From Spartobacteria bacterium (lineage in GTDB: Bacteria; Verrucomicrobiota; Verrucomicrobiia; Chthoniobacterales; UBA10450), in NCBI GenBank assembly GCA_003167555.1, contig PMSN01000011.1, positions 310,001 to 374,000 on the forward strand: DNA of 64,000 bases. The letters are read 5' to 3'. Every line of letters starts with the position of its first letter. Positions within the stretch are counted from its first letter, which is position 1. The notes under the pieces are model-generated. The model was given only the letters and a program-made list of their open reading frames with translations. It did no database searches and was not told where the DNA came from. Position numbers and translations under genes: made by a program. Shown here piece by piece: positions 1 through 64,000 of this stretch.

Positions 1-857
1 CGGAAATCGTGAAAGTGTTACGAGCCGTCCGCGCGTTGGCCGGCAGCATCAGACAAATCGCGGGCGTGCACGTCGAAGGGCCTTTCATCTCACGCTCGCG
101 AGCCGGCGCCCAACGCGCTGAGTTTATTCGCGATCCTGAGCTGGATTCCGTCGCGGAATTAATGGCCTACGCGGACGTAATCAAAGTCGTAACGCTCGCG
201 CCGGAATTGCCCGGGGCGCTCGATCTCATCCATCGCTTACGCGAGCGGGAAATCATCGCGAGCGGCGGCCACAGCGATGCGTCCGACGAAGAAGCCCGCG
301 CGGGATTTGAAAGCGGGATGCGTCACGTCACGCACACGTTTAACGCGATGTCCTCCGCGCGACGCGAGGGCGTCTATCGCGAAGGCGGGCTGCTCGAGTT
401 CGCCTTGAGCGAGCCCGAGATTATGTGCGAGTTGATCGCGGACGGTCATCACGTCTCGACCACGTTGATGAAAGTGCTGTATCGAGCGAAAGGTCCGCGC
501 GGGATTTGTCTCGTGACGGATGCGACTGCCGGCGCGGGCCTTCCCGAGGGCGCCCGATTCTCGCTGGCGGGTCTCGATTGTGTCGTGAGCGGAGGTGTTT
601 GTCTGCTGGCCGATCGTTCGGCGCTGGCGGGCAGTGCCTCGCGGATGATCGACCTTGTGCGCGTGCTGGTGAAGACCGTGAAAATTCCGTTGCACGAAGC
701 GGTGGCGATGGCGAGCACGAACCCGGCGCATGCGCTTGGAGCGAAAACGAAAGGCGCGATCGAGATTGGCTGCGACGCGGATTTCGTCGTGCTCTCGCCT
801 GAGTTGGATGTCCTGCGGACGTTCGTCGCTGGAGAAGAAATTTACCGAAAGAGTTGA
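1..857 (+). CDS. nagA: N-acetylglucosamine-6-phosphate deacetylase, 5' end cut by window
   Basis: This is the C-terminal three quarters of a NagA-type amidohydrolase, which removes the acetyl group from GlcNAc-6-phosphate during amino-sugar and peptidoglycan recycling in the cytoplasm. The frame is open to the window edge, and the GTG at 9 is probably internal because the family is normally about 380 residues and only about 282 are visible. Family motifs run in order: GVHVEGPF with the metal-binding Glu, SGGHSDA, THTFNAM, ADGHHV, and LVTDA with the catalytic Asp. The kinase-MurQ fusion at 9229-10968 would supply its substrate indirectly, so the two probably share a recycling route although they are not in one operon. 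It converges with the gene ending at 905. Confidence 0.93.
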   Translation, partial: EIVKVLRAVRALAGSIRQIAGVHVEGPFISRSRAGAQRAEFIRDPELDSVAELMAYADVIKVVTLAPELPGALDLIHRLREREIIASGGHSDASDEEARAGFESGMRHVTHTFNAMSSARREGVYREGGLLEFALSEPEIMCELIADGHHVSTTLMKVLYRAKGPRGICLVTDATAGAGLPEGARFSLAGLDCVVSGGVCLLADRSALAGSASRMIDLVRVLVKTVKIPLHEAVAMASTNPAHALGAKTKGAIEIGCDADFVVLSPELDVLRTFVAGEEIYRKS

Positions 858-864
858 ACGCGAA

Positions 865-893
865 GGCTCCGCAGAGCGAGACTCTGTCGAGCC
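865..893. terminator. hairpin between convergent genes, possible bidirectional terminator
   Basis: An imperfect inverted repeat begins GGCTCCGCAGAG and ends CTCTGTCGAGCC with a 5-base loop. It fills the 47-base gap between the stop codons of nagA and the convergent glycosyltransferase. The arms match the core of the longer hairpins at 22821-22879 and 40714-40780, so it may be a short relic of that family used as a terminator. No clear T-run follows it. Confidence 0.45.
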
Positions 894-904
894 GAAACGG
901 TGCA

Positions 905-2005
905 TCAGATCGAAAGCAAGAATTTTGCGATCTCGAGCGATGCCGTCGGTCGACCGAGCTGGCTGATGTTCGTCGACCACTCGCGCCACTGCGCGGCATC
1001 GTTCGCGAAAACTTCCTGGACCGCGGCGATCACTTCGTCGTGCGTCCGCGCGATAGTGCCCGATTTCGTTTTCACGATGAACCGTGCGTTGCCTTCCTCT
1101 TGTCCGGGGATGACGTGATTGACGATCATCGGGCACGCGGCCGACATCGCTTCCTGCACGGTCGCGCCGCCGGCCTTGCTGATGACGAGATGATTGGCGC
1201 GGAGCAACCGCGGCAGCTCGTCGCTCCAATCCACCGTTTCGAATTGTTGCGTCACCGCGTCGCGAATTTTGTCGACGGAAACTTTCAATCCGGCATTGCG
1301 ACCCACGGTCACGGTCAATTGAATTTCCGGCAACGCGGCGAGGCGACGGACCAGCTCCGGTGCGGCAGACGTGTTCGCGTTAATAATGTAGAGCACGCGC
1401 CGTCCGGTTTGATCCGAGGGAGGCAAACGTATTTCGCCCGGCTGCGCGAAGACTGTGCTGACCGGAAAGCCGAACGTCTTGATCTTCTCCGGCGGAATGC
1501 CGGCATCGCGGAGGACCTGCGCGCTCTCCTCGTTCGGCAGCAGGAAATAATCGGCGCTGCACCGATACCAGATCGCGTTCACGCTGATGGAATCGGTGAT
1601 GACGACGACGCGTTTGTGCTGAGGCGAACCTTCCCAGCCGAGCAATTCATCGAGCATGTGCGGATACGCAGGGTAGACCGACACGATCACGTCCGGCTGG
1701 AGGCGCGCGAGCATGCGGCGCAGATAATTTTTCAAGGAAAAGAAGACGCGGAAATCGCCGGCGAACTTTTCCTGGCGATCGAGCCAGCGGTAAATGACGC
1801 CCCAGACGCGCGGCAGGCGATTGATCATCCCCATGTAGAGGACGCGCGCCCAATCGTTCCCGAAGCCATAGGTTTCGGCGAAAAGATCGTGGAGCTCGAC
1901 GTGCGCGCCGTCGGGCGAGATTTTGCGCAAGCCGTCGCGGATGCCGCGGGCGGCGCTATTATGTCCCTCGCCAAATCGGGCGGTCAGGATGAGAATTTTT
2001 TTCAA
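905..2005 (-). CDS. GT28/MGDG-synthase-like glycosyltransferase
   Basis: The 366-residue protein resembles the family of monogalactosyldiacylglycerol synthases, processive diacylglycerol glucosyltransferases and MurG. The N-terminus MKKILILTARFGEGHNSAA is the typical MGDG_synth acceptor-side motif. The C-terminal half contains the nucleotide-sugar signature region around LVISKAGGATVQEAMS, followed by P-MIVNHVIPGQEEGNA. It therefore probably transfers a hexose from a UDP-sugar to a membrane lipid on the cytoplasmic face. The acceptor and sugar cannot be read from sequence. It is divergent from the YihY-like gene, with an 84-base shared upstream region. Confidence 0.82.
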   Translation of the reverse strand: MKKILILTARFGEGHNSAARGIRDGLRKISPDGAHVELHDLFAETYGFGNDWARVLYMGMINRLPRVWGVIYRWLDRQEKFAGDFRVFFSLKNYLRRMLARLQPDVIVSVYPAYPHMLDELLGWEGSPQHKRVVVITDSISVNAIWYRCSADYFLLPNEESAQVLRDAGIPPEKIKTFGFPVSTVFAQPGEIRLPPSDQTGRRVLYIINANTSAAPELVRRLAALPEIQLTVTVGRNAGLKVSVDKIRDAVTQQFETVDWSDELPRLLRANHLVISKAGGATVQEAMSAACPMIVNHVIPGQEEGNARFIVKTKSGTIARTHDEVIAAVQEVFANDAAQWREWSTNISQLGRPTASLEIAKFLLSI

Positions 2006-2089
2006 GACTCGTTAGGCCAACGGGCTCGGGCGAAGGTTGCGGGAGAGTTTAATGGATATTTGCCTTCGGCAAAGTAAACTTGCGCGCAG

Positions 2090-2971
2090 ATGAAATATCT
2101 CAGGTTCGCCGGCAGAATTGTCCGCCGTCTCGTTTGGGAAACGCTCATGGACGATACGACCGGTCTGGCCGCGCAGATGGCGTATCAATCCCTCATCGCG
2201 CTCGCGCCGGGTCTGCTCTTTCTCTGGCATTTGCTCGGGCTCTTCGGCACCGACCCGGCGAAGCTGCACCAGATGCTGGGCATTTTGAAAAGCTTCATGC
2301 CGGCCGATCCGAAAGTGCACGAGATCCTCGACGCCGCCGCGGCCAGCGTGGTCGTGACCGGCTCGAGCGGTTTGCTCGCCAACGTCGGGATCGTGTTCGG
2401 CATCTGGATGGGAATGGTTTTCATTTCCACTATCTCGAAGGGGCTGAGCCGAACGCACGGTGTCCTGGAAACCCGCAATTGGTGGTCGAAATATATCATC
2501 TCGTTTTTCCTCCTCTTCTGGCTGGGGCTTACCATCCTCGTTTGTTTCAACGCCATGGTCTTCGGCGAAACGCTCGCCGGCGTCGCTGAGGTCAATTTCC
2601 AATTATCGATTCCGCTTCAGGCGTGGGTGACGTATTTGAATCTGCCGCTGACCGCGCTCGCCATGGTGGGTCTCGCTCTCGCGCTTTACCTTTTGACGCC
2701 GGAAAATTATCTCACCATGCGGCAGGCGTTGCCGGGCGCGATTTTCTTTGCCATTGGGTGGGTCGTGCTCACGAAACTCTTCCAGGTTTATGTCGCGAAA
2801 TACGATCGCTACAACGCGACCTATCTCGCGCTCGCGTCGATCATCGTGCTGCTGACCTGGATGTATTTGAGCTGTTTGCTGTTGCTCCTGGGCGGAAAAC
2901 TGAACGCGATCCTGCGCCGCGATCGCGAGAGCGCGGAGAAGGTTCCGGCGGCTGAGCCACAGCCCGCTTGA
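2090..2971 (+). CDS. YihY/BrkB family inner-membrane protein
   Basis: The 293-residue protein has about six hydrophobic segments and the family pattern: an amphipathic N-terminus followed by MAYQSLIALAPGLLFLWHL, a GIWMGMVFISTISKG segment, and the C-terminal ATYLALASIIVLLTWMYLS block. These match YihY/virulence factor BrkB proteins, once mis-named ribonuclease BN. The molecular function of the family is not settled, and transport or envelope roles have been suggested. Its stop TGA overlaps the ATG of the following amidase by one base, so the two are probably co-translated. Confidence 0.88.
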   Translation: MKYLRFAGRIVRRLVWETLMDDTTGLAAQMAYQSLIALAPGLLFLWHLLGLFGTDPAKLHQMLGILKSFMPADPKVHEILDAAAASVVVTGSSGLLANVGIVFGIWMGMVFISTISKGLSRTHGVLETRNWWSKYIISFFLLFWLGLTILVCFNAMVFGETLAGVAEVNFQLSIPLQAWVTYLNLPLTALAMVGLALALYLLTPENYLTMRQALPGAIFFAIGWVVLTKLFQVYVAKYDRYNATYLALASIIVLLTWMYLSCLLLLLGGKLNAILRRDRESAEKVPAAEPQPA

Positions 2972-4290
2972 TGGCCCGCCCGGCTCTGTTACGCTCGCCA
3001 CCCGTGATCCGTTTTCGCTTTCTTGGCACCGCGCTCGCACTCAGCGCCATCGTCGGCACGCTCGTTCACGCGCAGCTCACCGACGAAGAAAAAAAGAAGC
3101 GAGACGCGCGGAGCAAGGCGCGCGAGGAAATGCGCGCAATCGCTTCGCCCACTCCATCGGAAACGCCGGAGCCGACAGCAAAACCCAAACCCGCCGATCG
3201 CAAATCCAAAGCGAAGAAACATTCCACTCCCAAGCCGAAAGCGACCCCAACGCCGACGCCGAAGGCCAAAAAGAGTCCCACGCCCGAGCCGGATGAATCG
3301 CCTTCGCCGAAACCCAAGGAGAAATCTGCCGCCAAGAAATCAACCGACGAAGAAGACGAGGAAGCGACACCGAAACCAAAAGCGACCGAGAAAAAAAAGG
3401 CGGAATCGCCGGAGCCGAGCAAAACTCCTGCGCTAAAGAAAAAGCCGACGCCGGCGCCGGAAGAATCGCCGACTCCGAAATCGAAGGCGCCTGAAAAGAA
3501 GAAAACAAACGCGAAGAAAGAAGCGACCCCAACACCCAAGCCGACTCCAAAACCTGAACCTTCGAAATCCCCAACGCCTGTAGAAAAATCCAAACCACCT
3601 GCGATCGAACCGGAGCGCGCACCATCGCCGACTCCGCGACCTCCTCCCGCTCCGCCTCAATCACGAGTGGCTCCGCCCGCCGACATCACCGTTGAAAAAT
3701 CCGGCCTGGAAAAAGAACAGGGTTTCGAACCGCCTCCGCCCGCGCCGCCGCGCTCTGGTTTCTGGCCATGGTCGCGCCAGACGACGTACAAGTATCTCAC
3801 CAGCGCGACCATCGACGCGATCCGGCGAGCGCCCGTTCAACGCGCGCGCTGGAAATTTATCATCGTCCACAACAGCGGCACGCGGCAGGGAAACGCGCGC
3901 GCCTTCGATTACTATCACCGCCGGATTCGGCGGATGAAAAACGGACTCGCCTACCACTTCGTCATCGGCAACGGCACCTCATCGCGCAACGGCCAGATCG
4001 AGATCGGTGATCGCTGGGTGCACCAGCTCCGAGGCGGCCATGTGCATAGCGACTACATGAACAACATCGGGCTCGGCATTTGTCTCGTCGGCGATTTCAA
4101 CCGCGACCAGCCGACGCGCGCGCAACTGGAAGCCTGCGAAGAACTGATTCGCTATCTGCGCACTCGTTGCGGCAAAGCCGACGGCGCTGAAATGGCGGTG
4201 CGTCCGCATCGCGAAGTCAATCCCCCGCGTTGGGCTACGGATTGCCCGGGCAACGTCTTTCCCTACCCTTGGTTCGGCCGATTCCGTTGA
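2971..4290 (+). CDS. exported N-acetylmuramoyl-L-alanine amidase with Lys/Pro-rich linker
   Basis: The C-terminal domain, about residues 285-439, is an Amidase_2/PGRP-type zinc amidase that cleaves the MurNAc to L-Ala bond of peptidoglycan. Visible zinc-site motifs are FIIVHNSGT (His), RPHREVNPP (His) and the end block TDCPGNVFPY. The N-terminus has a signal sequence, after which about 200 residues are almost entirely Lys, Pro, Thr, Ser, Ala and Glu in short repeats such as TPKPK. Such a basic, extended linker could thread through or bind the cell wall. The ATG at 2971 overlaps the previous stop. A GTG at 3004 directly before the hydrophobic signal segment is an alternative start. Confidence 0.88.
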   Translation: MARPALLRSPPVIRFRFLGTALALSAIVGTLVHAQLTDEEKKKRDARSKAREEMRAIASPTPSETPEPTAKPKPADRKSKAKKHSTPKPKATPTPTPKAKKSPTPEPDESPSPKPKEKSAAKKSTDEEDEEATPKPKATEKKKAESPEPSKTPALKKKPTPAPEESPTPKSKAPEKKKTNAKKEATPTPKPTPKPEPSKSPTPVEKSKPPAIEPERAPSPTPRPPPAPPQSRVAPPADITVEKSGLEKEQGFEPPPPAPPRSGFWPWSRQTTYKYLTSATIDAIRRAPVQRARWKFIIVHNSGTRQGNARAFDYYHRRIRRMKNGLAYHFVIGNGTSSRNGQIEIGDRWVHQLRGGHVHSDYMNNIGLGICLVGDFNRDQPTRAQLEACEELIRYLRTRCGKADGAEMAVRPHREVNPPRWATDCPGNVFPYPWFGRFR

Positions 4291-4292
4291 CT

Positions 4293-4335
4293 ACTGGCTT
4301 GACTAGCTCGATTGATTAAGCCAGTGTAGCTCGAT
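4293..4335. promoter_or_regulatory. inverted and direct repeats before antitoxin start, possible autoregulatory operator
   Basis: A perfect 8-base inverted repeat, ACTGGCTT at 4293-4300 and AAGCCAGT at 4318-4325, lies just before the antitoxin ATG at 4334. The 9-mer TAGCTCGAT occurs at 4304-4312 and again at 4327-4335. Phd/YefM antitoxins usually bind palindromes overlapping their own promoter, so an operator is a reasonable inference. The hairpin could instead terminate the amidase transcript. Confidence 0.4.
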
Positions 4336-4630
4336 GAGGACGGCGAGCATCACTGAGGCAAAAAATAATCTCAGCAAACTGATCAAGAAAGTGCGGCACG
4401 GCGAATCGGTGCTCATTTTGGATCGCAATGTTCCGGTGGCACGCCTGGAGCCACTGCGGGCAGGGAGCGAAGAGGCCGACGAAGCGCGATTCGTCGAATT
4501 GGAAAAGCAGGGCTTATTGAAACGTGGCAGAGGCAAATTACCGAAGGATTTTTGGACGCGGCCGCGACCGAAGTTCAAGGGGAGCGTCGTCGAAACGATG
4601 CTTAAGATGCGGGAAGAGGCGCCGTGGTGA
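4334..4630 (+). CDS. Phd/YefM-type antitoxin
   Basis: The 98-residue protein opens with the Phd/YefM DNA-binding fold: ASITEAKNNLSKLIKKV, then GESVLILDRNVPVARLEPL. The charged C-terminal part is expected to wrap around and neutralise the toxin. The last 7 bases overlap the start of the PIN-domain gene, the standard arrangement for a type II toxin-antitoxin operon with translational coupling. Autorepression through the repeats just upstream is likely by analogy with the family. Confidence 0.9.
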   Translation: MRTASITEAKNNLSKLIKKVRHGESVLILDRNVPVARLEPLRAGSEEADEARFVELEKQGLLKRGRGKLPKDFWTRPRPKFKGSVVETMLKMREEAPW

Positions 4631-5040
4631 CTTACTGGGACGCCTCGTCATTAATCCCGCTCGTGATTAAGGAGGCCACCACCCCACTCTATCTTCGGAT
4701 AGCGGAGGAGACGGGAGTGATGACGTGGTGGGGAAGTTATGTCGAATGCGTCGCGGCCATCACTCGTCACGCGCAGCAAGGCAACGCCATGCCGCAGGTA
4801 GCTGAATCGTACCGCCTGCTTGAGCAGTTGTCGGAAGAGTGGGCAGAGATGGGAGCGAATGAACAATTGCGCCGGGCGGCGGCGCGTGCGGCGAGGCAGC
4901 ACAACCTGCGCTCGGGCGATGCCTTCCAATTGGGCGCGGCGATGATTGCGAGCCGCTTTGAACCTCACGATGCACGATTCCTCACCCGAGATCTGCGCCT
5001 GAAAAAAGCCGCGGAGCGCGAAGGCTTCGTTGTCGATTAG
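4624..5040 (+). CDS. VapC-like PIN-domain toxin ribonuclease
   Basis: The 138-residue PIN domain starts with GTG at 4624, overlapping the antitoxin gene. The four acidic metal ligands expected in VapC nucleases can be placed at D6 (YWDASSL), E41 (YVECVAA), D99 (SGDAFQLG) and D123 (TRDLRLKKA), so the toxin looks intact. The family cleaves RNA, often tRNA or rRNA, when released from its antitoxin. The target here is unknown. Its stop is immediately followed by a short copy of the kamA 3' tail. Confidence 0.9.
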   Translation: MVTYWDASSLIPLVIKEATTPLYLRIAEETGVMTWWGSYVECVAAITRHAQQGNAMPQVAESYRLLEQLSEEWAEMGANEQLRRAAARAARQHNLRSGDAFQLGAAMIASRFEPHDARFLTRDLRLKKAAEREGFVVD

Positions 5041-5073
5041 CTACGAATAAAGATACTCGTCGTGGTATTGACT
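5041..5073 (-). repeat. echo of the kamA 3' end
   Basis: Read on the minus strand, this stretch encodes QYHDEYLYS followed by a stop. The real kamA gene ends with EYHDEYLYS and a stop at 5181. The nucleotides differ at several synonymous positions, so this is a diverged duplicate, not an assembly echo. The frame upstream is open for only about 39 codons and shows no further KamA similarity. Confidence 0.6.
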
Positions 5074-5180
5074 CACTCGCGCCCGCTCGTTCGGCCTGAC
5101 GGCTTTCCCATCTATGTCGCTCGGCTCCCGCCGGCTCCATTCACGCTGCGATGCCACGTTTCATCCGCAGCAGAGTCGCC

Positions 5181-6389
5181 TCATGAATAAAGGTATTCAT
5201 CATGGTACTCCCTTTGAGGGGCGAATTGCACGGTCTCGTCGCCGCCGGTCTCGGGATACTCGAAGATTTTTCCTTCGTAGTTGCGGATCACGATCTTCTC
5301 GTTGTCGTGATACAAAACGTAACCGGGATTGATCGGCACCTTGCCGCCGCCGCCAGGCGCGTCGATCACAAATTGCGGCACGCCATAGCCGGTCGTGTGG
5401 CCGCGCAATCCTTCAATGATCTCGATCCCTTTCGCGACGGATGCGCGGAGATGGGACGAGCCGTTGATCAGATCGCACTGGTAAACGTAGTAGGGACGCA
5501 CCCGGCACATGAGGAGCTTTTGCACGAGCGTCTTCATCGTCTCGATGTCGTCGTTCACACCGGCGAGCAGGACGCTTTGGTTCCCGAGCGGAATGCCGTG
5601 ATTGGCCAGGCGCTCGAGCGCCTGTTTCACTTCCACGGTGAGCTCGCGCGGATGATTGACGTGCACGCTCATCCAGAGCGGATGATATTTTTGGAGCATG
5701 GCGCAAAGCTCCGGCGTGATCCGTTGCGGCAGGAATATCGGAACGCGGGTACCGATGCGGAGAAACTCGATGTGCGGAATGGCGCGGAGCCGGCTGAGGA
5801 TGCGCTCGAGTTTTTCGTCGCTGAAGATGAGAGCGTCGCCGCCGGAGAGAAGCACGTCGCGCACTTCGGTGTGCTCCTCGATATAACGGAAAGCTTCCTC
5901 GAAATCGGTGTGGAGTTCCTGTTCGCCCACGCCGCTCACGACCCGGCTTCGGGTGCAATAGCGGCAGTAGCTGGCGCAACGATCGGTGACGAGAAACAGA
6001 ACGCGATCGGGATAACGATGGACGAGGCCGGGCACCGGCATGTGCGAATCTTCACCGCACGGGTCCACCATGTCGTAAGGCGACGCCCACGTCTCTTCGA
6101 TCCGCGGGATCATCTGCCGGCGGATTGGGTCATCCGGGTTATCGCGCGGGCTCAGGTTGAAGAAATGGGGCGTGATGGCGAGCGCGAGCTTCGTGCCCGA
6201 GAGCAGAACGCCGCTGCGTTCTTCATTCGATAACTCGAGGTGCTGCTCGAGTTGGGCGAGCGAAGTCACCCGGTTTTTCAGCTGCCATTTCCAATCGTTC
6301 CAGAGTTCCGCGGGGACGTCCGGCCAATAGCCAGGCGCGTGCGAGACGAACTCTTTTCCATCCATTTTACCAGGGGCAAGAGCGACCAT
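5181..6389 (-). CDS. kamA: KamA family radical SAM enzyme, lysine 2,3-aminomutase-like
   Basis: The 402-residue protein has the radical SAM cluster motif CASYCRYCTR, the LLSGGDAL block, and the PLP-lysine region DAPGGGGKVP. These match lysine 2,3-aminomutase, which makes beta-lysine from alpha-lysine using SAM, PLP and a 4Fe-4S cluster. The length and the presence of a C-terminal segment fit KamA better than the shorter EpmB, which modifies elongation factor P, though the substrate is not proven. The ATG at 6389 was chosen because the frame upstream runs through a hairpin element and loses family similarity; ATG at 6365 is an alternative. No strong ribosome binding site is visible. Confidence 0.86.
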   Translation of the reverse strand: MVALAPGKMDGKEFVSHAPGYWPDVPAELWNDWKWQLKNRVTSLAQLEQHLELSNEERSGVLLSGTKLALAITPHFFNLSPRDNPDDPIRRQMIPRIEETWASPYDMVDPCGEDSHMPVPGLVHRYPDRVLFLVTDRCASYCRYCTRSRVVSGVGEQELHTDFEEAFRYIEEHTEVRDVLLSGGDALIFSDEKLERILSRLRAIPHIEFLRIGTRVPIFLPQRITPELCAMLQKYHPLWMSVHVNHPRELTVEVKQALERLANHGIPLGNQSVLLAGVNDDIETMKTLVQKLLMCRVRPYYVYQCDLINGSSHLRASVAKGIEIIEGLRGHTTGYGVPQFVIDAPGGGGKVPINPGYVLYHDNEKIVIRNYEGKIFEYPETGGDETVQFAPQREYHDEYLYS

Positions 6390-6476
6390 TTTTTTGTTTG
6401 TGAAGCGAAATGTTGATGGCCTTAACAAGCGTGTCAATGCAGGCACCTTGAGGTGTGCGCCGGGGTTGGTTTCTTC

Positions 6477-6587
6477 CGTAGCACAGGCATCTTGCCTGTG
6501 GGGCCGATAGGCGTCTCGCCTGTTGGCTCGCGTTCGCATCAGGCAAGATGCCTGATGTCCCCACAGGCAGGATGCCCATGCTACGGG
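6477..6587. repeat. inverted-repeat hairpin element (CCGTAGCA type)
   Basis: Arms of about 27 bases at 6477-6503 and 6560-6586 are imperfect inverted copies starting CCGTAGCA. A second hairpin lies inside at about 6538-6556. The element occupies the divergent region between kamA and the HtrA gene. No coding capacity or transposase is associated with it. Confidence 0.7.
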
Positions 6588-6653
6588 AGGCAGCGCCGCT
6601 CGCCTGTTGCCAATTGAACAGCTATTGTAGACTTCGTGTCCAAGTTCCAAACC

Positions 6654-8135
6654 ATGCGCACCGCCCTTACGTTTTTCGCTCTCCTCGTTGCCGCGCTATC
6701 GCTACGCGCCGCGCCGCCTTTGGCCCAACCCGAAGCCTCCCCGACGCCCACCGTTCCCGCGGCGGCGGCTGATGCGGGCAAGGACGTCGTCCACCAGCTC
6801 AACAGCGCGTTCACGAAAGTTTTCGAAATCGTTGCACCCACTGTCGTGATCATCGAGGTCACGAAAAAGACCGATACGAGCGACAATCCCAGCCTCGAAG
6901 ATCTCTTTTTCCAGGGTCCGCAGGACGAAAACGCGCCTCGGCGGAATCCGCACAGCTTTCAGCCCGTGCAAAGCGAAGGCTCTGGATTCATCGTGCGCGC
7001 CGACGGTTTCATCTACACGAATTTTCACGTGGTGGAGGGCGCCGACCGCATCGATGTAAAGTTGAAGGACGGCCGCGAGTTTCAGGCGAAAATCATTGGC
7101 ACCGATGAAAAGACCGACATCGCGGTGATCAAAATCGAGGCGATGAATTTGCCGGTCGCGCAGTTTGCCGACAGCGAAGCGGTGCGCGTGGGTCAATTTG
7201 CGTTCGCGATCGGCGCGCCGTTCAAGCTCGATTACACTTTCACCTACGGCATCATCAGCGGGAAAGGCCGGAGCAAATTGCTCGCGACCGGCGGCTACTC
7301 GATCTCGGATTATTTGCAGACCGACGCCTCGATCAATCCCGGCAACAGCGGCGGCCCGCTCTGCGACATCGACGGGAAAGTGGTCGGCATGAACACGCTC
7401 ATCAACGGGTTGAACCGCGGCCTCGGCTTCGCGATCCCGAGCAATCTCACGAATGAAATCGGGCTCCAGCTCATCGCCGGCCACAAAATCGTGCGTCCCT
7501 GGCTTGGTATCCGGATCGAATCGCTCGGCGACGATCCGGCGATCCGCGATTTGTTTAAGGGAATCGACAAGGGTGTGGTCGTGCGGACGATCGAGGCGGA
7601 CGCGCCAGCCTATAAGAGCGATCTGCGGCCATTCGATGTCATCACCCAAGTCGACGGCGCGCCGGTCGTGACCGACACGCAGCTCCAGCGCGAGATTTTG
7701 AAAAAGAAAATCGGGCAGACCGTCGAACTGACGGTTTGGCGGAAAGGCCAGACGATGAAGATCGCGGTGATGACGGGGGAATTGCCGAGCGACATCTCGC
7801 GCGCCTCGAACGAGCTGACGCCGCCCGCGCCGACGAAGCCGGAGGATTCGAACAAGTTCGGATTGCAGGTGCAGGACCTGACGAAGGAAGTCGCCACGCG
7901 TCTGAAACTGAGCGTCACGCAAGGAGTGATCGTGACGGACGTGGCCGACAACAGCCTGGCCGCCGCGCAGGACATTCAGCGCGAAGACGTCATCACGGAA
8001 GTGGACGGAAAGAAGGTGACGAACGTGGCCTCATTTCGCGAAGCGTTGAACAAAGCCGATCCGCGCAAAGGCATTCTGCTCTATCTCGATCGCAAAGGCA
8101 GCAAGACCTTCGCGGTGCTGAAGGCAACGCCGTGA
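6654..8135 (+). CDS. periplasmic HtrA/DegP-type serine protease with two PDZ domains
   Basis: The 493-residue protein has a signal peptide (about residues 1-20), a trypsin-like domain and two PDZ domains (about 270-375 and 400-490). The catalytic triad is intact: H125 in TNFHVVEG, D155 in KTDIAVIK and S232 in NPGNSGGPL. It should degrade or refold damaged envelope proteins in the periplasm. The ATG at 6654 starts directly at the signal peptide, and a GTG 18 bases upstream adds nothing recognisable. A second HtrA-like protein in this window (14671-15693) has lost the triad, so this is the only one of the two able to cut. Confidence 0.93.
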   Translation: MRTALTFFALLVAALSLRAAPPLAQPEASPTPTVPAAAADAGKDVVHQLNSAFTKVFEIVAPTVVIIEVTKKTDTSDNPSLEDLFFQGPQDENAPRRNPHSFQPVQSEGSGFIVRADGFIYTNFHVVEGADRIDVKLKDGREFQAKIIGTDEKTDIAVIKIEAMNLPVAQFADSEAVRVGQFAFAIGAPFKLDYTFTYGIISGKGRSKLLATGGYSISDYLQTDASINPGNSGGPLCDIDGKVVGMNTLINGLNRGLGFAIPSNLTNEIGLQLIAGHKIVRPWLGIRIESLGDDPAIRDLFKGIDKGVVVRTIEADAPAYKSDLRPFDVITQVDGAPVVTDTQLQREILKKKIGQTVELTVWRKGQTMKIAVMTGELPSDISRASNELTPPAPTKPEDSNKFGLQVQDLTKEVATRLKLSVTQGVIVTDVADNSLAAAQDIQREDVITEVDGKKVTNVASFREALNKADPRKGILLYLDRKGSKTFAVLKATP

Positions 8136-8154
8136 CCGAACCGCGGATTATCGC

Positions 8155-8379
8155 TTAGCTGTTTCTATTTCCAGAAACCAGTAGAACGATTCCGCCGACG
8201 ATCAAAACGCCTCCGACAATCGGCCCGATTGGAACCGGATGCTCCTCATGCTTATTGATTTCCAAAGGCCCAAGTTTGGCCACGTTTTCCTTCGTAGTGA
8301 AGGTCGCATAGCCGCCGTAAGCCAGCATGATGATGCCGATCGCGATCAGAACGATCCCCATGATTCCAGCAGGTTTCAT
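8155..8379 (-). CDS. small two-span membrane protein
   Basis: The 74-residue protein consists of two hydrophobic helices (about residues 5-25 and 50-69) joined by a short hydrophilic loop rich in Lys, Glu and His. It resembles short DUF3185-like membrane proteins, but the match is by general form only. The next gene upstream on the same strand encodes another tiny membrane protein, so the two may form a unit. No function can be assigned. Confidence 0.7.
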   Translation of the reverse strand: MKPAGIMGIVLIAIGIIMLAYGGYATFTTKENVAKLGPLEINKHEEHPVPIGPIVGGVLIVGGIVLLVSGNRNS

Positions 8380-8393
8380 TTTTTGAACTGCGG

Positions 8394-8540
8394 CTAGACG
8401 CGCCGCCCCGAGATCAAATTAATGATCAGGACGACGACGGCCACGACCAGCAGAAGGTGGAGCAGCGGGCTGACGATGTGGCCGACGGTGAAGCCGAGAA
8501 GCCAGAGAATCAAAAGAACAACGAAGATAGTCCAGAGCAT
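8394..8540 (-). CDS. 48-residue lmo0937-like membrane peptide
   Basis: This short frame encodes MLWTIFVVLLILWLLGF followed by a second hydrophobic stretch and ends NLISGRRV before a TAG stop. The pattern of a tiny two-helix protein starting ML-TI with a basic end matches the lmo0937 family of small membrane proteins seen in many bacteria. A good ribosome binding site, AAAGGA, lies 6 bases before the ATG at 8540, which supports real translation. The role of the family is unknown. Confidence 0.75.
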   Translation of the reverse strand: MLWTIFVVLLILWLLGFTVGHIVSPLLHLLLVVAVVVLIINLISGRRV

Positions 8541-8727
8541 ATGGTTTCCTTTGGTTTGGTTTCTAATGCTTCGTGCGCGGAGCCGCCGGTGCGCTTAAAC
8601 ATTTTTTGATTCGCCAGATTTTCGGCCATCGCGGCTGCTTTTGCATAATTCGAAGAAAATGCTGGCGGCCCAATTTCTAAAACACTACAACGCTCTCCTC
8701 GGCAGTTGTTTCGAAACCGGTCTTCTT

Positions 8728-9222
8728 ATGCGTCTCAATCCTTTCGCTTCTCTCCTTAGTGTCGTGCTCGTGGCCGGCTCCGCCGTCGCGGGCGTCATCG
8801 TCGAAAAACGTTCCCGGGTCTTGCCGGACTCCAGCATTCCCGGGACAGAAGGCGTTTACTCGTTTGTTTTCCGCGGCCCGACCGGGACGTCGCGATTACC
8901 GATCACGGTGCCGCGGCCCGATTTCTGGCCGGAGGTCGGCGGCATGTTCAACTTTGTTGTGCGGGACTCGGGTGGACATGTGTGTTCGGAGATGGTCACA
9001 GCGGATGTTTTCGCGCGGTATCGGGTAGGCGATGACTTCAACGATCTTTCGGTGACCCGCCAGGAGCAGGCGCGAACGGACGACAACAAGAGCGTCCAGC
9101 CGGTGATCGTTCATTGGCAGAGGAGATCGATCGCGCGTCATGACCGTCGGGCTCGCCGATCGCATCACGCGGTGGTGAAACATCACCGGCATCATTCTTC
9201 GACGCTCATCGCGCGGCGCTAG
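8728..9222 (+). CDS. hypothetical exported protein with His/Arg-rich tail
   Basis: From the ATG at 8728 the frame encodes 164 residues: a signal peptide (MRLNPFASLLSVVLVAGSAVA), a middle region without recognised domain, and a strongly basic C-terminus rich in Arg and His. The open frame extends upstream to 8641, but the signal peptide argues for the later start. I do not recognise the family. Convergent with the kinase-MurQ gene, 6 bases apart. Confidence 0.5.
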   Translation: MRLNPFASLLSVVLVAGSAVAGVIVEKRSRVLPDSSIPGTEGVYSFVFRGPTGTSRLPITVPRPDFWPEVGGMFNFVVRDSGGHVCSEMVTADVFARYRVGDDFNDLSVTRQEQARTDDNKSVQPVIVHWQRRSIARHDRRARRSHHAVVKHHRHHSSTLIARR

Positions 9223-9228
9223 AGGCCG

Positions 9229-13007
<3,779 letters not shown>

Positions 13008-13073
13008 CCAGCCGGCAACTTTCTGAAATTTAGGATTGTTTTCGCCTAACGAGAGATGTAGCCAGATGCTTCT

Positions 13074-14645
13074 GTGCGCCAATCCACCATCCTCCGCGTC
13101 GTTTCCTATCTCATCATTTCAATCCTTCCGCTCGCCGCCAGGGCCGGCAGTTTCGTTTTAAACGAACAAAGCGTTAGCGGCCTCGGGCTCTCCTTCGCCG
13201 GCGGGGCCGCCCAGGCCGAAGACGCGTCGACGCTTTTTTTCAATCCAGCGGGCATCGTGCGGCTTGAGCAAGGCGAATTACAGCTCGGCCTGCATGCAAT
13301 TGTCCCATCGGCCGAGTTCACGAATCAGGGCTCGCGTTACAATCTGCCGGGCACGCCATTCGACGGACTTCCCGTCACGGGAAACAACGGCGGCGACGGC
13401 GGCGTCATGCACGTCATCGGAAATCTGTATCTAACGCAGCCGGTCTTCCGAAATCCGAAATACGGTGATCTTAGCGTCGGCGTTGGTCTTACTACGCCGT
13501 TCGGATTGGAAACAGATTATGACCCGGCGTGGGTCGGACGTTATGCTTCTCTTCGGACGAAACTCACGACCATCGATATTCAGCCGACGGTCGCGTATCG
13601 GCTTTTCGATCGGCTCTCGTTCGGCGCCGGCCTCGATGTGCAATACGCCTCGGCCCGTTTGACCCAGGCGATTGACTTCGGCCTGGCGGCGCAATCACCG
13701 CTGGCGCAGTTCTACGGCGCGTTGCCCGCGATCCTCGCTGCCCGCGGCGTGCCCGCGGCGGCGATTCCCGGTGTCATCGCAGCGACGCGACAGGCATACA
13801 CGAACGCGGGGTTTGTTCCTGGCGGCCTTGATGGCGTCTCGGAAGTAACCGGCGACGATTGGAGTGTCGGCTTCACCCTTGGGGCGCTGTTCGAATATCG
13901 CAAGGGCGACGATGAAAATTCTTGTCTGCAAGATGGCCGGATCGGTTTCAGCTACCGCTCGGCGATGGATCATACGCTGACAGGTGACGCCGCCTTCCGC
14001 CGCGTCCCGCTGATCACTGCGGCTGGTGCGCCAGTGCAGTTCCCGACGCCAACTGCGTTTCAAGACATCTTCTTCAATCAGGGCGCGAGTGCGGCGCTGG
14101 ATCTGCCGGACATTTTTCACTTCAGTATTTACCAGCGGTTCGAACGGCAATTCGCGATCATGGGGGACATCACCTGGACGCGGTGGAGCCGCCTGCAAAA
14201 TGTGCCGATTGTTTTTGAGAACGCCGGCACACCCACCACCGTGCTCAACATCAATTATCAGGACGCGCTGCGTTATGCCGTCGGGTTTGAATGGTATGCG
14301 TGCAAGAATCTGACGCTGCGCACTGGCTTTGCCTACGACGAGACGCCGATCCGCAGCCCGGAATTCCGGACCCCGCGCATTCCAGATAACAACCGATACT
14401 TTGTCTCCGGCGGCCTCCGCTGGTCGCCCAAGAGCTGGATGGATATCGATGTCGGATATGCGCACCTGTTCGTCGCGGAGCCGCGCTCCAACTTCACCGA
14501 TAGCCAGGGCCACGCGTTAATCGGAACCTACGATGCACAGGTCGATATCGTGAGCGCCTCGGTAACTTTGCGTTGGGGCGGTCCGCGCCACGTCACGGAA
14601 TCCTACGCGAAAGACAGCAAAGAAGCCGTCACTTTCCGGAAATAG
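13074..14645 (+). CDS. FadL/OmpP1/TodX family outer-membrane transporter
   Basis: The 523-residue protein has a signal peptide (to about residue 25) and the family N-terminus: GSFVLNEQSVSGLGLSFAGG followed by EDASTLFFNPAGI. This is the plug region of FadL-type beta-barrels, which move hydrophobic compounds such as fatty acids or aromatics across the outer membrane. The C-terminus ends with alternating barrel strands. The substrate cannot be told. The start is GTG at 13074, because an in-frame stop lies 15 bases upstream and no ATG is available near the signal peptide. It converges with the inactive HtrA-like gene. Confidence 0.9.
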   Translation: MRQSTILRVVSYLIISILPLAARAGSFVLNEQSVSGLGLSFAGGAAQAEDASTLFFNPAGIVRLEQGELQLGLHAIVPSAEFTNQGSRYNLPGTPFDGLPVTGNNGGDGGVMHVIGNLYLTQPVFRNPKYGDLSVGVGLTTPFGLETDYDPAWVGRYASLRTKLTTIDIQPTVAYRLFDRLSFGAGLDVQYASARLTQAIDFGLAAQSPLAQFYGALPAILAARGVPAAAIPGVIAATRQAYTNAGFVPGGLDGVSEVTGDDWSVGFTLGALFEYRKGDDENSCLQDGRIGFSYRSAMDHTLTGDAAFRRVPLITAAGAPVQFPTPTAFQDIFFNQGASAALDLPDIFHFSIYQRFERQFAIMGDITWTRWSRLQNVPIVFENAGTPTTVLNINYQDALRYAVGFEWYACKNLTLRTGFAYDETPIRSPEFRTPRIPDNNRYFVSGGLRWSPKSWMDIDVGYAHLFVAEPRSNFTDSQGHALIGTYDAQVDIVSASVTLRWGGPRHVTESYAKDSKEAVTFRK

Positions 14646-14670
14646 ACCGCGCGAGGCGAAGCGGCGGCAG

Positions 14671-15693
14671 TTACGGCGTGCGCTGTGCGGAATCGAGATG
14701 CAGCGGGATTCCGTCGTGCGGCGTGAGCGTGGCGGCCTTCGACGAATGGTGGCTGGCTGGATGGAAACCGGCCGTGACCTCGAAAGTCATTTTTTCGCTG
14801 CCGCGCACCACGACGATCGGAACGGTGTCGCCAGCGGTGATAAAAAATGACGCGTCAATCACGTCCTCAGGCTCGTGCACTTTGACGTTGCCCACCTGAA
14901 GGAGAATATCGCCGGTCTTGATTCCCGAGCCGAAAGCGGGCGTGTCTTTCATGATCTCCGTCATCTCGGCGGTGGAGCCCTCCACAGGTTTCTCGGCCGA
15001 GGCCACGTTAATGCCGATCCAGCCGTGGCGAGCTTCGCCGAAACGGATGAAGTCGTTGTGAATTTTTTCCGCAGCATCGATCGGCAGCGCGTAACACGCC
15101 GAACCATTATCAATATTGGCGACCAAAATGCCGATGACCTCGCCTTTGAAATTCAGGAGCGGCGCGCCAGCTTCGCCACGTTGCGTGGGCAGATTCACTC
15201 GCAGATGCGTCGTGGTAAGCTGCTGGCCGAGAAACTTCCGATCAAAGCCGGCGATCATTCCAAAACTGGGCGTCTCCGGAAGATCAAGCGGATAACCGAT
15301 CGTGATGATGGGCGTGGCGACCTCGACCTGCTGTGATTTGCCAAGGGGAAGCGACGGCGTCGCGAGGTCAATCTTCAAGAGCGCGATGCCGCTGCGCAGG
15401 TCCGCCAACAGAACGTGGGCCGGATATTTTTTTCCGTCGAACTCGACCGTGATGTTGTCCGTATCGCCGCCGACGGAGAAAGCGGTGTAAATCGTTCCGG
15501 CGGCATCAATGAAAAAGCCGGTGCCGGAGAGTTCGCCGAATTGATCTGTCCCGCGGATTTTGACGACGGCTTTGGCGGCCTTTTCGAAAATGTCTTTAAC
15601 TTCGCGGCTGATCGAGCTGGTCGAGGATTCCTCGGCGCGGCCCAGCCCGGCGCAGACGAGAAAAGCCAGCGGGAGGAAAAAGCGTGGCATCAT
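14671..15693 (-). CDS. HtrA-like PDZ protein with all three catalytic residues lost
   Basis: The 340-residue protein has a signal peptide (to about 20), a trypsin/HtrA fold and a PDZ domain (about 225-320). Aligning it by eye to HtrA gives S73 in place of the catalytic His (TAFSV for TNNHV), G102 for Asp (RSGIALLK for RTDLALLK) and A175 for Ser (GEAGAPLL for GNSGGPLL). It should therefore be a binding or sensing protein, not a protease. It is the third gene of an operon led by an ECF sigma factor and a putative anti-sigma factor, reminiscent of rpoE-rseA-degS or mucD clusters. A double ATG at 15690-15693 follows an AAGG-like site. Confidence 0.85.
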   Translation of the reverse strand: MMPRFFLPLAFLVCAGLGRAEESSTSSISREVKDIFEKAAKAVVKIRGTDQFGELSGTGFFIDAAGTIYTAFSVGGDTDNITVEFDGKKYPAHVLLADLRSGIALLKIDLATPSLPLGKSQQVEVATPIITIGYPLDLPETPSFGMIAGFDRKFLGQQLTTTHLRVNLPTQRGEAGAPLLNFKGEVIGILVANIDNGSACYALPIDAAEKIHNDFIRFGEARHGWIGINVASAEKPVEGSTAEMTEIMKDTPAFGSGIKTGDILLQVGNVKVHEPEDVIDASFFITAGDTVPIVVVRGSEKMTFEVTAGFHPASHHSSKAATLTPHDGIPLHLDSAQRTP

Positions 15694-15736
15694 CGCGGCC
15701 TTGCCTCGGCGGTTTGGAAACCGCCGCTCCGTGGAA

Positions 15737-16228
15737 TTAGAACCTGAGGGCCGGCTCATAACTCACTGGCGTACTGTCGAGCACGTAGCGCGTGGTCGTG
15801 GCCCGGTGAGTGTGAGAGCTGTCTTTGACAGTGCGAACGAGGGTCGGACCGAAATCGCGCGTGGCGGTTGGATTCGAAAGACTCCAATTTGAATCCTGGA
15901 TCGTCGTCGTCGCAATGACCGGAGCCCGATTCACTGTCGCGACCTTTTCTGCCTGTGGCGTCTGATAGATCTTCAAGGAAATCACTGCCGCGCAAATGAG
16001 GACCGCCGTGACCGCGACGGGATAGGAAGCGAGCGTGCGAACATTCAAACGGAACATGAAATCCTGCGCGCGCTGGAGGCAAATGCGCCAGAGCGGCTGC
16101 CGGAGCAATTCGTCGCGCTGCCGGCGATGGAATTCGTGCAGAAAATTATCGAAGTAGGCCGGCGGCGGCTGCTCAAATTTTTTGAGCCGCAAGAGTTTGC
16201 CGATCTCGTCTTCGTTAAATTGGTTCAT
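15737..16228 (-). CDS. single-span membrane protein, putative anti-sigma factor
   Basis: The 163-residue protein has a charged N-terminal part (about 1-60), one transmembrane helix (about 66-86, SYPVAVTAVLICAAVISL) and a Thr/Ser-rich C-terminal part predicted outside the cytoplasm. It starts 12 bases after the stop of the ECF sigma factor gene. That topology and position are typical of anti-sigma factors. No zinc anti-sigma HxxxCxxC motif is present, so the assignment rests on context. The inactive HtrA-like protein follows and could sense its periplasmic part. Confidence 0.6.
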   Translation of the reverse strand: MNQFNEDEIGKLLRLKKFEQPPPAYFDNFLHEFHRRQRDELLRQPLWRICLQRAQDFMFRLNVRTLASYPVAVTAVLICAAVISLKIYQTPQAEKVATVNRAPVIATTTIQDSNWSLSNPTATRDFGPTLVRTVKDSSHTHRATTTRYVLDSTPVSYEPALRF

Positions 16229-16240
16229 GCAGCGGGATGT

Positions 16241-16837
16241 CTAGGAAACAGGGTTCTTCCGGAATTCTTCCAGATAATTTTGCAGTTGTCGATTCGCGTA
16301 GAAGAGCCGGGAACGTACTGTGCCTTCGGAAACACGCAAGATTTTACTGATCTCGGCATGGGGCATCCCTTGAATGTGAAACATGGTGACCACGGCTCTG
16401 TGTTCATCAGACAATTTCATCATGGCCTCGTTCAATCTTCGCTGGAGCTCGGACAAGTCTGCTTCGCGGACCGGACTGCTCGTGGCCGTGAGCTCGAGGA
16501 ACTCCTTGTCGTTCTGCACGCTCGCGTCCATGTCGTCGAGGCTGAGGTGAAAACGGCGCCCGCGTTTTTTGAGAAAGTTCAGGGTCATGTTGACCGCGAT
16601 GGAATGGATCCAGGTGTAAAAGGATGATTTGCCGCGGAAGCCGCCGATGGACTTGTAGGCCTTGGAAAAAACGTCCTGGAGCAGGTCGTTCGTGTCCTCG
16701 TGGTTCGAGGTCATGTTGTAGACGAGGCCGTAGAGCCGCGGCGTGTATTTAACCACGAGCTGATCGAAGGCGGCCGCCTCGCCGTTTTGTGTGCGCGCGA
16801 CGAGCTGCTGGTCTTCATCCGATCTCGGCTGTTCCAT
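16241..16837 (-). CDS. ECF-family RNA polymerase sigma factor (RpoE-like)
   Basis: The protein contains both ECF domains. Region 2 includes GEAAAFDQLVVKYTPRLY, EDTNDLLQDVFSKAY and FYTWIHSIAVNMTLNFLKKR. Region 4 includes RRLNEAMMKLSDEHRAVV, GMPHAEISKILRVSEGTVRSRLF. From ATG 16837 it is 198 residues, the usual size. An upstream ATG at 16930 would add about 31 residues without similarity. It directs polymerase to stress or envelope promoters. It leads an operon with the putative anti-sigma factor and the inactive HtrA-like gene, so it is probably held at the membrane until a signal releases it. Confidence 0.93.
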   Translation of the reverse strand: MEQPRSDEDQQLVARTQNGEAAAFDQLVVKYTPRLYGLVYNMTSNHEDTNDLLQDVFSKAYKSIGGFRGKSSFYTWIHSIAVNMTLNFLKKRGRRFHLSLDDMDASVQNDKEFLELTATSSPVREADLSELQRRLNEAMMKLSDEHRAVVTMFHIQGMPHAEISKILRVSEGTVRSRLFYANRQLQNYLEEFRKNPVS

Positions 16838-16953
16838 CGCGTCCCGCTTAGGCTTAACACGCGATCGCAGACCCGACGATAACAAATCGGTAAAGCGACG
16901 CGGAGACGGCAGTGCGATGGAAGGATTCATCTTTTTGGGCGGGGCCACGCGGT

Positions 16954-17673
16954 TTAGCGCCGATCCCGGACCATCATCAGATAGATCAGGTTGCCGAGGG
17001 TGGCGACGAAAGCGGCCACGTAGGTGAGCGCGGCGGCATTCAGGACCTTGTTTACGCCGGCCACTTCATTCCCGGCCTGCACGATGCCCATTTGTTGCAG
17101 AATAATTTTCGCCCGGCGCGAGGCGTCGAACTCGACCGGGAGCGTGATCAATTGGAAGGCGAGCAGGATCATGTAGCAATAAATGCCGAGCGTGATCAGA
17201 CCGGTGAGATGGAAAATGAATCCGCCGAAAATGAGGAAAGGCAACATCTGCGAGGCGATTTGCGTGACGGGCACGATGAGCATGCGCGCCTTGAGCGGCG
17301 CGTAGGCTTTCGCGTGTTGAATGGCGTGCCCGGTTTCGTGCGCGGCGATGCCAAGCGCAGCGACGGAAGGCGTGTTGAAAACGTTCGTCGAAAGGCAGAG
17401 CCGCTTGCTCGTGGGATCGTAATGATCGCCGAGGTAATCATTCGTCTCGACCACTTGGACGTCGTTGATTTGCGCCGCCTGCAAAATTTCGCGGGCCGCT
17501 TCCGCGCCGGTGATGTTCGAGCTGGCGCGGACCTCGCCCCATTTCTTGAAGGCGTGGCTCACGCGGAATTGGGCGATGAGCCCGATGATCAGCGGAATCC
17601 CCACGAGCACGAGCCAGTACGAGCCGAAGAACATTCCGCCGCCGTAACCGTATGTGTGAAGCATGCTCAGCAT
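16954..17673 (-). CDS. YugP-type membrane zinc metallopeptidase
   Basis: The 239-residue protein has the zinc motif HETGH in AAHETGHAIQ and the characteristic context VFNTPSVAALGIAAHE. An N-terminal hydrophobic helix begins at about 12 (FFGSYWLVLVGIPLII) and two or three more lie in the C-terminal half. This is the YugP/Zn_peptidase_2 family of inner-membrane peptidases, whose substrates are unknown. ATG at 17673 was chosen because upstream sequence belongs to a hairpin-like repeat. The gene lies upstream of the sigma factor on the same strand and could share its regulation. Confidence 0.87.
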   Translation of the reverse strand: MLSMLHTYGYGGGMFFGSYWLVLVGIPLIIGLIAQFRVSHAFKKWGEVRASSNITGAEAAREILQAAQINDVQVVETNDYLGDHYDPTSKRLCLSTNVFNTPSVAALGIAAHETGHAIQHAKAYAPLKARMLIVPVTQIASQMLPFLIFGGFIFHLTGLITLGIYCYMILLAFQLITLPVEFDASRRAKIILQQMGIVQAGNEVAGVNKVLNAAALTYVAAFVATLGNLIYLMMVRDRR

Positions 17674-17698
17674 GGTTGTTTCTCTATCGTGTGATTCT

Positions 17699-17763
17699 GG
17701 TGGAGATGCAACGAAGTCGAAGCATCTCCCGCCGGAAGAGGTGCTTCGACTCCGCTGCGCTCC
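17699..17763. repeat. imperfect inverted repeat between two minus-strand genes
   Basis: The arms around GATGCAACGAAGTCGAAGC and its inverted, diverged partner near 17740-17762 can pair. It sits between the M24 peptidase stop-proximal side and the YugP gene start. It has the look of the intergenic hairpin elements found elsewhere in this window, but its arms do not match any of them closely. Confidence 0.45.
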
Positions 17764-17812
17764 GTCCAGCATTGCTGCTGTGGATGATTAGACCCGGCGC
17801 AGCGCCGTTCGT

Positions 17813-18952
17813 TCAGATTTCCAGGCGCTTCTCGAAACGCGACAGCATCCGGACCCCGGTCCGGGTCACGACAACCACATCTTCCACGCGCGCGCCGCCG
17901 AGGCCCGGATAGTAAAGACCCGGCTCGACCGTCAGGACCTGGCCGGGCTTGAAGACGGTTTTTTGGAAACGCGGGAACTCGTGGATCTCCAGGCCGAGCC
18001 CGTGCCCGGTTCCATGGAAAAAGCCGACCTGCCGGCCATCTCGCACTTCTGTCGGAAAACCGCGATCGGTGAAGAGCTGCTTCACTTCATTGTGCAGCTT
18101 CAGGCCGTCGACGCCCGGCTTCATCTTTTTCAGCGCCAACTCCTGGCCCGCTCGCACGGTTTCCCACAATTGTCGTTGCTCCTCGCTTGCCCGTCCGCGG
18201 ACGACCGTCCGCGTCATGTCGCCGAAATATCCCGTCTTCGCGTCGCGGGGAAAAATGTCGAGAATGATAAGTGAATCCGCTTTGAGCGGGCCGAAGCCGC
18301 GCTCGTGCGGGTCGCACGCTTGATCGCCGCCGGCCACGATCGTGTTCGCGGGAAGGCCACCCGCGCGCAAAATCGCGGAATCGATTTCGGCGCGCAGGAT
18401 TTCGGAGGTCAGAGTGCGGACCGACCACGAAAGCTTTTTCCCACGCCCCGCTTTCGATGCCGCGAGAACTTCCATCGCGCGCGCCATCCCGGCTTCGGTG
18501 ATGGCAAGCGCCCGGCGCATCTGACGAAGCTCCTCGCCCGACTTTGCCTCGCGCTCCGGCCAGAAGAGTCCATTGGTCGCGCGGAGACGAATCTTGTGCG
18601 CGGCCAATTCCTGCGCATAGCCGAGGGGAAAATTTGCCGGTACGAGCGCGGAACGGACACCGCGCTGGCGCAGAAAGTGTGACAACACTTTCTCATAGGG
18701 CGGAGCTTTCTTCTGCTTCCCTTGCACTTCGCGCTCGAGCTTGCTGTAGGGGACGAATTCGTCCGCTTGCGCTTCCTTTCGTCCCCGATCGATCTCGAGA
18801 TCGCTTAGGACGAGCGCGCGCTTGCCGTCTTGTTCGAGAAAAATAAATGGGTCCGGCGCAAAAAATCTCGTCGCGTAAAGCATGTCCGGATCGTGGTCGC
18901 TCGCCGCGACGATCAGGCGGGCGGGGCTGGTGGTTTTCCTGCGCTTGCTCAT
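17813..18952 (-). CDS. M24 family Xaa-Pro-type metallopeptidase
   Basis: The 379-residue protein has a creatinase-like N-terminal domain and a pita-bread catalytic domain. The five expected metal ligands can be seen: Asp in ILDIFPR, Asp in GDMTRT, His in FHGTGHGLG, Glu in VEPGLYYPG and Glu in GGARVEDVVV. It should remove an N-terminal residue ahead of proline or be a related aminopeptidase in the cytoplasm; no signal peptide is present. The exact specificity cannot be read. Confidence 0.9.
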   Translation of the reverse strand: MSKRRKTTSPARLIVAASDHDPDMLYATRFFAPDPFIFLEQDGKRALVLSDLEIDRGRKEAQADEFVPYSKLEREVQGKQKKAPPYEKVLSHFLRQRGVRSALVPANFPLGYAQELAAHKIRLRATNGLFWPEREAKSGEELRQMRRALAITEAGMARAMEVLAASKAGRGKKLSWSVRTLTSEILRAEIDSAILRAGGLPANTIVAGGDQACDPHERGFGPLKADSLIILDIFPRDAKTGYFGDMTRTVVRGRASEEQRQLWETVRAGQELALKKMKPGVDGLKLHNEVKQLFTDRGFPTEVRDGRQVGFFHGTGHGLGLEIHEFPRFQKTVFKPGQVLTVEPGLYYPGLGGARVEDVVVVTRTGVRMLSRFEKRLEI

Positions 18953-18980
18953 CTTTCATTCTTACGCGCGGAGAACATGC

Positions 18981-19140
18981 TTGTCATCCCGAGCCGCGCA
19001 GACGGCGAGGGACCTCACAACTGGAAACTGCAGCCTCGAATAGAATTCACCCGTGATCCGACGTAAGAACCTGACGTTACGCGAAAGCGTGAGAGCGCTT
19101 GAGAGGTCCCTCGCCGTCTGCGCGGGCTCGGGATGACAAG
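18981..19140. repeat. 160-base inverted-repeat element, family A (TGTCATCCCGAGC type)
   Basis: The arms at 18981-19016 and 19103-19140 are near-perfect inverted copies of about 36 bases, beginning TTGTCATCCCGAGCCGCGC and ending in its complement. The middle is about 85 bases of unrelated sequence. The same arms occur at 35938-36095 and 53754-53870 and, degraded, at 26549-26620. No coding sequence is inside. It resembles a non-autonomous miniature inverted-repeat element. Confidence 0.85.
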
Positions 19141-19156
19141 CCTTTAACACGCCGCC

Positions 19157-22100
19157 TCAACTTCTCCGCACTTCGAGTTGCCGGCGCAGGATCCAATGCA
19201 GCAGGCCCAGCAGGCCGAGCGTCGATCCGATCAGCACGATCGTGTTGAAAACAAAAATGTTCACCTTCATCCCGAGATAGCGCTTCTCTTCGCCGAAAAA
19301 CACGTTCGGTTTTCCGCCGCGCCGGTAATCGCTCTGCTCCATCTCGGCGTTCGAGATCAAGTCGGAAACTTTCTGGTTCACGTAAAGCTGCTCGGCGGTG
19401 ACCGCGCCGGCCGCCTCATTGAAAAGCGCGCGATCGAACGGCCGCTTCCGATCGATAATTTCATCGGTAACGTCGAGGTAACGATCGAGGTCCTCGGGTG
19501 ACTTCGCTTCCAGGCCCGAGAGCATCGCGAGCGTGTCTTTGAGATCGTTCAAACGCTTGGTCGCGTCACTGCTCTGATCGTGACGTTCGACGATCTGCCG
19601 CATCTCGCGGTCGACCCGCTCCTGCCGGCGCGTGAGCGGATTGAGTTTCGCCTGGGCGACCACCATCTCCTCGTACGACCAGCGCATCGCGATGAATTGG
19701 CAGACGAAGGGCACCTGCAACTTGCTGTTCATCTTCTTCCCCCGCTCATCATCGGGATGCTCCGAGAACCAGCGCGAGAAGGTGTACACGAGCGCCAGGT
19801 TCCGGTTCATGTCCTCATACTTGATGAGCGCGCCACCCATGATGATCTGCGGAATCAAAACCAGCGGCACGATGTTGGCCGCCGTTTTCGGATCGGCCAC
19901 GAGCGACGAAATCACCAGGCCCAGCGCGACGCCGCCCATCGCGGTCATCAACATCACGCCCAGATCGATCCAGAACATCCCGCGGATCGCGAGAATGTAA
20001 TTCCCGATCGCGACGAAAAGGATGCATTGGACGAGCGCGAAGAAACCGAGCGAGACAAATTTCGAGAAGACGTAGTAGGGCAGGCGGACGTTGAGGTTTC
20101 GTTCGCGCTGGAGGACGGGCCGGTCGCGAATGATGTCGTCCGCACTGTTCGTTAGGCCGAGGAACATCGCCACGATCAGGCTGAGAAAGAGATACGTCGG
20201 GATGTGATAAGCCGAGGCGAAGTCGTAGTGGCCGCTGTCGGAATAACGCAGGAGCGTCGCGATGAGCAGCGCGAGCACGGGCGCGACGCCAATCGTGATA
20301 ACGAGATTGGCGCGGTTGCGCAATTTGCTCATGAACGAGCGGCGCAAGAGCGTGCGCAATTGCGTCCACTCATCCCGCCAGCGCATGAAGATCCGTTTCT
20401 TGTTCGAGGGCGCGGGCGGGAGCGCGGGCGGCGGGCCACGCCGGAGCGAGACTTGTTTGACGTCCTGGATCAGCCGGAACGCCTCGTACTTATCGCGCCA
20501 GAACTCGGGCGAATAGCGCCGCGCCGCGATCAACTGCCCGCGATTGTTCTCCTCGTAAATTACGTCGCCACTGATGTCACGCAGCGGCGTTTCCAGCACA
20601 TCGAAAATAAATTCCGGTCGCGTCGTTCCGCACGACGGACAGGCGCCGAGGTCCGCGCCGAATTGATGCTGATGCTCGGCCTCGGCGAAGTAGCGCAGCA
20701 TGTCGGTCGGCGTGCCGAAGAAGACGAGGCGTCCGCCTTTGTCGAACAGGATCGCCTTGTGAAACATCTGGAAAAGTTTCGAGCTCGGCTGGTGAATGGT
20801 GACGATGATGATCTTGTTGTGCGCGAGCGCGCGGATGATCTCGATGACGTGCTCGGAGTCTTTCGACGACAGCCCCGAGGTCGGCTCGTCGAAGAGATAA
20901 ACATCGGCCGAACCGATCATATCGAGACCGATATTGAGCCGTTTGCGCTCGCCACCGCTCAGCGTCTTTTTGACCGGGCTGCCGACAATGCTGTCGCGCC
21001 GCTCATTCAATCCGAGCTCGATGAGTTTGCCCTCGAGCCGCCGGGTGAGGTCGCGCCCGGAAAGATGCGGCGCTCGAATCGCGGCGGCGAACTGAAGGTT
21101 CTCGCCGATTGTGAGGTGCTCGTCGAAAGCGTCCTCCTGCGGGATGTAACTGATGTAGCCCTTGAGCAGGTCGAGGTTTTCGTAAAGGGGGCGGTCGTTC
21201 AACAGCACTTGCCCCTGCGTCGGCTGAAGTTGGCCGCCGAGCACTTTCATGAGCGTGCTCTTGCCCGAGCCGCTCGCGCCCATCACGCAGACGAGCTCGC
21301 CGCGATTGACCGTGAAGGAGATGCCTTCGAGCGCGATTTCGGAATTGCTGAAGCGATGATTGACGTCCACCACTTCGAGCGACCGGATGATGTTGCGCTC
21401 TTCCTCGATGATGCGCTCGGAAAAATTGCAGCGCAAAAATTGCCCGACATCGATGCGGATTGTATCGCCATCGGCCAGCGGGGCCGTGCCGCGCACCGGC
21501 GTCTCGCCCACCATGATCGGGCGGTCGGCGTCGATCACTTCGAGCGTGCCGATGCGCTTGTCGTAATCGCAAAGGATCTTGAGCAGGACGTCGCCGCTCG
21601 TTCCCGGCGAAAGCAGGATGTCGTCTTCTTCGAGCATGCTCGGATTGTTCGAGACGAGATACTCGGACTTCGAGGCTTTCAGTTGAAACCGGCCGCCCAT
21701 CGCGCGGGCGCGCCGGCGCAAATCGATCAGATCCATCTCGCTGTCGTTCCGAAAAAGGATCTTGTCTTCGAGCGTGGCCTCGATTTGCGTGCCGGACTTC
21801 AGCTTGGTGCCGTTCAGGACCGCGTCGACGTCGCGCAACGCCTTTACGCGCACTTTGAGACCGAACGTCACTTCCAGCGCGCTTTCCCGCGAGCGCGACC
21901 GTTCGAGCTGCACTTCATCCGCATCCTTATGGACGCGCACGAAGATTTGCGGCAGCGAGACGTTCTTTTTCGCGTTGAAATAGGCCGCGAGTTCCTGGTA
22001 GGTGAGAAATTGATCGCCGACCAGAATGCGTTGCCCGGGATAAATGCGGCAGAACCCGCCGCGCAAGAGCGGCCGCCCGCGCACCGAAATGGTCTGGCCC

Positions 22101-22765
22101 GAGTAATTCTTGAGCAGAATCAGATCGTGATAACGGAAGGCGAGGAGGCGATCGTTCCCCGTCAAGCTTTTCAGGGTCACGTCGGCCGCGCCGTTCGTTC
22201 CGAAAGAAAGCGCTTCGAGAGGCGATGCGCCCCGCTGGTAAATCGAAGCGTCTGCATCCTCCGACGCATTCAATTGATAAACGATGTCGATCGCCTGTGC
22301 CGCCATGCCGAGCTGCGACATGAAAGAGTAGAACGCGACGACCTGCTCCTGCTTCAGCCCCGCCTGCGAGATCAGGTCGTAGAGCTGCACGCCGAGCATG
22401 ATCTTGCGATCGGTGCTGAGCTGCGCGGAAAGTTTCTGCGCCATCACGCCGAGGTCCTGCTGCTCGTAAAGCGCCTGCCGAAAGAGCTGGCGCAACTCCG
22501 AGTAAACGGCCTCCGGATAATCGTAGCGAAGAAACCCGAGGCTCGAGTCGATTTCCTCTTCGAGCAGAACGCCGTCTGCCTTCGAAAAACTCGCCAGCAC
22601 CTGGATGAGCAACGGCAGCAGGTTCGGTCCTTCGGAGACGCTGCGCGGTTTGCGCAAGGCGCGCCGCATCCAGCGCCGGCTCCTCCGCTGGATGCGATAG
22701 GCAAGCGGCGTCACGCGCTGGACCGCGCGATCGATTTTGTCCGCCACCATGTTAAGAGCTGTCAT
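19157..22765 (-). CDS. large ABCG-like transporter with TerB-like and FHA-like N-terminal region
   Basis: The 1202-residue protein places an ABC ATPase before its membrane domain, as in ABCG proteins. The ATPase has Walker A GASGSGKST (about 493-501), signature LSGGERKR (about 600) and Walker B LFDEPTSGL (about 627). The membrane domain begins near 810 and the last helix is near 1170-1192, after a long soluble segment. The first 190 residues resemble a TerB-like helical domain (FSKADGVLLEEEIDSSL). Residues about 200-460 look like two FHA-like beta domains, with phrases such as LLLKNYSG and RPIMVGETPV. FHA domains bind phosphothreonine, so kinase-controlled transport is possible. A CPSCG motif follows the ATPase. 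The substrate is unknown. Confidence 0.85.
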   Translation of the reverse strand: MTALNMVADKIDRAVQRVTPLAYRIQRRSRRWMRRALRKPRSVSEGPNLLPLLIQVLASFSKADGVLLEEEIDSSLGFLRYDYPEAVYSELRQLFRQALYEQQDLGVMAQKLSAQLSTDRKIMLGVQLYDLISQAGLKQEQVVAFYSFMSQLGMAAQAIDIVYQLNASEDADASIYQRGASPLEALSFGTNGAADVTLKSLTGNDRLLAFRYHDLILLKNYSGQTISVRGRPLLRGGFCRIYPGQRILVGDQFLTYQELAAYFNAKKNVSLPQIFVRVHKDADEVQLERSRSRESALEVTFGLKVRVKALRDVDAVLNGTKLKSGTQIEATLEDKILFRNDSEMDLIDLRRRARAMGGRFQLKASKSEYLVSNNPSMLEEDDILLSPGTSGDVLLKILCDYDKRIGTLEVIDADRPIMVGETPVRGTAPLADGDTIRIDVGQFLRCNFSERIIEEERNIIRSLEVVDVNHRFSNSEIALEGISFTVNRGELVCVMGASGSGKSTLMKVLGGQLQPTQGQVLLNDRPLYENLDLLKGYISYIPQEDAFDEHLTIGENLQFAAAIRAPHLSGRDLTRRLEGKLIELGLNERRDSIVGSPVKKTLSGGERKRLNIGLDMIGSADVYLFDEPTSGLSSKDSEHVIEIIRALAHNKIIIVTIHQPSSKLFQMFHKAILFDKGGRLVFFGTPTDMLRYFAEAEHQHQFGADLGACPSCGTTRPEFIFDVLETPLRDISGDVIYEENNRGQLIAARRYSPEFWRDKYEAFRLIQDVKQVSLRRGPPPALPPAPSNKKRIFMRWRDEWTQLRTLLRRSFMSKLRNRANLVITIGVAPVLALLIATLLRYSDSGHYDFASAYHIPTYLFLSLIVAMFLGLTNSADDIIRDRPVLQRERNLNVRLPYYVFSKFVSLGFFALVQCILFVAIGNYILAIRGMFWIDLGVMLMTAMGGVALGLVISSLVADPKTAANIVPLVLIPQIIMGGALIKYEDMNRNLALVYTFSRWFSEHPDDERGKKMNSKLQVPFVCQFIAMRWSYEEMVVAQAKLNPLTRRQERVDREMRQIVERHDQSSDATKRLNDLKDTLAMLSGLEAKSPEDLDRYLDVTDEIIDRKRPFDRALFNEAAGAVTAEQLYVNQKVSDLISNAEMEQSDYRRGGKPNVFFGEEKRYLGMKVNIFVFNTIVLIGSTLGLLGLLHWILRRQLEVRRS

Positions 22766-22820
22766 TTTTCGGAACTCGCGAAATTACCGCACGTGAGGCG
22801 CAACGCAATGCAAGGTGCGT

Positions 22821-22879
22821 TGGTAGGGCGACGCTCTGCGGAGCCATCGGCTTCGGCTCGACAGAGTCTCGCCCTACCA
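22821..22879. repeat. hairpin element, family C (TGGTAGGGCGA type)
   Basis: The arms at 22821-22845 and 22855-22879 are inverted copies matching at about 22 of 25 positions, with a 9-base loop. The same arm sequence forms a perfect hairpin at 40714-40780. It lies in the divergent region between the ABC transporter and ftsH. The other 165 bases or so of this intergenic stretch presumably hold both promoters, but I see no reliable consensus. Confidence 0.8.
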
Positions 22880-22990
22880 TTCCGCTGATCGCGTCCTACT
22901 ATTCACGCTCTTCTCGGCCGCCTGCCCTTTGCATTGCCAAATTGTTCATGTTAGCGTTTCGCGCTCGCTGGAAAATGTGCTGCACGCATT

Positions 22991-25030
22991 ATGTCTCAAC
23001 CTGACCGCAACTCCCCAAAGGAGAAACCACCTCGCGGAAACGAGCCGAACTTTAATTGGCGCGGCGTCGTTCTCATCGCGATCGCCTTCGCCCTGATCGG
23101 CCTCGCGATTCTTTTCCGCGGCGGCGCCTACGCAAATTTCGAGGACGTCCCTTACAACCGCTTCCTCGAGTTGCTCGCGGACAAGCAGATCGTGACGGAC
23201 AAGAATTATCCGCTTCAGCTCGTCGTCGAGGAAGGCCGGCCGACCCAAACACTGAAGGGCTACTACCTGAAGCAGGGCGTCGGGCCGTCCGCGACGCAGC
23301 AAGTGCCGTTTCGGACCACGATCTTTTTGAATTACAACACCGACCTCCAGGAACGGCTCGCGAAAGCGAACATCCAGCCGGCCATCCGGATGGAGTCGAA
23401 CCTGATGGCGCAAACGCTCGTCAGCTTCCTGCCCATCGCGCTTTTCCTTCTCGTGCTCTATTTCCTTTTCCGCCAGCAGATCCGCATGGCCGGCAAAGGC
23501 GCGCTCAATTTCGGCAAATCGAAAGCGCGCATGCTCGCCCGCGACAAGAACAAGATCACGTTCAAGGACGTGGCCGGCGTCGAGGAAGCGAAGGATGAAG
23601 TGCAAGAGCTCGTCGAGTTTCTGCGCGACCCGAAAAAATTTCAGAAACTCGGCGGACGCATTCCCAAGGGCGTTTTGCTCGTGGGACCTCCGGGCACCGG
23701 CAAAACCTTGATCGCGCGCGCCATCGCCGGCGAAGCGGACGTGCCGTTCTTCTCGATCAGCGGATCGGATTTTGTGGAAATGTTCGTCGGCGTCGGCGCG
23801 TCCCGCGTGCGCGACATGTTCGAGCAGGGCAAGAAATCCGCGCCGTGCATTATTTTCATCGACGAAATCGACGCGGTCGGCCGGCATCGCGGCCACGGTG
23901 TCGGCGGCGGCCATGACGAACGCGAACAGACACTCAATGCGCTCCTCGTGGAGATGGACGGCTTCGATACGCAGGAAGGCGTCATCATTATCGCCGCGAC
24001 GAACCGGCCCGATGTGCTCGATCCCGCGTTGCTGCGTCCGGGTCGTTTCGATCGCCAGATCACCGTCAATTTGCCGGACGTGAAAGGCCGCGAGGAAATC
24101 CTGCGCGTGCACTGCCGGAAAGTGAAGCTGGCGGAAGGCGTCGATCTGCAAGTCGTGGCGCGGGGAACTCCCGGCTATTCCGGCGCGGAGCTCGCGAACG
24201 TCATCAACGAAGCGGCCCTGCTCGCCGCCCGCCGCGGATTAAAAGGAATCACACTCCACGAGCTCGAAGAGGCCCGTGACAAAGTCCGCTGGGGCAGGGA
24301 ACGCCGGAGCATGGCGCTGAGCGAAAAGGAAAAAAACAACACCGCCTATCACGAAGCTGGGCACGCTTTGCTACTCGAATTGCTTCCGCACACCGAGCCG
24401 CTGCACAAAGTCACCATCATCCCGCGAGGGCCATCACTTGGCTCCACGATGTGGTTGCCGGAGGAAGACAAATATACCAATCGCAAAAACGAGTTGATCG
24501 CCGGTCTCGCTGTCGGCATGGGTGGGCGCGTCGCGGAGGAAATTGTTTTCGGCGATGTCACGAATGGCGCCCGCGGCGACATCAAGACCGCCACGGCCAT
24601 CGCCCGACGCATGGTTTGCGAATGGGGCATGAGCGAAAAGATGGGGATGGTCGAGTACGGCGAGCACGAAGATTACGTTTTCCTCGGCCGCGATATTTCG
24701 CGCGCGCGTGATTACAGCGAAGCGACCGCCGAGCAGATCGATGGCGAAGTGCGCAAGCTCATTGACGACGCCTACCAAAACGCGAAGAAGGTGCTCACCG
24801 CGCACCGGGACAAGCTCGAAGTGATCGCGAAAGCGTTGCTGGAATACGAGACGCTCGATGGTGTCCAGATCAAGGAAATCATCGAGCACGGCCGGTTGAT
24901 CAATCCACCGCCCGGCGCTCCACCGGTGTCCGGCCAGAAGATGCCAGCGGAGAAACCGCCGAAGCAAGTGGTGGTCGCGCCCGATGTTGGTCCGCCCTTG
25001 CCCGGGGCCCTCGGCGGCGCTCCGGCCTAA
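22991..25030 (+). CDS. ftsH: ATP-dependent zinc metalloprotease FtsH
   Basis: The 679-residue membrane AAA protease is complete. An N-terminal helix (about 24-43), a short periplasmic region and a second helix (about 137-157) precede the AAA domain. The AAA domain has Walker A GPPGTGKT (232-239), Walker [12 protein letters not shown] and the second region of homology [19 protein letters not shown]. The protease domain carries HEAGH at 454-458. It extracts and degrades damaged membrane proteins and regulators. The C-terminus is Pro-rich and family-variable. A rhodanese gene follows 15 bases later and may be co-transcribed. Confidence 0.97.
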
Positions 25031-25045
25031 CCACCGCGCGAGCTG

Positions 25046-25573
25046 ATGCGCATTCGGAAGACGGCAGTTATCGCGGTCCTCGCCCTCGGGTGCATTACGA
25101 TTCGCGCGGAAGAGAATGCCATCCCGAATCGTCTGATCGATTACGATCGTTTCCTCGAATCCGCGCAGGAGGTCGGGAAAGTCCGCAAGCAAAGGCGGGT
25201 CACGGAGGAGCAGTTCATCAAAATGTCGCAGGAGCCGGGGACGATTGTTTTCGACGCGCGCAGCGATGAAAAATATCGGCTCCTGCACATCAAAGGCGCC
25301 ACGCATCTGAGTTTGCCTGATGTGACAGCCGCGGAGCTGGCGAAAGTGGTCCCGGAAAAGACGGCGCGAATCCTGATCTACTGCAACAACAACTTCGACA
25401 ACGAGCCGGCCGCATTCCCAGCCAAGGCGACGGACGCGTCGCTAAATATTTTCACCTTCAACACGCTCTACAGCTACGGCTACAAAAACATCTACGAGCT
25501 GGGTCCGGTGATCGACGCCAATCACACGAAGCTCCAGTTCGAAGGCACCCGCTCGTCCACGCCGCGCCGCTGA
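25046..25573 (+). CDS. exported rhodanese-like protein
   Basis: The 175-residue protein has a signal peptide (to about residue 21) and a single rhodanese domain. The domain shows TIVFDARSDEKYRLLHIKGA and the active-site loop ILIYCNNNFDNEP with the catalytic Cys. Rhodaneses carry sulfur as a persulfide or act as sulfurtransferases; a periplasmic one may serve redox or metal handling. It lies directly downstream of ftsH on the same strand. The active loop is longer than the usual CxxxxR form, so activity is uncertain. Confidence 0.82.
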   Translation: MRIRKTAVIAVLALGCITIRAEENAIPNRLIDYDRFLESAQEVGKVRKQRRVTEEQFIKMSQEPGTIVFDARSDEKYRLLHIKGATHLSLPDVTAAELAKVVPEKTARILIYCNNNFDNEPAAFPAKATDASLNIFTFNTLYSYGYKNIYELGPVIDANHTKLQFEGTRSSTPRR

Positions 25574-25579
25574 GCGCAA

Positions 25580-25912
25580 TTACTCCCGCCGTTGCTTCTG
25601 CACGAGGTGGCGCAACTGCCGCTCCATCGTTTTGAAAGCGTCGTGGATCACTTTGGTCAACGCGGCGTGCGCGCCGGTATCCATCTGCTTCTCCTCCGCG
25701 ACCAATTCGTGGCCGGGCGGCACCGTGACATCGATCCGGACGCGAAATAAATTTCCTTTTTGATGCGTGTGATTCGGCTGCTCGACCACGACATCACACC
25801 GGTTGATGTGGTCGCAGAATTTCTCCAGCCGCGCCGCTTTCTCGAGGACGAATTGGTCGACATCATCGGATTTCTCGACGCCGCGATAGGTGATATTGAC
25901 GGGTAGTTGCAT
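25580..25912 (-). CDS. hpf: short ribosome hibernation-promoting factor (S30AE family)
   Basis: The 110-residue protein matches the S30AE/HPF/RaiA fold: MQLPVNITYRGVEKSDDVDQFVLEKAARLEKF, a central strand CDVVVEQPNH and the RVRIDVTVPPGHELVA strand, followed by the DAFKTMERQLRHLV helix. It binds the 30S subunit and protects idle ribosomes in stationary phase. It lacks the C-terminal dimerisation domain of long HPF. It converges with the rhodanese gene, 6 bases apart. Confidence 0.9.
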   Translation of the reverse strand: MQLPVNITYRGVEKSDDVDQFVLEKAARLEKFCDHINRCDVVVEQPNHTHQKGNLFRVRIDVTVPPGHELVAEEKQMDTGAHAALTKVIHDAFKTMERQLRHLVQKQRRE

Positions 25913-25936
25913 AATTGTGGCGCGTTAGAAGTTTAC

Positions 25937-26037
25937 GTCATCCTGAGCGAAGGCCGCTCCTGCGGCCGAAGTCGAAGGACCCCGAGGAGAAACTCGCACG
26001 CGTCTCATCGGGATTCCTCGACTGCGCTCGGAATGAC
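25937..26037. repeat. inverted-repeat element, family B (GTCATCCTGAGCG type)
   Basis: The left end starts GTCATCCTGAGCGAAGG and the right end finishes GCTCGGAATGAC, its imperfect complement. A short inner hairpin (GGCCGCTCCTGCGGCC) lies near the left end. The outer ends resemble family A but the interior differs. It fills the gap between hpf and the host-attachment-like gene. Confidence 0.65.
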
Positions 26038-26043
26038 AGCATC

Positions 26044-26502
26044 TTAAAGCGGTTGTAACGACCGAAAGTGTCCGGCCAATCTCGCCGGCTCGATTTTCAC
26101 AAGGTCTGATTTCACGTGCTCGACAATTTTATCGCGCACATCGGCGGGCAGGAGGTCGACCACCGCGGCGTGAATCGACGCGGGCGCGGCAAATGACCAG
26201 CCTTCCTTGCCTTCGCGCTCCACCACCTCGGCGATATTGTCGGCCAACTGCTTGCAGATGCGGCGGTCGTTCTCATTGTCGATTCCCGTTCGCTCAGCGA
26301 TTGAATTCATCTGCCCGGGCGCCGCACCGCTCGGGAACGCTCCGGCCTGATCGGTCAGTTTGTCCTGATACCGCCCATGCGCGTCGGTGGTGTCGAAGGC
26401 CTGCACGAGTTGCAGGCTCGGGCCGCGGGTGGGGGTATCGTTCACTTTGTATGCCTTCAGAGTGCCGCGATCGGTCACGATGATAAGAGAAGTCGGTGTC
26501 AT
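26044..26502 (-). CDS. host-attachment-like (Host_attach/baeRF-type) protein
   Basis: The 152-residue protein begins with a typical strand SLIIVTDRGTLKAYKV and has the C-terminal pattern WSFAAPASIHAAVVDLLPADVRDKIVEHVKSDLVKIEPARLAGHF. This fits the Host_attach family, related to bacterial release-factor-like (baeRF) folds. The name comes from plant-attachment work in Agrobacterium, and a direct role here is not implied. No signal peptide or membrane segment is seen. Confidence 0.65.
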   Translation of the reverse strand: MTPTSLIIVTDRGTLKAYKVNDTPTRGPSLQLVQAFDTTDAHGRYQDKLTDQAGAFPSGAAPGQMNSIAERTGIDNENDRRICKQLADNIAEVVEREGKEGWSFAAPASIHAAVVDLLPADVRDKIVEHVKSDLVKIEPARLAGHFRSLQPL

Positions 26503-26548
26503 GTTGCTAACGGTCTAGGCAGAATATAAGGACTTTGGTTCGCAAAAC

Positions 26549-26620
26549 ATGTCATTTCGCGCGACAAAAACGCGCGGCGAATCGTCATCCCTCGCCGTCT
26601 GCGCGGCTCGGGATGACATG
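26549..26620. repeat. degraded family A element
   Basis: The right arm (about 26584-26620) keeps the CCTCGCCGTCTGCGCGGCTC core and ends GGGATGACAT, as in other family A copies. The left side begins ATGTCATTTCGCGCG and is strongly diverged or shortened. It lies upstream of the host-attachment-like gene and beyond the stop of glgX. Confidence 0.7.
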
Positions 26621-26653
26621 CACAAACGCCGTCTACCACGGGGCGCGTCGACA

Positions 26654-28924
26654 TCATTTTCTCCTAGCCGATTCTTCCGCCGCTTTCTCCACGGGAAGCG
26701 GCTTCGTTGCGACGACCGCCGGCCGGAGATCGCGCGGCAATTCCACCTGACGCTTTTTCCACGATTCGTGGCGCGCGCGCGCCTGGGCCCCGGTCGCCAG
26801 TTTCAATAACTTCATCCCGCGCCCGATCACTTCCACGTCGTCGCCGGACGGAAAATTCTTCGGCTCGCGCAAAAATCCGCGATTCTCCGCCGTGTCGAGA
26901 ACGAGTTGCCACTCGAGATGCTCCTCGCCCGGCAGGACAAAACCGATCGGCTCGTGGTGCGCGTTGATCAGGAGCAAAAATGTTTCGTCGCGGATCGGTT
27001 CGCCTTCGAACGAGAGGACGTCGATCGTGTCGCCGCTCAGGAGCACGCCGATGCAACGCACGAAGGGCGAACCCCATTCTTCGTCGCTCATCTCGTTGCC
27101 GCCTGGATTGAACCACATCACGTCCCGGATTTCCGAGCCGCGAATCCGGCGGCCCTGGAAAAATTTCGGACGCCGAAAAACGGGATGATCGCGCCGGAGC
27201 TGGATGAGTCTCTTCGTGAAATCGAGCAACTCGTTCTGCTCGTCATTGTGTTCCCACGAAAGCCAGTTCAGTTCGTTGTCCTGGCAATAGGCGTTGTTGT
27301 TTCCGTTCTGGGTCCGGGCCCATTCGTCGCCGGCCAAAAGCATCGGCACACCTTGCGAGAGAAAAAGCGTCGCCAAAAAATTCCGCCGCTGCCGGGCCCG
27401 CAACTCGTTGACCTCCGCGTCGTCGCTCGGCCCTTCCACCCCGCAATTCCACGAGTTGTTGTTGTTGTCGCCGTCGTTGTTGTCCTCGCCGTTGGCTTCG
27501 TTGTGCTTGTCGTTGTAGCTGACGAGATCGTTCAAGGTGAAGCCGTCGTGCGCCGTGACGAAATTGATGCTCGCGTAAGGTCGGCGCCCGCTGTGTTGAT
27601 ACAAGTCCGGGCTGCCCGTGAGCCGGTAGGCGATCTCACCGATGCGGCCTTCATCGCCTTTCCAAAAACGCCGCACCTCATCACGATACTTCCCATTCCA
27701 CTCCGCCCACAACACTGGAAAATTCCCGACCTGATATCCGCCTTCGCCCACATCCCAAGGCTCCGCGATCAACTTCACCTGCGAGAGAACCGGATCCTGG
27801 TGAATGATTTCGAAGAAGGCGTGGAGCTTGTTCACGCCCTTGTCGTCGCGCGCGAGCGTCGAGGCGAGATCGAAGCGGAAACCGTCCACGTGCATGTCGT
27901 TCACCCAGTAGCGCAAACTGTCCATGACGAGCTGGAGCGTACGTGGATGAAGCAGATTGAACGTGTTTCCCGTGCCGGTGAAATCCAGATAATGCCGTGG
28001 ATCGTCCGGCGACAAACGATAGTAGGCCGCGTTGTCGGCCCCGCGGAAACTGAGCGTGGCCCCGAGATGATTTCCTTCCGCGGTGTGATTGTAAACCACG
28101 TCCAGGATCACTTCGATGCCGGCCGCGTGGAGATTGCGCACCATCCCTTTGAACTCGGAGACCTGCTGGCCCATCGCGCCGCTGCTCGCGTATTGCGCTT
28201 CGGGCGCAAAGAACCCGATCGTGTTGTAGCCCCAGTAATTGCGCAGGCCGCGATCGATCAAAAGTTTGTCGTCGATATGCGCGTGGATCGGCAACAGCTC
28301 CACCGCCGTCACGCCGAGCTCTTTCAAATACTTGATCGCGCCTGCGCTCCCCAGGCCCGCGTAGGTTCCGCGCAATTCCGGCGGCACATCGGGACAGAGC
28401 CGCGTAAAACCCTTCACGTGCATTTCGTAGATGACCGAGCTGTGCAACGGCGTGCCGAGCCGTTTGTCGTCGCGCCATTCGAACGCGTTATCGATCACGA
28501 CCGCCTTCGGCATCCCCCACGCGTCATCACGAAAATCGCGCGCGAGATCTTCCTGCTCCCCGCCGACGACGTAGCCGAACATTTCGTCGGCCCAATTTAC
28601 CTGGCCTGCGATCGCCTTCGCGTAGGGATCGATCAGCAGCTTTGAGCTGTTGAAACGCATCCCGCGCTCGGGATCGTACGGACCATAGACGCGGAAGCCA
28701 TAGAGCTGGCCCGGGCGCACGTCGGGCAGGAACACGTGCCAGACCTGATCCGTGTGCTCCGTCATCGGGATCCGAATATTTTCCTGCGGCGCGTCGATGT
28801 TATCGAAGAGGCAAAGATCGACCGAGGTCGCCATCTCGGAAAAAATGGCGAAGTTAACTCCGTTGCCGAGCCAGGTCGCTCCGAGCGGATAGGGATAGCC
28901 CAACCAAATTTTTACCGGTGTCAT
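26654..28924 (-). CDS. glgX: glycogen debranching enzyme, GlgX type
   Basis: The 756-residue protein is a GH13 isoamylase-type enzyme that hydrolyses alpha-1,6 branches of glycogen or limit dextrins. The N-terminal CBM48-like domain (about 10-130) is followed by the barrel. Catalytic motifs are the nucleophile Asp in VDGFRFDLAS, the acid Glu in LIAEPWDVG and the third Asp in FVTAHDGFT. An NWGYN-like motif (LRNYWGYNTIGFFAPE) and VVYNHTAEGN are also present. A run of Asn and Asp around residues 480-495 is unusual but lies in a known variable loop. No other glycogen gene is in the window. Confidence 0.94.
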   Translation of the reverse strand: MTPVKIWLGYPYPLGATWLGNGVNFAIFSEMATSVDLCLFDNIDAPQENIRIPMTEHTDQVWHVFLPDVRPGQLYGFRVYGPYDPERGMRFNSSKLLIDPYAKAIAGQVNWADEMFGYVVGGEQEDLARDFRDDAWGMPKAVVIDNAFEWRDDKRLGTPLHSSVIYEMHVKGFTRLCPDVPPELRGTYAGLGSAGAIKYLKELGVTAVELLPIHAHIDDKLLIDRGLRNYWGYNTIGFFAPEAQYASSGAMGQQVSEFKGMVRNLHAAGIEVILDVVYNHTAEGNHLGATLSFRGADNAAYYRLSPDDPRHYLDFTGTGNTFNLLHPRTLQLVMDSLRYWVNDMHVDGFRFDLASTLARDDKGVNKLHAFFEIIHQDPVLSQVKLIAEPWDVGEGGYQVGNFPVLWAEWNGKYRDEVRRFWKGDEGRIGEIAYRLTGSPDLYQHSGRRPYASINFVTAHDGFTLNDLVSYNDKHNEANGEDNNDGDNNNNSWNCGVEGPSDDAEVNELRARQRRNFLATLFLSQGVPMLLAGDEWARTQNGNNNAYCQDNELNWLSWEHNDEQNELLDFTKRLIQLRRDHPVFRRPKFFQGRRIRGSEIRDVMWFNPGGNEMSDEEWGSPFVRCIGVLLSGDTIDVLSFEGEPIRDETFLLLINAHHEPIGFVLPGEEHLEWQLVLDTAENRGFLREPKNFPSGDDVEVIGRGMKLLKLATGAQARARHESWKKRQVELPRDLRPAVVATKPLPVEKAAEESARRK

Positions 28925-28986
28925 AAAATCGAGTCGTTCCTATCCGCTACGCATTTGGGCTTGGCAACGGATTAAGAATTTTCCAC

Positions 28987-29787
28987 ATGCAACCCGTCCA
29001 ACCTGGCGAGAGCTGGCCGAAATCGTGGAAAGAATCGTATCCGTACGATCTCGATGAGGTTTACGGCAAAATCTCGAATTACGGCTACGCCTACGCTTAC
29101 CAGAATCGGCGGCGAAGGACGCTGCGCCTGCTCACCGACGTTCTGGAACCGGGCGCGCGCATTCTGGATATCGCGGCGGGGCAGGGAAATTTCTCGCTCG
29201 CACTCGCGGAACTCGGCTTCGATGTGACCTGGAATGATTTGCGCGCGGACCTTGCCGATTACGTCCGATTGAAATACGAACGCGGACAGCTCCGATTCGC
29301 ACCGGGGAACGCGTTTGAGTTGCAGTTCCCTTCGCTCTTCGACGCGGTTCTCATCACGGAAATCATCGAGCACGTCGCGCATCCGGACGATTTTCTGGCG
29401 AAGGCCGCGGCACTCGTTAGACCAGGCGGATACATCGTCATGACAACGCCCAACGGCGGATACTTCAAAAACTCTTTGCCGAGATTCTCCGATTGCGCCG
29501 ACCCGGCGGTCTACGAGTCGAGGCAATTCCAACCGAATGCCGGCGGCCACATCTTTCTTCTGCACGCCGATGAGATCGAGCCGCTCGCCCGGCGCGCCGG
29601 CGTTTCGGTCGATCGCATTTCGCTCTTCACCAATCCGCTCACAGCGGGCCATGTGAAAACAGAGGCGCTGTTGCGCGTCACGCCGAGAGCGCTGGTGAAC
29701 GCTTTCGAGTCGGTGACGCAAACGCTGCCCGCGTTCTTAAAGAGAAAGGCGCTCGTGCAACTGGCGGTCCGATTCCGAAAAACGTAA
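28987..29787 (+). CDS. class I SAM-dependent methyltransferase
   Basis: The 266-residue protein has motif I ILDIAAGQGNFSLAL, the post-I acidic region WNDLRAD, and motif IV-like FDAVLITEIIEHVAHPDDFL followed by LVRPGGYIVMTTPN. These are features of the Methyltransf_11/23 group. The substrate cannot be deduced; a sugar, lipid or quinone ring are all possible. It is divergent from glgX with a 62-base gap and converges with the amidohydrolase gene. Confidence 0.85.
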   Translation: MQPVQPGESWPKSWKESYPYDLDEVYGKISNYGYAYAYQNRRRRTLRLLTDVLEPGARILDIAAGQGNFSLALAELGFDVTWNDLRADLADYVRLKYERGQLRFAPGNAFELQFPSLFDAVLITEIIEHVAHPDDFLAKAAALVRPGGYIVMTTPNGGYFKNSLPRFSDCADPAVYESRQFQPNAGGHIFLLHADEIEPLARRAGVSVDRISLFTNPLTAGHVKTEALLRVTPRALVNAFESVTQTLPAFLKRKALVQLAVRFRKT

Positions 29788-29801
29788 TCAGCTGGCGCGC
29801 T

Positions 29802-31478
29802 CTACTTTCTCTCGAAAACGATCTCGCCGCCGACCACCGTCATCGCGCATGTCGTAGTGAGAATCTCGGGCTCGGGAATTTTCATGATGTCTTTCGAAAG
29901 CACCGTGAGGTCGGCCAGCTTGCCGACTTCGATCGAACCTTTCTCCTGTTCTTCAAAGGCGGCGAAGGCGGACCCGAGCGTGAACATTTTCAGCGCTTGC
30001 TCGCGCGCGACCGCCTGCTCCGGATGCCAGCCGTCGGCGGAAAATCCTTTCACGCTCTTGCGCGCGACGGCGGCGTAGAATTCGATCATCGGCTCGCCGC
30101 GTTCCACCGGCGCGTCCGATCCTCCCGCGACGATCGCGCCCGACTTGAGCAAGCTCTGCCACGCATACGCGCCGGCGAGGCGATCTTTTCCGAGCCGGCT
30201 CGGCGCGAAAAATAAATCACTGATGGCGTGCGATGGTTGCATCGACGCGATCACGCCGAGTTTCGCGAAACGCGGGAGGTCTTGCGCGCTTAGAATCTGC
30301 GCGTGTTCCACCCGCCAGCGCGGCTCGCGGATTTTTCGCTTTTCCGGCGGCACGGATTTCATCGCGCGTTCGTACAGATCGAGAATGATCCGATTCGCCC
30401 GGTCGCCGATCGCGTGTGTTTCCACTTGGATGCCCTGCCGCAAAGCCTCCTCGAAAATCGGCTGCAACTCGGATTCTTTTTGCGTGAGATAACCGGATGT
30501 TTCCGGCGCGTCCGCGTAGGGCTCGAGCAAGGCGGCGCCGCGAGAACCGAGCGCGCCGTCGAAAACCACCTTGAGCGTGCGTTGCGTGAAACGATGCTCG
30601 TAACCATTCAGCGTCATGCCGTCGTGCAGGAGCGCCGTCGCCCCCGGCCCAGGCGCGTAGACCGCATTATAGACACGCAATTTCACTTTGCCGGCTTCGA
30701 ACGAATGCCGTATCCGCTCGACATCCGCCAGCTCGCTCCCCGCGTTCTGGATTTCGCACCAACCCAAATCGATCTCGCGTTTCACTCCGAGCAGAAACGC
30801 TTCCTCGCGCTCCGTGTCGGTCGGCTGTGGGATATTTTTCGCCACGAGTTCCTGCGCGTGATCGAGCAACATCCCGGTCGGCTCGCCGGTTTGTTTGTCT
30901 TTGAGAATTTCGCCGCCGAAAGGGTTCGCCGTGTTCTTGTCGATGCTCGCAATCTTCAAGGCCGCGCTGTTCACGATCGCGGCGTGTCCGTCGGCGCGCG
31001 TGAGAAAAACCGGATTGTCCGGCGCGATCTTGTCGAGATCGCCGCGCGTCGGAAATTGGGGCGGCTGCCAGAACGTTTCGATCCAACCGCGGCCCGTGAT
31101 CCATTTCCCGCGTTCCGTCTTCGTCACCCGCTCTTTCACTTTCGCGAGAAAATCCTCGAGCGTGTTGGCGCCTTCGAGATTCAGATTCATCTCGCGCTCG
31201 CCGATGCCGAAGATGTGGCAGTGCGAGTCCGTCAGACCCGGCACGACGGTTTTCCCCTCAAGATCGATTACCCGCGCATCGCCATTTTGAAATTTCCGTG
31301 CATCCGCATTGGAGCCGACGAAAATGATGCGTCCATCTTTGGACGCGAGTGCTTCCGCGTGCGGCGCTTTCATATTCCCCGTGTAGATATTCCCGTTGAT
31401 GAAAACGGTCGTTTCCGCATAGAGCGCGGTCGAGGCGAGGCAGCCAGCCGCGATGAGAAATAAAACCGTGAGCTTCAT
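29802..31478 (-). CDS. exported YtcJ-like amidohydrolase
   Basis: The 558-residue protein has a signal peptide (to about 21) and the amidohydrolase_3 layout. Metal ligands appear in VVPGLTDSHCHIFG, in WRVEHAQILS and in AGGSDAPVERG. The family hydrolyses amide or related bonds of small molecules such as N-substituted formamides; the substrate here is unknown. It is exported, probably to the periplasm. It is divergent from the respiratory operon, across a 329-base gap. Confidence 0.86.
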   Translation of the reverse strand: MKLTVLFLIAAGCLASTALYAETTVFINGNIYTGNMKAPHAEALASKDGRIIFVGSNADARKFQNGDARVIDLEGKTVVPGLTDSHCHIFGIGEREMNLNLEGANTLEDFLAKVKERVTKTERGKWITGRGWIETFWQPPQFPTRGDLDKIAPDNPVFLTRADGHAAIVNSAALKIASIDKNTANPFGGEILKDKQTGEPTGMLLDHAQELVAKNIPQPTDTEREEAFLLGVKREIDLGWCEIQNAGSELADVERIRHSFEAGKVKLRVYNAVYAPGPGATALLHDGMTLNGYEHRFTQRTLKVVFDGALGSRGAALLEPYADAPETSGYLTQKESELQPIFEEALRQGIQVETHAIGDRANRIILDLYERAMKSVPPEKRKIREPRWRVEHAQILSAQDLPRFAKLGVIASMQPSHAISDLFFAPSRLGKDRLAGAYAWQSLLKSGAIVAGGSDAPVERGEPMIEFYAAVARKSVKGFSADGWHPEQAVAREQALKMFTLGSAFAAFEEQEKGSIEVGKLADLTVLSKDIMKIPEPEILTTTCAMTVVGGEIVFERK

Positions 31479-31807
31479 CCGAACATCTTTGCGGTTCGCG
31501 CCGGGAACGTCGAGCGCCGTTCGCGGTTCCCGAGCCTCCGGAATATTTTTCTTTTTACGGTTTTGCTTGAGCGGCTCTTCTTCGTAACAGAATAACGAGG
31601 CCGCGTTTTTTGGAAGTAAATCAGTTAGCCACCGAATTTTCTTTTGCCAATCCGATGTTGATTTATAGAGTCGTTGCCTCTCGCTACGTCGCGGCGATCA
31701 AACCTTAACTCCACCGAGCTCTGAACGCCGCCCATCCTAACCACCAGTCTGCGCCGTTTTTAACTTGGCGGCTGCACCTTCCGGGAAGCACAGTTCGCTA
31801 AGTCGTT
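31479..31807. other. intergenic region before the ACIII operon
   Basis: This 329-base stretch has no credible gene. It holds a small hairpin at 31502-31532 (CGGGAAC paired with GTTCCCG) and then a distinctly AT-rich section (about 31545-31670), which is where the promoter of the large respiratory operon and that of the divergent amidohydrolase should lie. I cannot pick a reliable -35/-10 pair. The octamer TTCGCTAA occurs at 31794-31801, just before the actA start. Confidence 0.5.
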
Positions 31808-32533
31808 ATGGCGAATTTTTTTCCACGCTGGACAAATTGGCTTCCGCTGAAAATTGCGGTCTGCGGCGTGGTGATCGTTTGCGGGCTGACCGCAGCGACC
31901 TGGTATTACGTCACGCCGAAATATACGCGCGTCGGTTATCAACCGATCCAGCCCGTGCCGTTTCCGCACGATATCCATGTCTCGCAACTCGGGATGGATT
32001 GCCGTTACTGCCACAGCTTCGTCGACGTCGCCGCGCATTCGAATTTGCCGAACACGCAAGTCTGCATGAATTGCCACACCCAGGTGCAGAAGGACAACCC
32101 GAAACTGGAGCCGGTTCGCGCGAGCTGGAAAAGCGGGCAGCCGATCGAGTGGGTCCAACTGCATCGCACGCCCGATTACGTTTATTACGATCACTCCGCG
32201 CACGTGAATCGCGGCATCAGTTGCGCGAGCTGTCACGGCCAGGTGAATCACATGCCGGTGGTTTATCACGCGAAGCCCCACAGCATGGCGTGGTGCCTCG
32301 AGTGCCATCGCCATCCGGAAAATTTCCTCCGGCCTGAAACGCAAATCACGAACTTGGATTGGAAACCGGATTGGGAAAAACCGGCCGAGTTCGTGGCGAA
32401 ATACGGCCAGCCGAAAGACGCGGCGGATGATTGGTCGAAGAAGGAGAAGCTGACCCAGCTGGAGATCGGGCGAACTTTGAAGGAACGCTGGAACATTCAA
32501 CCGCCGCTGAGTTGCCAGGGGTGCCACCGATGA
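31808..32533 (+). CDS. actA: alternative complex III pentahaem cytochrome c subunit
   Basis: The 241-residue protein has one N-terminal membrane helix (about 13-33) and five CxxCH haem c sites: C65-H69, C86-H90, C139-H143, C163-H167 and C236-H240. That number and placement match ActA of ACIII, a quinol:electron-acceptor oxidoreductase that replaces the bc1 complex. The haems carry electrons on the periplasmic side to cytochrome c or directly to an oxidase. Extra His residues between the sites can serve as second ligands. Its stop overlaps the actB start as ATGA, and six more act-type genes follow. Confidence 0.95.
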   Translation: MANFFPRWTNWLPLKIAVCGVVIVCGLTAATWYYVTPKYTRVGYQPIQPVPFPHDIHVSQLGMDCRYCHSFVDVAAHSNLPNTQVCMNCHTQVQKDNPKLEPVRASWKSGQPIEWVQLHRTPDYVYYDHSAHVNRGISCASCHGQVNHMPVVYHAKPHSMAWCLECHRHPENFLRPETQITNLDWKPDWEKPAEFVAKYGQPKDAADDWSKKEKLTQLEIGRTLKERWNIQPPLSCQGCHR

Positions 32534-35500
32534 AACGCGTCTTCGAGCATCCACCAGAAGCACTCACCGGGAAGCGTTACTGGCGCAGCCTCGGTGAGCT
32601 GAGCGACACGCCGGAATTTCGCGGCTGGCTCGAACGGGAATTTCCCGCCGGCGCGGCCCAGCTCGAAGGCGATGATTGGTCGCGCCGCGGCTTTTTGAAA
32701 TTGATGGGCGCGTCGATGGCGCTCGCGGGTTTCGGCCTGTCGAGCTGTCGCCGGCCCGAAGCGCACCTGGTTCCGTTCACGAAAAGCGTCGAATGGGCGA
32801 TTCCAGGCAAGGCGCTCTATTATGCGACCGCGATGCCGCGACGGACCGGGGCCATTCCGCTCGTCGTGACGACTCATGACGGCCGGCCATCGAAGATCGA
32901 CGGCAATCCGCTCCATCCCGCGAGTGGCGGCGCGACCGACGCGTTCGCGCAGGCTTCCATCCTCGATCTTTATGATCCGGCGCGCTCGAAGCGCTTCGTC
33001 GAAAAAGGCGAGCGAGATGAAAAGGGGACGAAGGTTGAAAATTTCGAGCCGCGCGATCGGGCGGTCTTCGAAAAATATCTCGGCGACCTTCGCACGAAGA
33101 TCGCGGCCGATGGCGGCGCCGGTCTCGCGTTCCTCGTCGAAGAACTGCATTCGCCCACGCGGGAACGTTTGCGCGCGGAACTCCAGAAGACCTATCCCAA
33201 GATGCGGTGGTGCGTCTATGACCCGCTGATGACCGAAGCGCAAAGCTTCGCGACGCAACTCAGCTTCGGCGATAACGCCCGCCTCATCCCGCGTCTCGAA
33301 CGCGCCGATGTCGTGCTGGCGCTCGACAGCGATTTCCTTGATTGCGGCGAAGGCGATATTGCCGGCGTTCGCGGCTTTTCATCGCGGCGTCGCATCGGCA
33401 CGGCCAAGGAAACGATGAATCGCCTCTACGTGGTCGAGAATCGTTTCACGCTCACCGGCGCGATGGCAGACCATCGGATGCGTTGTCCCGCGAGCCAGAT
33501 CGCGGCCTTCGCGCATGCGCTCGCGGGAAAAATCGCGGCAGCCACGAAAGACGAAGGATTGTTTTCCACCATCGCGACGTTGACCGCGCCAAAGGACGCG
33601 ATGGTGTTCGACGAACAATGGCTGACGGAAGTGGCGAACGATCTCGTCTCGAAGCCCGGCGCGAGTCTGGTCCTGGCGGGAGGACATCAGCCGGTGGTCG
33701 TGCAGTTGATCGCTTACGCGATTAACTCCGCGCTCAAGAATATTGGCGCGACCCTGATCGTGCGGGAGTTTGTCCGCGCGCCAAAGACGAACAGCATTCT
33801 GCAACTGGCCTCGGAAATAAATTCCGGCCGGGTGAAGCAGCTTTTCATTTTCGGCGGCGATCCCGTTTACAACGCTCCGAAAGCGGTTACCCAAAATCTG
33901 GGTAAAGAGCAGCCTGGGCAGGAGAAGGCGCCGAGAGGGCCGGTTGATTGGGTCGATCTCCAGAAAAAAGTTCCGGACGTCGTCCGGGTCGGTCATTTCG
34001 AGGACGCGACGTCCGCCTTGAGCACGTGGCATGTTCCGGCGGCGCATTACCTGGAAGCGTGGGGTGACGCGCTCACGTCGGAAGGCGCTTACCTCGCGAT
34101 TCAACCGATGATCCTGCCGCTCTTCGGCGGCATGTCCGAGATCGAGCTGATGAACGCGGTGCTCGGCCGCCCGAAAGTGGATGGACCGGAACTGGTGCAA
34201 GAAACATTTCGCGCGACGGCGCCTCCCGGAGATTTCGCGGCGGCGTGGACGCGGCTTCTGCGGGACGGTTTTGCCTCGCATGTCGCACTGAAAGACAAAC
34301 CACCGAAGTTCAACGCGAACAACGCGGGCGGCGTCGCCCACACCCTCTGGACGACGGTGCCCAATCCGTCGCTCGATTCTCCCGAGATCGTTCTCGTGCG
34401 CAGCTACGCGATGGACGACGGCCGTTACATTAATAACGGCTGGCTCCAGGAGTTGCCCGATCCGATTACAAAGCTGACCTGGGACAACGCGGCCTTGATG
34501 AGCCCGGTGTTCGCCCAGCGCCGTGGCATTGAAACCGGAGACCTCGTCAACATCGCCATCACGGAAACATCGCTGGACGCGCACGAGAAGCCGATCCGGC
34601 GCGAGCTGGTCATCGCCGCGCTGATTTCGCCGGGGCACGCGGATACTTCGATCTCGATCGCCCTCGGCTACGGACGCAAGAAGACGGGACCCATCGGCGA
34701 AGAAGCCGGCTTCGACGGGTTCCTCCTCCGCACCAGCTCGAACCCGCATTTCATTGCGGTCGATGCAAAGACTGTGACGAGCGTCAAAGTGACGAAAGCC
34801 GGCGGGACTTATCCGCTTTCAATCACGCAGGATCATTGGAGCATCGAAGGCCGTGGCCTCGTGCGCGAGGCGACGATCGAGCGTTATCGCGAAGACAACG
34901 AGTTCGTGAAGAAGATCGCGGGCGATGATGAGTTGCCGGCGAAGTTGCCGAGCCTCTACAGCCATCCGCCACTCGACGCCGCGCAACAATGGGGGATGGC
35001 GGTGGACCTGAATGTTTGCACCGGATGCAGCGCCTGCATCGTTGCCTGCCAGAGCGAAAATAATATTCCGATCGTCGGCAAACTTCAGGTCGGTCACGGA
35101 CGCGCGATGCACTGGCTCCGGCTCGATCGTTATTACGCGAGCGAGAAACAGTTCAACCAGGACAAGGGCGAGTATCCGGAGAACCCCGAGATCGTGCACG
35201 AACCGATGATGTGCCAGCACTGCGAGAACGCGCCGTGCGAAACCGTCTGTCCAGTCAACGCGACGGTGCACAGCGATGACGGCCTCAACGTCATGGCTTA
35301 CAACCGCTGCATCGGCACGCGGTATTGCGCGAACAATTGCCCGTTCAAGGTGCGCCGGTTCAATTTCTTCGATTACAACCAGCGTCCGGTCGGCAAGAAG
35401 CGCGTGAAAATCCTGGGCAACCTCGGCTTCAATACTTACGAGGAGTATCTCGGGCCGCTGACCGAGAAGGGCGCGCCCGACACGGTGAAGTTGCAGAAGA

Positions 35501-35916
35501 ATCCGAACGTGACCGTGCGGATGCGCGGCGTGATGGAGAAGTGCACGTATTGCGTCCAGCGAATCGAGGAAGCGAAGATCACGGCGCACGTGCGCGCGGG
35601 CGCGTCGGACAAAACGCTCATTCCGCGCGATTCCTTCACGAGCGCCTGCGCGCAGGCGTGCCCGACGGAAGCGATCGTCTTCGGCGACGTGAAAGATCCC
35701 GAGAGCCGCGTTTCGAAGATGAAAAAGCAGGACCGGAATTATCGGCTGCTCGAATATTTGAATGTTAACACGCGCACGAGTTATCTGGCGCGGATCCGGA
35801 ACCCGAATCCAAAAATGCCCGACGCCAGCCGCATCGGCGTCGCGAGTCTCGGGAACGAAAACCACGCAAAGGTCGAGAACGATAATGCCGCAGCGAATCC
35901 GGCGGAGAAACGGTGA
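32530..35916 (+). CDS. actB: alternative complex III Fe-S / molybdopterin-like subunit
   Basis: The 1128-residue protein is a fusion of a molybdopterin-oxidoreductase-like domain (B1) and a four-cluster ferredoxin-like domain (B2), as in ActB. A Tat-type segment SRRGFLKLMGASMALAGFG starts at residue 51, with Cys73 just after it. The Fe-S part begins with CTGCSACIVAC (830-840), then CQHCENAPCETVC, CIGTRYCANNC and CTYC with CAQACP. ActB is thought to face the periplasm and to pass electrons to the haems. The MoCo-like domain of ActB homologues lacks a cofactor in known structures. Start ATG 32530 overlaps the actA stop. Confidence 0.95.
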   Translation: MKRVFEHPPEALTGKRYWRSLGELSDTPEFRGWLEREFPAGAAQLEGDDWSRRGFLKLMGASMALAGFGLSSCRRPEAHLVPFTKSVEWAIPGKALYYATAMPRRTGAIPLVVTTHDGRPSKIDGNPLHPASGGATDAFAQASILDLYDPARSKRFVEKGERDEKGTKVENFEPRDRAVFEKYLGDLRTKIAADGGAGLAFLVEELHSPTRERLRAELQKTYPKMRWCVYDPLMTEAQSFATQLSFGDNARLIPRLERADVVLALDSDFLDCGEGDIAGVRGFSSRRRIGTAKETMNRLYVVENRFTLTGAMADHRMRCPASQIAAFAHALAGKIAAATKDEGLFSTIATLTAPKDAMVFDEQWLTEVANDLVSKPGASLVLAGGHQPVVVQLIAYAINSALKNIGATLIVREFVRAPKTNSILQLASEINSGRVKQLFIFGGDPVYNAPKAVTQNLGKEQPGQEKAPRGPVDWVDLQKKVPDVVRVGHFEDATSALSTWHVPAAHYLEAWGDALTSEGAYLAIQPMILPLFGGMSEIELMNAVLGRPKVDGPELVQETFRATAPPGDFAAAWTRLLRDGFASHVALKDKPPKFNANNAGGVAHTLWTTVPNPSLDSPEIVLVRSYAMDDGRYINNGWLQELPDPITKLTWDNAALMSPVFAQRRGIETGDLVNIAITETSLDAHEKPIRRELVIAALISPGHADTSISIALGYGRKKTGPIGEEAGFDGFLLRTSSNPHFIAVDAKTVTSVKVTKAGGTYPLSITQDHWSIEGRGLVREATIERYREDNEFVKKIAGDDELPAKLPSLYSHPPLDAAQQWGMAVDLNVCTGCSACIVACQSENNIPIVGKLQVGHGRAMHWLRLDRYYASEKQFNQDKGEYPENPEIVHEPMMCQHCENAPCETVCPVNATVHSDDGLNVMAYNRCIGTRYCANNCPFKVRRFNFFDYNQRPVGKKRVKILGNLGFNTYEEYLGPLTEKGAPDTVKLQKNPNVTVRMRGVMEKCTYCVQRIEEAKITAHVRAGASDKTLIPRDSFTSACAQACPTEAIVFGDVKDPESRVSKMKKQDRNYRLLEYLNVNTRTSYLARIRNPNPKMPDASRIGVASLGNENHAKVENDNAAANPAEKR

Positions 35917-35937
35917 TGGCACGCCTGACAAACCAGC

Positions 35938-36095
35938 ATGTCATCCCGAGCCGCGCAGACGGCGAGGGACCTCACCAGCGGTCTATCGCTTTCGCGCAAC
36001 GTCACGCGTCTACGTCAGGTGGCGCCGTACCCTTGCAAGATGAAACAATTTGCAGATGCGAGGTCCCTCGCCGTCTGCGCGGCTCGGCATGACAT
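35938..36095. repeat. 158-base family A inverted-repeat element inside the ACIII operon
   Basis: The arms at 35938-35974 and 36059-36095 are inverted copies of about 37 bases, matching those at 18981-19140. The element fills almost all of the 188-base gap between actB and actC, whereas every other act junction overlaps or has a 3-5 base gap. Its right arm ends 9 bases before the actC ATG, so the local ribosome binding site comes from the element or its edge. A transcript would fold into a long stem. Confidence 0.85.
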
Positions 36096-36104
36096 CACAA
36101 TAAC

Positions 36105-37565
36105 ATGGACGGCGCAACCACAGCACCAGATATGATCGAGGGCGAAGCAGTTGCTTCGGCCGAGAAGCCGCTGATGCGGGTGCCGCTTGTCTTGAACAAG
36201 CGGAACTTCAGCTGGGTCACCGAGCGCATCGCCGGCGTGATCGAAGCGAACGCGCCGCGCTGGTGGTGGGTCGCATTCGCGATCACTTCGATGGTGGCGG
36301 CGTTCGGCCTCTTCTGTCTCGGCTACCAAATCTCGACCGGCGTCGGCACGTGGGGATTGAATCATCCGGTCGGCTGGGCCTGGGATATCACCAACTTCGT
36401 TTTCTGGATCGGTATCGGACACGCCGGCACGCTCATCTCCGCGATCTTGTTTTTGCTCAGGCAAAAATGGCGCACATCGATCAACCGGGCCGCCGAAGCG
36501 ATGACGCTCTTCGCCGTTATTTGCGCCGCGATTTTCCCCGGCGTCCACGTCGGCCGCGTCTGGATGGCGTGGTATCTTGCGCCGCTTCCGAATAATTACG
36601 GCATCTGGCCGAACTTCCGCAGCCCGCTTCTTTGGGACGTCTTCGCGGTCTCGACGTACTTTTCCGTCTCGGTTCTCTTTTGGTACACCGGCCTGATTCC
36701 GGATCTCGCGACGTTGCGCGATCGCGCCAAGACGAAGATCAAAAAATTGCTCTACGGAATTTTCGCCGTCGGCTGGCGCGGTTCGAATCGCAACTGGCGT
36801 CACTACGAAATGGCGTATCTGCTTTTGGCCGGTCTCTCGACGCCGCTGGTGTTGTCCGTGCACAGTGTCGTTTCCTTCGACTTCGCCACGTCCATCATTC
36901 CCACGTGGCATACCACGATCTTCCCGCCTTATTTCGTCGCGGGCGCGATCTTCGGCGGGTTCGCGATGGTGCTCACGCTTCTCGTCCCGGCGCGCGCGAT
37001 CTACAAACTGCACGACATCATCACGCCGCAACACGTCGACAAAATGGCGAAGATCATTTTGCTCACGGGCTCGATCGTGACCTACGCCTACGCGATGGAA
37101 TTTTTCGTCGCGTGGTACAGCGGCAACCAGTACGAAAAATTCGCATTCTACAATCGCATCTTCGGTCCCTACTGGTGGTACTGGTGGGTCGGCATGCTCT
37201 TTTGCAATATGCTTTCGCCGCAGCTTTTCTGGTTCAAGGCCTGCCGGCGCAACATCTATATCGTTTATTTCGTCTGCATGTGCGTGAACGCCGGCATGTG
37301 GTTCGAGCGTTTCATCATCATCGTCGGCGGATTGCACCGCGACTTCCTGCCCTCGTCGTGGGGAATGTTTTACCCGACCTGGGTCGATATCTGGACCTTC
37401 ATCGGGACGCTCGGAATTTTCACATCCCTCTTCCTCCTTTTCATTCGCTATCTGCCGATGATCGCGATGTCGGAAGTGAAGATCGTGCTCCCGGAAGCGA
37501 ACCCGCATCATGCTTGGCCGGGTGAACATCATCCCGTCGCGGCTGGCGGAAAGGAGAGAAATTGA
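36105..37565 (+). CDS. actC: alternative complex III NrfD-like membrane subunit C
   Basis: The 486-residue protein has about ten transmembrane helices and belongs to the NrfD/PsrC family. Typical features are [19 protein letters not shown] with a conserved His after helix 2, [15 protein letters not shown], and FEHF-like aromatic-rich segments. In ACIII, ActC and ActF form the membrane core and ActC carries the likely quinol-binding site near the periplasm. Its end overlaps the next gene by TTGA. It is separated from actB by a family A element but remains in the same orientation. Confidence 0.95.
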
Positions 37566-38119
37566 GGACGCCTTCCGGAAATAAAGTTTACGGAATGGGC
37601 GCGGAATACCCGAGCGCTTCCGCGCTTTATGAAGCGGCGAAACGCGTGCGCGACTCCGGCTTCAAACGCTGGGACGTCCATTCGCCTTTCCCGATCCACG
37701 GCATGGATGAAGCGATGGGCCTCGGCAAATCGTGGCTGAGCGCGGCTGTGCTCGGAGGCGGCATCACCGGTTTGCTCACCGCGACGATTTTGGAATTCGG
37801 GCCGTCGTGGTTCATCTATCCCCTGATCGTGCACGGCAAGCCGACGAACTGGGCGACGGTGCCCGCGTTTTTCCCGATCATGTTCGAGCTCACCGTTCTC
37901 TTCGCCGCCTTCACCGCGTTTTTCGCGATGCTCATTATGAACGGCCTCCCGCGCTGGTATCATCCCGTGTTTAACTGGCAACGCTTCAGCCGCGCGACCA
38001 ACGACGGATTTTTCCTCATCATCGAAGCGCGCGATCCGCGTTTCACCGAACTCGAAGCGCGCGAGCTTTTGGAACAAAGCGGCGGCGAGCACGTCACCAT
38101 CATCCACGAAGAAGATTAA
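37562..38119 (+). CDS. actD: alternative complex III subunit D (DUF3341)
   Basis: The 185-residue protein matches the DUF3341 family: [45 protein letters not shown], then two membrane helices joined by the [12 protein letters not shown] loop. The N-terminal soluble part faces the cytoplasm in known ACIII structures. The chosen start is TTG at 37562, which overlaps the actC stop; ATG at 37595 would remove part of the conserved first strand. It forms part of the ACIII operon and has no cofactor. Confidence 0.92.
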
Positions 38120-38122
38120 ATC

Positions 38123-38866
38123 ATGATTCGCGGATTCCTTTTCATTTTCGTGCTGACCGGCCTCGCGCTAGTCGCCTTTCTCGGCTTCCGTGGGCAGAAG
38201 AGCACCGGCTCGCCCATCGAAGTTTTCCCCGACATGGTGCGGCAAATGAAAGTGCGCGCCCAAGCGCCGCTCGGATTTTTCGCGGATGGCCGCGGGGCGC
38301 GTGTTCCCGTCGCGGGCACGATGCCGATAGGTTACGAAATGCCGAAGGCCGCGAGCGAGCCAGCGCCCGGCGCGGCGGCGGTCGCCACCGAGATGAACAC
38401 GAAGTCGCATCTCGGATTTAGCGGCAGCCCCGAATATTACGACACGGGAAAAATGGGAACGAACTGGGGAACCGGTTTGCCGGTGCACGTCGACGGTTAC
38501 TTGATGGAGCGGGGGAAACAGCGCTTCAATATCAATTGCGCGGTTTGCCATGGCCCGACGGCCGCCGGCAACGGCATCACCAAGCAATACGGCCTCGCGA
38601 CCGTGGCGACTTTGCAGGATGCGCGCATTCGGAAAATGGCGGACGGCGAAATTTTCAACACGATCACCAACGGCAAGAACACGATGATGGCTTACGGCCC
38701 GAATGTCCCTGTCAGCGATCGCTGGGCAATCATCGCGTATCTGCGCGCGTTGCAGCGCAGCCAGAACGCGACTGTCGCAGACGTGCCGGCGGAACATCGA
38801 GCCGATCTCGACAAGCCGGTGGAAACTAAACCGCCCGAACCCAAACCGGAGACGCCAAAGAAATGA
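38123..38866 (+). CDS. actE: alternative complex III monohaem cytochrome c subunit
   Basis: The 247-residue protein has an N-terminal membrane helix or lipoprotein-like signal (about 1-21) and a single haem c site CAVCHGPTAAGNG. Downstream Met residues in NTMMAYGP can serve as the sixth ligand. It matches ActE, the peripheral cytochrome c of ACIII that takes electrons from ActA. The C-terminus is a Pro/Lys/Glu tail of about 15 residues. It overlaps actF by ATGA. Confidence 0.93.
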   Translation: MIRGFLFIFVLTGLALVAFLGFRGQKSTGSPIEVFPDMVRQMKVRAQAPLGFFADGRGARVPVAGTMPIGYEMPKAASEPAPGAAAVATEMNTKSHLGFSGSPEYYDTGKMGTNWGTGLPVHVDGYLMERGKQRFNINCAVCHGPTAAGNGITKQYGLATVATLQDARIRKMADGEIFNTITNGKNTMMAYGPNVPVSDRWAIIAYLRALQRSQNATVADVPAEHRADLDKPVETKPPEPKPETPKK

Positions 38867-40065
38867 GCGAACGAGCTGACGTGGTGCCTGTGCCCGAGGG
38901 CGAATATTTCGAAGGCAGCCGCTTCGCGGGATTGTCCTTCATCCTGGCTCTGGTCGGACTCGCCGGATTGGCGCTGAGCGTGGTGGGCGCGTTCGTCTCG
39001 CCGCATCAGTTCAGCTTCTCTTGGCTCTTCGCTTTCGCCTTTTATTTCACGCTGCTCGCGGGCTGTTTCTTCTGGATCATCGTCCATCACGTGACCGACG
39101 CGGAATGGTCGGTCGTGGTGCGACGCCAGCTCGAAAACCTGGCGATGCTCCTGCCGCTCATGGCTGTCTTCTTCATCCCGGTGCTGCTCTTCCGCCATCA
39201 CCTTTACGAATGGACCAACATCGCGCCCGGACACGATCCGGTGCTCGACAGCAAGCGCGCTTATCTGAACTGGGATTTCTTCGTGGTGCGCTCGATTTTC
39301 TACTTCGTCTTCTTCACCAGCGCCGCGTTTTTGTTCCGGCGATTTTCTGTCCAGCAGGATCGCGACGGGAATCCCGCTTACACCTTGAAGATGCGGAAGC
39401 TCGCGTTCATCGCGCTGCCGCTTTTCGGCGCTTCGCTCACCTTCGGCGCCTACGACTGGCTCCTCGGTATCGATTACCACTGGTTCTCGACCATGTGGGG
39501 CGTCTACATTTTCGCGGGCGCGGCCGGCTCGTCGATGTCGCTGCTCGTGCTGGTGATCACGGCCCTGCGCAAGGCCGGTTATTTGCAAGAGACGGTCACG
39601 GTCGAGCATTACCACATCATGGGAAAATGGATGCTCTCGTTCACGGTGTTCTGGGCCTACATCGGCTTCAGCCAATACATGCTCATCTGGTACGCGAACA
39701 TGCCAGAAGAGACGGAATATTTTATCCGGCGAAACACCGAATCCTGGAACGCGCTCAGCCTGTTCCTCGTGATCGGGCGCTTTTTTGTCCCGTTCGCGAT
39801 CCTGCTTTTGCGCGGGCCGAAAAAGAAACCGCACCGGCTTTGTCTGATTGCCGGCTGGATTGTTTTCATGCAGCTCGTCGACATCTACATCGTGATTCTG
39901 CCCGCGCTCCACGGCGCCGGTGTGCTCGTCAGCGTTTGGGATTTCATGCCGTTGATCGGCATCGGCGCCACGCTCGCATTTTTTTACCTGCGCATTGTCG
40001 GCAAGACTTCCCTCTTTCCGGTGCGCGACCCGCGCGTCCTCGAATCTCTCCGCACCACTAATTGA
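38863..40065 (+). CDS. actF: alternative complex III NrfD-like membrane subunit F
   Basis: The 400-residue polytopic protein is the second NrfD-like subunit, related to ActC, with about ten helices. Conserved stretches include FYFTLLAGCFFWIIVHHVTDAEWSV, RRQLENLAMLLP and YHIMGKWMLSFTVFWAYIGF. In ACIII structures ActF packs against ActC and is proposed to hold a proton channel. Its stop overlaps the TTG that begins the next frame, although that gene probably starts at the following ATG. Confidence 0.94.
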   Translation: MSERADVVPVPEGEYFEGSRFAGLSFILALVGLAGLALSVVGAFVSPHQFSFSWLFAFAFYFTLLAGCFFWIIVHHVTDAEWSVVVRRQLENLAMLLPLMAVFFIPVLLFRHHLYEWTNIAPGHDPVLDSKRAYLNWDFFVVRSIFYFVFFTSAAFLFRRFSVQQDRDGNPAYTLKMRKLAFIALPLFGASLTFGAYDWLLGIDYHWFSTMWGVYIFAGAAGSSMSLLVLVITALRKAGYLQETVTVEHYHIMGKWMLSFTVFWAYIGFSQYMLIWYANMPEETEYFIRRNTESWNALSLFLVIGRFFVPFAILLLRGPKKKPHRLCLIAGWIVFMQLVDIYIVILPALHGAGVLVSVWDFMPLIGIGATLAFFYLRIVGKTSLFPVRDPRVLESLRTTN

Positions 40066-40070
40066 CCGCG

Positions 40071-40700
40071 ATGCACGACGAACCACTGCAAAAATTCCAG
40101 CCGCGTTCCACGATTTCGACGTGGGTCGGGATCGTGCTGCTTTTTGCTTTCTTCGCCCTGCTCGCGCTGATCGTGATCGGCGCGTCGCCGCGCGGAAACA
40201 CCTACGAGAAGAAGCGCGCGAAAGCTCGCGCGGAGAAACTTCAAGCCGCGCGAGCGGAAATGATGACGGCTCTGACCACCTATGGCTGGGTCGATAAAGC
40301 GAAAGGCGTGGCCCACATTCCGGTCTCCGACGCGATGAAGTTGGCCGTCGCCGAACTGGCGCAGAAAACCCCCGCGCCCGCAAATCCGATCGCAACACCC
40401 GAAGCGCAAACTCCGCCGCCCGCGACTTCGCTATCGCCCGCGGCGTCGCCAACACCGACTGCGAGCACCACGCCGAAACCGACGACCATCACCGGACCCA
40501 CTTCCGAAAGCCACAATCAACCCGCTGCGGCGATCAACCCTCCACCGGCCCCTCCCAATACTCAGCCCGGTCCGTCCTCCACCCCAGCCGCGACTCCGCC
40601 GTCCGCCCCCGCGAAACCGCAAGCCTCTCCTTCGCCTTCCGCAAAATCTTCCCCATCCGCGCCCGCCTCTCCGCTTCCCGTTCGCGGAAAAACGCCATGA
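40071..40700 (+). CDS. ACIII-associated single-span membrane protein with Pro/Ala/Ser tail
   Basis: The 209-residue protein has one transmembrane helix (about 19-39), a charged helix RGNTYEKKRAKARAEKLQAAR and the short block YGWVDKAKGVAHIPVSDAMKLAV. That last block is widespread in small proteins encoded with ACIII or caa3 oxidases and suggests a structural subunit, possibly in the place of ActG. The C-terminal 110 residues are low-complexity Pro, Ala, Ser and Thr. ATG at 40071 is preferred over the TTG at 40062. Confidence 0.75.
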   Translation: MHDEPLQKFQPRSTISTWVGIVLLFAFFALLALIVIGASPRGNTYEKKRAKARAEKLQAARAEMMTALTTYGWVDKAKGVAHIPVSDAMKLAVAELAQKTPAPANPIATPEAQTPPPATSLSPAASPTPTASTTPKPTTITGPTSESHNQPAAAINPPPAPPNTQPGPSSTPAATPPSAPAKPQASPSPSAKSSPSAPASPLPVRGKTP

Positions 40701-40713
40701 CTACGACTTCTAA

Positions 40714-40780
40714 ATTGGTAGGGCGAGACTCTGTCGAGCCGTGCGTTTCCCACGGCTCGACAGAGTCTCGCCCTACCAAT
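40714..40780. repeat. perfect hairpin, family C, between ACIII and the CcoN-like genes
   Basis: The arms at 40714-40743 and 40751-40780 are perfectly complementary over 30 bases with a 7-base loop, starting ATTGGTAGGGCGAG. The stem should be very stable in RNA and could stop or weaken transcription after the ACIII genes, or protect the upstream message from decay. There is no T-run. A diverged copy lies at 22821-22879. Confidence 0.85.
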
Positions 40781-40783
40781 GCA

Positions 40784-40799
40784 GTCGCTAATTCGCTAA
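40784..40799. repeat. two tandem octamers ending TTCGCTAA before the CcoN-like start
   Basis: GTCGCTAA at 40784-40791 is followed directly by TTCGCTAA at 40792-40799, 10 bases before the ATG at 40810. The same octamer stands close to the starts of actA, xerD and the last thioredoxin-like gene. Its role is unknown. Confidence 0.5.
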
Positions 40800-40809
40800 A
40801 TTTTCCACG

Positions 40810-42315
40810 ATGAATTCCGACGTCCCAATGAAAGCACCGGAGACCGCTGCGATCGCCACGAGCGCGGAATCGGACGTGACCATTCACGACGTCGAGAAGG
40901 TCGAGCGCGCCTTGATCGACGCGTCGACGCGTTTGCCGGTCCTGTTCTTCTATGCGTCGGCGATTGCGTGGCTTTTGCTCGGCACGCTCCTGGCCGGAGT
41001 GACGTCCTGGAAACTGCACGCGCCGGACCTGCTCGCGAACTACAGCTTTCTCACCTGGGGCCGCGTCCGTCCCGCGCACATGAACGTGATGGTCTGGGGC
41101 TGGGCGTCGATGGCGGGAATCGGGACGGCCATATGGTTGATGGCGCGTTTGTGCCGCACCACTTTGCGGCATCCGCTCTTGCTCATTGGCGGCGGCGCGT
41201 TTTGGAATCTCGGCGTGATGCTCGGCGTCGGCGGAATTCTAGCTGGCGGCAGCACCGGATATCAATGGCTCGAGTTTCCATCCTACGCTTCGATCGTTTT
41301 GTTCGTCGCCTACACGCTGGTCGTTTCGTGGGCGGTGATCATGTTCCGTTTCCGGCGGGGCGATCACATTTACATCACGCAATGGTATCTGCTCGGCGCG
41401 TTCCTCTGGTTCCCGTGGATCTACGGCGCCGCGCAAATCATGCTCTTCGTCGTGCCGGTGCAAGGCGTGATGCAGGCGGCCGTGAACTGGTGGTTCGCGA
41501 ACAATCTGCTCTTCCTCTGGTTCGGCTCCATCGGGCTCGGCACCGCGTATTACATGATCCCGAAAGTGATCGGCCGCCCGGTTTACAGCTATCATCTCGC
41601 GGCGATCGGGTTCTGGACCTACGCGCTCTTTGCCAGTTGGACGGGAATGCAACGGCTCGTCGATGGTCCGTTCCCGGCCTGGATGATCACGGCCAGCATC
41701 GCCGCCACGATCCTCACCATCATTCCAGTCGCGACGGTCGGGCTCAATCATCACATGACGATGCGCGGCTATTTCGGTCTGCTGCGATATAGCCCGACGC
41801 TGCGCTTCACCGTCTTCGGTGCGATCTCCTACACGGTCTTCAGCATGATCGGTGTCTTGATCTCGCTACGGTCGGTCGCGCGTTACGTAAACTTCACGCA
41901 GGCGAGCATCGCCTATTCGCACATGGGGCTGTATGCATTTTTCACGATGGTGATCTTCGGCTCGATGTATTACATCGTGCCGCGTTTGGTCGGGCGCGAA
42001 TGGCGTTACGCTTCCCTGATCAAACTGCACTTCTGGTCTTCGACCTATGGCGTCGGCTTGATGGTGCTCATGCTGCTCGCGGCGGCAATTGCACAGGGCA
42101 GCGCGCTGAATGATCCCGCCCTCACTTTCACGGAAGGCCTGGCGTATGTGCCGATGTATATGCGCGGTCGCAGCCTTTCCGGCGTGCTGTTGACCGTCTC
42201 GCATTGCGTCTTCGCATTTCACTTCGGCCTGATGCTGTTCGGTCTAGGCCGGACGGCGAGTGTTCCGACTTTTCTTAATCCTCAGGAAGAGGAGGCACTC
42301 GAAGCGCGCTTATGA
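40810..42315 (+). CDS. CcoN-like haem-copper oxidase homologue lacking CuB and haem b3 ligands
   Basis: The 501-residue protein has about 12 helices and aligns along its length with cbb3 oxidase subunit I. The low-spin haem b ligands are kept: H90 (RPAHMN) and H371 (AYSHMG). The catalytic site is gone by comparison with remembered CcoN sequences. N231 replaces the helix VI CuB His (WWFANN for WWYGHN), Q281 and R282 replace the His-His pair (TGMQRL for AGPHHL), A275 replaces the cross-linked Tyr, and Y369 replaces the haem b3 His. It should bind one haem b and no CuB. A new His pair is present at 314-315 (LNHHMT). It overlaps the CcoO-like gene by ATGA and may be an electron-relay subunit. Confidence 0.85.
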   Translation: MNSDVPMKAPETAAIATSAESDVTIHDVEKVERALIDASTRLPVLFFYASAIAWLLLGTLLAGVTSWKLHAPDLLANYSFLTWGRVRPAHMNVMVWGWASMAGIGTAIWLMARLCRTTLRHPLLLIGGGAFWNLGVMLGVGGILAGGSTGYQWLEFPSYASIVLFVAYTLVVSWAVIMFRFRRGDHIYITQWYLLGAFLWFPWIYGAAQIMLFVVPVQGVMQAAVNWWFANNLLFLWFGSIGLGTAYYMIPKVIGRPVYSYHLAAIGFWTYALFASWTGMQRLVDGPFPAWMITASIAATILTIIPVATVGLNHHMTMRGYFGLLRYSPTLRFTVFGAISYTVFSMIGVLISLRSVARYVNFTQASIAYSHMGLYAFFTMVIFGSMYYIVPRLVGREWRYASLIKLHFWSSTYGVGLMVLMLLAAAIAQGSALNDPALTFTEGLAYVPMYMRGRSLSGVLLTVSHCVFAFHFGLMLFGLGRTASVPTFLNPQEEEALEARL

Positions 42316-43226
42316 AAGGCATCGTCCCGCTTTTCCTCGGCATCTTCGGCACGTTCGCGTTCTCGTGGGCGGGCCTGGTGCTTATTCCGAATTTCCAAAT
42401 CGGACATCTCGATCCGCAGTCGGACGAAGAGCAGACGGACATTTATCCCATGCCGAAATCCGGCATGGCCGATCGTGGCCGGCGCATCTACGCGGCCAAC
42501 GGTTGCACGTATTGCCACAGCCAGCAGGTGCGCGCGGATTACGCGGCCTCCGACATTGATCGTAAATGGGGCACGCGCCGGAGCGCGCCGCGCGATTATC
42601 TTTTCGAGCGGCCGGTGCTGCTCGGCAAAATGAGAATGGGTCCGGACTTGTCGAACATCGGAAAGCGCGCGCCTTCGGAAGAAGAGAACGCGAGTCCCGC
42701 GCCGCAGACATCGCCCAGTGCAAGTCCGGCCGCCTCGCCCGCGACCTCCGCCGCACCATCAGCGTCACCGTCCGCTTCTCCGGCAAAAGTTGTTGCGGCA
42801 AATTCTCCCGCGGCCGCGCCGACGAGTCCATCGCCCGCCGCATCGCCCAGCGCCGACAAGACTCCCGCCAACGACGGCCCGCCCCAATACAGCGCCGCGT
42901 GGCATCATCGCCATCTTTACAGTCCGCGCAGCGTCACGCTCGATTCGAACATGCCCGCGTATCATTTCCTTTATGAGAAACGCCGCATCAGTGGCGAGCG
43001 CGCTGCGGACGCGTTGAATCTGAGCGCCGCCGACGCGCCTCCGGACGGTTGGGAAATTGTGCCGACTTACGATGCGAAATGTCTCGTCGCTTATCTGATG
43101 TCGCTCGATCAATCACACGATCTCCCAGAAACAAAGGTCGCCACTGGCCCGCCACCATCCGCGCCCGCTCCTTCGCCCGCAGCGTCCGCATCACCGGCGC
43201 CATCACCTGCAAAGGAGGCGAAATGA
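42312..43226 (+). CDS. CcoO-like monohaem cytochrome c with low-complexity insertion
   Basis: The 304-residue protein has an N-terminal helix (about 5-25) and a CcoO-type haem domain: GRRIYAANGCTYCHSQQVR (C65-H69), then RMGPDLSNIG, and later WHHRHLYSPR and SNMPAYHFLYE with the likely Met ligand. Between GPDLSNIG and WHHRHL there are about 65 extra residues of Ala, Pro and Ser, where ordinary CcoO has only a short link. The C-terminus is another Pro/Ala/Ser tail. It overlaps both neighbours by ATGA, so it is surely co-translated with the CcoN-like protein. Confidence 0.88.
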   Translation: MKGIVPLFLGIFGTFAFSWAGLVLIPNFQIGHLDPQSDEEQTDIYPMPKSGMADRGRRIYAANGCTYCHSQQVRADYAASDIDRKWGTRRSAPRDYLFERPVLLGKMRMGPDLSNIGKRAPSEEENASPAPQTSPSASPAASPATSAAPSASPSASPAKVVAANSPAAAPTSPSPAASPSADKTPANDGPPQYSAAWHHRHLYSPRSVTLDSNMPAYHFLYEKRRISGERAADALNLSAADAPPDGWEIVPTYDAKCLVAYLMSLDQSHDLPETKVATGPPPSAPAPSPAASASPAPSPAKEAK

Positions 43227-43993
43227 ACGAGAGCTCGTCCGCTCCAGAGCGTCGCGTCCGGCAAGGGATGGATTACGGCGAAACCGAGGACGTGAATCAG
43301 GTCCACGCCGCCATTCAGCGCGAGAAGCGGGAGCCGCGTGTCGGCCTCGAACCGCTTTCGCTTTGGCTCATTGCGATTTACGGCCTCGCCATCTTTTGCG
43401 GCGGCGCTTATCTGGGTCGCTATTCGGGAAACTTCAGCGGCGACGGTCTTGATCCGCTCGGCGGCGCGCCGCGGTCGAAAAAATCAGCGACCGGTCCGGG
43501 CGGCGCCGGCCCGAGCCAGGAACTTTCGCAAGCCGATCGCGGCAAAAAGATTTTCTCGGCCAACTGCGCGACTTGCCATCAGATGAGTGGCACGGGCGTT
43601 GCCGGCCAATATCCGCCACTCGCCGGATCGGAATATGTGAACGGCGGCACGCGCCGTCTCGGCATGATAGTGCTGAAGGGTTTGCAGGGCCCGCTCACGG
43701 TGAAAGGCATGCAATTCGGTACCGCTGTGATGCAGCCTTGGGACAAGACATTGAGCGACGCGAAGATCGCCGATGTGCTCACGTTTATTAGGCAGGGGTG
43801 GGGGAATAAAGGCGGACCAGTCGTGATGGAGAGTATCGCGGCCTTGCGGAAAGAACTCGCGAGCCATCCGGATTCATTCACCGAGGCGGATCTGAAAGCT
43901 GTGCCGGAAGATGCGAATCTCCCAGGCGCCGAAAAATCCGCGGAGGCCCCGAAACCCGCAGCCAACACCGCGCCGCCGCCGCCAAAAGGGTAG
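43223..43993 (+). CDS. membrane-anchored monohaem cytochrome c (CcoP position)
   Basis: The 256-residue protein has a charged cytoplasmic N-terminus, one helix (about 45-64) and a haem c site CATCH (C115-H119) with GKKIFSANCATCHQMSGTG. Met in VMQPWDKTLSDAKIADVLTFIR is the likely sixth ligand. It stands where a CcoP would be, but has one haem instead of two. The ribosome binding site AAAGGAGG 4 bases before the ATG is the best in the region. It closes the CcoN/CcoO-like trio. Confidence 0.88.
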   Translation: MNESSSAPERRVRQGMDYGETEDVNQVHAAIQREKREPRVGLEPLSLWLIAIYGLAIFCGGAYLGRYSGNFSGDGLDPLGGAPRSKKSATGPGGAGPSQELSQADRGKKIFSANCATCHQMSGTGVAGQYPPLAGSEYVNGGTRRLGMIVLKGLQGPLTVKGMQFGTAVMQPWDKTLSDAKIADVLTFIRQGWGNKGGPVVMESIAALRKELASHPDSFTEADLKAVPEDANLPGAEKSAEAPKPAANTAPPPPKG

Positions 43994-44007
43994 CAACTTC
44001 ATGCAGT

Positions 44008-44098
44008 GGGTGGATCGAGCGCTCCGCCGCTCGATGCCAGATAATGCCGACAACGCCGGGACGACAAGACACCGCGCGACGGAGCGCTCGATCCACCC
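44008..44098. repeat. hairpin element, family E (GGGTGGATCG type)
   Basis: The arms at 44008-44030 and 44074-44098 are inverted copies starting GGGTGGATCGAGCGCTCCG. A related copy with the same ends lies at 58337-58423. It sits between the cytochrome c gene and the flavoprotein gene, where the operon probably ends. It has no coding capacity. Confidence 0.8.
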
Positions 44099-44151
44099 GG
44101 ACGCGATGTCTAAGACCCATCGCGGGAGGATTTGCGTATAGGTTAAGAGTT

Positions 44152-45180
44152 ATGATCCGCCACCAAGACCTCGACGATCCGAAAACACGCGAGGTCATCG
44201 TGATCGGTGGCGGCATCGCCGGCTTGTCCGCCGCGATTTATCTCGGACGTGCCCAACGCGACACGCTCGTGATCGATTCCGGCCATTCGATGGCGAAATG
44301 GGAACCCACCGTGGAGAATTATCTCGGATTCGCGGACGGTGTCGCCGGCGAACAACTCCTCAAGAATGGACGGCGGCAGGCGAAGCGCCACGAGGTCGTT
44401 TTTGCCAACGACGAAATCAAATCAGTCTCGTCGGGAAAATCGCATTTTGTGCTGAAAGGGAAAAACAAAACCTACCGCACGAAGCGGCTGCTCCTCGCGA
44501 CCGGCATCTTTCATCTGCCGCCGGAAATTCCCGGCGTGAAGGAATGCCTCGGCCACAGCATGTTTTTCTGCAAGGACTGCGACGGCTATCGCGTGCGCGG
44601 AAAACGGATCGCAATCATCGGCGCGAACAACGAAGCGATTGAGTACGCGCTCGGCATGCTGCATTACTCGGCCTGCGTGATCGTGGCGACGAATGGAAAA
44701 AAGCCCCGCTGGGACAAGCGGCATGCGGAATGGCTGGCCGAATATGAAATCCCGATCGAGCGCAGGCCCATCCGCGACGTTGAGCATCGGAGGCGCAAGA
44801 TTCGTGCGCTGGATTTCGCGGACGGGTCGTGCCTGAAGATCGATTATCTGTTCACGACGCGCGGCGATATTTTTCACAATCGCCTCGCAAAAAAACTCGG
44901 CGCGAAACTCGATTCGGAGGGCGAGATCACAGTGGACCAATGCATGCGCACCAGTGTCCCGCGCCTTTATGCGGCGGGTTGCGTGACGCCGGCGAATTGC
45001 CAGATGATCATCGCCGCGGGTCAGGGCGCGGCCGCGGCGCAGGCGATCAACCGCGATCTTTTTGAGGAAAGCCTGGCGACGCATTCGCTCCAGCGATTTC
45101 GCGAAGCGCAGTTGGCGGACGAAAAAACAATACCGGAGTGCACCGACAAAGTGTCCGGTCGAAGAAGCAGGAGAAAATAA
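44152..45180 (+). CDS. thioredoxin-reductase-like FAD flavoprotein
   Basis: The 342-residue protein has the FAD dinucleotide motif VIVIGGGIAGLSAAIYLGR (15-33), a redox CxxC (C140-K-D-C143, FFCKDCDG) and a late FAD contact YAAGCVTPANCQMIIAAGQG. It belongs to the thioredoxin reductase/AhpF-like family. The second nucleotide-binding motif is AIIGANNEAIEYAL, lacking the usual GxGxxA, so NADPH specificity is unclear. The start ATG at 44152 opens the conserved N-terminus. Its last base is the first base of the ferritin-like gene, pointing to a joint redox function. Confidence 0.85.
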   Translation: MIRHQDLDDPKTREVIVIGGGIAGLSAAIYLGRAQRDTLVIDSGHSMAKWEPTVENYLGFADGVAGEQLLKNGRRQAKRHEVVFANDEIKSVSSGKSHFVLKGKNKTYRTKRLLLATGIFHLPPEIPGVKECLGHSMFFCKDCDGYRVRGKRIAIIGANNEAIEYALGMLHYSACVIVATNGKKPRWDKRHAEWLAEYEIPIERRPIRDVEHRRRKIRALDFADGSCLKIDYLFTTRGDIFHNRLAKKLGAKLDSEGEITVDQCMRTSVPRLYAAGCVTPANCQMIIAAGQGAAAAQAINRDLFEESLATHSLQRFREAQLADEKTIPECTDKVSGRRSRRK

Positions 45181-45491
45181 TGGGATTCGAACAATATCAT
45201 GAGCCGGCCGACGAACTCTCCGCGGAGACGCGCACGTTCGCGCGGATGATCGTGTCGCTCACGGAAGAAGCGGAAGCGATCAATTGGTACGAGCAGCGGA
45301 TGTCGCTCGAGAAAAACAAAAGCGCGCGGGCCATCATGCAGGACGCGCAGAAAGAGGAGTTCAAGCATTTCTCGATGGATCTCGAGTGGCTTCTGCGCGC
45401 GAAACCGAAATGGCGCGAGATCGCGAAGGACGTGCTCTTCCAATCGGGCGACATCGTGAAGCACGGCGACGAGGCGGAGGAAAAAGCGTAG
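45180..45491 (+). CDS. EncFtn-like encapsulated ferritin family protein
   Basis: The 103-residue protein aligns with encapsulated ferritins: YHEPADELSAETRTFARMIVSLTEE, then AINWYEQR and QKEEFKHFSMDLEWL. The ferroxidase ligands of R. rubrum EncFtn (E32, E62, H65) correspond to E30, E60 and H63 with identical spacing. EncFtn dimers oxidise ferrous iron inside encapsulin shells. Here no shell gene is adjacent, and the C-terminus DEAEEKA does not resemble a cargo-loading tail. TAATG overlap with the flavoprotein suggests translational coupling. Confidence 0.8.
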   Translation: MGFEQYHEPADELSAETRTFARMIVSLTEEAEAINWYEQRMSLEKNKSARAIMQDAQKEEFKHFSMDLEWLLRAKPKWREIAKDVLFQSGDIVKHGDEAEEKA

Positions 45492-45494
45492 AGA

Positions 45495-45980
45495 TTACAG
45501 TTTGCGGCTGATGATTCCCGCGATGGCACGGAGGCCCGCTTCATCTTCGGCATCGAAGCGGTCCAGCTCCGGGCTGTCGACATCGAGGACTCCGATGAGA
45601 TGCGAATCATCCGTCACCAACGGCACGACGATTTCCGATCGGGAGGCGCTATCGCACGCGATGTGATCCGGGAATGTTGTCACGTCCGCTATCCGGAGTG
45701 TCGTGCGCTTCTCCGCCGCGGTGCCGCAAACGCCGCGGCCAATTTCGATGCGAACACAGGCCGGTTGACCTTGGAACGGACCGAGCACCAGCTCGCCGCC
45801 TTTCAACAGATAGAAGCCGGCCCAGTTCAAGCGCGGAACTGAATTGAAAATCAGCGACGCGCAGTTGGCCATGTTTGCGACTGGATCGGTTTCGCCTTCG
45901 ATCAAAGCGCGCAACTGCGCGGCCAATCCTCCGTACAATTCCTTCTTGGTGAGATCAGTCAGATTGGATGCTGCAAACAT
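45495..45980 (-). CDS. msrC: free methionine-(R)-sulfoxide reductase, GAF fold
   Basis: The 161-residue GAF protein has the three Cys of fRMsr: C75 (PACVRI), C85 (RGVCGTA) and C109 (HIACDSAS). Their spacing of 10 and 24 is the same as in E. coli MsrC (84, 94, 118). NWAGFYLL and VLGPFQGQ are also family motifs. It reduces free Met-R-sulfoxide using thioredoxin. It converges with the ferritin-like gene, 3 bases apart, so a redox/iron stress theme surrounds this spot. Confidence 0.93.
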   Translation of the reverse strand: MFAASNLTDLTKKELYGGLAAQLRALIEGETDPVANMANCASLIFNSVPRLNWAGFYLLKGGELVLGPFQGQPACVRIEIGRGVCGTAAEKRTTLRIADVTTFPDHIACDSASRSEIVVPLVTDDSHLIGVLDVDSPELDRFDAEDEAGLRAIAGIISRKL

Positions 45981-46048
45981 TTGCAGCCAATTTACACGGT
46001 TTGCGCGGTGTGTGAACGGTCCACGGGGCCGTGGCTACAACGGAACCA

Positions 46049-46741
46049 CTACCAGCGCGTGGCCGGCACGCGTTCGCTCACGATCTCGTCGACGACGGCG
46101 AGGAACGGATCGATGTCGAATGGCTTCGTGAGATAATTGCGCGCCCCGGCGGTTAACAACCGCTCGATCTGGCTCGGCGTGGCGTCCGCGCTCAGCACCA
46201 CCACCGGCACCTGGGCCGTGGTCGCGTTCTCTTGCAAACGCCGCAGCACTTCGGAGCCGTGAATGTCCGGCAGATTGAGATCGAGAAAGATCAGTTTAGG
46301 CCGATGGATCCGCGCCAGCTCGACGCCGATCTCGCCGCAACGCGCGTGGAGCAATTTGAGCCCAGGCCGAAGCTCCAGAATTCTTTCCACCAGCATAAAG
46401 TTCACCGGGTCGTCTTCGACGTAGAGAACGTCGCAGGTGGCCGATGGCGCCGCCTCGGTTTCGTCTTCTTGCGATGAAACGTCGCTCGGGTCCGCCAGTT
46501 CGCGGTTGATCACCGCGAGCAGTTCCCGGGCGGCGGTGAGAATGTGCTGCACGTCCGGGTCCTTGGTCGCGGCCCCGGGCCGCATGGCAACCAACTCGGC
46601 GAATCCAATGATTGCGTTGAGGGGTGTGCGCAGCTTTTGGCTTAGGCCCGCGCGGAATTCGCGTTCCTGCCAGGTTTCATTTTCAAAGGGCAGGATTGTT
46701 TTCGTGTCGTTGTGTTCGTTCATGGGATGATTTGTGTTCAC
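46049..46741 (-). CDS. response regulator with degenerate HisKA-like N-terminal domain
   Basis: The 230-residue protein joins a HisKA-like segment (about 25-85) to a complete receiver domain (about 103-225). The receiver has D110/D111, phosphoacceptor D154 (FLDLNLPD) and K206 (TKPFD). The HisKA-like part reads AGLSQKLRTPLNAIIGFAEL: the phosphoacceptor His is Q35, and no ATPase domain follows. It may be a dimerisation scaffold for the receiver. GTG at 46741 overlaps the pilT stop; ATG at 46723 is an alternative start. Confidence 0.82.
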   Translation of the reverse strand: MNTNHPMNEHNDTKTILPFENETWQEREFRAGLSQKLRTPLNAIIGFAELVAMRPGAATKDPDVQHILTAARELLAVINRELADPSDVSSQEDETEAAPSATCDVLYVEDDPVNFMLVERILELRPGLKLLHARCGEIGVELARIHRPKLIFLDLNLPDIHGSEVLRRLQENATTAQVPVVVLSADATPSQIERLLTAGARNYLTKPFDIDPFLAVVDEIVSERVPATRW

Positions 46742-47913
46742 GCGATGGAGAACTTCGGTTCGGTTTCACTATCCATCTGGAGTCCGGAGGGTTCGTCGAA
46801 GCTCAGGTTTCGCAGCTTCTTCACCATGTCGATGTCGCGCCGCATTTTGTGTTTGTGGGCGCAGAAAATCATCGCGGTTTCGTCGGTAATGAGATCGGAT
46901 TTGTAGGCGGCGAGCAGAGATTGATCGAAGCTGTGCCAGCCCATCGTCCCGCCGGCTTCGATGATTTCCTGGAACGTCCGGTTCTCGCCTTCGCCGTAAA
47001 GCAGCGACTCCCGCGTTCGCAGGCTGCTCCCCATGATCTCCGAGACGAGCAAACGGCCGCCGTCGATTTTGCTGACGAGGCGCTGGCTCACCACGTAACG
47101 GATCGTGTCCGCGAGCCGCTGCCGAAGCTGTTGCTCCTCATCCTTGCTGAACATTCCGAGGATGCGGTTGATCGTCTGTCCGGCATTGATGGTGTGCATC
47201 GTCGTGAAAACGATGTGACCGGTTTCCGATGCGGTCATTGCGATTTCCATCGTCTCGCGGTCGCGAATTTCGCCGACGAGAATCGCCTTCGGCGCCTGCC
47301 GGAGCGCGGCCCGCAAACCCCGCGCGAAATCCGGAAAATCCTTCCCAAGCTGGCGCTGATTGAAGAGCGCCTGTTTGTGGGGATGGAGAAATTCGATCGG
47401 ATCCTCCAGCGTCAGGATGTGAATTTTTTGGGTTTCATTCAGCTCGTTCAACATCGCGGCGAGCGTCGTTGTTTTTCCGCTCCCGGTGGCGCCGGTCACG
47501 AAAATGATCCCGTTCTTCTCCTTGATCATCTCAGAGAAAATCGGGGGCAACCCGAGGCTTTCGAGCGTCGGGATGAGCGTTTGCAATTTCCGCATCACGA
47601 TGGCTTGCCGGCCGTTTTGCTTGAAAATATTCACGCGCAAACGTGCGAGATCGCCGAGCGCATAAATGCAATCGCATGAGCCGTAGGTGGCGAAGTCGTT
47701 TTTGAGGCGCTCGTTGCCATTCATAAGGTGGGCGGCGATCTGCTCGATCTGGGCGCTCTCCAGGACGCCGCTCTCGGTGTCGACCGGGAATTCCTGCAGC
47801 ACGCCGTGTTCTTCCACGATGGGAGGTTTGCCAGCAGCGAAGAGCAAGTCGGAGACGCCTTCGCTGCTGCTGATCATCGCTGAAAGCAGAGCATCAATGA
47901 GTTCTTTGTTCAC
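46738..47913 (-). CDS. pilT: PilT/PilU-type twitching motility ATPase
   Basis: The 391-residue ATPase has an N-terminal PAS-like domain (DLLFAAGKPPIVEEHG), Walker A GATGSGKTTTL, an Asp box LTLEDPIEF, Walker B ILVGEIRDRETMEIAMTASETGH and a His box THHT-like TTMHTINAG. It powers retraction of type IV pili or a related machine. The C-terminal tail after about residue 350 is longer than in PilT and is closer to PilU-type length. It overlaps the response regulator gene, so motility control by that regulator is likely. Confidence 0.9.
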   Translation of the reverse strand: MNKELIDALLSAMISSSEGVSDLLFAAGKPPIVEEHGVLQEFPVDTESGVLESAQIEQIAAHLMNGNERLKNDFATYGSCDCIYALGDLARLRVNIFKQNGRQAIVMRKLQTLIPTLESLGLPPIFSEMIKEKNGIIFVTGATGSGKTTTLAAMLNELNETQKIHILTLEDPIEFLHPHKQALFNQRQLGKDFPDFARGLRAALRQAPKAILVGEIRDRETMEIAMTASETGHIVFTTMHTINAGQTINRILGMFSKDEEQQLRQRLADTIRYVVSQRLVSKIDGGRLLVSEIMGSSLRTRESLLYGEGENRTFQEIIEAGGTMGWHSFDQSLLAAYKSDLITDETAMIFCAHKHKMRRDIDMVKKLRNLSFDEPSGLQMDSETEPKFSIA

Positions 47914-48098
47914 AATAGCCGGAGAAGCTAATTGGAATTAGCCAGAACTGTGCCGGGCAGCGCTGCGGTCATACGGTAAAAGAACAGGAGACGCAAAGGC
48001 GCTCGGTGGCGCGATGTATGGAGGGGGCGCGTAATCTGACGAAAAAGGCGCTTTTCACTTGAAAACTTTGCCCTGATATTCAGTTTCAGATTCCGCTT

Positions 48099-49985
48099 AT
48101 GGACGCTTCCTCTGGCCTCGCACCTCATCCGCACGTCGAACACGATCCGCACCATCACGAGGGCGGGCACGACCACCACGAACTTCCATTCTGGCGGAAG
48201 TACATTATCTCGACCGATCACAAGGTCATCGGGATCCAATACGGCATCACCGGCCTGATTTTTCTTTTCTTCGGTTTCTCCCTCATGATGCTGATGCGCT
48301 GGCAACTGGCCTATCCCGGCCAGGCCCTGCCCGTGATCGGCAACGCGCTCGGCCACCTCTTCGGCCCGGACAGCATGCCGGACGGAAAGATGACGCCGGA
48401 GTTTTATAACTCGTTAGGCGCGATGCACGGCACGATCATGATCTTCCTCGGCATCGTCCCGATCGCCTTCGCGGCGTTCGGCAATTTCGTCGTGCCGCTC
48501 CAGATCGGCGCGCCCGATATGACTTTCCCGAAAATCAACATGGCAAGTTACCAGGCCTTCTTTTTCGGCGGCTGCGTCATGCTCGTCAGTTTCTTTGTGC
48601 CGGGCGGCGCGGCCAAAGGCGGATGGACTTCCTACACGCCGCTCGCCGTGATCGCGGACAAGGGCCCGGCCTACGATCCTGTTTTCAACGGCCAGACGCT
48701 CTGGCTCATCGGTTTCATCCTGCTCATCACTTCATCGCTCCTCGGCGCGATCAATTTCATCGCCACGATCATTCAGCTCCGCGCCAAGGGAATGACCTGG
48801 ATGCGCCTGCCGTTTTTCGTCTGGGCGCAATTCGTAACTGCGTTCCTGCTCCTGCTCGCGTTTCCGCCGCTCGAATCGGCCGTCGTCATGCAACTCATGG
48901 ATCGCGTGGCCGGCACCAGCTTTTTCATGCCGAGCGGTCTCGTGATAAATGGCGTGCCCCTGCACATCAGCGGCGGCGGCAGCCCGCTTCTCTGGCAGCA
49001 TTTGTTTTGGTTCCTCGGCCACCCGGAAGTCTACGTGCTGATTCTTCCCGGCATGGGTATCGTCGCGGAGATTATCGCGAACAACACGCGCAAGCCGCTC
49101 TGGGGTTACAAGTCGCTCGTCTTCGCGGCGCTGGTGCTGGGATTCCTTTCCTTCATCGTCTGGGCCCATCACATGTGGCTCACGGGCATGGGCTCAACCG
49201 TGAGCGCGTTTTTCCAGACGACCACGATGATCATTTCGATCCCATCGGTCATCATCCTGAGTGCGTTCTTTATTTCACTCTGGGGCGGTTCCATTCGGTT
49301 CAACGTCCCGATGCTTTTTGCGACCGCCTTCCTTCCGATGTTTGGAATCGGCGGGCTCACCGGCATTCCGCTCGCCTTTAATTCCGCCGATCTTTACCTC
49401 CACGACACCTATTACGTCATCGCGCATTTCCATTACATCGTCGCGCCGGGGACGATCTTCGCCGTCTTCGCCGGAATTTATTTTTGGTTCCCGAAAGCGA
49501 CGGGGCGGCGGATGAACGAGTTCTGGGGCAAGGTGCATTTCTGGCCGTCGCTCATTTGCATGAACATCATCTTTTTGCCGATGTTCCTCCAGGGAATGCT
49601 CGGCATGCACCGCCGCTGGTACGACGGCGGGCAGGGTTGGACGTTCGCGAACGAAAAAGTCTGGGGCCTGAGCGGCTTCGAATGGAACACGCCGATCTCG
49701 ATCGCGGCGTGGGTGATGGGCCTGGCGCAGATTCCGTTCATCATCAATTTCTTTTGGAGCATGAAGCACGGGAAGAAAGTGAACGACAATCCGTGGGAGG
49801 CGACGACGCTCGAATGGACCGCGCCTTCGCCGCCGCCGCACGGGAATTTCGAAGTGGCGCCGGTCGCTTATCGCGGCCCCTACGAATACAGCCTGCCCGG
49901 CCGCGAAACTGATTTCACGATGCAAAACGAACCGATGCGCGAGAGCGATCGCAAAGCCTACGAAGCCGCCGCCGCTGTTCACTAA
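48099..49985 (+). CDS. coxA: cytochrome c oxidase subunit I, A-type (caa3)
   Basis: The 628-residue polytopic protein has an intact active site. Haem a ligands are H110 (AMHGTIM) and H445, haem a3 ligand H443 (AHFHYIV), CuB ligands H308 (LGHPEVY), H357 and H358 (VWAHHMW), with cross-linked Tyr312 and the proton-channel Glu310. It reduces oxygen to water and pumps protons. The cytoplasmic N-terminus is unusually His-rich (about 11 His in the first 27 residues). It starts the cox operon and is divergent from pilT across 185 bases. Confidence 0.97.
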   Translation: MDASSGLAPHPHVEHDPHHHEGGHDHHELPFWRKYIISTDHKVIGIQYGITGLIFLFFGFSLMMLMRWQLAYPGQALPVIGNALGHLFGPDSMPDGKMTPEFYNSLGAMHGTIMIFLGIVPIAFAAFGNFVVPLQIGAPDMTFPKINMASYQAFFFGGCVMLVSFFVPGGAAKGGWTSYTPLAVIADKGPAYDPVFNGQTLWLIGFILLITSSLLGAINFIATIIQLRAKGMTWMRLPFFVWAQFVTAFLLLLAFPPLESAVVMQLMDRVAGTSFFMPSGLVINGVPLHISGGGSPLLWQHLFWFLGHPEVYVLILPGMGIVAEIIANNTRKPLWGYKSLVFAALVLGFLSFIVWAHHMWLTGMGSTVSAFFQTTTMIISIPSVIILSAFFISLWGGSIRFNVPMLFATAFLPMFGIGGLTGIPLAFNSADLYLHDTYYVIAHFHYIVAPGTIFAVFAGIYFWFPKATGRRMNEFWGKVHFWPSLICMNIIFLPMFLQGMLGMHRRWYDGGQGWTFANEKVWGLSGFEWNTPISIAAWVMGLAQIPFIINFFWSMKHGKKVNDNPWEATTLEWTAPSPPPHGNFEVAPVAYRGPYEYSLPGRETDFTMQNEPMRESDRKAYEAAAAVH

Positions 49986-49994
49986 TCCCGCGCC

Positions 49995-50870
49995 ATGGAA
50001 ATTCCATACACAGTCACCGCCCGGCCCGATACCGGACTTTGGAACGCGAAGGTCGGCATCTGGCTTTTCCTTGCCTCGGAAGTGATGCTCTTCGGCGGAT
50101 TGTTTTCCGCCTACGTTTTTCTCCGGCTCGATGCGGACCCCGGCGCCTGGCCCCACGGATTGCTGAACGTCCCGGTCGGGACGATGAACACGGCGATTCT
50201 GATCGTTTCCTCCGTCACGGTGGTGATGGCGTGGGCGTCGCTCAAGATGCGGAGGTTCCGTGCCTATTGGTGGTACATGCTCGTCACCATTTTGTGCGGC
50301 GTGATCTTCCTGGGAGTGAAGCTCATCTACGAGTGGCCTCAGAAATTCGAGCACTTCGGCGCTTTCATTAAAAAAGACGCCCTCGAGAAATATGAGCCGT
50401 ATCTCGGGAATCATCACCTCGCCGAGAAAGGACTTCCGCCGCGGACCGAAATCAGCGGTCACTTGCACAATCACGAGGCGCTCCACGACGAAAACGTGAA
50501 GGAGTATGAGATTGCGCTCGATCCTGTAAATGCTGATCCGGCCAACCCGGCGATGGATCGCCCACATTTCTTATACATTCCGCCGACGGAGAAGGTGGCA
50601 AAAATAGAGAAGGCAGATGTTGAGTACGCGAACATGTTTCTGCCCAAGCACAGCGCATATTTCGCCAGCTATTTCACGATTACGGGCCTCCACGGATTGC
50701 ACGTGCTCGCCGGCGTAATTGTCTTCACTTATCTCTGGCTGCCCGTCGGAACGAAGCTTTACAAGCGCAACCCGGAGCATCTCGCCAATCGAGTTGAGGT
50801 CGCGGGGTTATTCTGGCACTTTGTAGATCTGATTTGGATCTACGTTTTCGCGCTGTTTTATCTGCTTTAA
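49995..50870 (+). CDS. coxC: cytochrome c oxidase subunit III with hydrophilic insertion
   Basis: The 291-residue protein matches subunit III: GIWLFLASEVMLFGGLFSAY with the conserved Glu, NTAILIVSSVTVVMA, and GLHGLHVLAGVI with VAGLFWHFVDLIWIYVF. Between helices three and four (about 118-216) it carries about 100 hydrophilic residues rich in His, Glu and Lys that the usual 200-residue protein lacks. Subunit III stabilises subunit I. It lies 9 bases after coxA. Confidence 0.93.
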   Translation: MEIPYTVTARPDTGLWNAKVGIWLFLASEVMLFGGLFSAYVFLRLDADPGAWPHGLLNVPVGTMNTAILIVSSVTVVMAWASLKMRRFRAYWWYMLVTILCGVIFLGVKLIYEWPQKFEHFGAFIKKDALEKYEPYLGNHHLAEKGLPPRTEISGHLHNHEALHDENVKEYEIALDPVNADPANPAMDRPHFLYIPPTEKVAKIEKADVEYANMFLPKHSAYFASYFTITGLHGLHVLAGVIVFTYLWLPVGTKLYKRNPEHLANRVEVAGLFWHFVDLIWIYVFALFYLL

Positions 50871-50873
50871 TCC

Positions 50874-51221
50874 ATGAACGAAACCCACGACTCACTTGCG
50901 GCCGAGACCGCCCCGGCCGACGAGCACGCCGCGCACGATGTTGCGAAACACATCCGCGGTTATCTGATGGTGGGCGCCACGCTCCTCACGTTCACGGCCA
51001 TCACTGTTTTTCTCTCCTATGTTAATTTCGGAACGCAAAAGGCCAACATCGCGGTCGCCATGCTCGTGGCCACCTTTAAAGCATGCCTCGTCGCGGCGAT
51101 CTTCATGCATCTTTCGTCCGAGAAACGAATGATCTACCGCATTCTGATCTTCACCTTCTTTTTCGTCTTCGGCCTTTTCTGGCTCACTTATCTCGCGTGG
51201 TACGATCCGATCACTCGCTAA
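50874..51221 (+). CDS. coxD: cytochrome c oxidase subunit IV, prokaryotic
   Basis: The 115-residue protein has three helices typical of bacterial subunit IV, with the signature NIAVAMLVATFKACLVAAIFMHLSSEKR. It is a small structural subunit of caa3-type oxidases. The start lies 3 bases after the coxC stop and the end is 1 base before the next small gene. Confidence 0.9.
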   Translation: MNETHDSLAAETAPADEHAAHDVAKHIRGYLMVGATLLTFTAITVFLSYVNFGTQKANIAVAMLVATFKACLVAAIFMHLSSEKRMIYRILIFTFFFVFGLFWLTYLAWYDPITR

Positions 51222-51222
51222 A

Positions 51223-51432
51223 ATGTCGCTGAAAGGTTTTCACATTCTCTTCATCTCGGTCTCAACGCTCCTGGCCTTGGGCGTCGGCGTCTGGTGCCTT
51301 TGGATCGAGCGCACGGAGAGCGTGCCCGCTTTTCGGATCGGCGCGGTGTGTTCCTTTGTCGCCGCCGTCGCGCTGATCACCTACGGCGTTTGGTTTTTCC
51401 GGAAGATGAAACGGCTTCGGATCATCACATGA
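51223..51432 (+). CDS. small two-span membrane protein of the cox operon
   Basis: The 69-residue protein has two hydrophobic helices (about 6-27 and 38-60) and a basic end KMKRLRIIT. It lies between coxD and another small protein, overlapping the latter by ATGA. I do not recognise the family. Its placement argues for a structural or assembly role in the oxidase. Confidence 0.75.
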   Translation: MSLKGFHILFISVSTLLALGVGVWCLWIERTESVPAFRIGAVCSFVAAVALITYGVWFFRKMKRLRIIT

Positions 51433-51689
51433 AAACGAAATTGATCGCCGCGTTCCTGCTCGTCCTCGGCTCGCAAATGGGTCAGGCGATCGCTTGTTCC
51501 GTTTGTTTCGGCGCGCGCGATGCGAAATCGACCGAGCACATGGCCGTCGCCATTTGGGTGATGATGGGAGTGATCATGTCGGTCATGGGCGGAGTGGGCG
51601 CATTCGGTTTTCATATCTGGCGGCACGCGAATACGCCGCTCGAGCCGCACCAGGAATTGACCGACGAAAACCTCGATCAATATGAGTAG
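51429..51689 (+). CDS. small exported CxxC membrane protein of the cox operon
   Basis: The 86-residue protein has a signal-like first helix, then CSVCFGARD with a CxxC pair, a second helix (about 40-62) and an acidic tail. The CxxC would lie on the periplasmic side, close to the membrane. It sits directly before coxB, whose CuA site needs two reduced cysteines and copper, so a copper or thiol chaperone role is possible. The last 8 bases overlap coxB. No named family is recognised. Confidence 0.75.
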   Translation: MKTKLIAAFLLVLGSQMGQAIACSVCFGARDAKSTEHMAVAIWVMMGVIMSVMGGVGAFGFHIWRHANTPLEPHQELTDENLDQYE

Positions 51690-52602
51690 CCTCGCCCTGA
51701 TCAACGAACTCATCGGCCTGCCGCCGAATGCTTCCGAGCACGGCTACCAGATCGATCACATCATCGAGTTCTGCCACTGGTTCATGGGCGCGCTCTTTCT
51801 CGGTTGGTCCGTCTTTTTCATTTACGTCCTTCTGCGTTTCCGCAAAGGCAAACATCCCGTCGCGGACCACGAAGGCGTGAAGAGCGGCATCTCGACGCAT
51901 CTGGAATTTGCCGTCGTCCTCATCGAGGCGGTGTTGCTCGTCGGGTTTGCCATTCCGCTTTGGGCCAAGCGGGTCAATCAATTTCCCGAGACCAAGGACG
52001 CGATTCTCGTCCACGCCGTCGGACAGCAGTTTAACTGGAATTTTCATTTACCCGGGCCCGACGGACAGTTCGGCCGGCGCGAGATCGCGCTTGTTTCCAA
52101 TTCGAATCCGCTCGGCTTGGACCCGAACGATCCCGCGGGAAAAGATGACATCGTCGTGCTTGGCGAACTTCATGTGCCGGTCGGCCGGCCGGTCATCATC
52201 GAGCTTTCCTCGAAGGACGTGATCCACAATTTCGCGCTCCCGCACATGCGCATGGCGCAGGATGCGATCCCCGGCCAAATCATCCCGATGTGGTTCAAAC
52301 CGATCAAGACGGGCAACTATGAAGTTGTTTGCGGGCAGCTCTGCGGCCTCGGCCATTACGGAATGAAAGGGATGCTCGTCGTGGACAATCCCGAGGAATA
52401 TCAGGCGTGGCTGAAGGAACGCGTCGAACTATCCGGAGCGCAAAGCGCCCCGGCGCCGACTGATCGTCCACCGGGCGAACCGCCAGTCGGACCCACGCCC
52501 GGAACGATCCCGCCTCCCGGCGCGCCCAAAACGGAAAATCCGACCGCCCAACCACAAGACAAACCCGCCGCGCCGCCGGCTTCGCCCAGTCCCAGCGCTT
52601 AG
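51682..52602 (+). CDS. coxB: cytochrome c oxidase subunit II with CuA site
   Basis: The 306-residue protein has two helices (about 30-52 and 74-95) and a cupredoxin domain. CuA ligands are visible: H182 (VIHNFALP), C217 and C221 (CGQLCG), H225 and M228. The usual Glu between the two Cys is Gln. It accepts electrons from cytochrome c and passes them to haem a. No fused cytochrome c domain is present; instead the last 70 residues are Pro-rich. It is the last cox gene rather than the first, which is uncommon. Confidence 0.95.
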   Translation: MSSLALINELIGLPPNASEHGYQIDHIIEFCHWFMGALFLGWSVFFIYVLLRFRKGKHPVADHEGVKSGISTHLEFAVVLIEAVLLVGFAIPLWAKRVNQFPETKDAILVHAVGQQFNWNFHLPGPDGQFGRREIALVSNSNPLGLDPNDPAGKDDIVVLGELHVPVGRPVIIELSSKDVIHNFALPHMRMAQDAIPGQIIPMWFKPIKTGNYEVVCGQLCGLGHYGMKGMLVVDNPEEYQAWLKERVELSGAQSAPAPTDRPPGEPPVGPTPGTIPPPGAPKTENPTAQPQDKPAAPPASPSPSA

Positions 52603-52613
52603 CGCCGCGATTT

Positions 52614-52742
52614 GGGTAGCGCACGCGTCTCGCGTGCTGGCGAAAGCGTCCCGCTTTCGCGAACTTTTCGAAAGATTGTTTTGGCGAGACGCCAAAAGTC
52701 CGAGCCGGACCGGCATTAGCACGCGAGACGCGTGCGCTACCC
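52614..52742. repeat. 129-base inverted-repeat element with nested hairpins, family D
   Basis: The ends, 52614-52638 and 52718-52742, are perfect 25-base inverted copies starting GGGTAGCGCACGCGTCTCG. Inside are two smaller hairpins, CGAAAGCG with CGCTTTCG and TTGGCG with CGCCAA. It fills the space between coxB and ctaA. No coding capacity is seen. Only this copy occurs here, but the GTAGC ends are shared with other elements in the window. Confidence 0.85.
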
Positions 52743-52758
52743 GGTTTCTGCGTTTACG

Positions 52759-53910
52759 ATGCACAACATGCGTTTGGCAAGATCGACATCCTGGCTGCAT
52801 CGCTTCTCCTTTTTCACGGCGATCGCCACGCTCCTTCTCATTTGTAGCGGTGGCATGGTCACGAGCAAAGGCGTCGGGCTCGCCGTGCCCGATTGGCCGA
52901 CGACCTTCGGCTACAACATGTTTCTTTTTCCCGTTTCGAAATGGGTCGGCGGAATTCTTTTCGAACACACTCATCGCCTGATCGCATCGACGGTCGGCTT
53001 TCTCACGATCATTCTCGCCGTTTGGTTGTGGAGAGTGGAAAGCCGGCGCTGGCTCCGCAATTTGGGTTGGGTCGCGCTTGGCGCCGTCATCGGGCAAGGC
53101 GTGCTCGGGGGTCTGCGCGTCACGATGCTGAAAGATGAGATTGGAATTTTTCACGCCTGCCTCGCCCAGGGATTTTTCGCGATGCTGATCGTCATCACGC
53201 TCGCGACGTCGCGGCTCTGGCAGCGGATCTCTGCTGAAGCGGTTCCGTCGAGGGCCGCGCGAAGTCTGGCCCGCGCCGCCGTTGTCACGACTTGCGTCAT
53301 CTACGCGCAGCTCGCCCTGGGCGCGACGATGCGACACCAGCATCGTGATCTCGCGATTCTCGATTTCCCGGCCGCCTACGGACAACTCGTTCCCGATGTG
53401 AGCGCGGCGAAGCTGGCCGAAATCAATGTATGGCGGGATGCTCGCGCTTTGTCCGATGTCACGCCTTTCCAAATCTGGTTGCAGATGGCGCATCGTTTTC
53501 TCGCGCTGGTTATCGCCGCCGGCGTGATCGTTTGCCTCTTCCGCGCTCGCGCCACAGAGCTTCGCTCGACACCACTCGCGCGTTTCTCCGGCACGTGGTT
53601 CTTGCTCCTCGCCACTCAGATCACTCTCGGCGCCTGGGTCATCTGGAGTAACAAAGCGGCGGACATCGCGACCGCGCACGTCGCCATCGGTGCAGCCATG
53701 CTAGCTTTCGGCGTGACCATCTCCGCGCTGTGTCTGCGAATCTCGTCGATCGTATGTCATCCCGAGCCGCGCAGACGGCGAGGGACCTCGCAACTGCAAT
53801 CGACGCCTGCTCCATCAGAGGAAGCATCTATTTCAGATGTGAGGTCCCTCACTTCGTTCGGGATGACAAGATCAACGCCGCTCATGTCGCAAACGTTCAA
53901 CCCATCATGA
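52759..53910 (+). CDS. ctaA: haem A synthase (COX15/CtaA family)
   Basis: The protein converts haem O to haem A for the caa3 oxidase. It has eight predicted helices and the four conserved His: FEHTHRL, FHACLAQ, MAHRFLA and ATAHVAIG. The N-terminus MRLARSTSWLHRFSFF and GLAVPDWPTTFGY fit the family. After the last helix (ISALCLRI) the frame enters a family A element at 53754 and continues through it for about 39 codons, giving a foreign tail of roughly 50 residues. The stop overlaps the ctaB start as ATGA. Starts at 52759 or 52768 are both possible. Confidence 0.92.
   Translation: MHNMRLARSTSWLHRFSFFTAIATLLLICSGGMVTSKGVGLAVPDWPTTFGYNMFLFPVSKWVGGILFEHTHRLIASTVGFLTIILAVWLWRVESRRWLRNLGWVALGAVIGQGVLGGLRVTMLKDEIGIFHACLAQGFFAMLIVITLATSRLWQRISAEAVPSRAARSLARAAVVTTCVIYAQLALGATMRHQHRDLAILDFPAAYGQLVPDVSAAKLAEINVWRDARALSDVTPFQIWLQMAHRFLALVIAAGVIVCLFRARATELRSTPLARFSGTWFLLLATQITLGAWVIWSNKAADIATAHVAIGAAMLAFGVTISALCLRISSIVCHPEPRRRRGTSQLQSTPAPSEEASISDVRSLTSFGMTRSTPLMSQTFNPS
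53754..53870. repeat. family A inverted-repeat element read through as the ctaA tail
   Basis: The left arm begins ATGTCATCCCGAGCCGCGC at 53754 and the right arm ends TTCGGGATGACA near 53868. The outer ends match other family A copies, while the inner part of the right arm has diverged. The length, about 117 bases, is a multiple of three, and all codons in the ctaA frame are open. Confidence 0.8.
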
Positions 53911-54827
53911 AAACCGCCGCCGCCATGTCAGCGAGTTCCGAGCGCGTGCCGGCCGAAATCGACGCGACCCGCGGCGGCGCAATCTCCGATTTTGCCGAGT
54001 TGGTCAAAGCGCGATTGACGCTTCTGGTTTTGCTGACGACGGCCGTTGGTTTTTATTTGGGCGCGACCAGTCCCGTAAATCTTCTCGCACTCTTCCACGC
54101 CGTCTTCGGCGCCGCGCTCGCCGCCGGCGGCGCCGCCGCCTTGAATCAATGGTGGGAGCGCCGCCTCGATGCCCTCATGCATCGGACGAAATCGCGCCCG
54201 ATCCCCGCCGGCCGGATGTTGCCGCTGAGCGCTCTCATCGCCGGCAGTCTGCTCTCAATCGCTGGCGTCATTTATCTCTGGTTCACTTGTAACGCTCTCA
54301 GTGCCTCGCTCGCCGCGGCCACGATCGTCATCTACATTTTCGCCTACACGCCGCTCAAGCGCATCAGTACGGCGAACACCCTCGTGGGCGCGATTCCGGG
54401 GGCGCTCCCTCCGATGATCGGCTGGGCCGCCGCGAGTGGACGGCTCGATCCGGGCGCGTGGAGTCTCTTCGCCATTCTCTTCTTCTGGCAATTGCCACAC
54501 TTCTTCGCCATCGCCTGGATGTACCGCGAAGATTACGCGCGCGCTGGATTCGAGATGGTTTCGAAAGGCGACGACACCGGCACCCGCAGCGCCAGCCAAA
54601 GCGTTCTCTTTTGCATGCTGCTTCTGCTCGTCAGCGGGATTCCCGCGTTCCTCGGCGTGGTCAGCTCGATTTATCTCGGGGTGGAACTGATCCTCAACGG
54701 GTTGTTCATCATCGTGGCGATGCGATTTCTCCGCACCCAACTCGCCGCGGACGCGCACAAACTTTTCCTAACCTCAATCCTCTATCTGCCCTTGCTCCTT
54801 CTTGCGCTCGTCCTGACCAAATCATGA
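53907..54827 (+). CDS. ctaB: protohaem IX farnesyltransferase (haem O synthase)
   Basis: The 306-residue UbiA-family enzyme adds a farnesyl group to haem B. Visible features are ELVKARLTLLVLLTTAVGF, the Asp-rich motif NQWWERRLDALMHRTKSRP and the second motif YTPLKRISTANTLVGAIPGALPP. About nine helices are predicted. The ATG at 53907 was chosen because it overlaps the ctaA stop and begins the conserved N-terminus; the frame upstream is element sequence. It overlaps the sco gene by ATGA. Confidence 0.95.
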   Translation: MKTAAAMSASSERVPAEIDATRGGAISDFAELVKARLTLLVLLTTAVGFYLGATSPVNLLALFHAVFGAALAAGGAAALNQWWERRLDALMHRTKSRPIPAGRMLPLSALIAGSLLSIAGVIYLWFTCNALSASLAAATIVIYIFAYTPLKRISTANTLVGAIPGALPPMIGWAAASGRLDPGAWSLFAILFFWQLPHFFAIAWMYREDYARAGFEMVSKGDDTGTRSASQSVLFCMLLLLVSGIPAFLGVVSSIYLGVELILNGLFIIVAMRFLRTQLAADAHKLFLTSILYLPLLLLALVLTKS

Positions 54828-55447
54828 ACACGCGACGCTCGACGGCGTGGAAAGCGACGCTCATTCTCATTCCGCTCGTGACCGCCGGCATGCTTTTCTG
54901 GCTCCGCCAGGTGCAGGTGCAACAACTGAGAAATCGCGCGCTCCCCGCTTACGACACCGTTCCAAATTTCGAGCTCACGAATCAGGACGCGCAGCCGTTT
55001 GGCTCAGCGCAATTGACTGGCAAAATCTGGATCGCTGATTTCATCTTCACGAGCTGCCCGGGCCCGTGTCCCATCATCAGCAGCCGGATGAGCGAACTGC
55101 AAAAGCCGCTCGAAAAAAGCGACGTGCATCTGGTTTCGTTTACGGTCGATCCGGAAAAGGACACGCCGGAAGTGTTGCGCACCTACGCGGGGAAACTAAA
55201 CGCCCGGCCGGGCCGATGGGATTTCCTCACCGGTCCGCGCGCCGCGATCTACTCGCTCTCGAAGGACGGATTCAAACTCGGCGTCTCTGACGGCAGCGAC
55301 GAAACCGGCATGCCGGTGCACAGTACGCGCGTCGTGCTCGTCGATCGTCGCGGAACGATTCGCGGCTATTACGATGCCTTGGCTCCGGACGCCGTCACGA
55401 AATTGCTCGCCGACACGAACCATCTTCTCCGCGAGCAACCGCGATAA
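54824..55447 (+). CDS. sco: SCO1/SenC-type copper chaperone
   Basis: The 207-residue protein has one N-terminal helix (about 11-27) and a thioredoxin-like domain with copper ligands C78 and C82 (SCPGPCP) and H166 (MPVHSTR). DPEKDTPEVL is another family motif. Sco proteins deliver copper to the CuA site of subunit II. It ends the haem A/copper insertion block of the oxidase. Its stop codon touches the stop of the convergent rfbA gene with no gap. Confidence 0.94.
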   Translation: MNTRRSTAWKATLILIPLVTAGMLFWLRQVQVQQLRNRALPAYDTVPNFELTNQDAQPFGSAQLTGKIWIADFIFTSCPGPCPIISSRMSELQKPLEKSDVHLVSFTVDPEKDTPEVLRTYAGKLNARPGRWDFLTGPRAAIYSLSKDGFKLGVSDGSDETGMPVHSTRVVLVDRRGTIRGYYDALAPDAVTKLLADTNHLLREQPR

Positions 55448-56347
55448 TCAGCCCGCCGGCTCGGGGTGATAGGCGGCCGGTCCTTCCGCGCAAACCAAAC
55501 GCAGGTACTCGCGATATTCGCCTTTCGGCAGATCATCGACGATCCGCTCCAACTGCGCTTGCTCGATGAAGCCCATCCGAAATGCGGCCTCCTCGAGGCA
55601 GGCGATTTTCAATCCCTGCCGATGCTCGATCGTCGCGATGTAGTTGCCGGCCTCGAGCAAGCTCGTTTGCGTTCCGGTGTCGAGCCACGCCATCCCGCGG
55701 CTCAGCAACTTCACGTGCAGCTCGTTCCGCTCGAGGTAGAGCGAGTTGAGATCGGTGATTTCGAGTTCACCGCGCGCCGAAGGTTTTAACCCGCGGCAAA
55801 ATTCCACGACGCGATTGTCGTAAACGTAGAGACCGGGAATCGCGAAGTGACTCTTCGGATTTTTCGGTTTTTCCTCGAGACTGATGGCGCGTCCGTCCGG
55901 GCCAAACTCGACCACGCCGTAGCGCTCCGGATCGCGCACCTGATATCCGAAAATGCACGCGCCGCGTTCGAGCGCGAGCGCTTCGCGGTAGAAATCCAGC
56001 TTCCCGTAAAAAATGTTGTCGCCCAGGATGAGCGACGCGCCGGTGTCGCCGAGAAAATCGGCGCCGATGAGGAACGCCTGCGCGATTCCATCCGGCTTTG
56101 GTTGGGCCGCGTACTCGATCCGAATGCCGAAGCGCGAGCCGTCGCCGAGATAATCCTCCAGCATCGGGAGGTCTTTCGACGTCGAGATGATCAGAATGTC
56201 GCGCAGACCGCCGAGCATCAGCGTGGCGAGCGGATAACAAATCATCGGCTTGTCGTAAACCGGGAGGAGTTGTTTGCAGACGATCTTCGTCAACGGATAA
56301 AGGCGCGTGCCCGCCCCGCCGGCCAGGAGGATTGCTTTTTTGTTCAT
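55448..56347 (-). CDS. rfbA: glucose-1-phosphate thymidylyltransferase
   Basis: The 299-residue protein has the nucleotidyltransferase motif LAGGAGTRLYPLT, KQLLPVYDKPMICYPL, ILGDNIFYG, EEKPKNPKS and the late block GMAWLDTGTQTSLLEAG. It makes dTDP-glucose, the entry to dTDP-rhamnose and related envelope sugars. No rfbB, C or D gene is seen in the window. A GT4 glycosyltransferase lies 13 bases upstream on the same strand and may be in the same operon. Confidence 0.96.
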   Translation of the reverse strand: MNKKAILLAGGAGTRLYPLTKIVCKQLLPVYDKPMICYPLATLMLGGLRDILIISTSKDLPMLEDYLGDGSRFGIRIEYAAQPKPDGIAQAFLIGADFLGDTGASLILGDNIFYGKLDFYREALALERGACIFGYQVRDPERYGVVEFGPDGRAISLEEKPKNPKSHFAIPGLYVYDNRVVEFCRGLKPSARGELEITDLNSLYLERNELHVKLLSRGMAWLDTGTQTSLLEAGNYIATIEHRQGLKIACLEEAAFRMGFIEQAQLERIVDDLPKGEYREYLRLVCAEGPAAYHPEPAG

Positions 56348-56360
56348 ATGAGAAATGGCG

Positions 56361-58286
56361 TCACGATCGGGTGCTCCAGCCTTCGAGGAGCCTGGTCCAC
56401 TCCTGCCAGAAACTGGCGCGTCGCGTCAAATCGATCCGGCTCACCGGCTTCAACAGGCGCAGGCCGCGGACCCAGACTCGATTCGAACCGGCCCGATCGA
56501 ACGTGAAAGGCGCGCCCAATTGCTCGCTCAATTTTCGATTGGCGATGCGTCCGCCGACCGCGTGGCGCAGGGCATTTTGAATCACCTCGCGCGAGATCGG
56601 TGGTTTCGCTTCGATCGATGCGCTGAGGGTGACGCCAAGCATTTTCTTCAAGAGCACACCGCAGAGCAACGCACGCGAGCTCGTCGCGTGCACGTGCGAA
56701 ATCTGTTTCTGGGCAAACATCCGCCGCAGACTGAGCGCGAACCGCGCCTGGCGCAGAAAAAGATCGGCGGGCGCGCGCACTGTTTCATTGGCGCGATCGT
56801 CTTCCAGCGCGAGGACGAGTTTGCGGTTCGCCTGCCATTCCGCTTCGATCGCCATCGCGTCTGGCAAGAATTCGAGCTGCCTCGCCAATCGTTTCATCGC
56901 GACGGTCAAGCGCCGCTGGTCGACGAATTCACAAGCGACCGCCACGATGTCGGGGTTTCGTTTTCGCATTTCGAACAACTCCGTGTCGAGCGAAGGCAGA
57001 TCGTCATCGGGCCAGCGATCGAGGAGATAGGCGAGTTTTTGACGGCCCGGAGAGGGCAGTACACTGGCGCTCCGAGGCGACGAGTGTTCCTTTTTTTGGA
57101 GAAGTTCGACGAGCGGTTGCACGGTTGTTTCGATCTGAAAATGGCGCTCAATCCGTGCGCGGCCAGCGCCGCCGTAGCGCACGCGCAGCTCGGGGCTCCG
57201 GCATAATATTTCCAGGGCGTCGGCGAAGAGCCCGCTCTCGCCCGCCTCCACCAGCAAGCCCGTTTCCTTCTCCACCACCGATTCCGAAATGCCGGCCGTG
57301 GTCGTCGAAACGACCGGGCGCGCCGAAGCCATCGCCTCAAGGATCACGGTCGGAAAAATATCGCTCGCGCCGTGATCGTCGATGGTCGACGCCAGCGCGA
57401 AGATGTCGCAGCCGCGCAGCTTTTCCATCACGCGCCCTTGCGGCAAAGCGCCTTCGAGTGTGACCAAGGCGCCGAGCCGCAGCTCGTCGATCTGCTGCTG
57501 CAAACGCGCGCGCAACGGGCCGTCGCCGACGATTTCGCAATGGAACTGGATGTTGCGCTGCCGCAATTGTTCGCACGCTTCGATCAGATATTCGAAGCCC
57601 TTGAAGGCAACGAGCCTCCCGATGCTCAGAATTTCCACCGGCCCGGTGTTTCCGGCCTGAGGCGCGCCGTGCAGAAAATTGCTGAGATCCATTCCGTTGT
57701 AGACGCGATGAATTTTCGTGGCCGAGTCCGGGCAGCGTTCCATCATTAAGCTGCGGCTGTACTCGGTCTCGACCGCGACGAATTCCGCCGCGGCGCAAAT
57801 TTCCCGGAGAAGATCGTCGCTGCCGAGATCGGCCATGAAGTCCTGGCCGTGCGCCGTGATGCTGAAAGGAATGTTCGCGATCGCTTTCAGAAACAAGGCG
57901 GTATGCGCCGCGCGATTGGCGAAGTGGACGTGAAAATTGTCGACCTTGTCCCGGACGAACAACTCGGCGAAATAAGTGGCGTTTCGCGCCCGCGTCGCGG
58001 CCTTGACTCCCTTGCCATATTTCTGTTCGTGCGTCGCGATGAGCGCGGCGGGCCATCGATTTTCATCCCGCGCCTTCTCCTCCCACAAACGCAGGATTGG
58101 CTGGGGCGGCGCGTAGTAAACCGGCGCCTGCAATCGCCCGGCATGGGGATGCCGGATACTGGTCAGCGGCGAATGGATCGAGCCGACCGTGAGGGCAAAG
58201 CCACGCTGTTCGAGGGCAAGCATCTCCGTGTCGCAAAAAGTTTGCGAGAGGACCGGGTAACGCGAGTAGAGGTAGCCGAGGCGCAT
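56361..58286 (-). CDS. GT4 glycosyltransferase with extra C-terminal domain
   Basis: The 641-residue protein has a full GT4 (GT-B) enzyme in its first 400 residues: YSRYPVLSQTFCDTEMLALE, HVHFANRAAHTALF, SIGRLVAFKGFEYLIEA and the donor-site block FPTVILEAMASARPVV. Such proteins add sugars to exopolysaccharide or lipid-linked glycans. The remaining 240 residues restart with KLAYLLDRWPDDDLPSLDTELFEM, which resembles the beginning of another GT4 N-terminal domain, but without a donor domain. It probably forms an operon with rfbA. Confidence 0.9.
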   Translation of the reverse strand: MRLGYLYSRYPVLSQTFCDTEMLALEQRGFALTVGSIHSPLTSIRHPHAGRLQAPVYYAPPQPILRLWEEKARDENRWPAALIATHEQKYGKGVKAATRARNATYFAELFVRDKVDNFHVHFANRAAHTALFLKAIANIPFSITAHGQDFMADLGSDDLLREICAAAEFVAVETEYSRSLMMERCPDSATKIHRVYNGMDLSNFLHGAPQAGNTGPVEILSIGRLVAFKGFEYLIEACEQLRQRNIQFHCEIVGDGPLRARLQQQIDELRLGALVTLEGALPQGRVMEKLRGCDIFALASTIDDHGASDIFPTVILEAMASARPVVSTTTAGISESVVEKETGLLVEAGESGLFADALEILCRSPELRVRYGGAGRARIERHFQIETTVQPLVELLQKKEHSSPRSASVLPSPGRQKLAYLLDRWPDDDLPSLDTELFEMRKRNPDIVAVACEFVDQRRLTVAMKRLARQLEFLPDAMAIEAEWQANRKLVLALEDDRANETVRAPADLFLRQARFALSLRRMFAQKQISHVHATSSRALLCGVLLKKMLGVTLSASIEAKPPISREVIQNALRHAVGGRIANRKLSEQLGAPFTFDRAGSNRVWVRGLRLLKPVSRIDLTRRASFWQEWTRLLEGWSTRS

Positions 58287-58336
58287 TTGGACGTTCGTCG
58301 GATGATTAAGCGACCGCGTTCAAATAGCAACGGTCG

Positions 58337-58423
58337 GGTGGATCGTGCGCTCCGTGCGCGCTGCCAGAGTGACGGCGAAGCCGTTGAATAAATGACATCG
58401 CGCGACGGAGCGCGCGATCCACC
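58337..58423. repeat. hairpin element, family E, second copy
   Basis: The arms at about 58337-58360 and 58400-58423 are inverted copies with GGGTGGATCG at the outer end, like the element at 44008-44098. The interior of about 40 bases differs. It ends at the stop codon of the Dabb-domain gene and precedes the GT4 gene. Confidence 0.75.
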
Positions 58424-58740
58424 TACGAGAAGCGCACGTCTTTGCCCGGGTCCATCTCGAAATCGAGGGCGAGCGAATCGGCTGTGTTCGGCTTGATCAC
58501 TTCCTCCATGAATTTCACGTGGATCGGGTCCTCGCGAAAGATTTCGTACTTGTCCATCGACTCGAAATCGATCGCGATGAAAAAGGGCCAGGGCAATTCC
58601 GGGTCGATCCGTTTGCCGCATTTAATGCTGAGCACCTCGGGGATCTTCAGGAGTTGCATGCGCGTGTTCATCATCATCTCTTCGATCCGGGCGAGGGTGA
58701 CCTCGGGCTTGAGTTTGAACAGGACGATGTGGTGCACCAT
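58423..58740 (-). CDS. Dabb (stress-responsive A/B barrel) domain protein
   Basis: The 105-residue protein begins MVHHIVLFKLKPEVTLARIEE and contains LPWPFFIAIDFESMDKYEIFREDPIHVKFMEEVIKP, the ferredoxin-like Dabb fold. Family members form dimers with varied or unknown roles, sometimes as small-molecule enzymes. Nothing in the surroundings fixes its function. Confidence 0.88.
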   Translation of the reverse strand: MVHHIVLFKLKPEVTLARIEEMMMNTRMQLLKIPEVLSIKCGKRIDPELPWPFFIAIDFESMDKYEIFREDPIHVKFMEEVIKPNTADSLALDFEMDPGKDVRFS

Positions 58741-58812
58741 GGGGGCTTAGGTTTAGGTGGGGAATGCCCGGCAGGCAAGACGGAAGTCAGAGGTCGAAAC
58801 GCGATATCGCGG

Positions 58813-59184
58813 TCATCGTTTCCAGTCGAGCGCGCCTTTTTTCAACGCGTAGACGTAGCCGATCATCAGGATGGTAACGAAGCTAAGCATGCTCCAGAGG
58901 ACGAGTTTGCTCTCGACGATCATCTCCTTGTAAACGACCGCCCAGGGATACATGAAGACGATCTCGAGATCGAAAAGGATGAAGAGCATCGCCACGAGGT
59001 AGAACTTCACGCTGAAACGCGGCTGCGTTTCGCCTTGCGGCACCATCCCGCACTCGTAGGCGGTGTCCTTCACCCGTGTGCGGCGGCCGGCCTTGCCCAG
59101 CAGCACGCTCATCAGAAGCGCGGAAACAGCAAAGCCGATTGCCACCCCGATGTGGAGTAACAATGGGACGTAATCGCGAAGCAT
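58813..59184 (-). CDS. nuoA: NADH-quinone oxidoreductase subunit A
   Basis: The 123-residue protein has three helices and the subunit A signatures YECGMVPQGETQPRFSVKFYLVAMLFILFDLEIVFMYPWA. It belongs to the membrane arm of complex I near the quinone site. Normally nuoA is followed by nuoB and the rest, but here the next gene on the strand is the Dabb protein, so the rest of the operon is elsewhere. It may be a second, orphan copy. Confidence 0.95.
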   Translation of the reverse strand: MLRDYVPLLLHIGVAIGFAVSALLMSVLLGKAGRRTRVKDTAYECGMVPQGETQPRFSVKFYLVAMLFILFDLEIVFMYPWAVVYKEMIVESKLVLWSMLSFVTILMIGYVYALKKGALDWKR

Positions 59185-59220
59185 CTGGGAAACGCGGCGA
59201 AGCCGGCCGGAGTCGCTGCG

Positions 59221-59598
59221 TTATTTGGCGGCCGCGGCCACGGCCGCGGCTCGGGCGATGGCGGCAGTTCTCGCGGCGGCGGCTGCGGCAGCCGCAGCAG
59301 GGATATGGCCGTTCTGCGGAGCGATCGCCAGGGCGAGCGCGGCCGGAAGCCCCTTGTATTTCTTGCCAGTTTTTTTCACGGCACCCCGTGCCACCAGGTT
59401 CTGCAATTTTTCGTAGGCACGCAGGCGCAACATCTCCTCGCCACCGCTGGCCGCGTTCCGCGCGCGCAGATTCTCGTGCACGACATCGAAGAGCTGCTTG
59501 AACTCGAACGATGCACGCCGGGAAAGAACCGCAACCAGCTCCTCGGTCACAAGATCGGGAACTCGACGGGAGAATGCATTTTTCTTGAGAATAGCCAT
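59221..59598 (-). CDS. small basic protein with poly-Ala tail, possible winged-helix
   Basis: The 125-residue protein has a helical, Lys/Arg-containing N-terminal part (MAILKKNAFSRRVPDL, then LRAYEKLQNLVARGAVKKTGKKYKG) that could be a winged-helix DNA-binding fold. The last 27 residues are almost only Ala with a few Arg and Ile, ending AAAVAAAAK. Histone-like or regulatory proteins sometimes carry such tails. I do not recognise the family. It lies 36 bases upstream of nuoA on the same strand. Confidence 0.6.
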   Translation of the reverse strand: MAILKKNAFSRRVPDLVTEELVAVLSRRASFEFKQLFDVVHENLRARNAASGGEEMLRLRAYEKLQNLVARGAVKKTGKKYKGLPAALALAIAPQNGHIPAAAAAAAAARTAAIARAAAVAAAAK

Positions 59599-59768
59599 AA
59601 GGACGCAGATGATACCATGTTTCGCCCAAAACGCAGCAGTTTTCTCCGGGACAGCCCGTTAACGGCGGGTTTGAAACCAGCGGCCCCGGGGTTTTAGCAT
59701 CCTTTTGTCCCGCTTTTTCCTCGTTCTCGTGCACGAGCACGACTAGGAATCCGGGGGGTTGGGAATCG

Positions 59769-61574
59769 CTACGGCGAGTCTTCAGGACTGGGCGAGGCGG
59801 ACGGCGCCACCGCCGGCGCAATAAGGGGAGCAGGGGATGGGCGGTTGCGGGTGAGCATCGATCCGTGACTTTGCTGCTGATAAAGGATGGCCGCGGCCCC
59901 ACCCAGCGCGCCTGCTCCCACCAACGTCTGATAAATCGTGATCGGCCCGACGGATTCCGCCATGTAGCCGTCCCTTTCATAACTTTGCGACATCACGATC
60001 GGACTGAGATGCTTCGTGATGACTTCAGGCGCGGGCAGTTTATTCAGGTCGATTGTTTCCGCGATGCCCGGCAGAAACGCGGCCCCCATAAACAGCATCG
60101 GCCGCACGGTCGCATCGATCCGCGAGTAAATGAGCGCCGGATCAAGGTAGGCAAAAGCCTGTTGCGGCGTCGGCACCGTTCGATCCGCCATTTGGAAATT
60201 CTTCGAAACCGCCAGCGCTGAACTTCCCGCCGCGCTTCGTTTCATCGCGGCTTCCACCGAACTCGCGTCCGCCCCCGCCACCAGCATGCGATCGGACAAC
60301 GCGATCGTGGGCGAGAAGGAAAACAAGGCTCCGCCCGCTCTCGTGGAAAAATAATGTACGCCTTCCTTATCCTGCCGCGTCCAGGCATCCCCGGGATCCG
60401 CCGTTGTGATCGCAGTCAGAATCTTGTTCGCTTTCGCCGCGTCTTTCACCGGCAACGTGGCAAAGAGCGAAGGCCAATGGGAATTCGCCGGCCAATCGCC
60501 CACCAGGCCGAACTCAGATCCGAACGCGCTCTTCCACTCATCGAGCGTGATGCCATTGGCCGAAAGCGCGCTCGTGATTTTCTGAAGGCCACCCGTCCAG
60601 CCCGCCGCCGAAGCCGGGGAAATCTCCATCTCTTTCGTCAAATTAAGAAAGCCCGCCAGGTAAAGAAACGTTTCCTTAGTCCCGATCGGCAACGACGCGC
60701 GCGTCAGGTTCCCTTCGTCCATCAACTTCGGCATCCCGACAAAAATGCCGTCGTGAATTTTCCCGCCATCGAATGAAGTCGCCGCGCAGAGGCTCCGGAT
60801 TTTGCGCACCGCTGCCATCTGGTCGGCCGACGCGCCGGCGTCTTTCTCGGCCGCCGGCATGAATTTCTCCACGAGTTGATCGACGCGTGCGTAGGCCAGC
60901 GCCGAATAGGTCGAGGGCATGTGCTTGAATGCGGCCAGGTAGGTGTCATCCGCCGAGAGCGTGGTCTTCGGATCCCTCACCCGGCCATCCGCGCGATCCA
61001 GCATCGGCTTCAATTGCTCGCGATCGTTCGCGACGAAGAACCATTGACCGGCGCGGACCGTGGACAGATTCACGATGCCGGCGCTATCCGTCTGGATCTG
61101 GTGTCCTTGGTAATCGACCGTTTCATGTTTAAAATCCGTCTCGCTCCCGAGCAGCTTCGCCCGCCAGTTCGCCACCATCACTTCTGCGTTCTCCGGGTTC
61201 CCCTTGAAACGGAAGCCGCCCACGATTTTCCAAGCGCTGTTTTCCACCGTGATGAGCGCGACAAACGCGTCCTTCATGTCGAGCAACTCACACTCCTGCA
61301 CGGTCCGGCCCACGATGCCGTTCGTCGGAATCTTTCCGCGCGGTTTTTGCAAAAAATCCTGCACGACCGGCTCCTGCCAGATTTGATAGAGATCGGTCCG
61401 GTGCAAATCGCGTCTTGCCTGGGTGAAATCGGGCAGATGCACGAAGGCCAGCGTCTCTTTCGGCAGCAACACGGCTATGGACGCACTCGAAGTATGGCGG
61501 GACCGGTAGAAACTAAACCAGATCACCGCCGCCGTGAGGGCCGCCAACATGACGAGCAGCTGAAAACGTTTCAT
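59769..61574 (-). CDS. membrane-tethered DUF3352-like protein
   Basis: From ATG 61574 the protein is 601 residues. It has an N-terminal helix (MKRFQLLVMLAALTAAVIWFSFY), a large soluble region with repeated phrases such as FVHLPDFTQARRDLHRTDLY, SALAYARVDQLVEKFM and FAYLDPALIYSRID, a hydrophobic stretch near 565 (TLVGAGALGGAAAILY) and a Pro/Ser tail. This resembles DUF3352-type exported proteins common in related phyla, with no known role. The frame extends 54 bases further upstream without support. Confidence 0.65.
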   Translation of the reverse strand: MKRFQLLVMLAALTAAVIWFSFYRSRHTSSASIAVLLPKETLAFVHLPDFTQARRDLHRTDLYQIWQEPVVQDFLQKPRGKIPTNGIVGRTVQECELLDMKDAFVALITVENSAWKIVGGFRFKGNPENAEVMVANWRAKLLGSETDFKHETVDYQGHQIQTDSAGIVNLSTVRAGQWFFVANDREQLKPMLDRADGRVRDPKTTLSADDTYLAAFKHMPSTYSALAYARVDQLVEKFMPAAEKDAGASADQMAAVRKIRSLCAATSFDGGKIHDGIFVGMPKLMDEGNLTRASLPIGTKETFLYLAGFLNLTKEMEISPASAAGWTGGLQKITSALSANGITLDEWKSAFGSEFGLVGDWPANSHWPSLFATLPVKDAAKANKILTAITTADPGDAWTRQDKEGVHYFSTRAGGALFSFSPTIALSDRMLVAGADASSVEAAMKRSAAGSSALAVSKNFQMADRTVPTPQQAFAYLDPALIYSRIDATVRPMLFMGAAFLPGIAETIDLNKLPAPEVITKHLSPIVMSQSYERDGYMAESVGPITIYQTLVGAGALGGAAAILYQQQSHGSMLTRNRPSPAPLIAPAVAPSASPSPEDSP

Positions 61575-61632
61575 AGCCGGACATTGTAGCGCGGTCTGCC
61601 GCCGCCGCGAATTTTTCCGGGTCGGCACACAT

Positions 61633-61708
61633 GGTAGGGACGCCGCGTTGCGGCGTCTGTGCTTTGAGATTCAGCGCAGACGGACGGCGCAGCGCGCCGT
61701 CGCTACCC
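61633..61708. repeat. hairpin element, family F (GGTAGGGACG type)
   Basis: The arms at 61633-61657 and 61684-61708 are imperfect inverted copies, about 20 of 25 positions, with GC-rich cores of GCCGCG type. It lies between the DUF3352-like gene and the stop of the xerD-like gene. The outer GGTAG ends recall families C and D. Confidence 0.7.
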
Positions 61709-61709
61709 A

Positions 61710-62465
61710 TTACGCCCGCGGATGAAATTTCCGATGCACGGCCTTCAACCGCTGCTGGTCCACGTGCGTGTAAACCTGGGTCGTCGAGATGTCGGCGTGG
61801 CCGAGCATTTCCTGGATGATCCTCAGGTCCGCGCCATTACTCAGGAGATGCGTCGCGAAACTATGCCGGAGCAAGTGCGGATAAATGTTCGTCTCCAGCC
61901 CTGAACGCTTCGCCCGTTCCTTCACGATCTGCCAGATGCGCACGGTCGTTAGTTTCGTTCCGCGGTTTGAAAGAAAAATTTCGCTGCCGCTCCGGCGCTT
62001 CACCAGCTTCGGTCGCTCGGTCGAAACATAAGCCGCGAGCGCATCGCAAGCCTTTCGTCCCACCGGCACCAGGCGCATTTTGTTTCCCTTGCCCGTCACG
62101 CGCAGGATGCGCTCCTCGAAGTTCAGGTTCTCGAGCCGCGCATTCGCCAGCTCAGAGGTGCGCAGCCCGCTCGCGTAGAGCAATTCCACCATCGCGCGAT
62201 CGCGCAGGCCGAGCGGATGTTTGGTTTCGATGCTCTCGATCAGGCGTTCCACCTGCAACTCGTTCAGCGTTTCCGGCAGGTAACGCTCGATCCGCGGCAG
62301 CGTCAGTGTCTCAGTCGGATCGCGCGTAAGCGCGTCTTTGCCGCCGAGGAAACGAAAAAAAATCTTCAGCGCCACCACGATCAACTTAATCGACGACGCG
62401 GCCAGCCCGCTTCGTTTGCGCGCCCCAAGATACTCGCTGATCAACGGCTGGGTCACATCGCGCAC
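61710..62465 (-). CDS. xerD: XerD-like tyrosine recombinase, start codon uncertain
   Basis: The protein has the full catalytic set: R102 (ASGLRTSEL), K126 (GKGNK), H197 and R200 (HLLRHSFATHLL), H223 (LGHADIS) and Y232 (QVYTHV). It ends HRKFHPRA, as housekeeping XerD does. It resolves chromosome dimers at dif sites. From the first usable start, GTG at 62465, it is 251 residues and lacks about 45 residues of the core-binding domain. The missing part (EQEIDSFIRFLATERGLSE and onward) is encoded in frame up to about 62600, but that stretch contains no ATG, GTG, TTG or CTG. The real start may be ATC at 62600 or ATT at 62588. Confidence 0.88.
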   Translation of the reverse strand: MRDVTQPLISEYLGARKRSGLAASSIKLIVVALKIFFRFLGGKDALTRDPTETLTLPRIERYLPETLNELQVERLIESIETKHPLGLRDRAMVELLYASGLRTSELANARLENLNFEERILRVTGKGNKMRLVPVGRKACDALAAYVSTERPKLVKRRSGSEIFLSNRGTKLTTVRIWQIVKERAKRSGLETNIYPHLLRHSFATHLLSNGADLRIIQEMLGHADISTTQVYTHVDQQRLKAVHRKFHPRA

Positions 62466-62604
62466 CGCGGTGATTTTCTTTGCCGACGAACACCACTCCG
62501 CGAATTCCGTGAGCGAGCGGCGGGTCGAGAGCTGGTAATTCTCCGAGAGCCCGCGCTCCGTGGCGAGGAAACGGATGAACGAATCAATCTCCTGTTCGAT
62601 ACAT

Positions 62605-62636
62605 TTAGCGAATCAGCGATTGAGCAATTTAGCGAA
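62605..62636. repeat. four degenerate tandem octamers of TTAGCGAA type
   Basis: The first and last units, 62605-62612 and 62629-62636, are both TTAGCGAA, and the two between differ by a few bases. The run lies just upstream of the apparent xerD start on the minus strand, where it reads TTCGCTAA. It also contains an ATG used by an apparent extension of the UVR-motif gene. Confidence 0.6.
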
Positions 62637-62649
62637 TGGAAAAATCGCC

Positions 62650-62716
62650 TGTAGAGGCAGCCGTGCCGGCTGCAAGAACCAAGACTTCGGATGCAGGCGA
62701 CACGCCTGCCGCTACA
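62650..62716. repeat. hairpin element, family G (TGTAGAGGCA type)
   Basis: The arms at 62650-62673 and 62693-62716 are imperfect inverted copies, about 19 of 24 positions. It lies in the divergent region between xerD and the UVR-motif gene. The GTAG ends and GGCAGGCG-like core resemble the element at 6477-6587. Confidence 0.65.
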
Positions 62717-62767
62717 ACTTCCTTCCCATTGACAAAGAGAGCCAGTGTTCCGAACGTTGTTTACATA

Positions 62768-63520
62768 ATGAGTCTTGATCTTAATTCGTTGCTCAAGGAT
62801 TGGCCGCACGAAACCGGCTCGATCAAGGTGCGCAAGGTTATCGGCCTCGACGGTCTCGAGAAGTTGCAGCTCCGGATCGATCTCGGCATTCTCCAGATGG
62901 AATTGTCCGGGCGCCCCGATGGCCAGCGCCCGCACAACTGCGAGTCGCTCCTCGTTTATCATCAGCGCCGGGCCGAGCGCGCCGCTGCCCGGGGCGAGAC
63001 CTACGAGCTGAACTCCGAGCAATGCAACGAGCTGCAACAGGAAGGCATCCAGTATTATCACCGCTACCTCAGCCTCTTTCAGATCAACGACTTCATCGGC
63101 GTCATCCGCGACACCCAGCGCAACCTCGATCTCTTCGCCTTCGTCGCCGAGCACACCGACCGCGACGAAATGATCTGGAGCTTCCAGCAATTTCGCCCCT
63201 ACGTCCTCATGATGAACACACGCGCCAAGGCTTCGATCTTTCTCGGCGAGGGAAAATTCGGCGCCGCCATGCGCGAGATCGAGCAGGGGCGCGACGCCAT
63301 CCAGGAGTTCTTCCAGCAATCCACCTTCCCGGAAATGGCCGCGAAAAGCTCCGAGCTCGCGTTCCTGGAGGAATGGCTGGAAGAAGTCAGCTCGAAACGT
63401 CCGCTCTCAAAGCTCGAGATCATGCAGCGCGAAATGGAAGTGGCGATCGCGAGCGAACTCTACGAGCGCGCCGCCGAGCTGCGCGACGCCATCAAGCTCC
63501 TGCAAACGCAAAGCAATTAG
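62768..63520 (+). CDS. UvrB/UvrC-motif (UVR) protein
   Basis: The 250-residue protein starts MSLDLNSLLKDWPHETG and ends with a UVR helix pair: KLEIMQREMEVAIASELYERAAELRDAIKLL. UVR motifs mediate UvrB-UvrC contacts but also occur in McsA-type and other regulators. The central region (about 60-190) is helical with no known domain. Start ATG 62768 is preferred to 62636 because the first 44 codons run through a hairpin element. The cellular role is not known. Confidence 0.8.
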   Translation: MSLDLNSLLKDWPHETGSIKVRKVIGLDGLEKLQLRIDLGILQMELSGRPDGQRPHNCESLLVYHQRRAERAAARGETYELNSEQCNELQQEGIQYYHRYLSLFQINDFIGVIRDTQRNLDLFAFVAEHTDRDEMIWSFQQFRPYVLMMNTRAKASIFLGEGKFGAAMREIEQGRDAIQEFFQQSTFPEMAAKSSELAFLEEWLEEVSSKRPLSKLEIMQREMEVAIASELYERAAELRDAIKLLQTQSN

Positions 63521-63534
63521 CGACAGAGTTCAGA

Positions 63535-63759
63535 ATGACGGCGGACCAACTTAAGGATTTGCTCCACGCGACGCCTTTCGTTCCGTTCAAGATCTTCGTC
63601 GCGGAGCAAAAGGAGTATGATGTGCCGCATCCGGACTTCGCACTGCTCTCCTACGGCGGACGTGTCATGGCCGTGAACAGCACCGAGCGGGATGTGATTC
63701 ATCTCATCAGTGTTCCGCTGATCAGCCGGATCGAAACAAAAGAGACAAAGTCGGCCTAG
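63535..63759 (+). CDS. small conserved protein of unknown function
   Basis: The 74-residue protein MTADQLKDLLHATPFVPF has the pattern of a widespread small family: a short helix, PFKIFVAEQKEYDVPHPDFALLS, then a beta strand and an RDVIHLISVPLISRIE ending. I know no function for it. It starts 15 bases after the UVR-motif gene and probably shares its transcript. Confidence 0.7.
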   Translation: MTADQLKDLLHATPFVPFKIFVAEQKEYDVPHPDFALLSYGGRVMAVNSTERDVIHLISVPLISRIETKETKSA

Positions 63760-63787
63760 CTCGGAAACCAGAGGTCGGAAGTCAGAA

Positions 63788-63803
63788 ATCGTTAATTCGC
63801 TAA
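63788..63803. repeat. two octamers, second TTCGCTAA, before the thioredoxin-like start
   Basis: ATCGTTAA at 63788-63795 is followed by TTCGCTAA at 63796-63803, 16 bases before the ATG at 63820. The same octamer stands close to the starts of actA and the CcoN-like gene. Confidence 0.45.
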
Positions 63804-63819
63804 GTCAGTGAATGCTCCT

Positions 63820-64000
63820 ATGAAAAGAATCGCCTTTCCCATTCTCGCGTTAGCTTTCGCCCTTACTGCCACCGCCTCCTTCGCCGCCGAATGGCGCAGC
63901 GATTACGACAAGGCCCTGGCCGACGCGAAAGCTGCCAACAAATACGTCCTGCTCGATTTCAATGGCTCCGATTGGTGCGGGCCGTGCATCGAGATGAAGA
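63820..64000 (+). CDS. exported thioredoxin-fold protein, 3' end cut by window
   Basis: The visible 60 residues hold a signal peptide (MKRIAFPILALAFALTATAS) and the start of a thioredoxin fold with YVLLDFNGSDWCGPCIEMK. The WCGPC motif is the redox-active pair of thioredoxin-like and DsbD-gamma-like proteins. A periplasmic disulfide or cytochrome maturation role is likely. The rest of the gene is outside the window. The start is at ATG 63820; an ATG at 63812 stops at once. Confidence 0.85.
   Translation, partial: MKRIAFPILALAFALTATASFAAEWRSDYDKALADAKAANKYVLLDFNGSDWCGPCIEMK

Follow-up and report, generated by a model that had tools for sequence, protein, structure and literature searches.

C-type oxidase genes linked to ACIII have been noted for methanotrophs and Opitutaceae (PMC8498564, citing Refojo 2010), and the methanotroph locus, or the organisms that carry it, has been published as having a cbb3-type oxidase (PMC6688271, PMC8498564, PMC10205796, PMC11102522), which has been used to explain methanotroph O2 affinity (PMC6688271). 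The active-centre Glu of C-family oxidases (E323) has been called mandatory (PMC5492636). Electrons from ACIII are described as reaching the oxidase via a sixth ActA haem in Flavobacterium johnsoniae and via an extra caa3 haem in Rhodothermus marinus (PMC8552683). We analysed a stretch of 64,000 nucleotides (the window; positions 310,001 to 374,000 of contig PMSN01000011.1) from a genome of the Chthoniobacterales (Spartobacteria-type), in which a gene at 40810..42315 on the plus strand encodes a CcoN-like pseudo-oxidase subunit I.

The open reading frame of this gene was confirmed (501 aa). Residues 47-444 of its product matched Pseudomonas stutzeri CcoN (3mk7) in a phmmer search of the PDB (E 5e-36), with ~24% identity over the full-length alignment, and Pfam COX1 (PF00115) matched at E 4e-52; the score against the TIGR00780 ccoN equivalog was 150 bits, below the cut-off of 583. 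An AF2 model (pLDDT 88.9, pTM 0.90) had 3mk7_A as its best solved structure in Foldseek (TM 0.91). PF00115, AF2 and Foldseek thus all give the protein the 12-TM COX1 fold of haem-copper oxidase subunit I, and the end-to-end likeness to cbb3 subunit I that an earlier sequence-only reading of this DNA had claimed was borne out. Ligand positions were paired with P. stutzeri CcoN1 (3mk7) by phmmer, by MAFFT with homologues and by hhalign, and the three alignments agreed. Both low-spin haem b ligands are kept (H90 for H60 and H371 for H347 of 3mk7). At the high-spin site, N231, Q281 and R282 occupy the positions of the CuB ligands H207, H257 and H258, A275 that of the cross-linked TM7 tyrosine Y251, and Y369 that of the haem b3 ligand H345. 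The residue losses proposed by the sequence-only reading therefore stood up to the profile and structural comparison with 3mk7. Two glutamates are lost as well, since the position of E122 is Q152 and that of the active-centre E323 is I347. The same ligand substitutions are fixed across the window's family, and this fixation, together with the E-values and the AF2 and Foldseek fit, argues that the loss is not a matter of chance. By these residues, the protein was probably once the catalytic subunit of a cbb3-like oxidase linked to ACIII and would now be unable to reduce O2; it is expected to lack activity in vitro.

The genes around it lie on the same strand. Upstream are those for ActA, the pentahaem cytochrome c of ACIII (31808..32533; five CXXCH), ActB, the Fe-S/molybdopterin-like subunit (32524..35916; start inferred, order conserved in relatives), ActC, the NrfD-like quinol-site subunit (36105..37565), ActD (37562..38119), the monohaem cytochrome c ActE (38123..38866), the NrfD-like ActF (38863..40065) and ORF7 (40062..40700), a small protein that has one TM segment, the motif YGWVDKAKGVAHIPVSDAMKLA and a tail rich in Pro/Ala, has no Pfam or NCBIfam match and was detected in many but not all loci of the relatives. 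The conserved ORF7 motif, YGWVDKAKG.AHIP.SDAMKLA, is found in many act operons and also at 8553-8924 of a methanotroph locus (L096). Directly downstream of the CcoN-like gene (N) are genes for a CcoO/FixO-like monohaem cytochrome c (O; 42312..43226; CXXCH at residue 65, Ala/Pro/Ser-rich insert) and a CcoP-like membrane-anchored monohaem cytochrome c of 257 aa (P; 43223..43993; CXXCH at residue 115, AAAGGAGG ribosome site). Haem c-bearing CcoO and CcoP in one operon, as C-family (cbb3) oxidases require, are thus both present with one CXXCH each; with its single CXXCH the CcoP-like protein is not a canonical dihaem CcoP. The position of N downstream of ActA-F, with O and P directly after it, fits an ACIII-linked N-O-P module. 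The claim of tight operon coupling held on the downstream side, with a 4-bp overlap of N and O. It did not hold upstream: a 109-bp gap separates ORF7 from N and contains a REP-like perfect palindrome (40714..40780, no strand assigned), whose arm has ~93 matches in the genome versus 0 for a control.

Beyond the CcoP-like gene, genes for a TrxB-like and a ferritin-like protein precede the A-type oxidase genes, which encode CtaD, subunit I with intact ligands (48099..49985; GHPEVY, HHMW, HFHY), CtaE, subunit III (49995..50870), and CtaC, subunit II (51682..52602), which has the CuA motif CGQLCGLGH and is without a haem c motif. The ferritin-like gene (45168-45491), beside the TrxB-like reductase, is of the EncFtn-like encapsulin cargo type, and no encapsulin shell gene (PF04454) was found in this genome. 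In this genome, CtaD was the only A-type subunit I and the only haem-copper oxidase found with a catalytic site; there is one CcoN-like gene, the degenerate one, and neither a second, catalytic CcoN nor a bd oxidase was found. With this gene complement, the window protein is not the terminal oxidase.

The gene is widespread and well kept. Among the matches listed, the closest named loci come from uncultured Verrucomicrobia and Spartobacteria MAGs and are at most 87% identical. A CcoN-like orthologue is present in 24 of the 25 genomes of the window's family and across the class, ACIII-linked homologues also occur in Planctomycetota, and almost every locus on a long enough contig keeps the order ActABCDEF-(ORF7)-N-O-P, which supports the linkage to ACIII that had been claimed. 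True ccoNO fusions (~720-860 aa) form a separate group of ~24-29% identity. Within the genus, median dN/dS was 0.088 for N, 0.098 for ActB, 0.115 for ActF, 0.054 for ActC, 0.133 for CcoO and 0.047 for CtaD by Nei-Gojobori, values that are approximate because dS is high. Thus, the CcoN-like gene is under purifying selection, which supports the earlier suggestion of selection for a non-catalytic role. From catalytic to degenerate N, conservation drops most in TM6-TM9 (1.15-1.40 bits), where the CuB histidines lie, and the drop is smallest in TM1-TM3 (0.43-0.54). Degenerate copies do evolve faster than catalytic orthologues, as their long branches show, and this is what a decaying relic without function would predict; we give such a relic next to no probability given dN/dS of ~0.09, intact frames in congeners, and the family- and class-wide presence of the gene. 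Decay of the reading frame was rejected on the same dN/dS and frames. A degenerate CcoN-like ORF of only 346 aa accompanies O and P in one locus (L100, genome G114), where no act genes were found in the stretch read; it is possibly further decayed.

The sequence-only reading had proposed a tree of homologues as a check for a clade that always lacks the ligands. Homologues with 42-56% identity to the window protein keep the full catalytic set, that is H207, Y251, H257, H258 and H345 with H60 and H347 (loci L021-L025, L041-L057, L118 and L119), so there is no single clade that is always inactive. Every copy read from the window's family is degenerate and carries N, A/S, Q (rarely T or M), R and Y/W at the five high-spin positions, and at least nine other families have degenerate copies with other residues there; local motifs leave little room for misalignment at these positions. 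An Opitutaceae copy (L178, Ct408_bin80; local sequence HEHSARIHH) is intermediate, as it keeps the haem ligands and H207 and has S, A and R for Y251, H257 and H258. One genome of the window's family carries a second, catalytic CcoN-like copy (L025, G009:C78), and the 12 kb read there showed no act genes. E323 is absent from catalytic ACIII-linked CcoN (L041-L057, L021-L023), which have Q, I, L, T or A at this position and could be the 'unknown group' of Muntyan 2015 that PMC5492636 mentions.

On the ActB+ActC tree, catalytic and degenerate copies are interleaved, and the state of the haem-copper site changes 12 times. There are 9 changes without the long rows, with a lower bound of 9 after weak branches of this reduced tree are collapsed, and 13 losses if the ancestor was catalytic. 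The CcoO+CcoP tree gives 8 state changes. Thus, the haem-copper site was lost at least 8 separate times (8-12 changes on two marker trees). A single inactive clade was rejected on ActB+ActC (p-AU 2e-7) and on CcoO+CcoP. The tree of N itself groups most degenerate copies (support 98), in conflict with both marker trees. We read this grouping as attraction, because the degenerate copies have the longest branches, and the conflict remains. Differential loss from an ancient pair of N genes is strictly conceivable, but O, P and Act show no such grouping.

Retention of H90 and H371, here and in most of the family, would suit a specialised electron carrier based on low-spin haem b, or a quinol-interacting cytochrome b, in which electrons pass between quinone, the haem c of CcoO and another partner. 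Within the window's family, H60 is kept in 38 of 40 and H347 in 40 of 43 different sequences. However, the module is kept in four lineages of this family that lost one or both ligands (residues at H60/H347: L016 H/Y, L019 A/H, L020 Y/D, L039 H/Y) and in nearly all degenerate lineages outside it, where the low-spin ligands are lost too, and we regard the carrier reading as unlikely. Because so many degenerate lineages lost these ligands, haem b has not been preserved by selection across the module and appears dispensable for its role, and the weight that had been put on low-spin haem b as a functional point does not survive. In the window's family, low-spin haem b is probably still bound as an inherited structural or redox cofactor; a redox role there is possible because both ligands are still common.

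The emptied pocket might instead have gained a new reaction or ligand (another metal, a quinone or a proton path) through N231, Q281, R282 and Y369 as new residues. Among family members 68-100% identical, N231 and R282 are invariant and Q281 and Y369 nearly so. Other lineages put unrelated residues at the same positions, which gives no shared new site, and packing of an emptied pocket would explain the conserved set equally well, so that we consider a new pocket function quite improbable. The pair H314-H315, which the sequence-only reading took to be new, offers no help, as catalytic homologues have an invariant H315 and an almost invariant H314; the pair is ancestral, a trait inherited within the ACIII-linked group. 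As a replacement site it was rejected because catalytic homologues share it.

The haem c motifs persist where the haem b ligands do not. All 83 CcoO that were readable beside a degenerate N retain CXXCH (a few loci are without a readable CcoO), as do 70 of the 73 CcoP in degenerate modules, the other three being short reads of the gene; these motifs remain even where N has no haem ligand left. ActA was pentahaem in 94 of 95 read, and haem c was never seen in CtaC adjoining the modules in the same survey. With no sixth ActA haem and no caa3 haem here, and with the haem c of CcoO and CcoP kept, we propose N as a scaffold and O and P as a bridge. On balance we favour N as a pseudo-oxidase membrane scaffold that would serve as a docking site for two haem c subunits between ACIII and the adjacent aa3 oxidase, roles that we infer from gene order and cofactor retention. 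N would keep CcoO and CcoP, the two cytochromes c, suitably spaced in the membrane, quinol electrons would pass through ACIII (ActB/ActA, perhaps ActE) to the haem c of CcoO/CcoP and from there to CuA in the aa3 oxidase of the neighbouring genes, and ACIII-to-aa3 transfer would occur in a supercomplex or at short range; both the complex and this electron route are predictions. The broader proposal, that an oxidase core was turned repeatedly into a cofactor-poor or cofactor-free pseudoenzyme that an ACIII-cytochrome c-aa3 supercomplex retains as an obligate structural subunit, we hold at even chances. An A-type oxidase is present in 43 of 43 genomes with a degenerate N and 17 of 23 with a catalytic N (Fisher p 0.001, in a test that ignores relatedness and with 7 genomes assigned by congener). 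A bridge of O and P is not unique to degenerate modules, because catalytic ones have the same O and P and some also lie beside ctaCDE (L023, L147, L160). In this genome, the REP palindrome that lies between N and the act genes counts against the scaffold. N lies between the haem c genes and ctaCDE and keeps its fold without cofactors, as would also be expected if apo-N were an assembly or gating factor that only inserts or matures CcoO/CcoP or aa3, outside the working chain. Selection on N equals that on structural Act subunits, however, and O and P are the partners of N in known cbb3 enzymes, which makes a purely assembly-related role very unlikely.

Five genomes of one family (2.2-2.5 Mb), which we take to be Methylacidiphilaceae, have 2-4 pmoA genes each. 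N was read in three of them (L087, L094, L096) and has no haem or Cu ligand; that of L096 still folds as CcoN (pTM 0.87, TM 0.86 to 3mk7_A). The methanotroph N has ACIII on one side and an intact aa3 on the other. No working ccoN was found by a TIGR00780 search of all five genomes, and the ACIII-linked N is the only CcoN-like gene in the methanotroph genomes searched. On these genes, the published cbb3 assignment appears to be wrong for the genomes searched, and the cbb3 explanation of the O2 affinity of verrucomicrobial methanotrophs (PMC6688271) needs revision. More widely, gene names serve to assign terminal oxidases and, through these, to infer O2 affinity; across a large group of bacteria, from soil and freshwater dwellers to acidophiles, the gene named ccoN cannot encode an oxidase. 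With catalytic orthologues ~50% identical, the parallel losses constitute a natural experiment on non-catalytic roles of oxidase subunits and open the role of supercomplex scaffolds to testing. If true, our proposal describes a recurrent route from oxidase to scaffold inside one operon.

We found no paper on a CcoN without ligands or on its recurrence in a literature search that covered few subscription papers. Novelty is thus divided: the fold, the operon and the adjacency of cbb3-like genes to ACIII were known already (PMC8498564, PMC6688271), and the pseudoenzyme state and its recurrence are new as far as we found. Compared with P. stutzeri CcoN (3mk7), the window protein has the same fold, aligns over its full length, and shares CcoO/CcoP-like operon partners and the low-spin ligands, but is without the CuB ligands, the cross-linked Tyr, the haem b3 ligand and E323, and its CcoP-like partner has one haem c. 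The ACIII-linked C-type oxidases of Opitutaceae, other Verrucomicrobiota and Planctomycetota are encoded by an orthologous operon with N 42-56% identical; catalytic N in this group (L021-L023, L041-L057) keeps the full ligand set, whereas the window's family lost the site. The methanotroph 'cbb3' occupies the same operon place beside ACIII and its active site is also absent (three genomes read), but its N lost the low-spin ligands as well, both of which the window N kept. In the ACIII-aa3/caa3 supercomplexes of F. johnsoniae and R. marinus (PMC8552683, PMC8361435), ACIII also feeds an A-type oxidase; no N-O-P module has been described in them, and the terminal haem c is in ActA/ActE or caa3.
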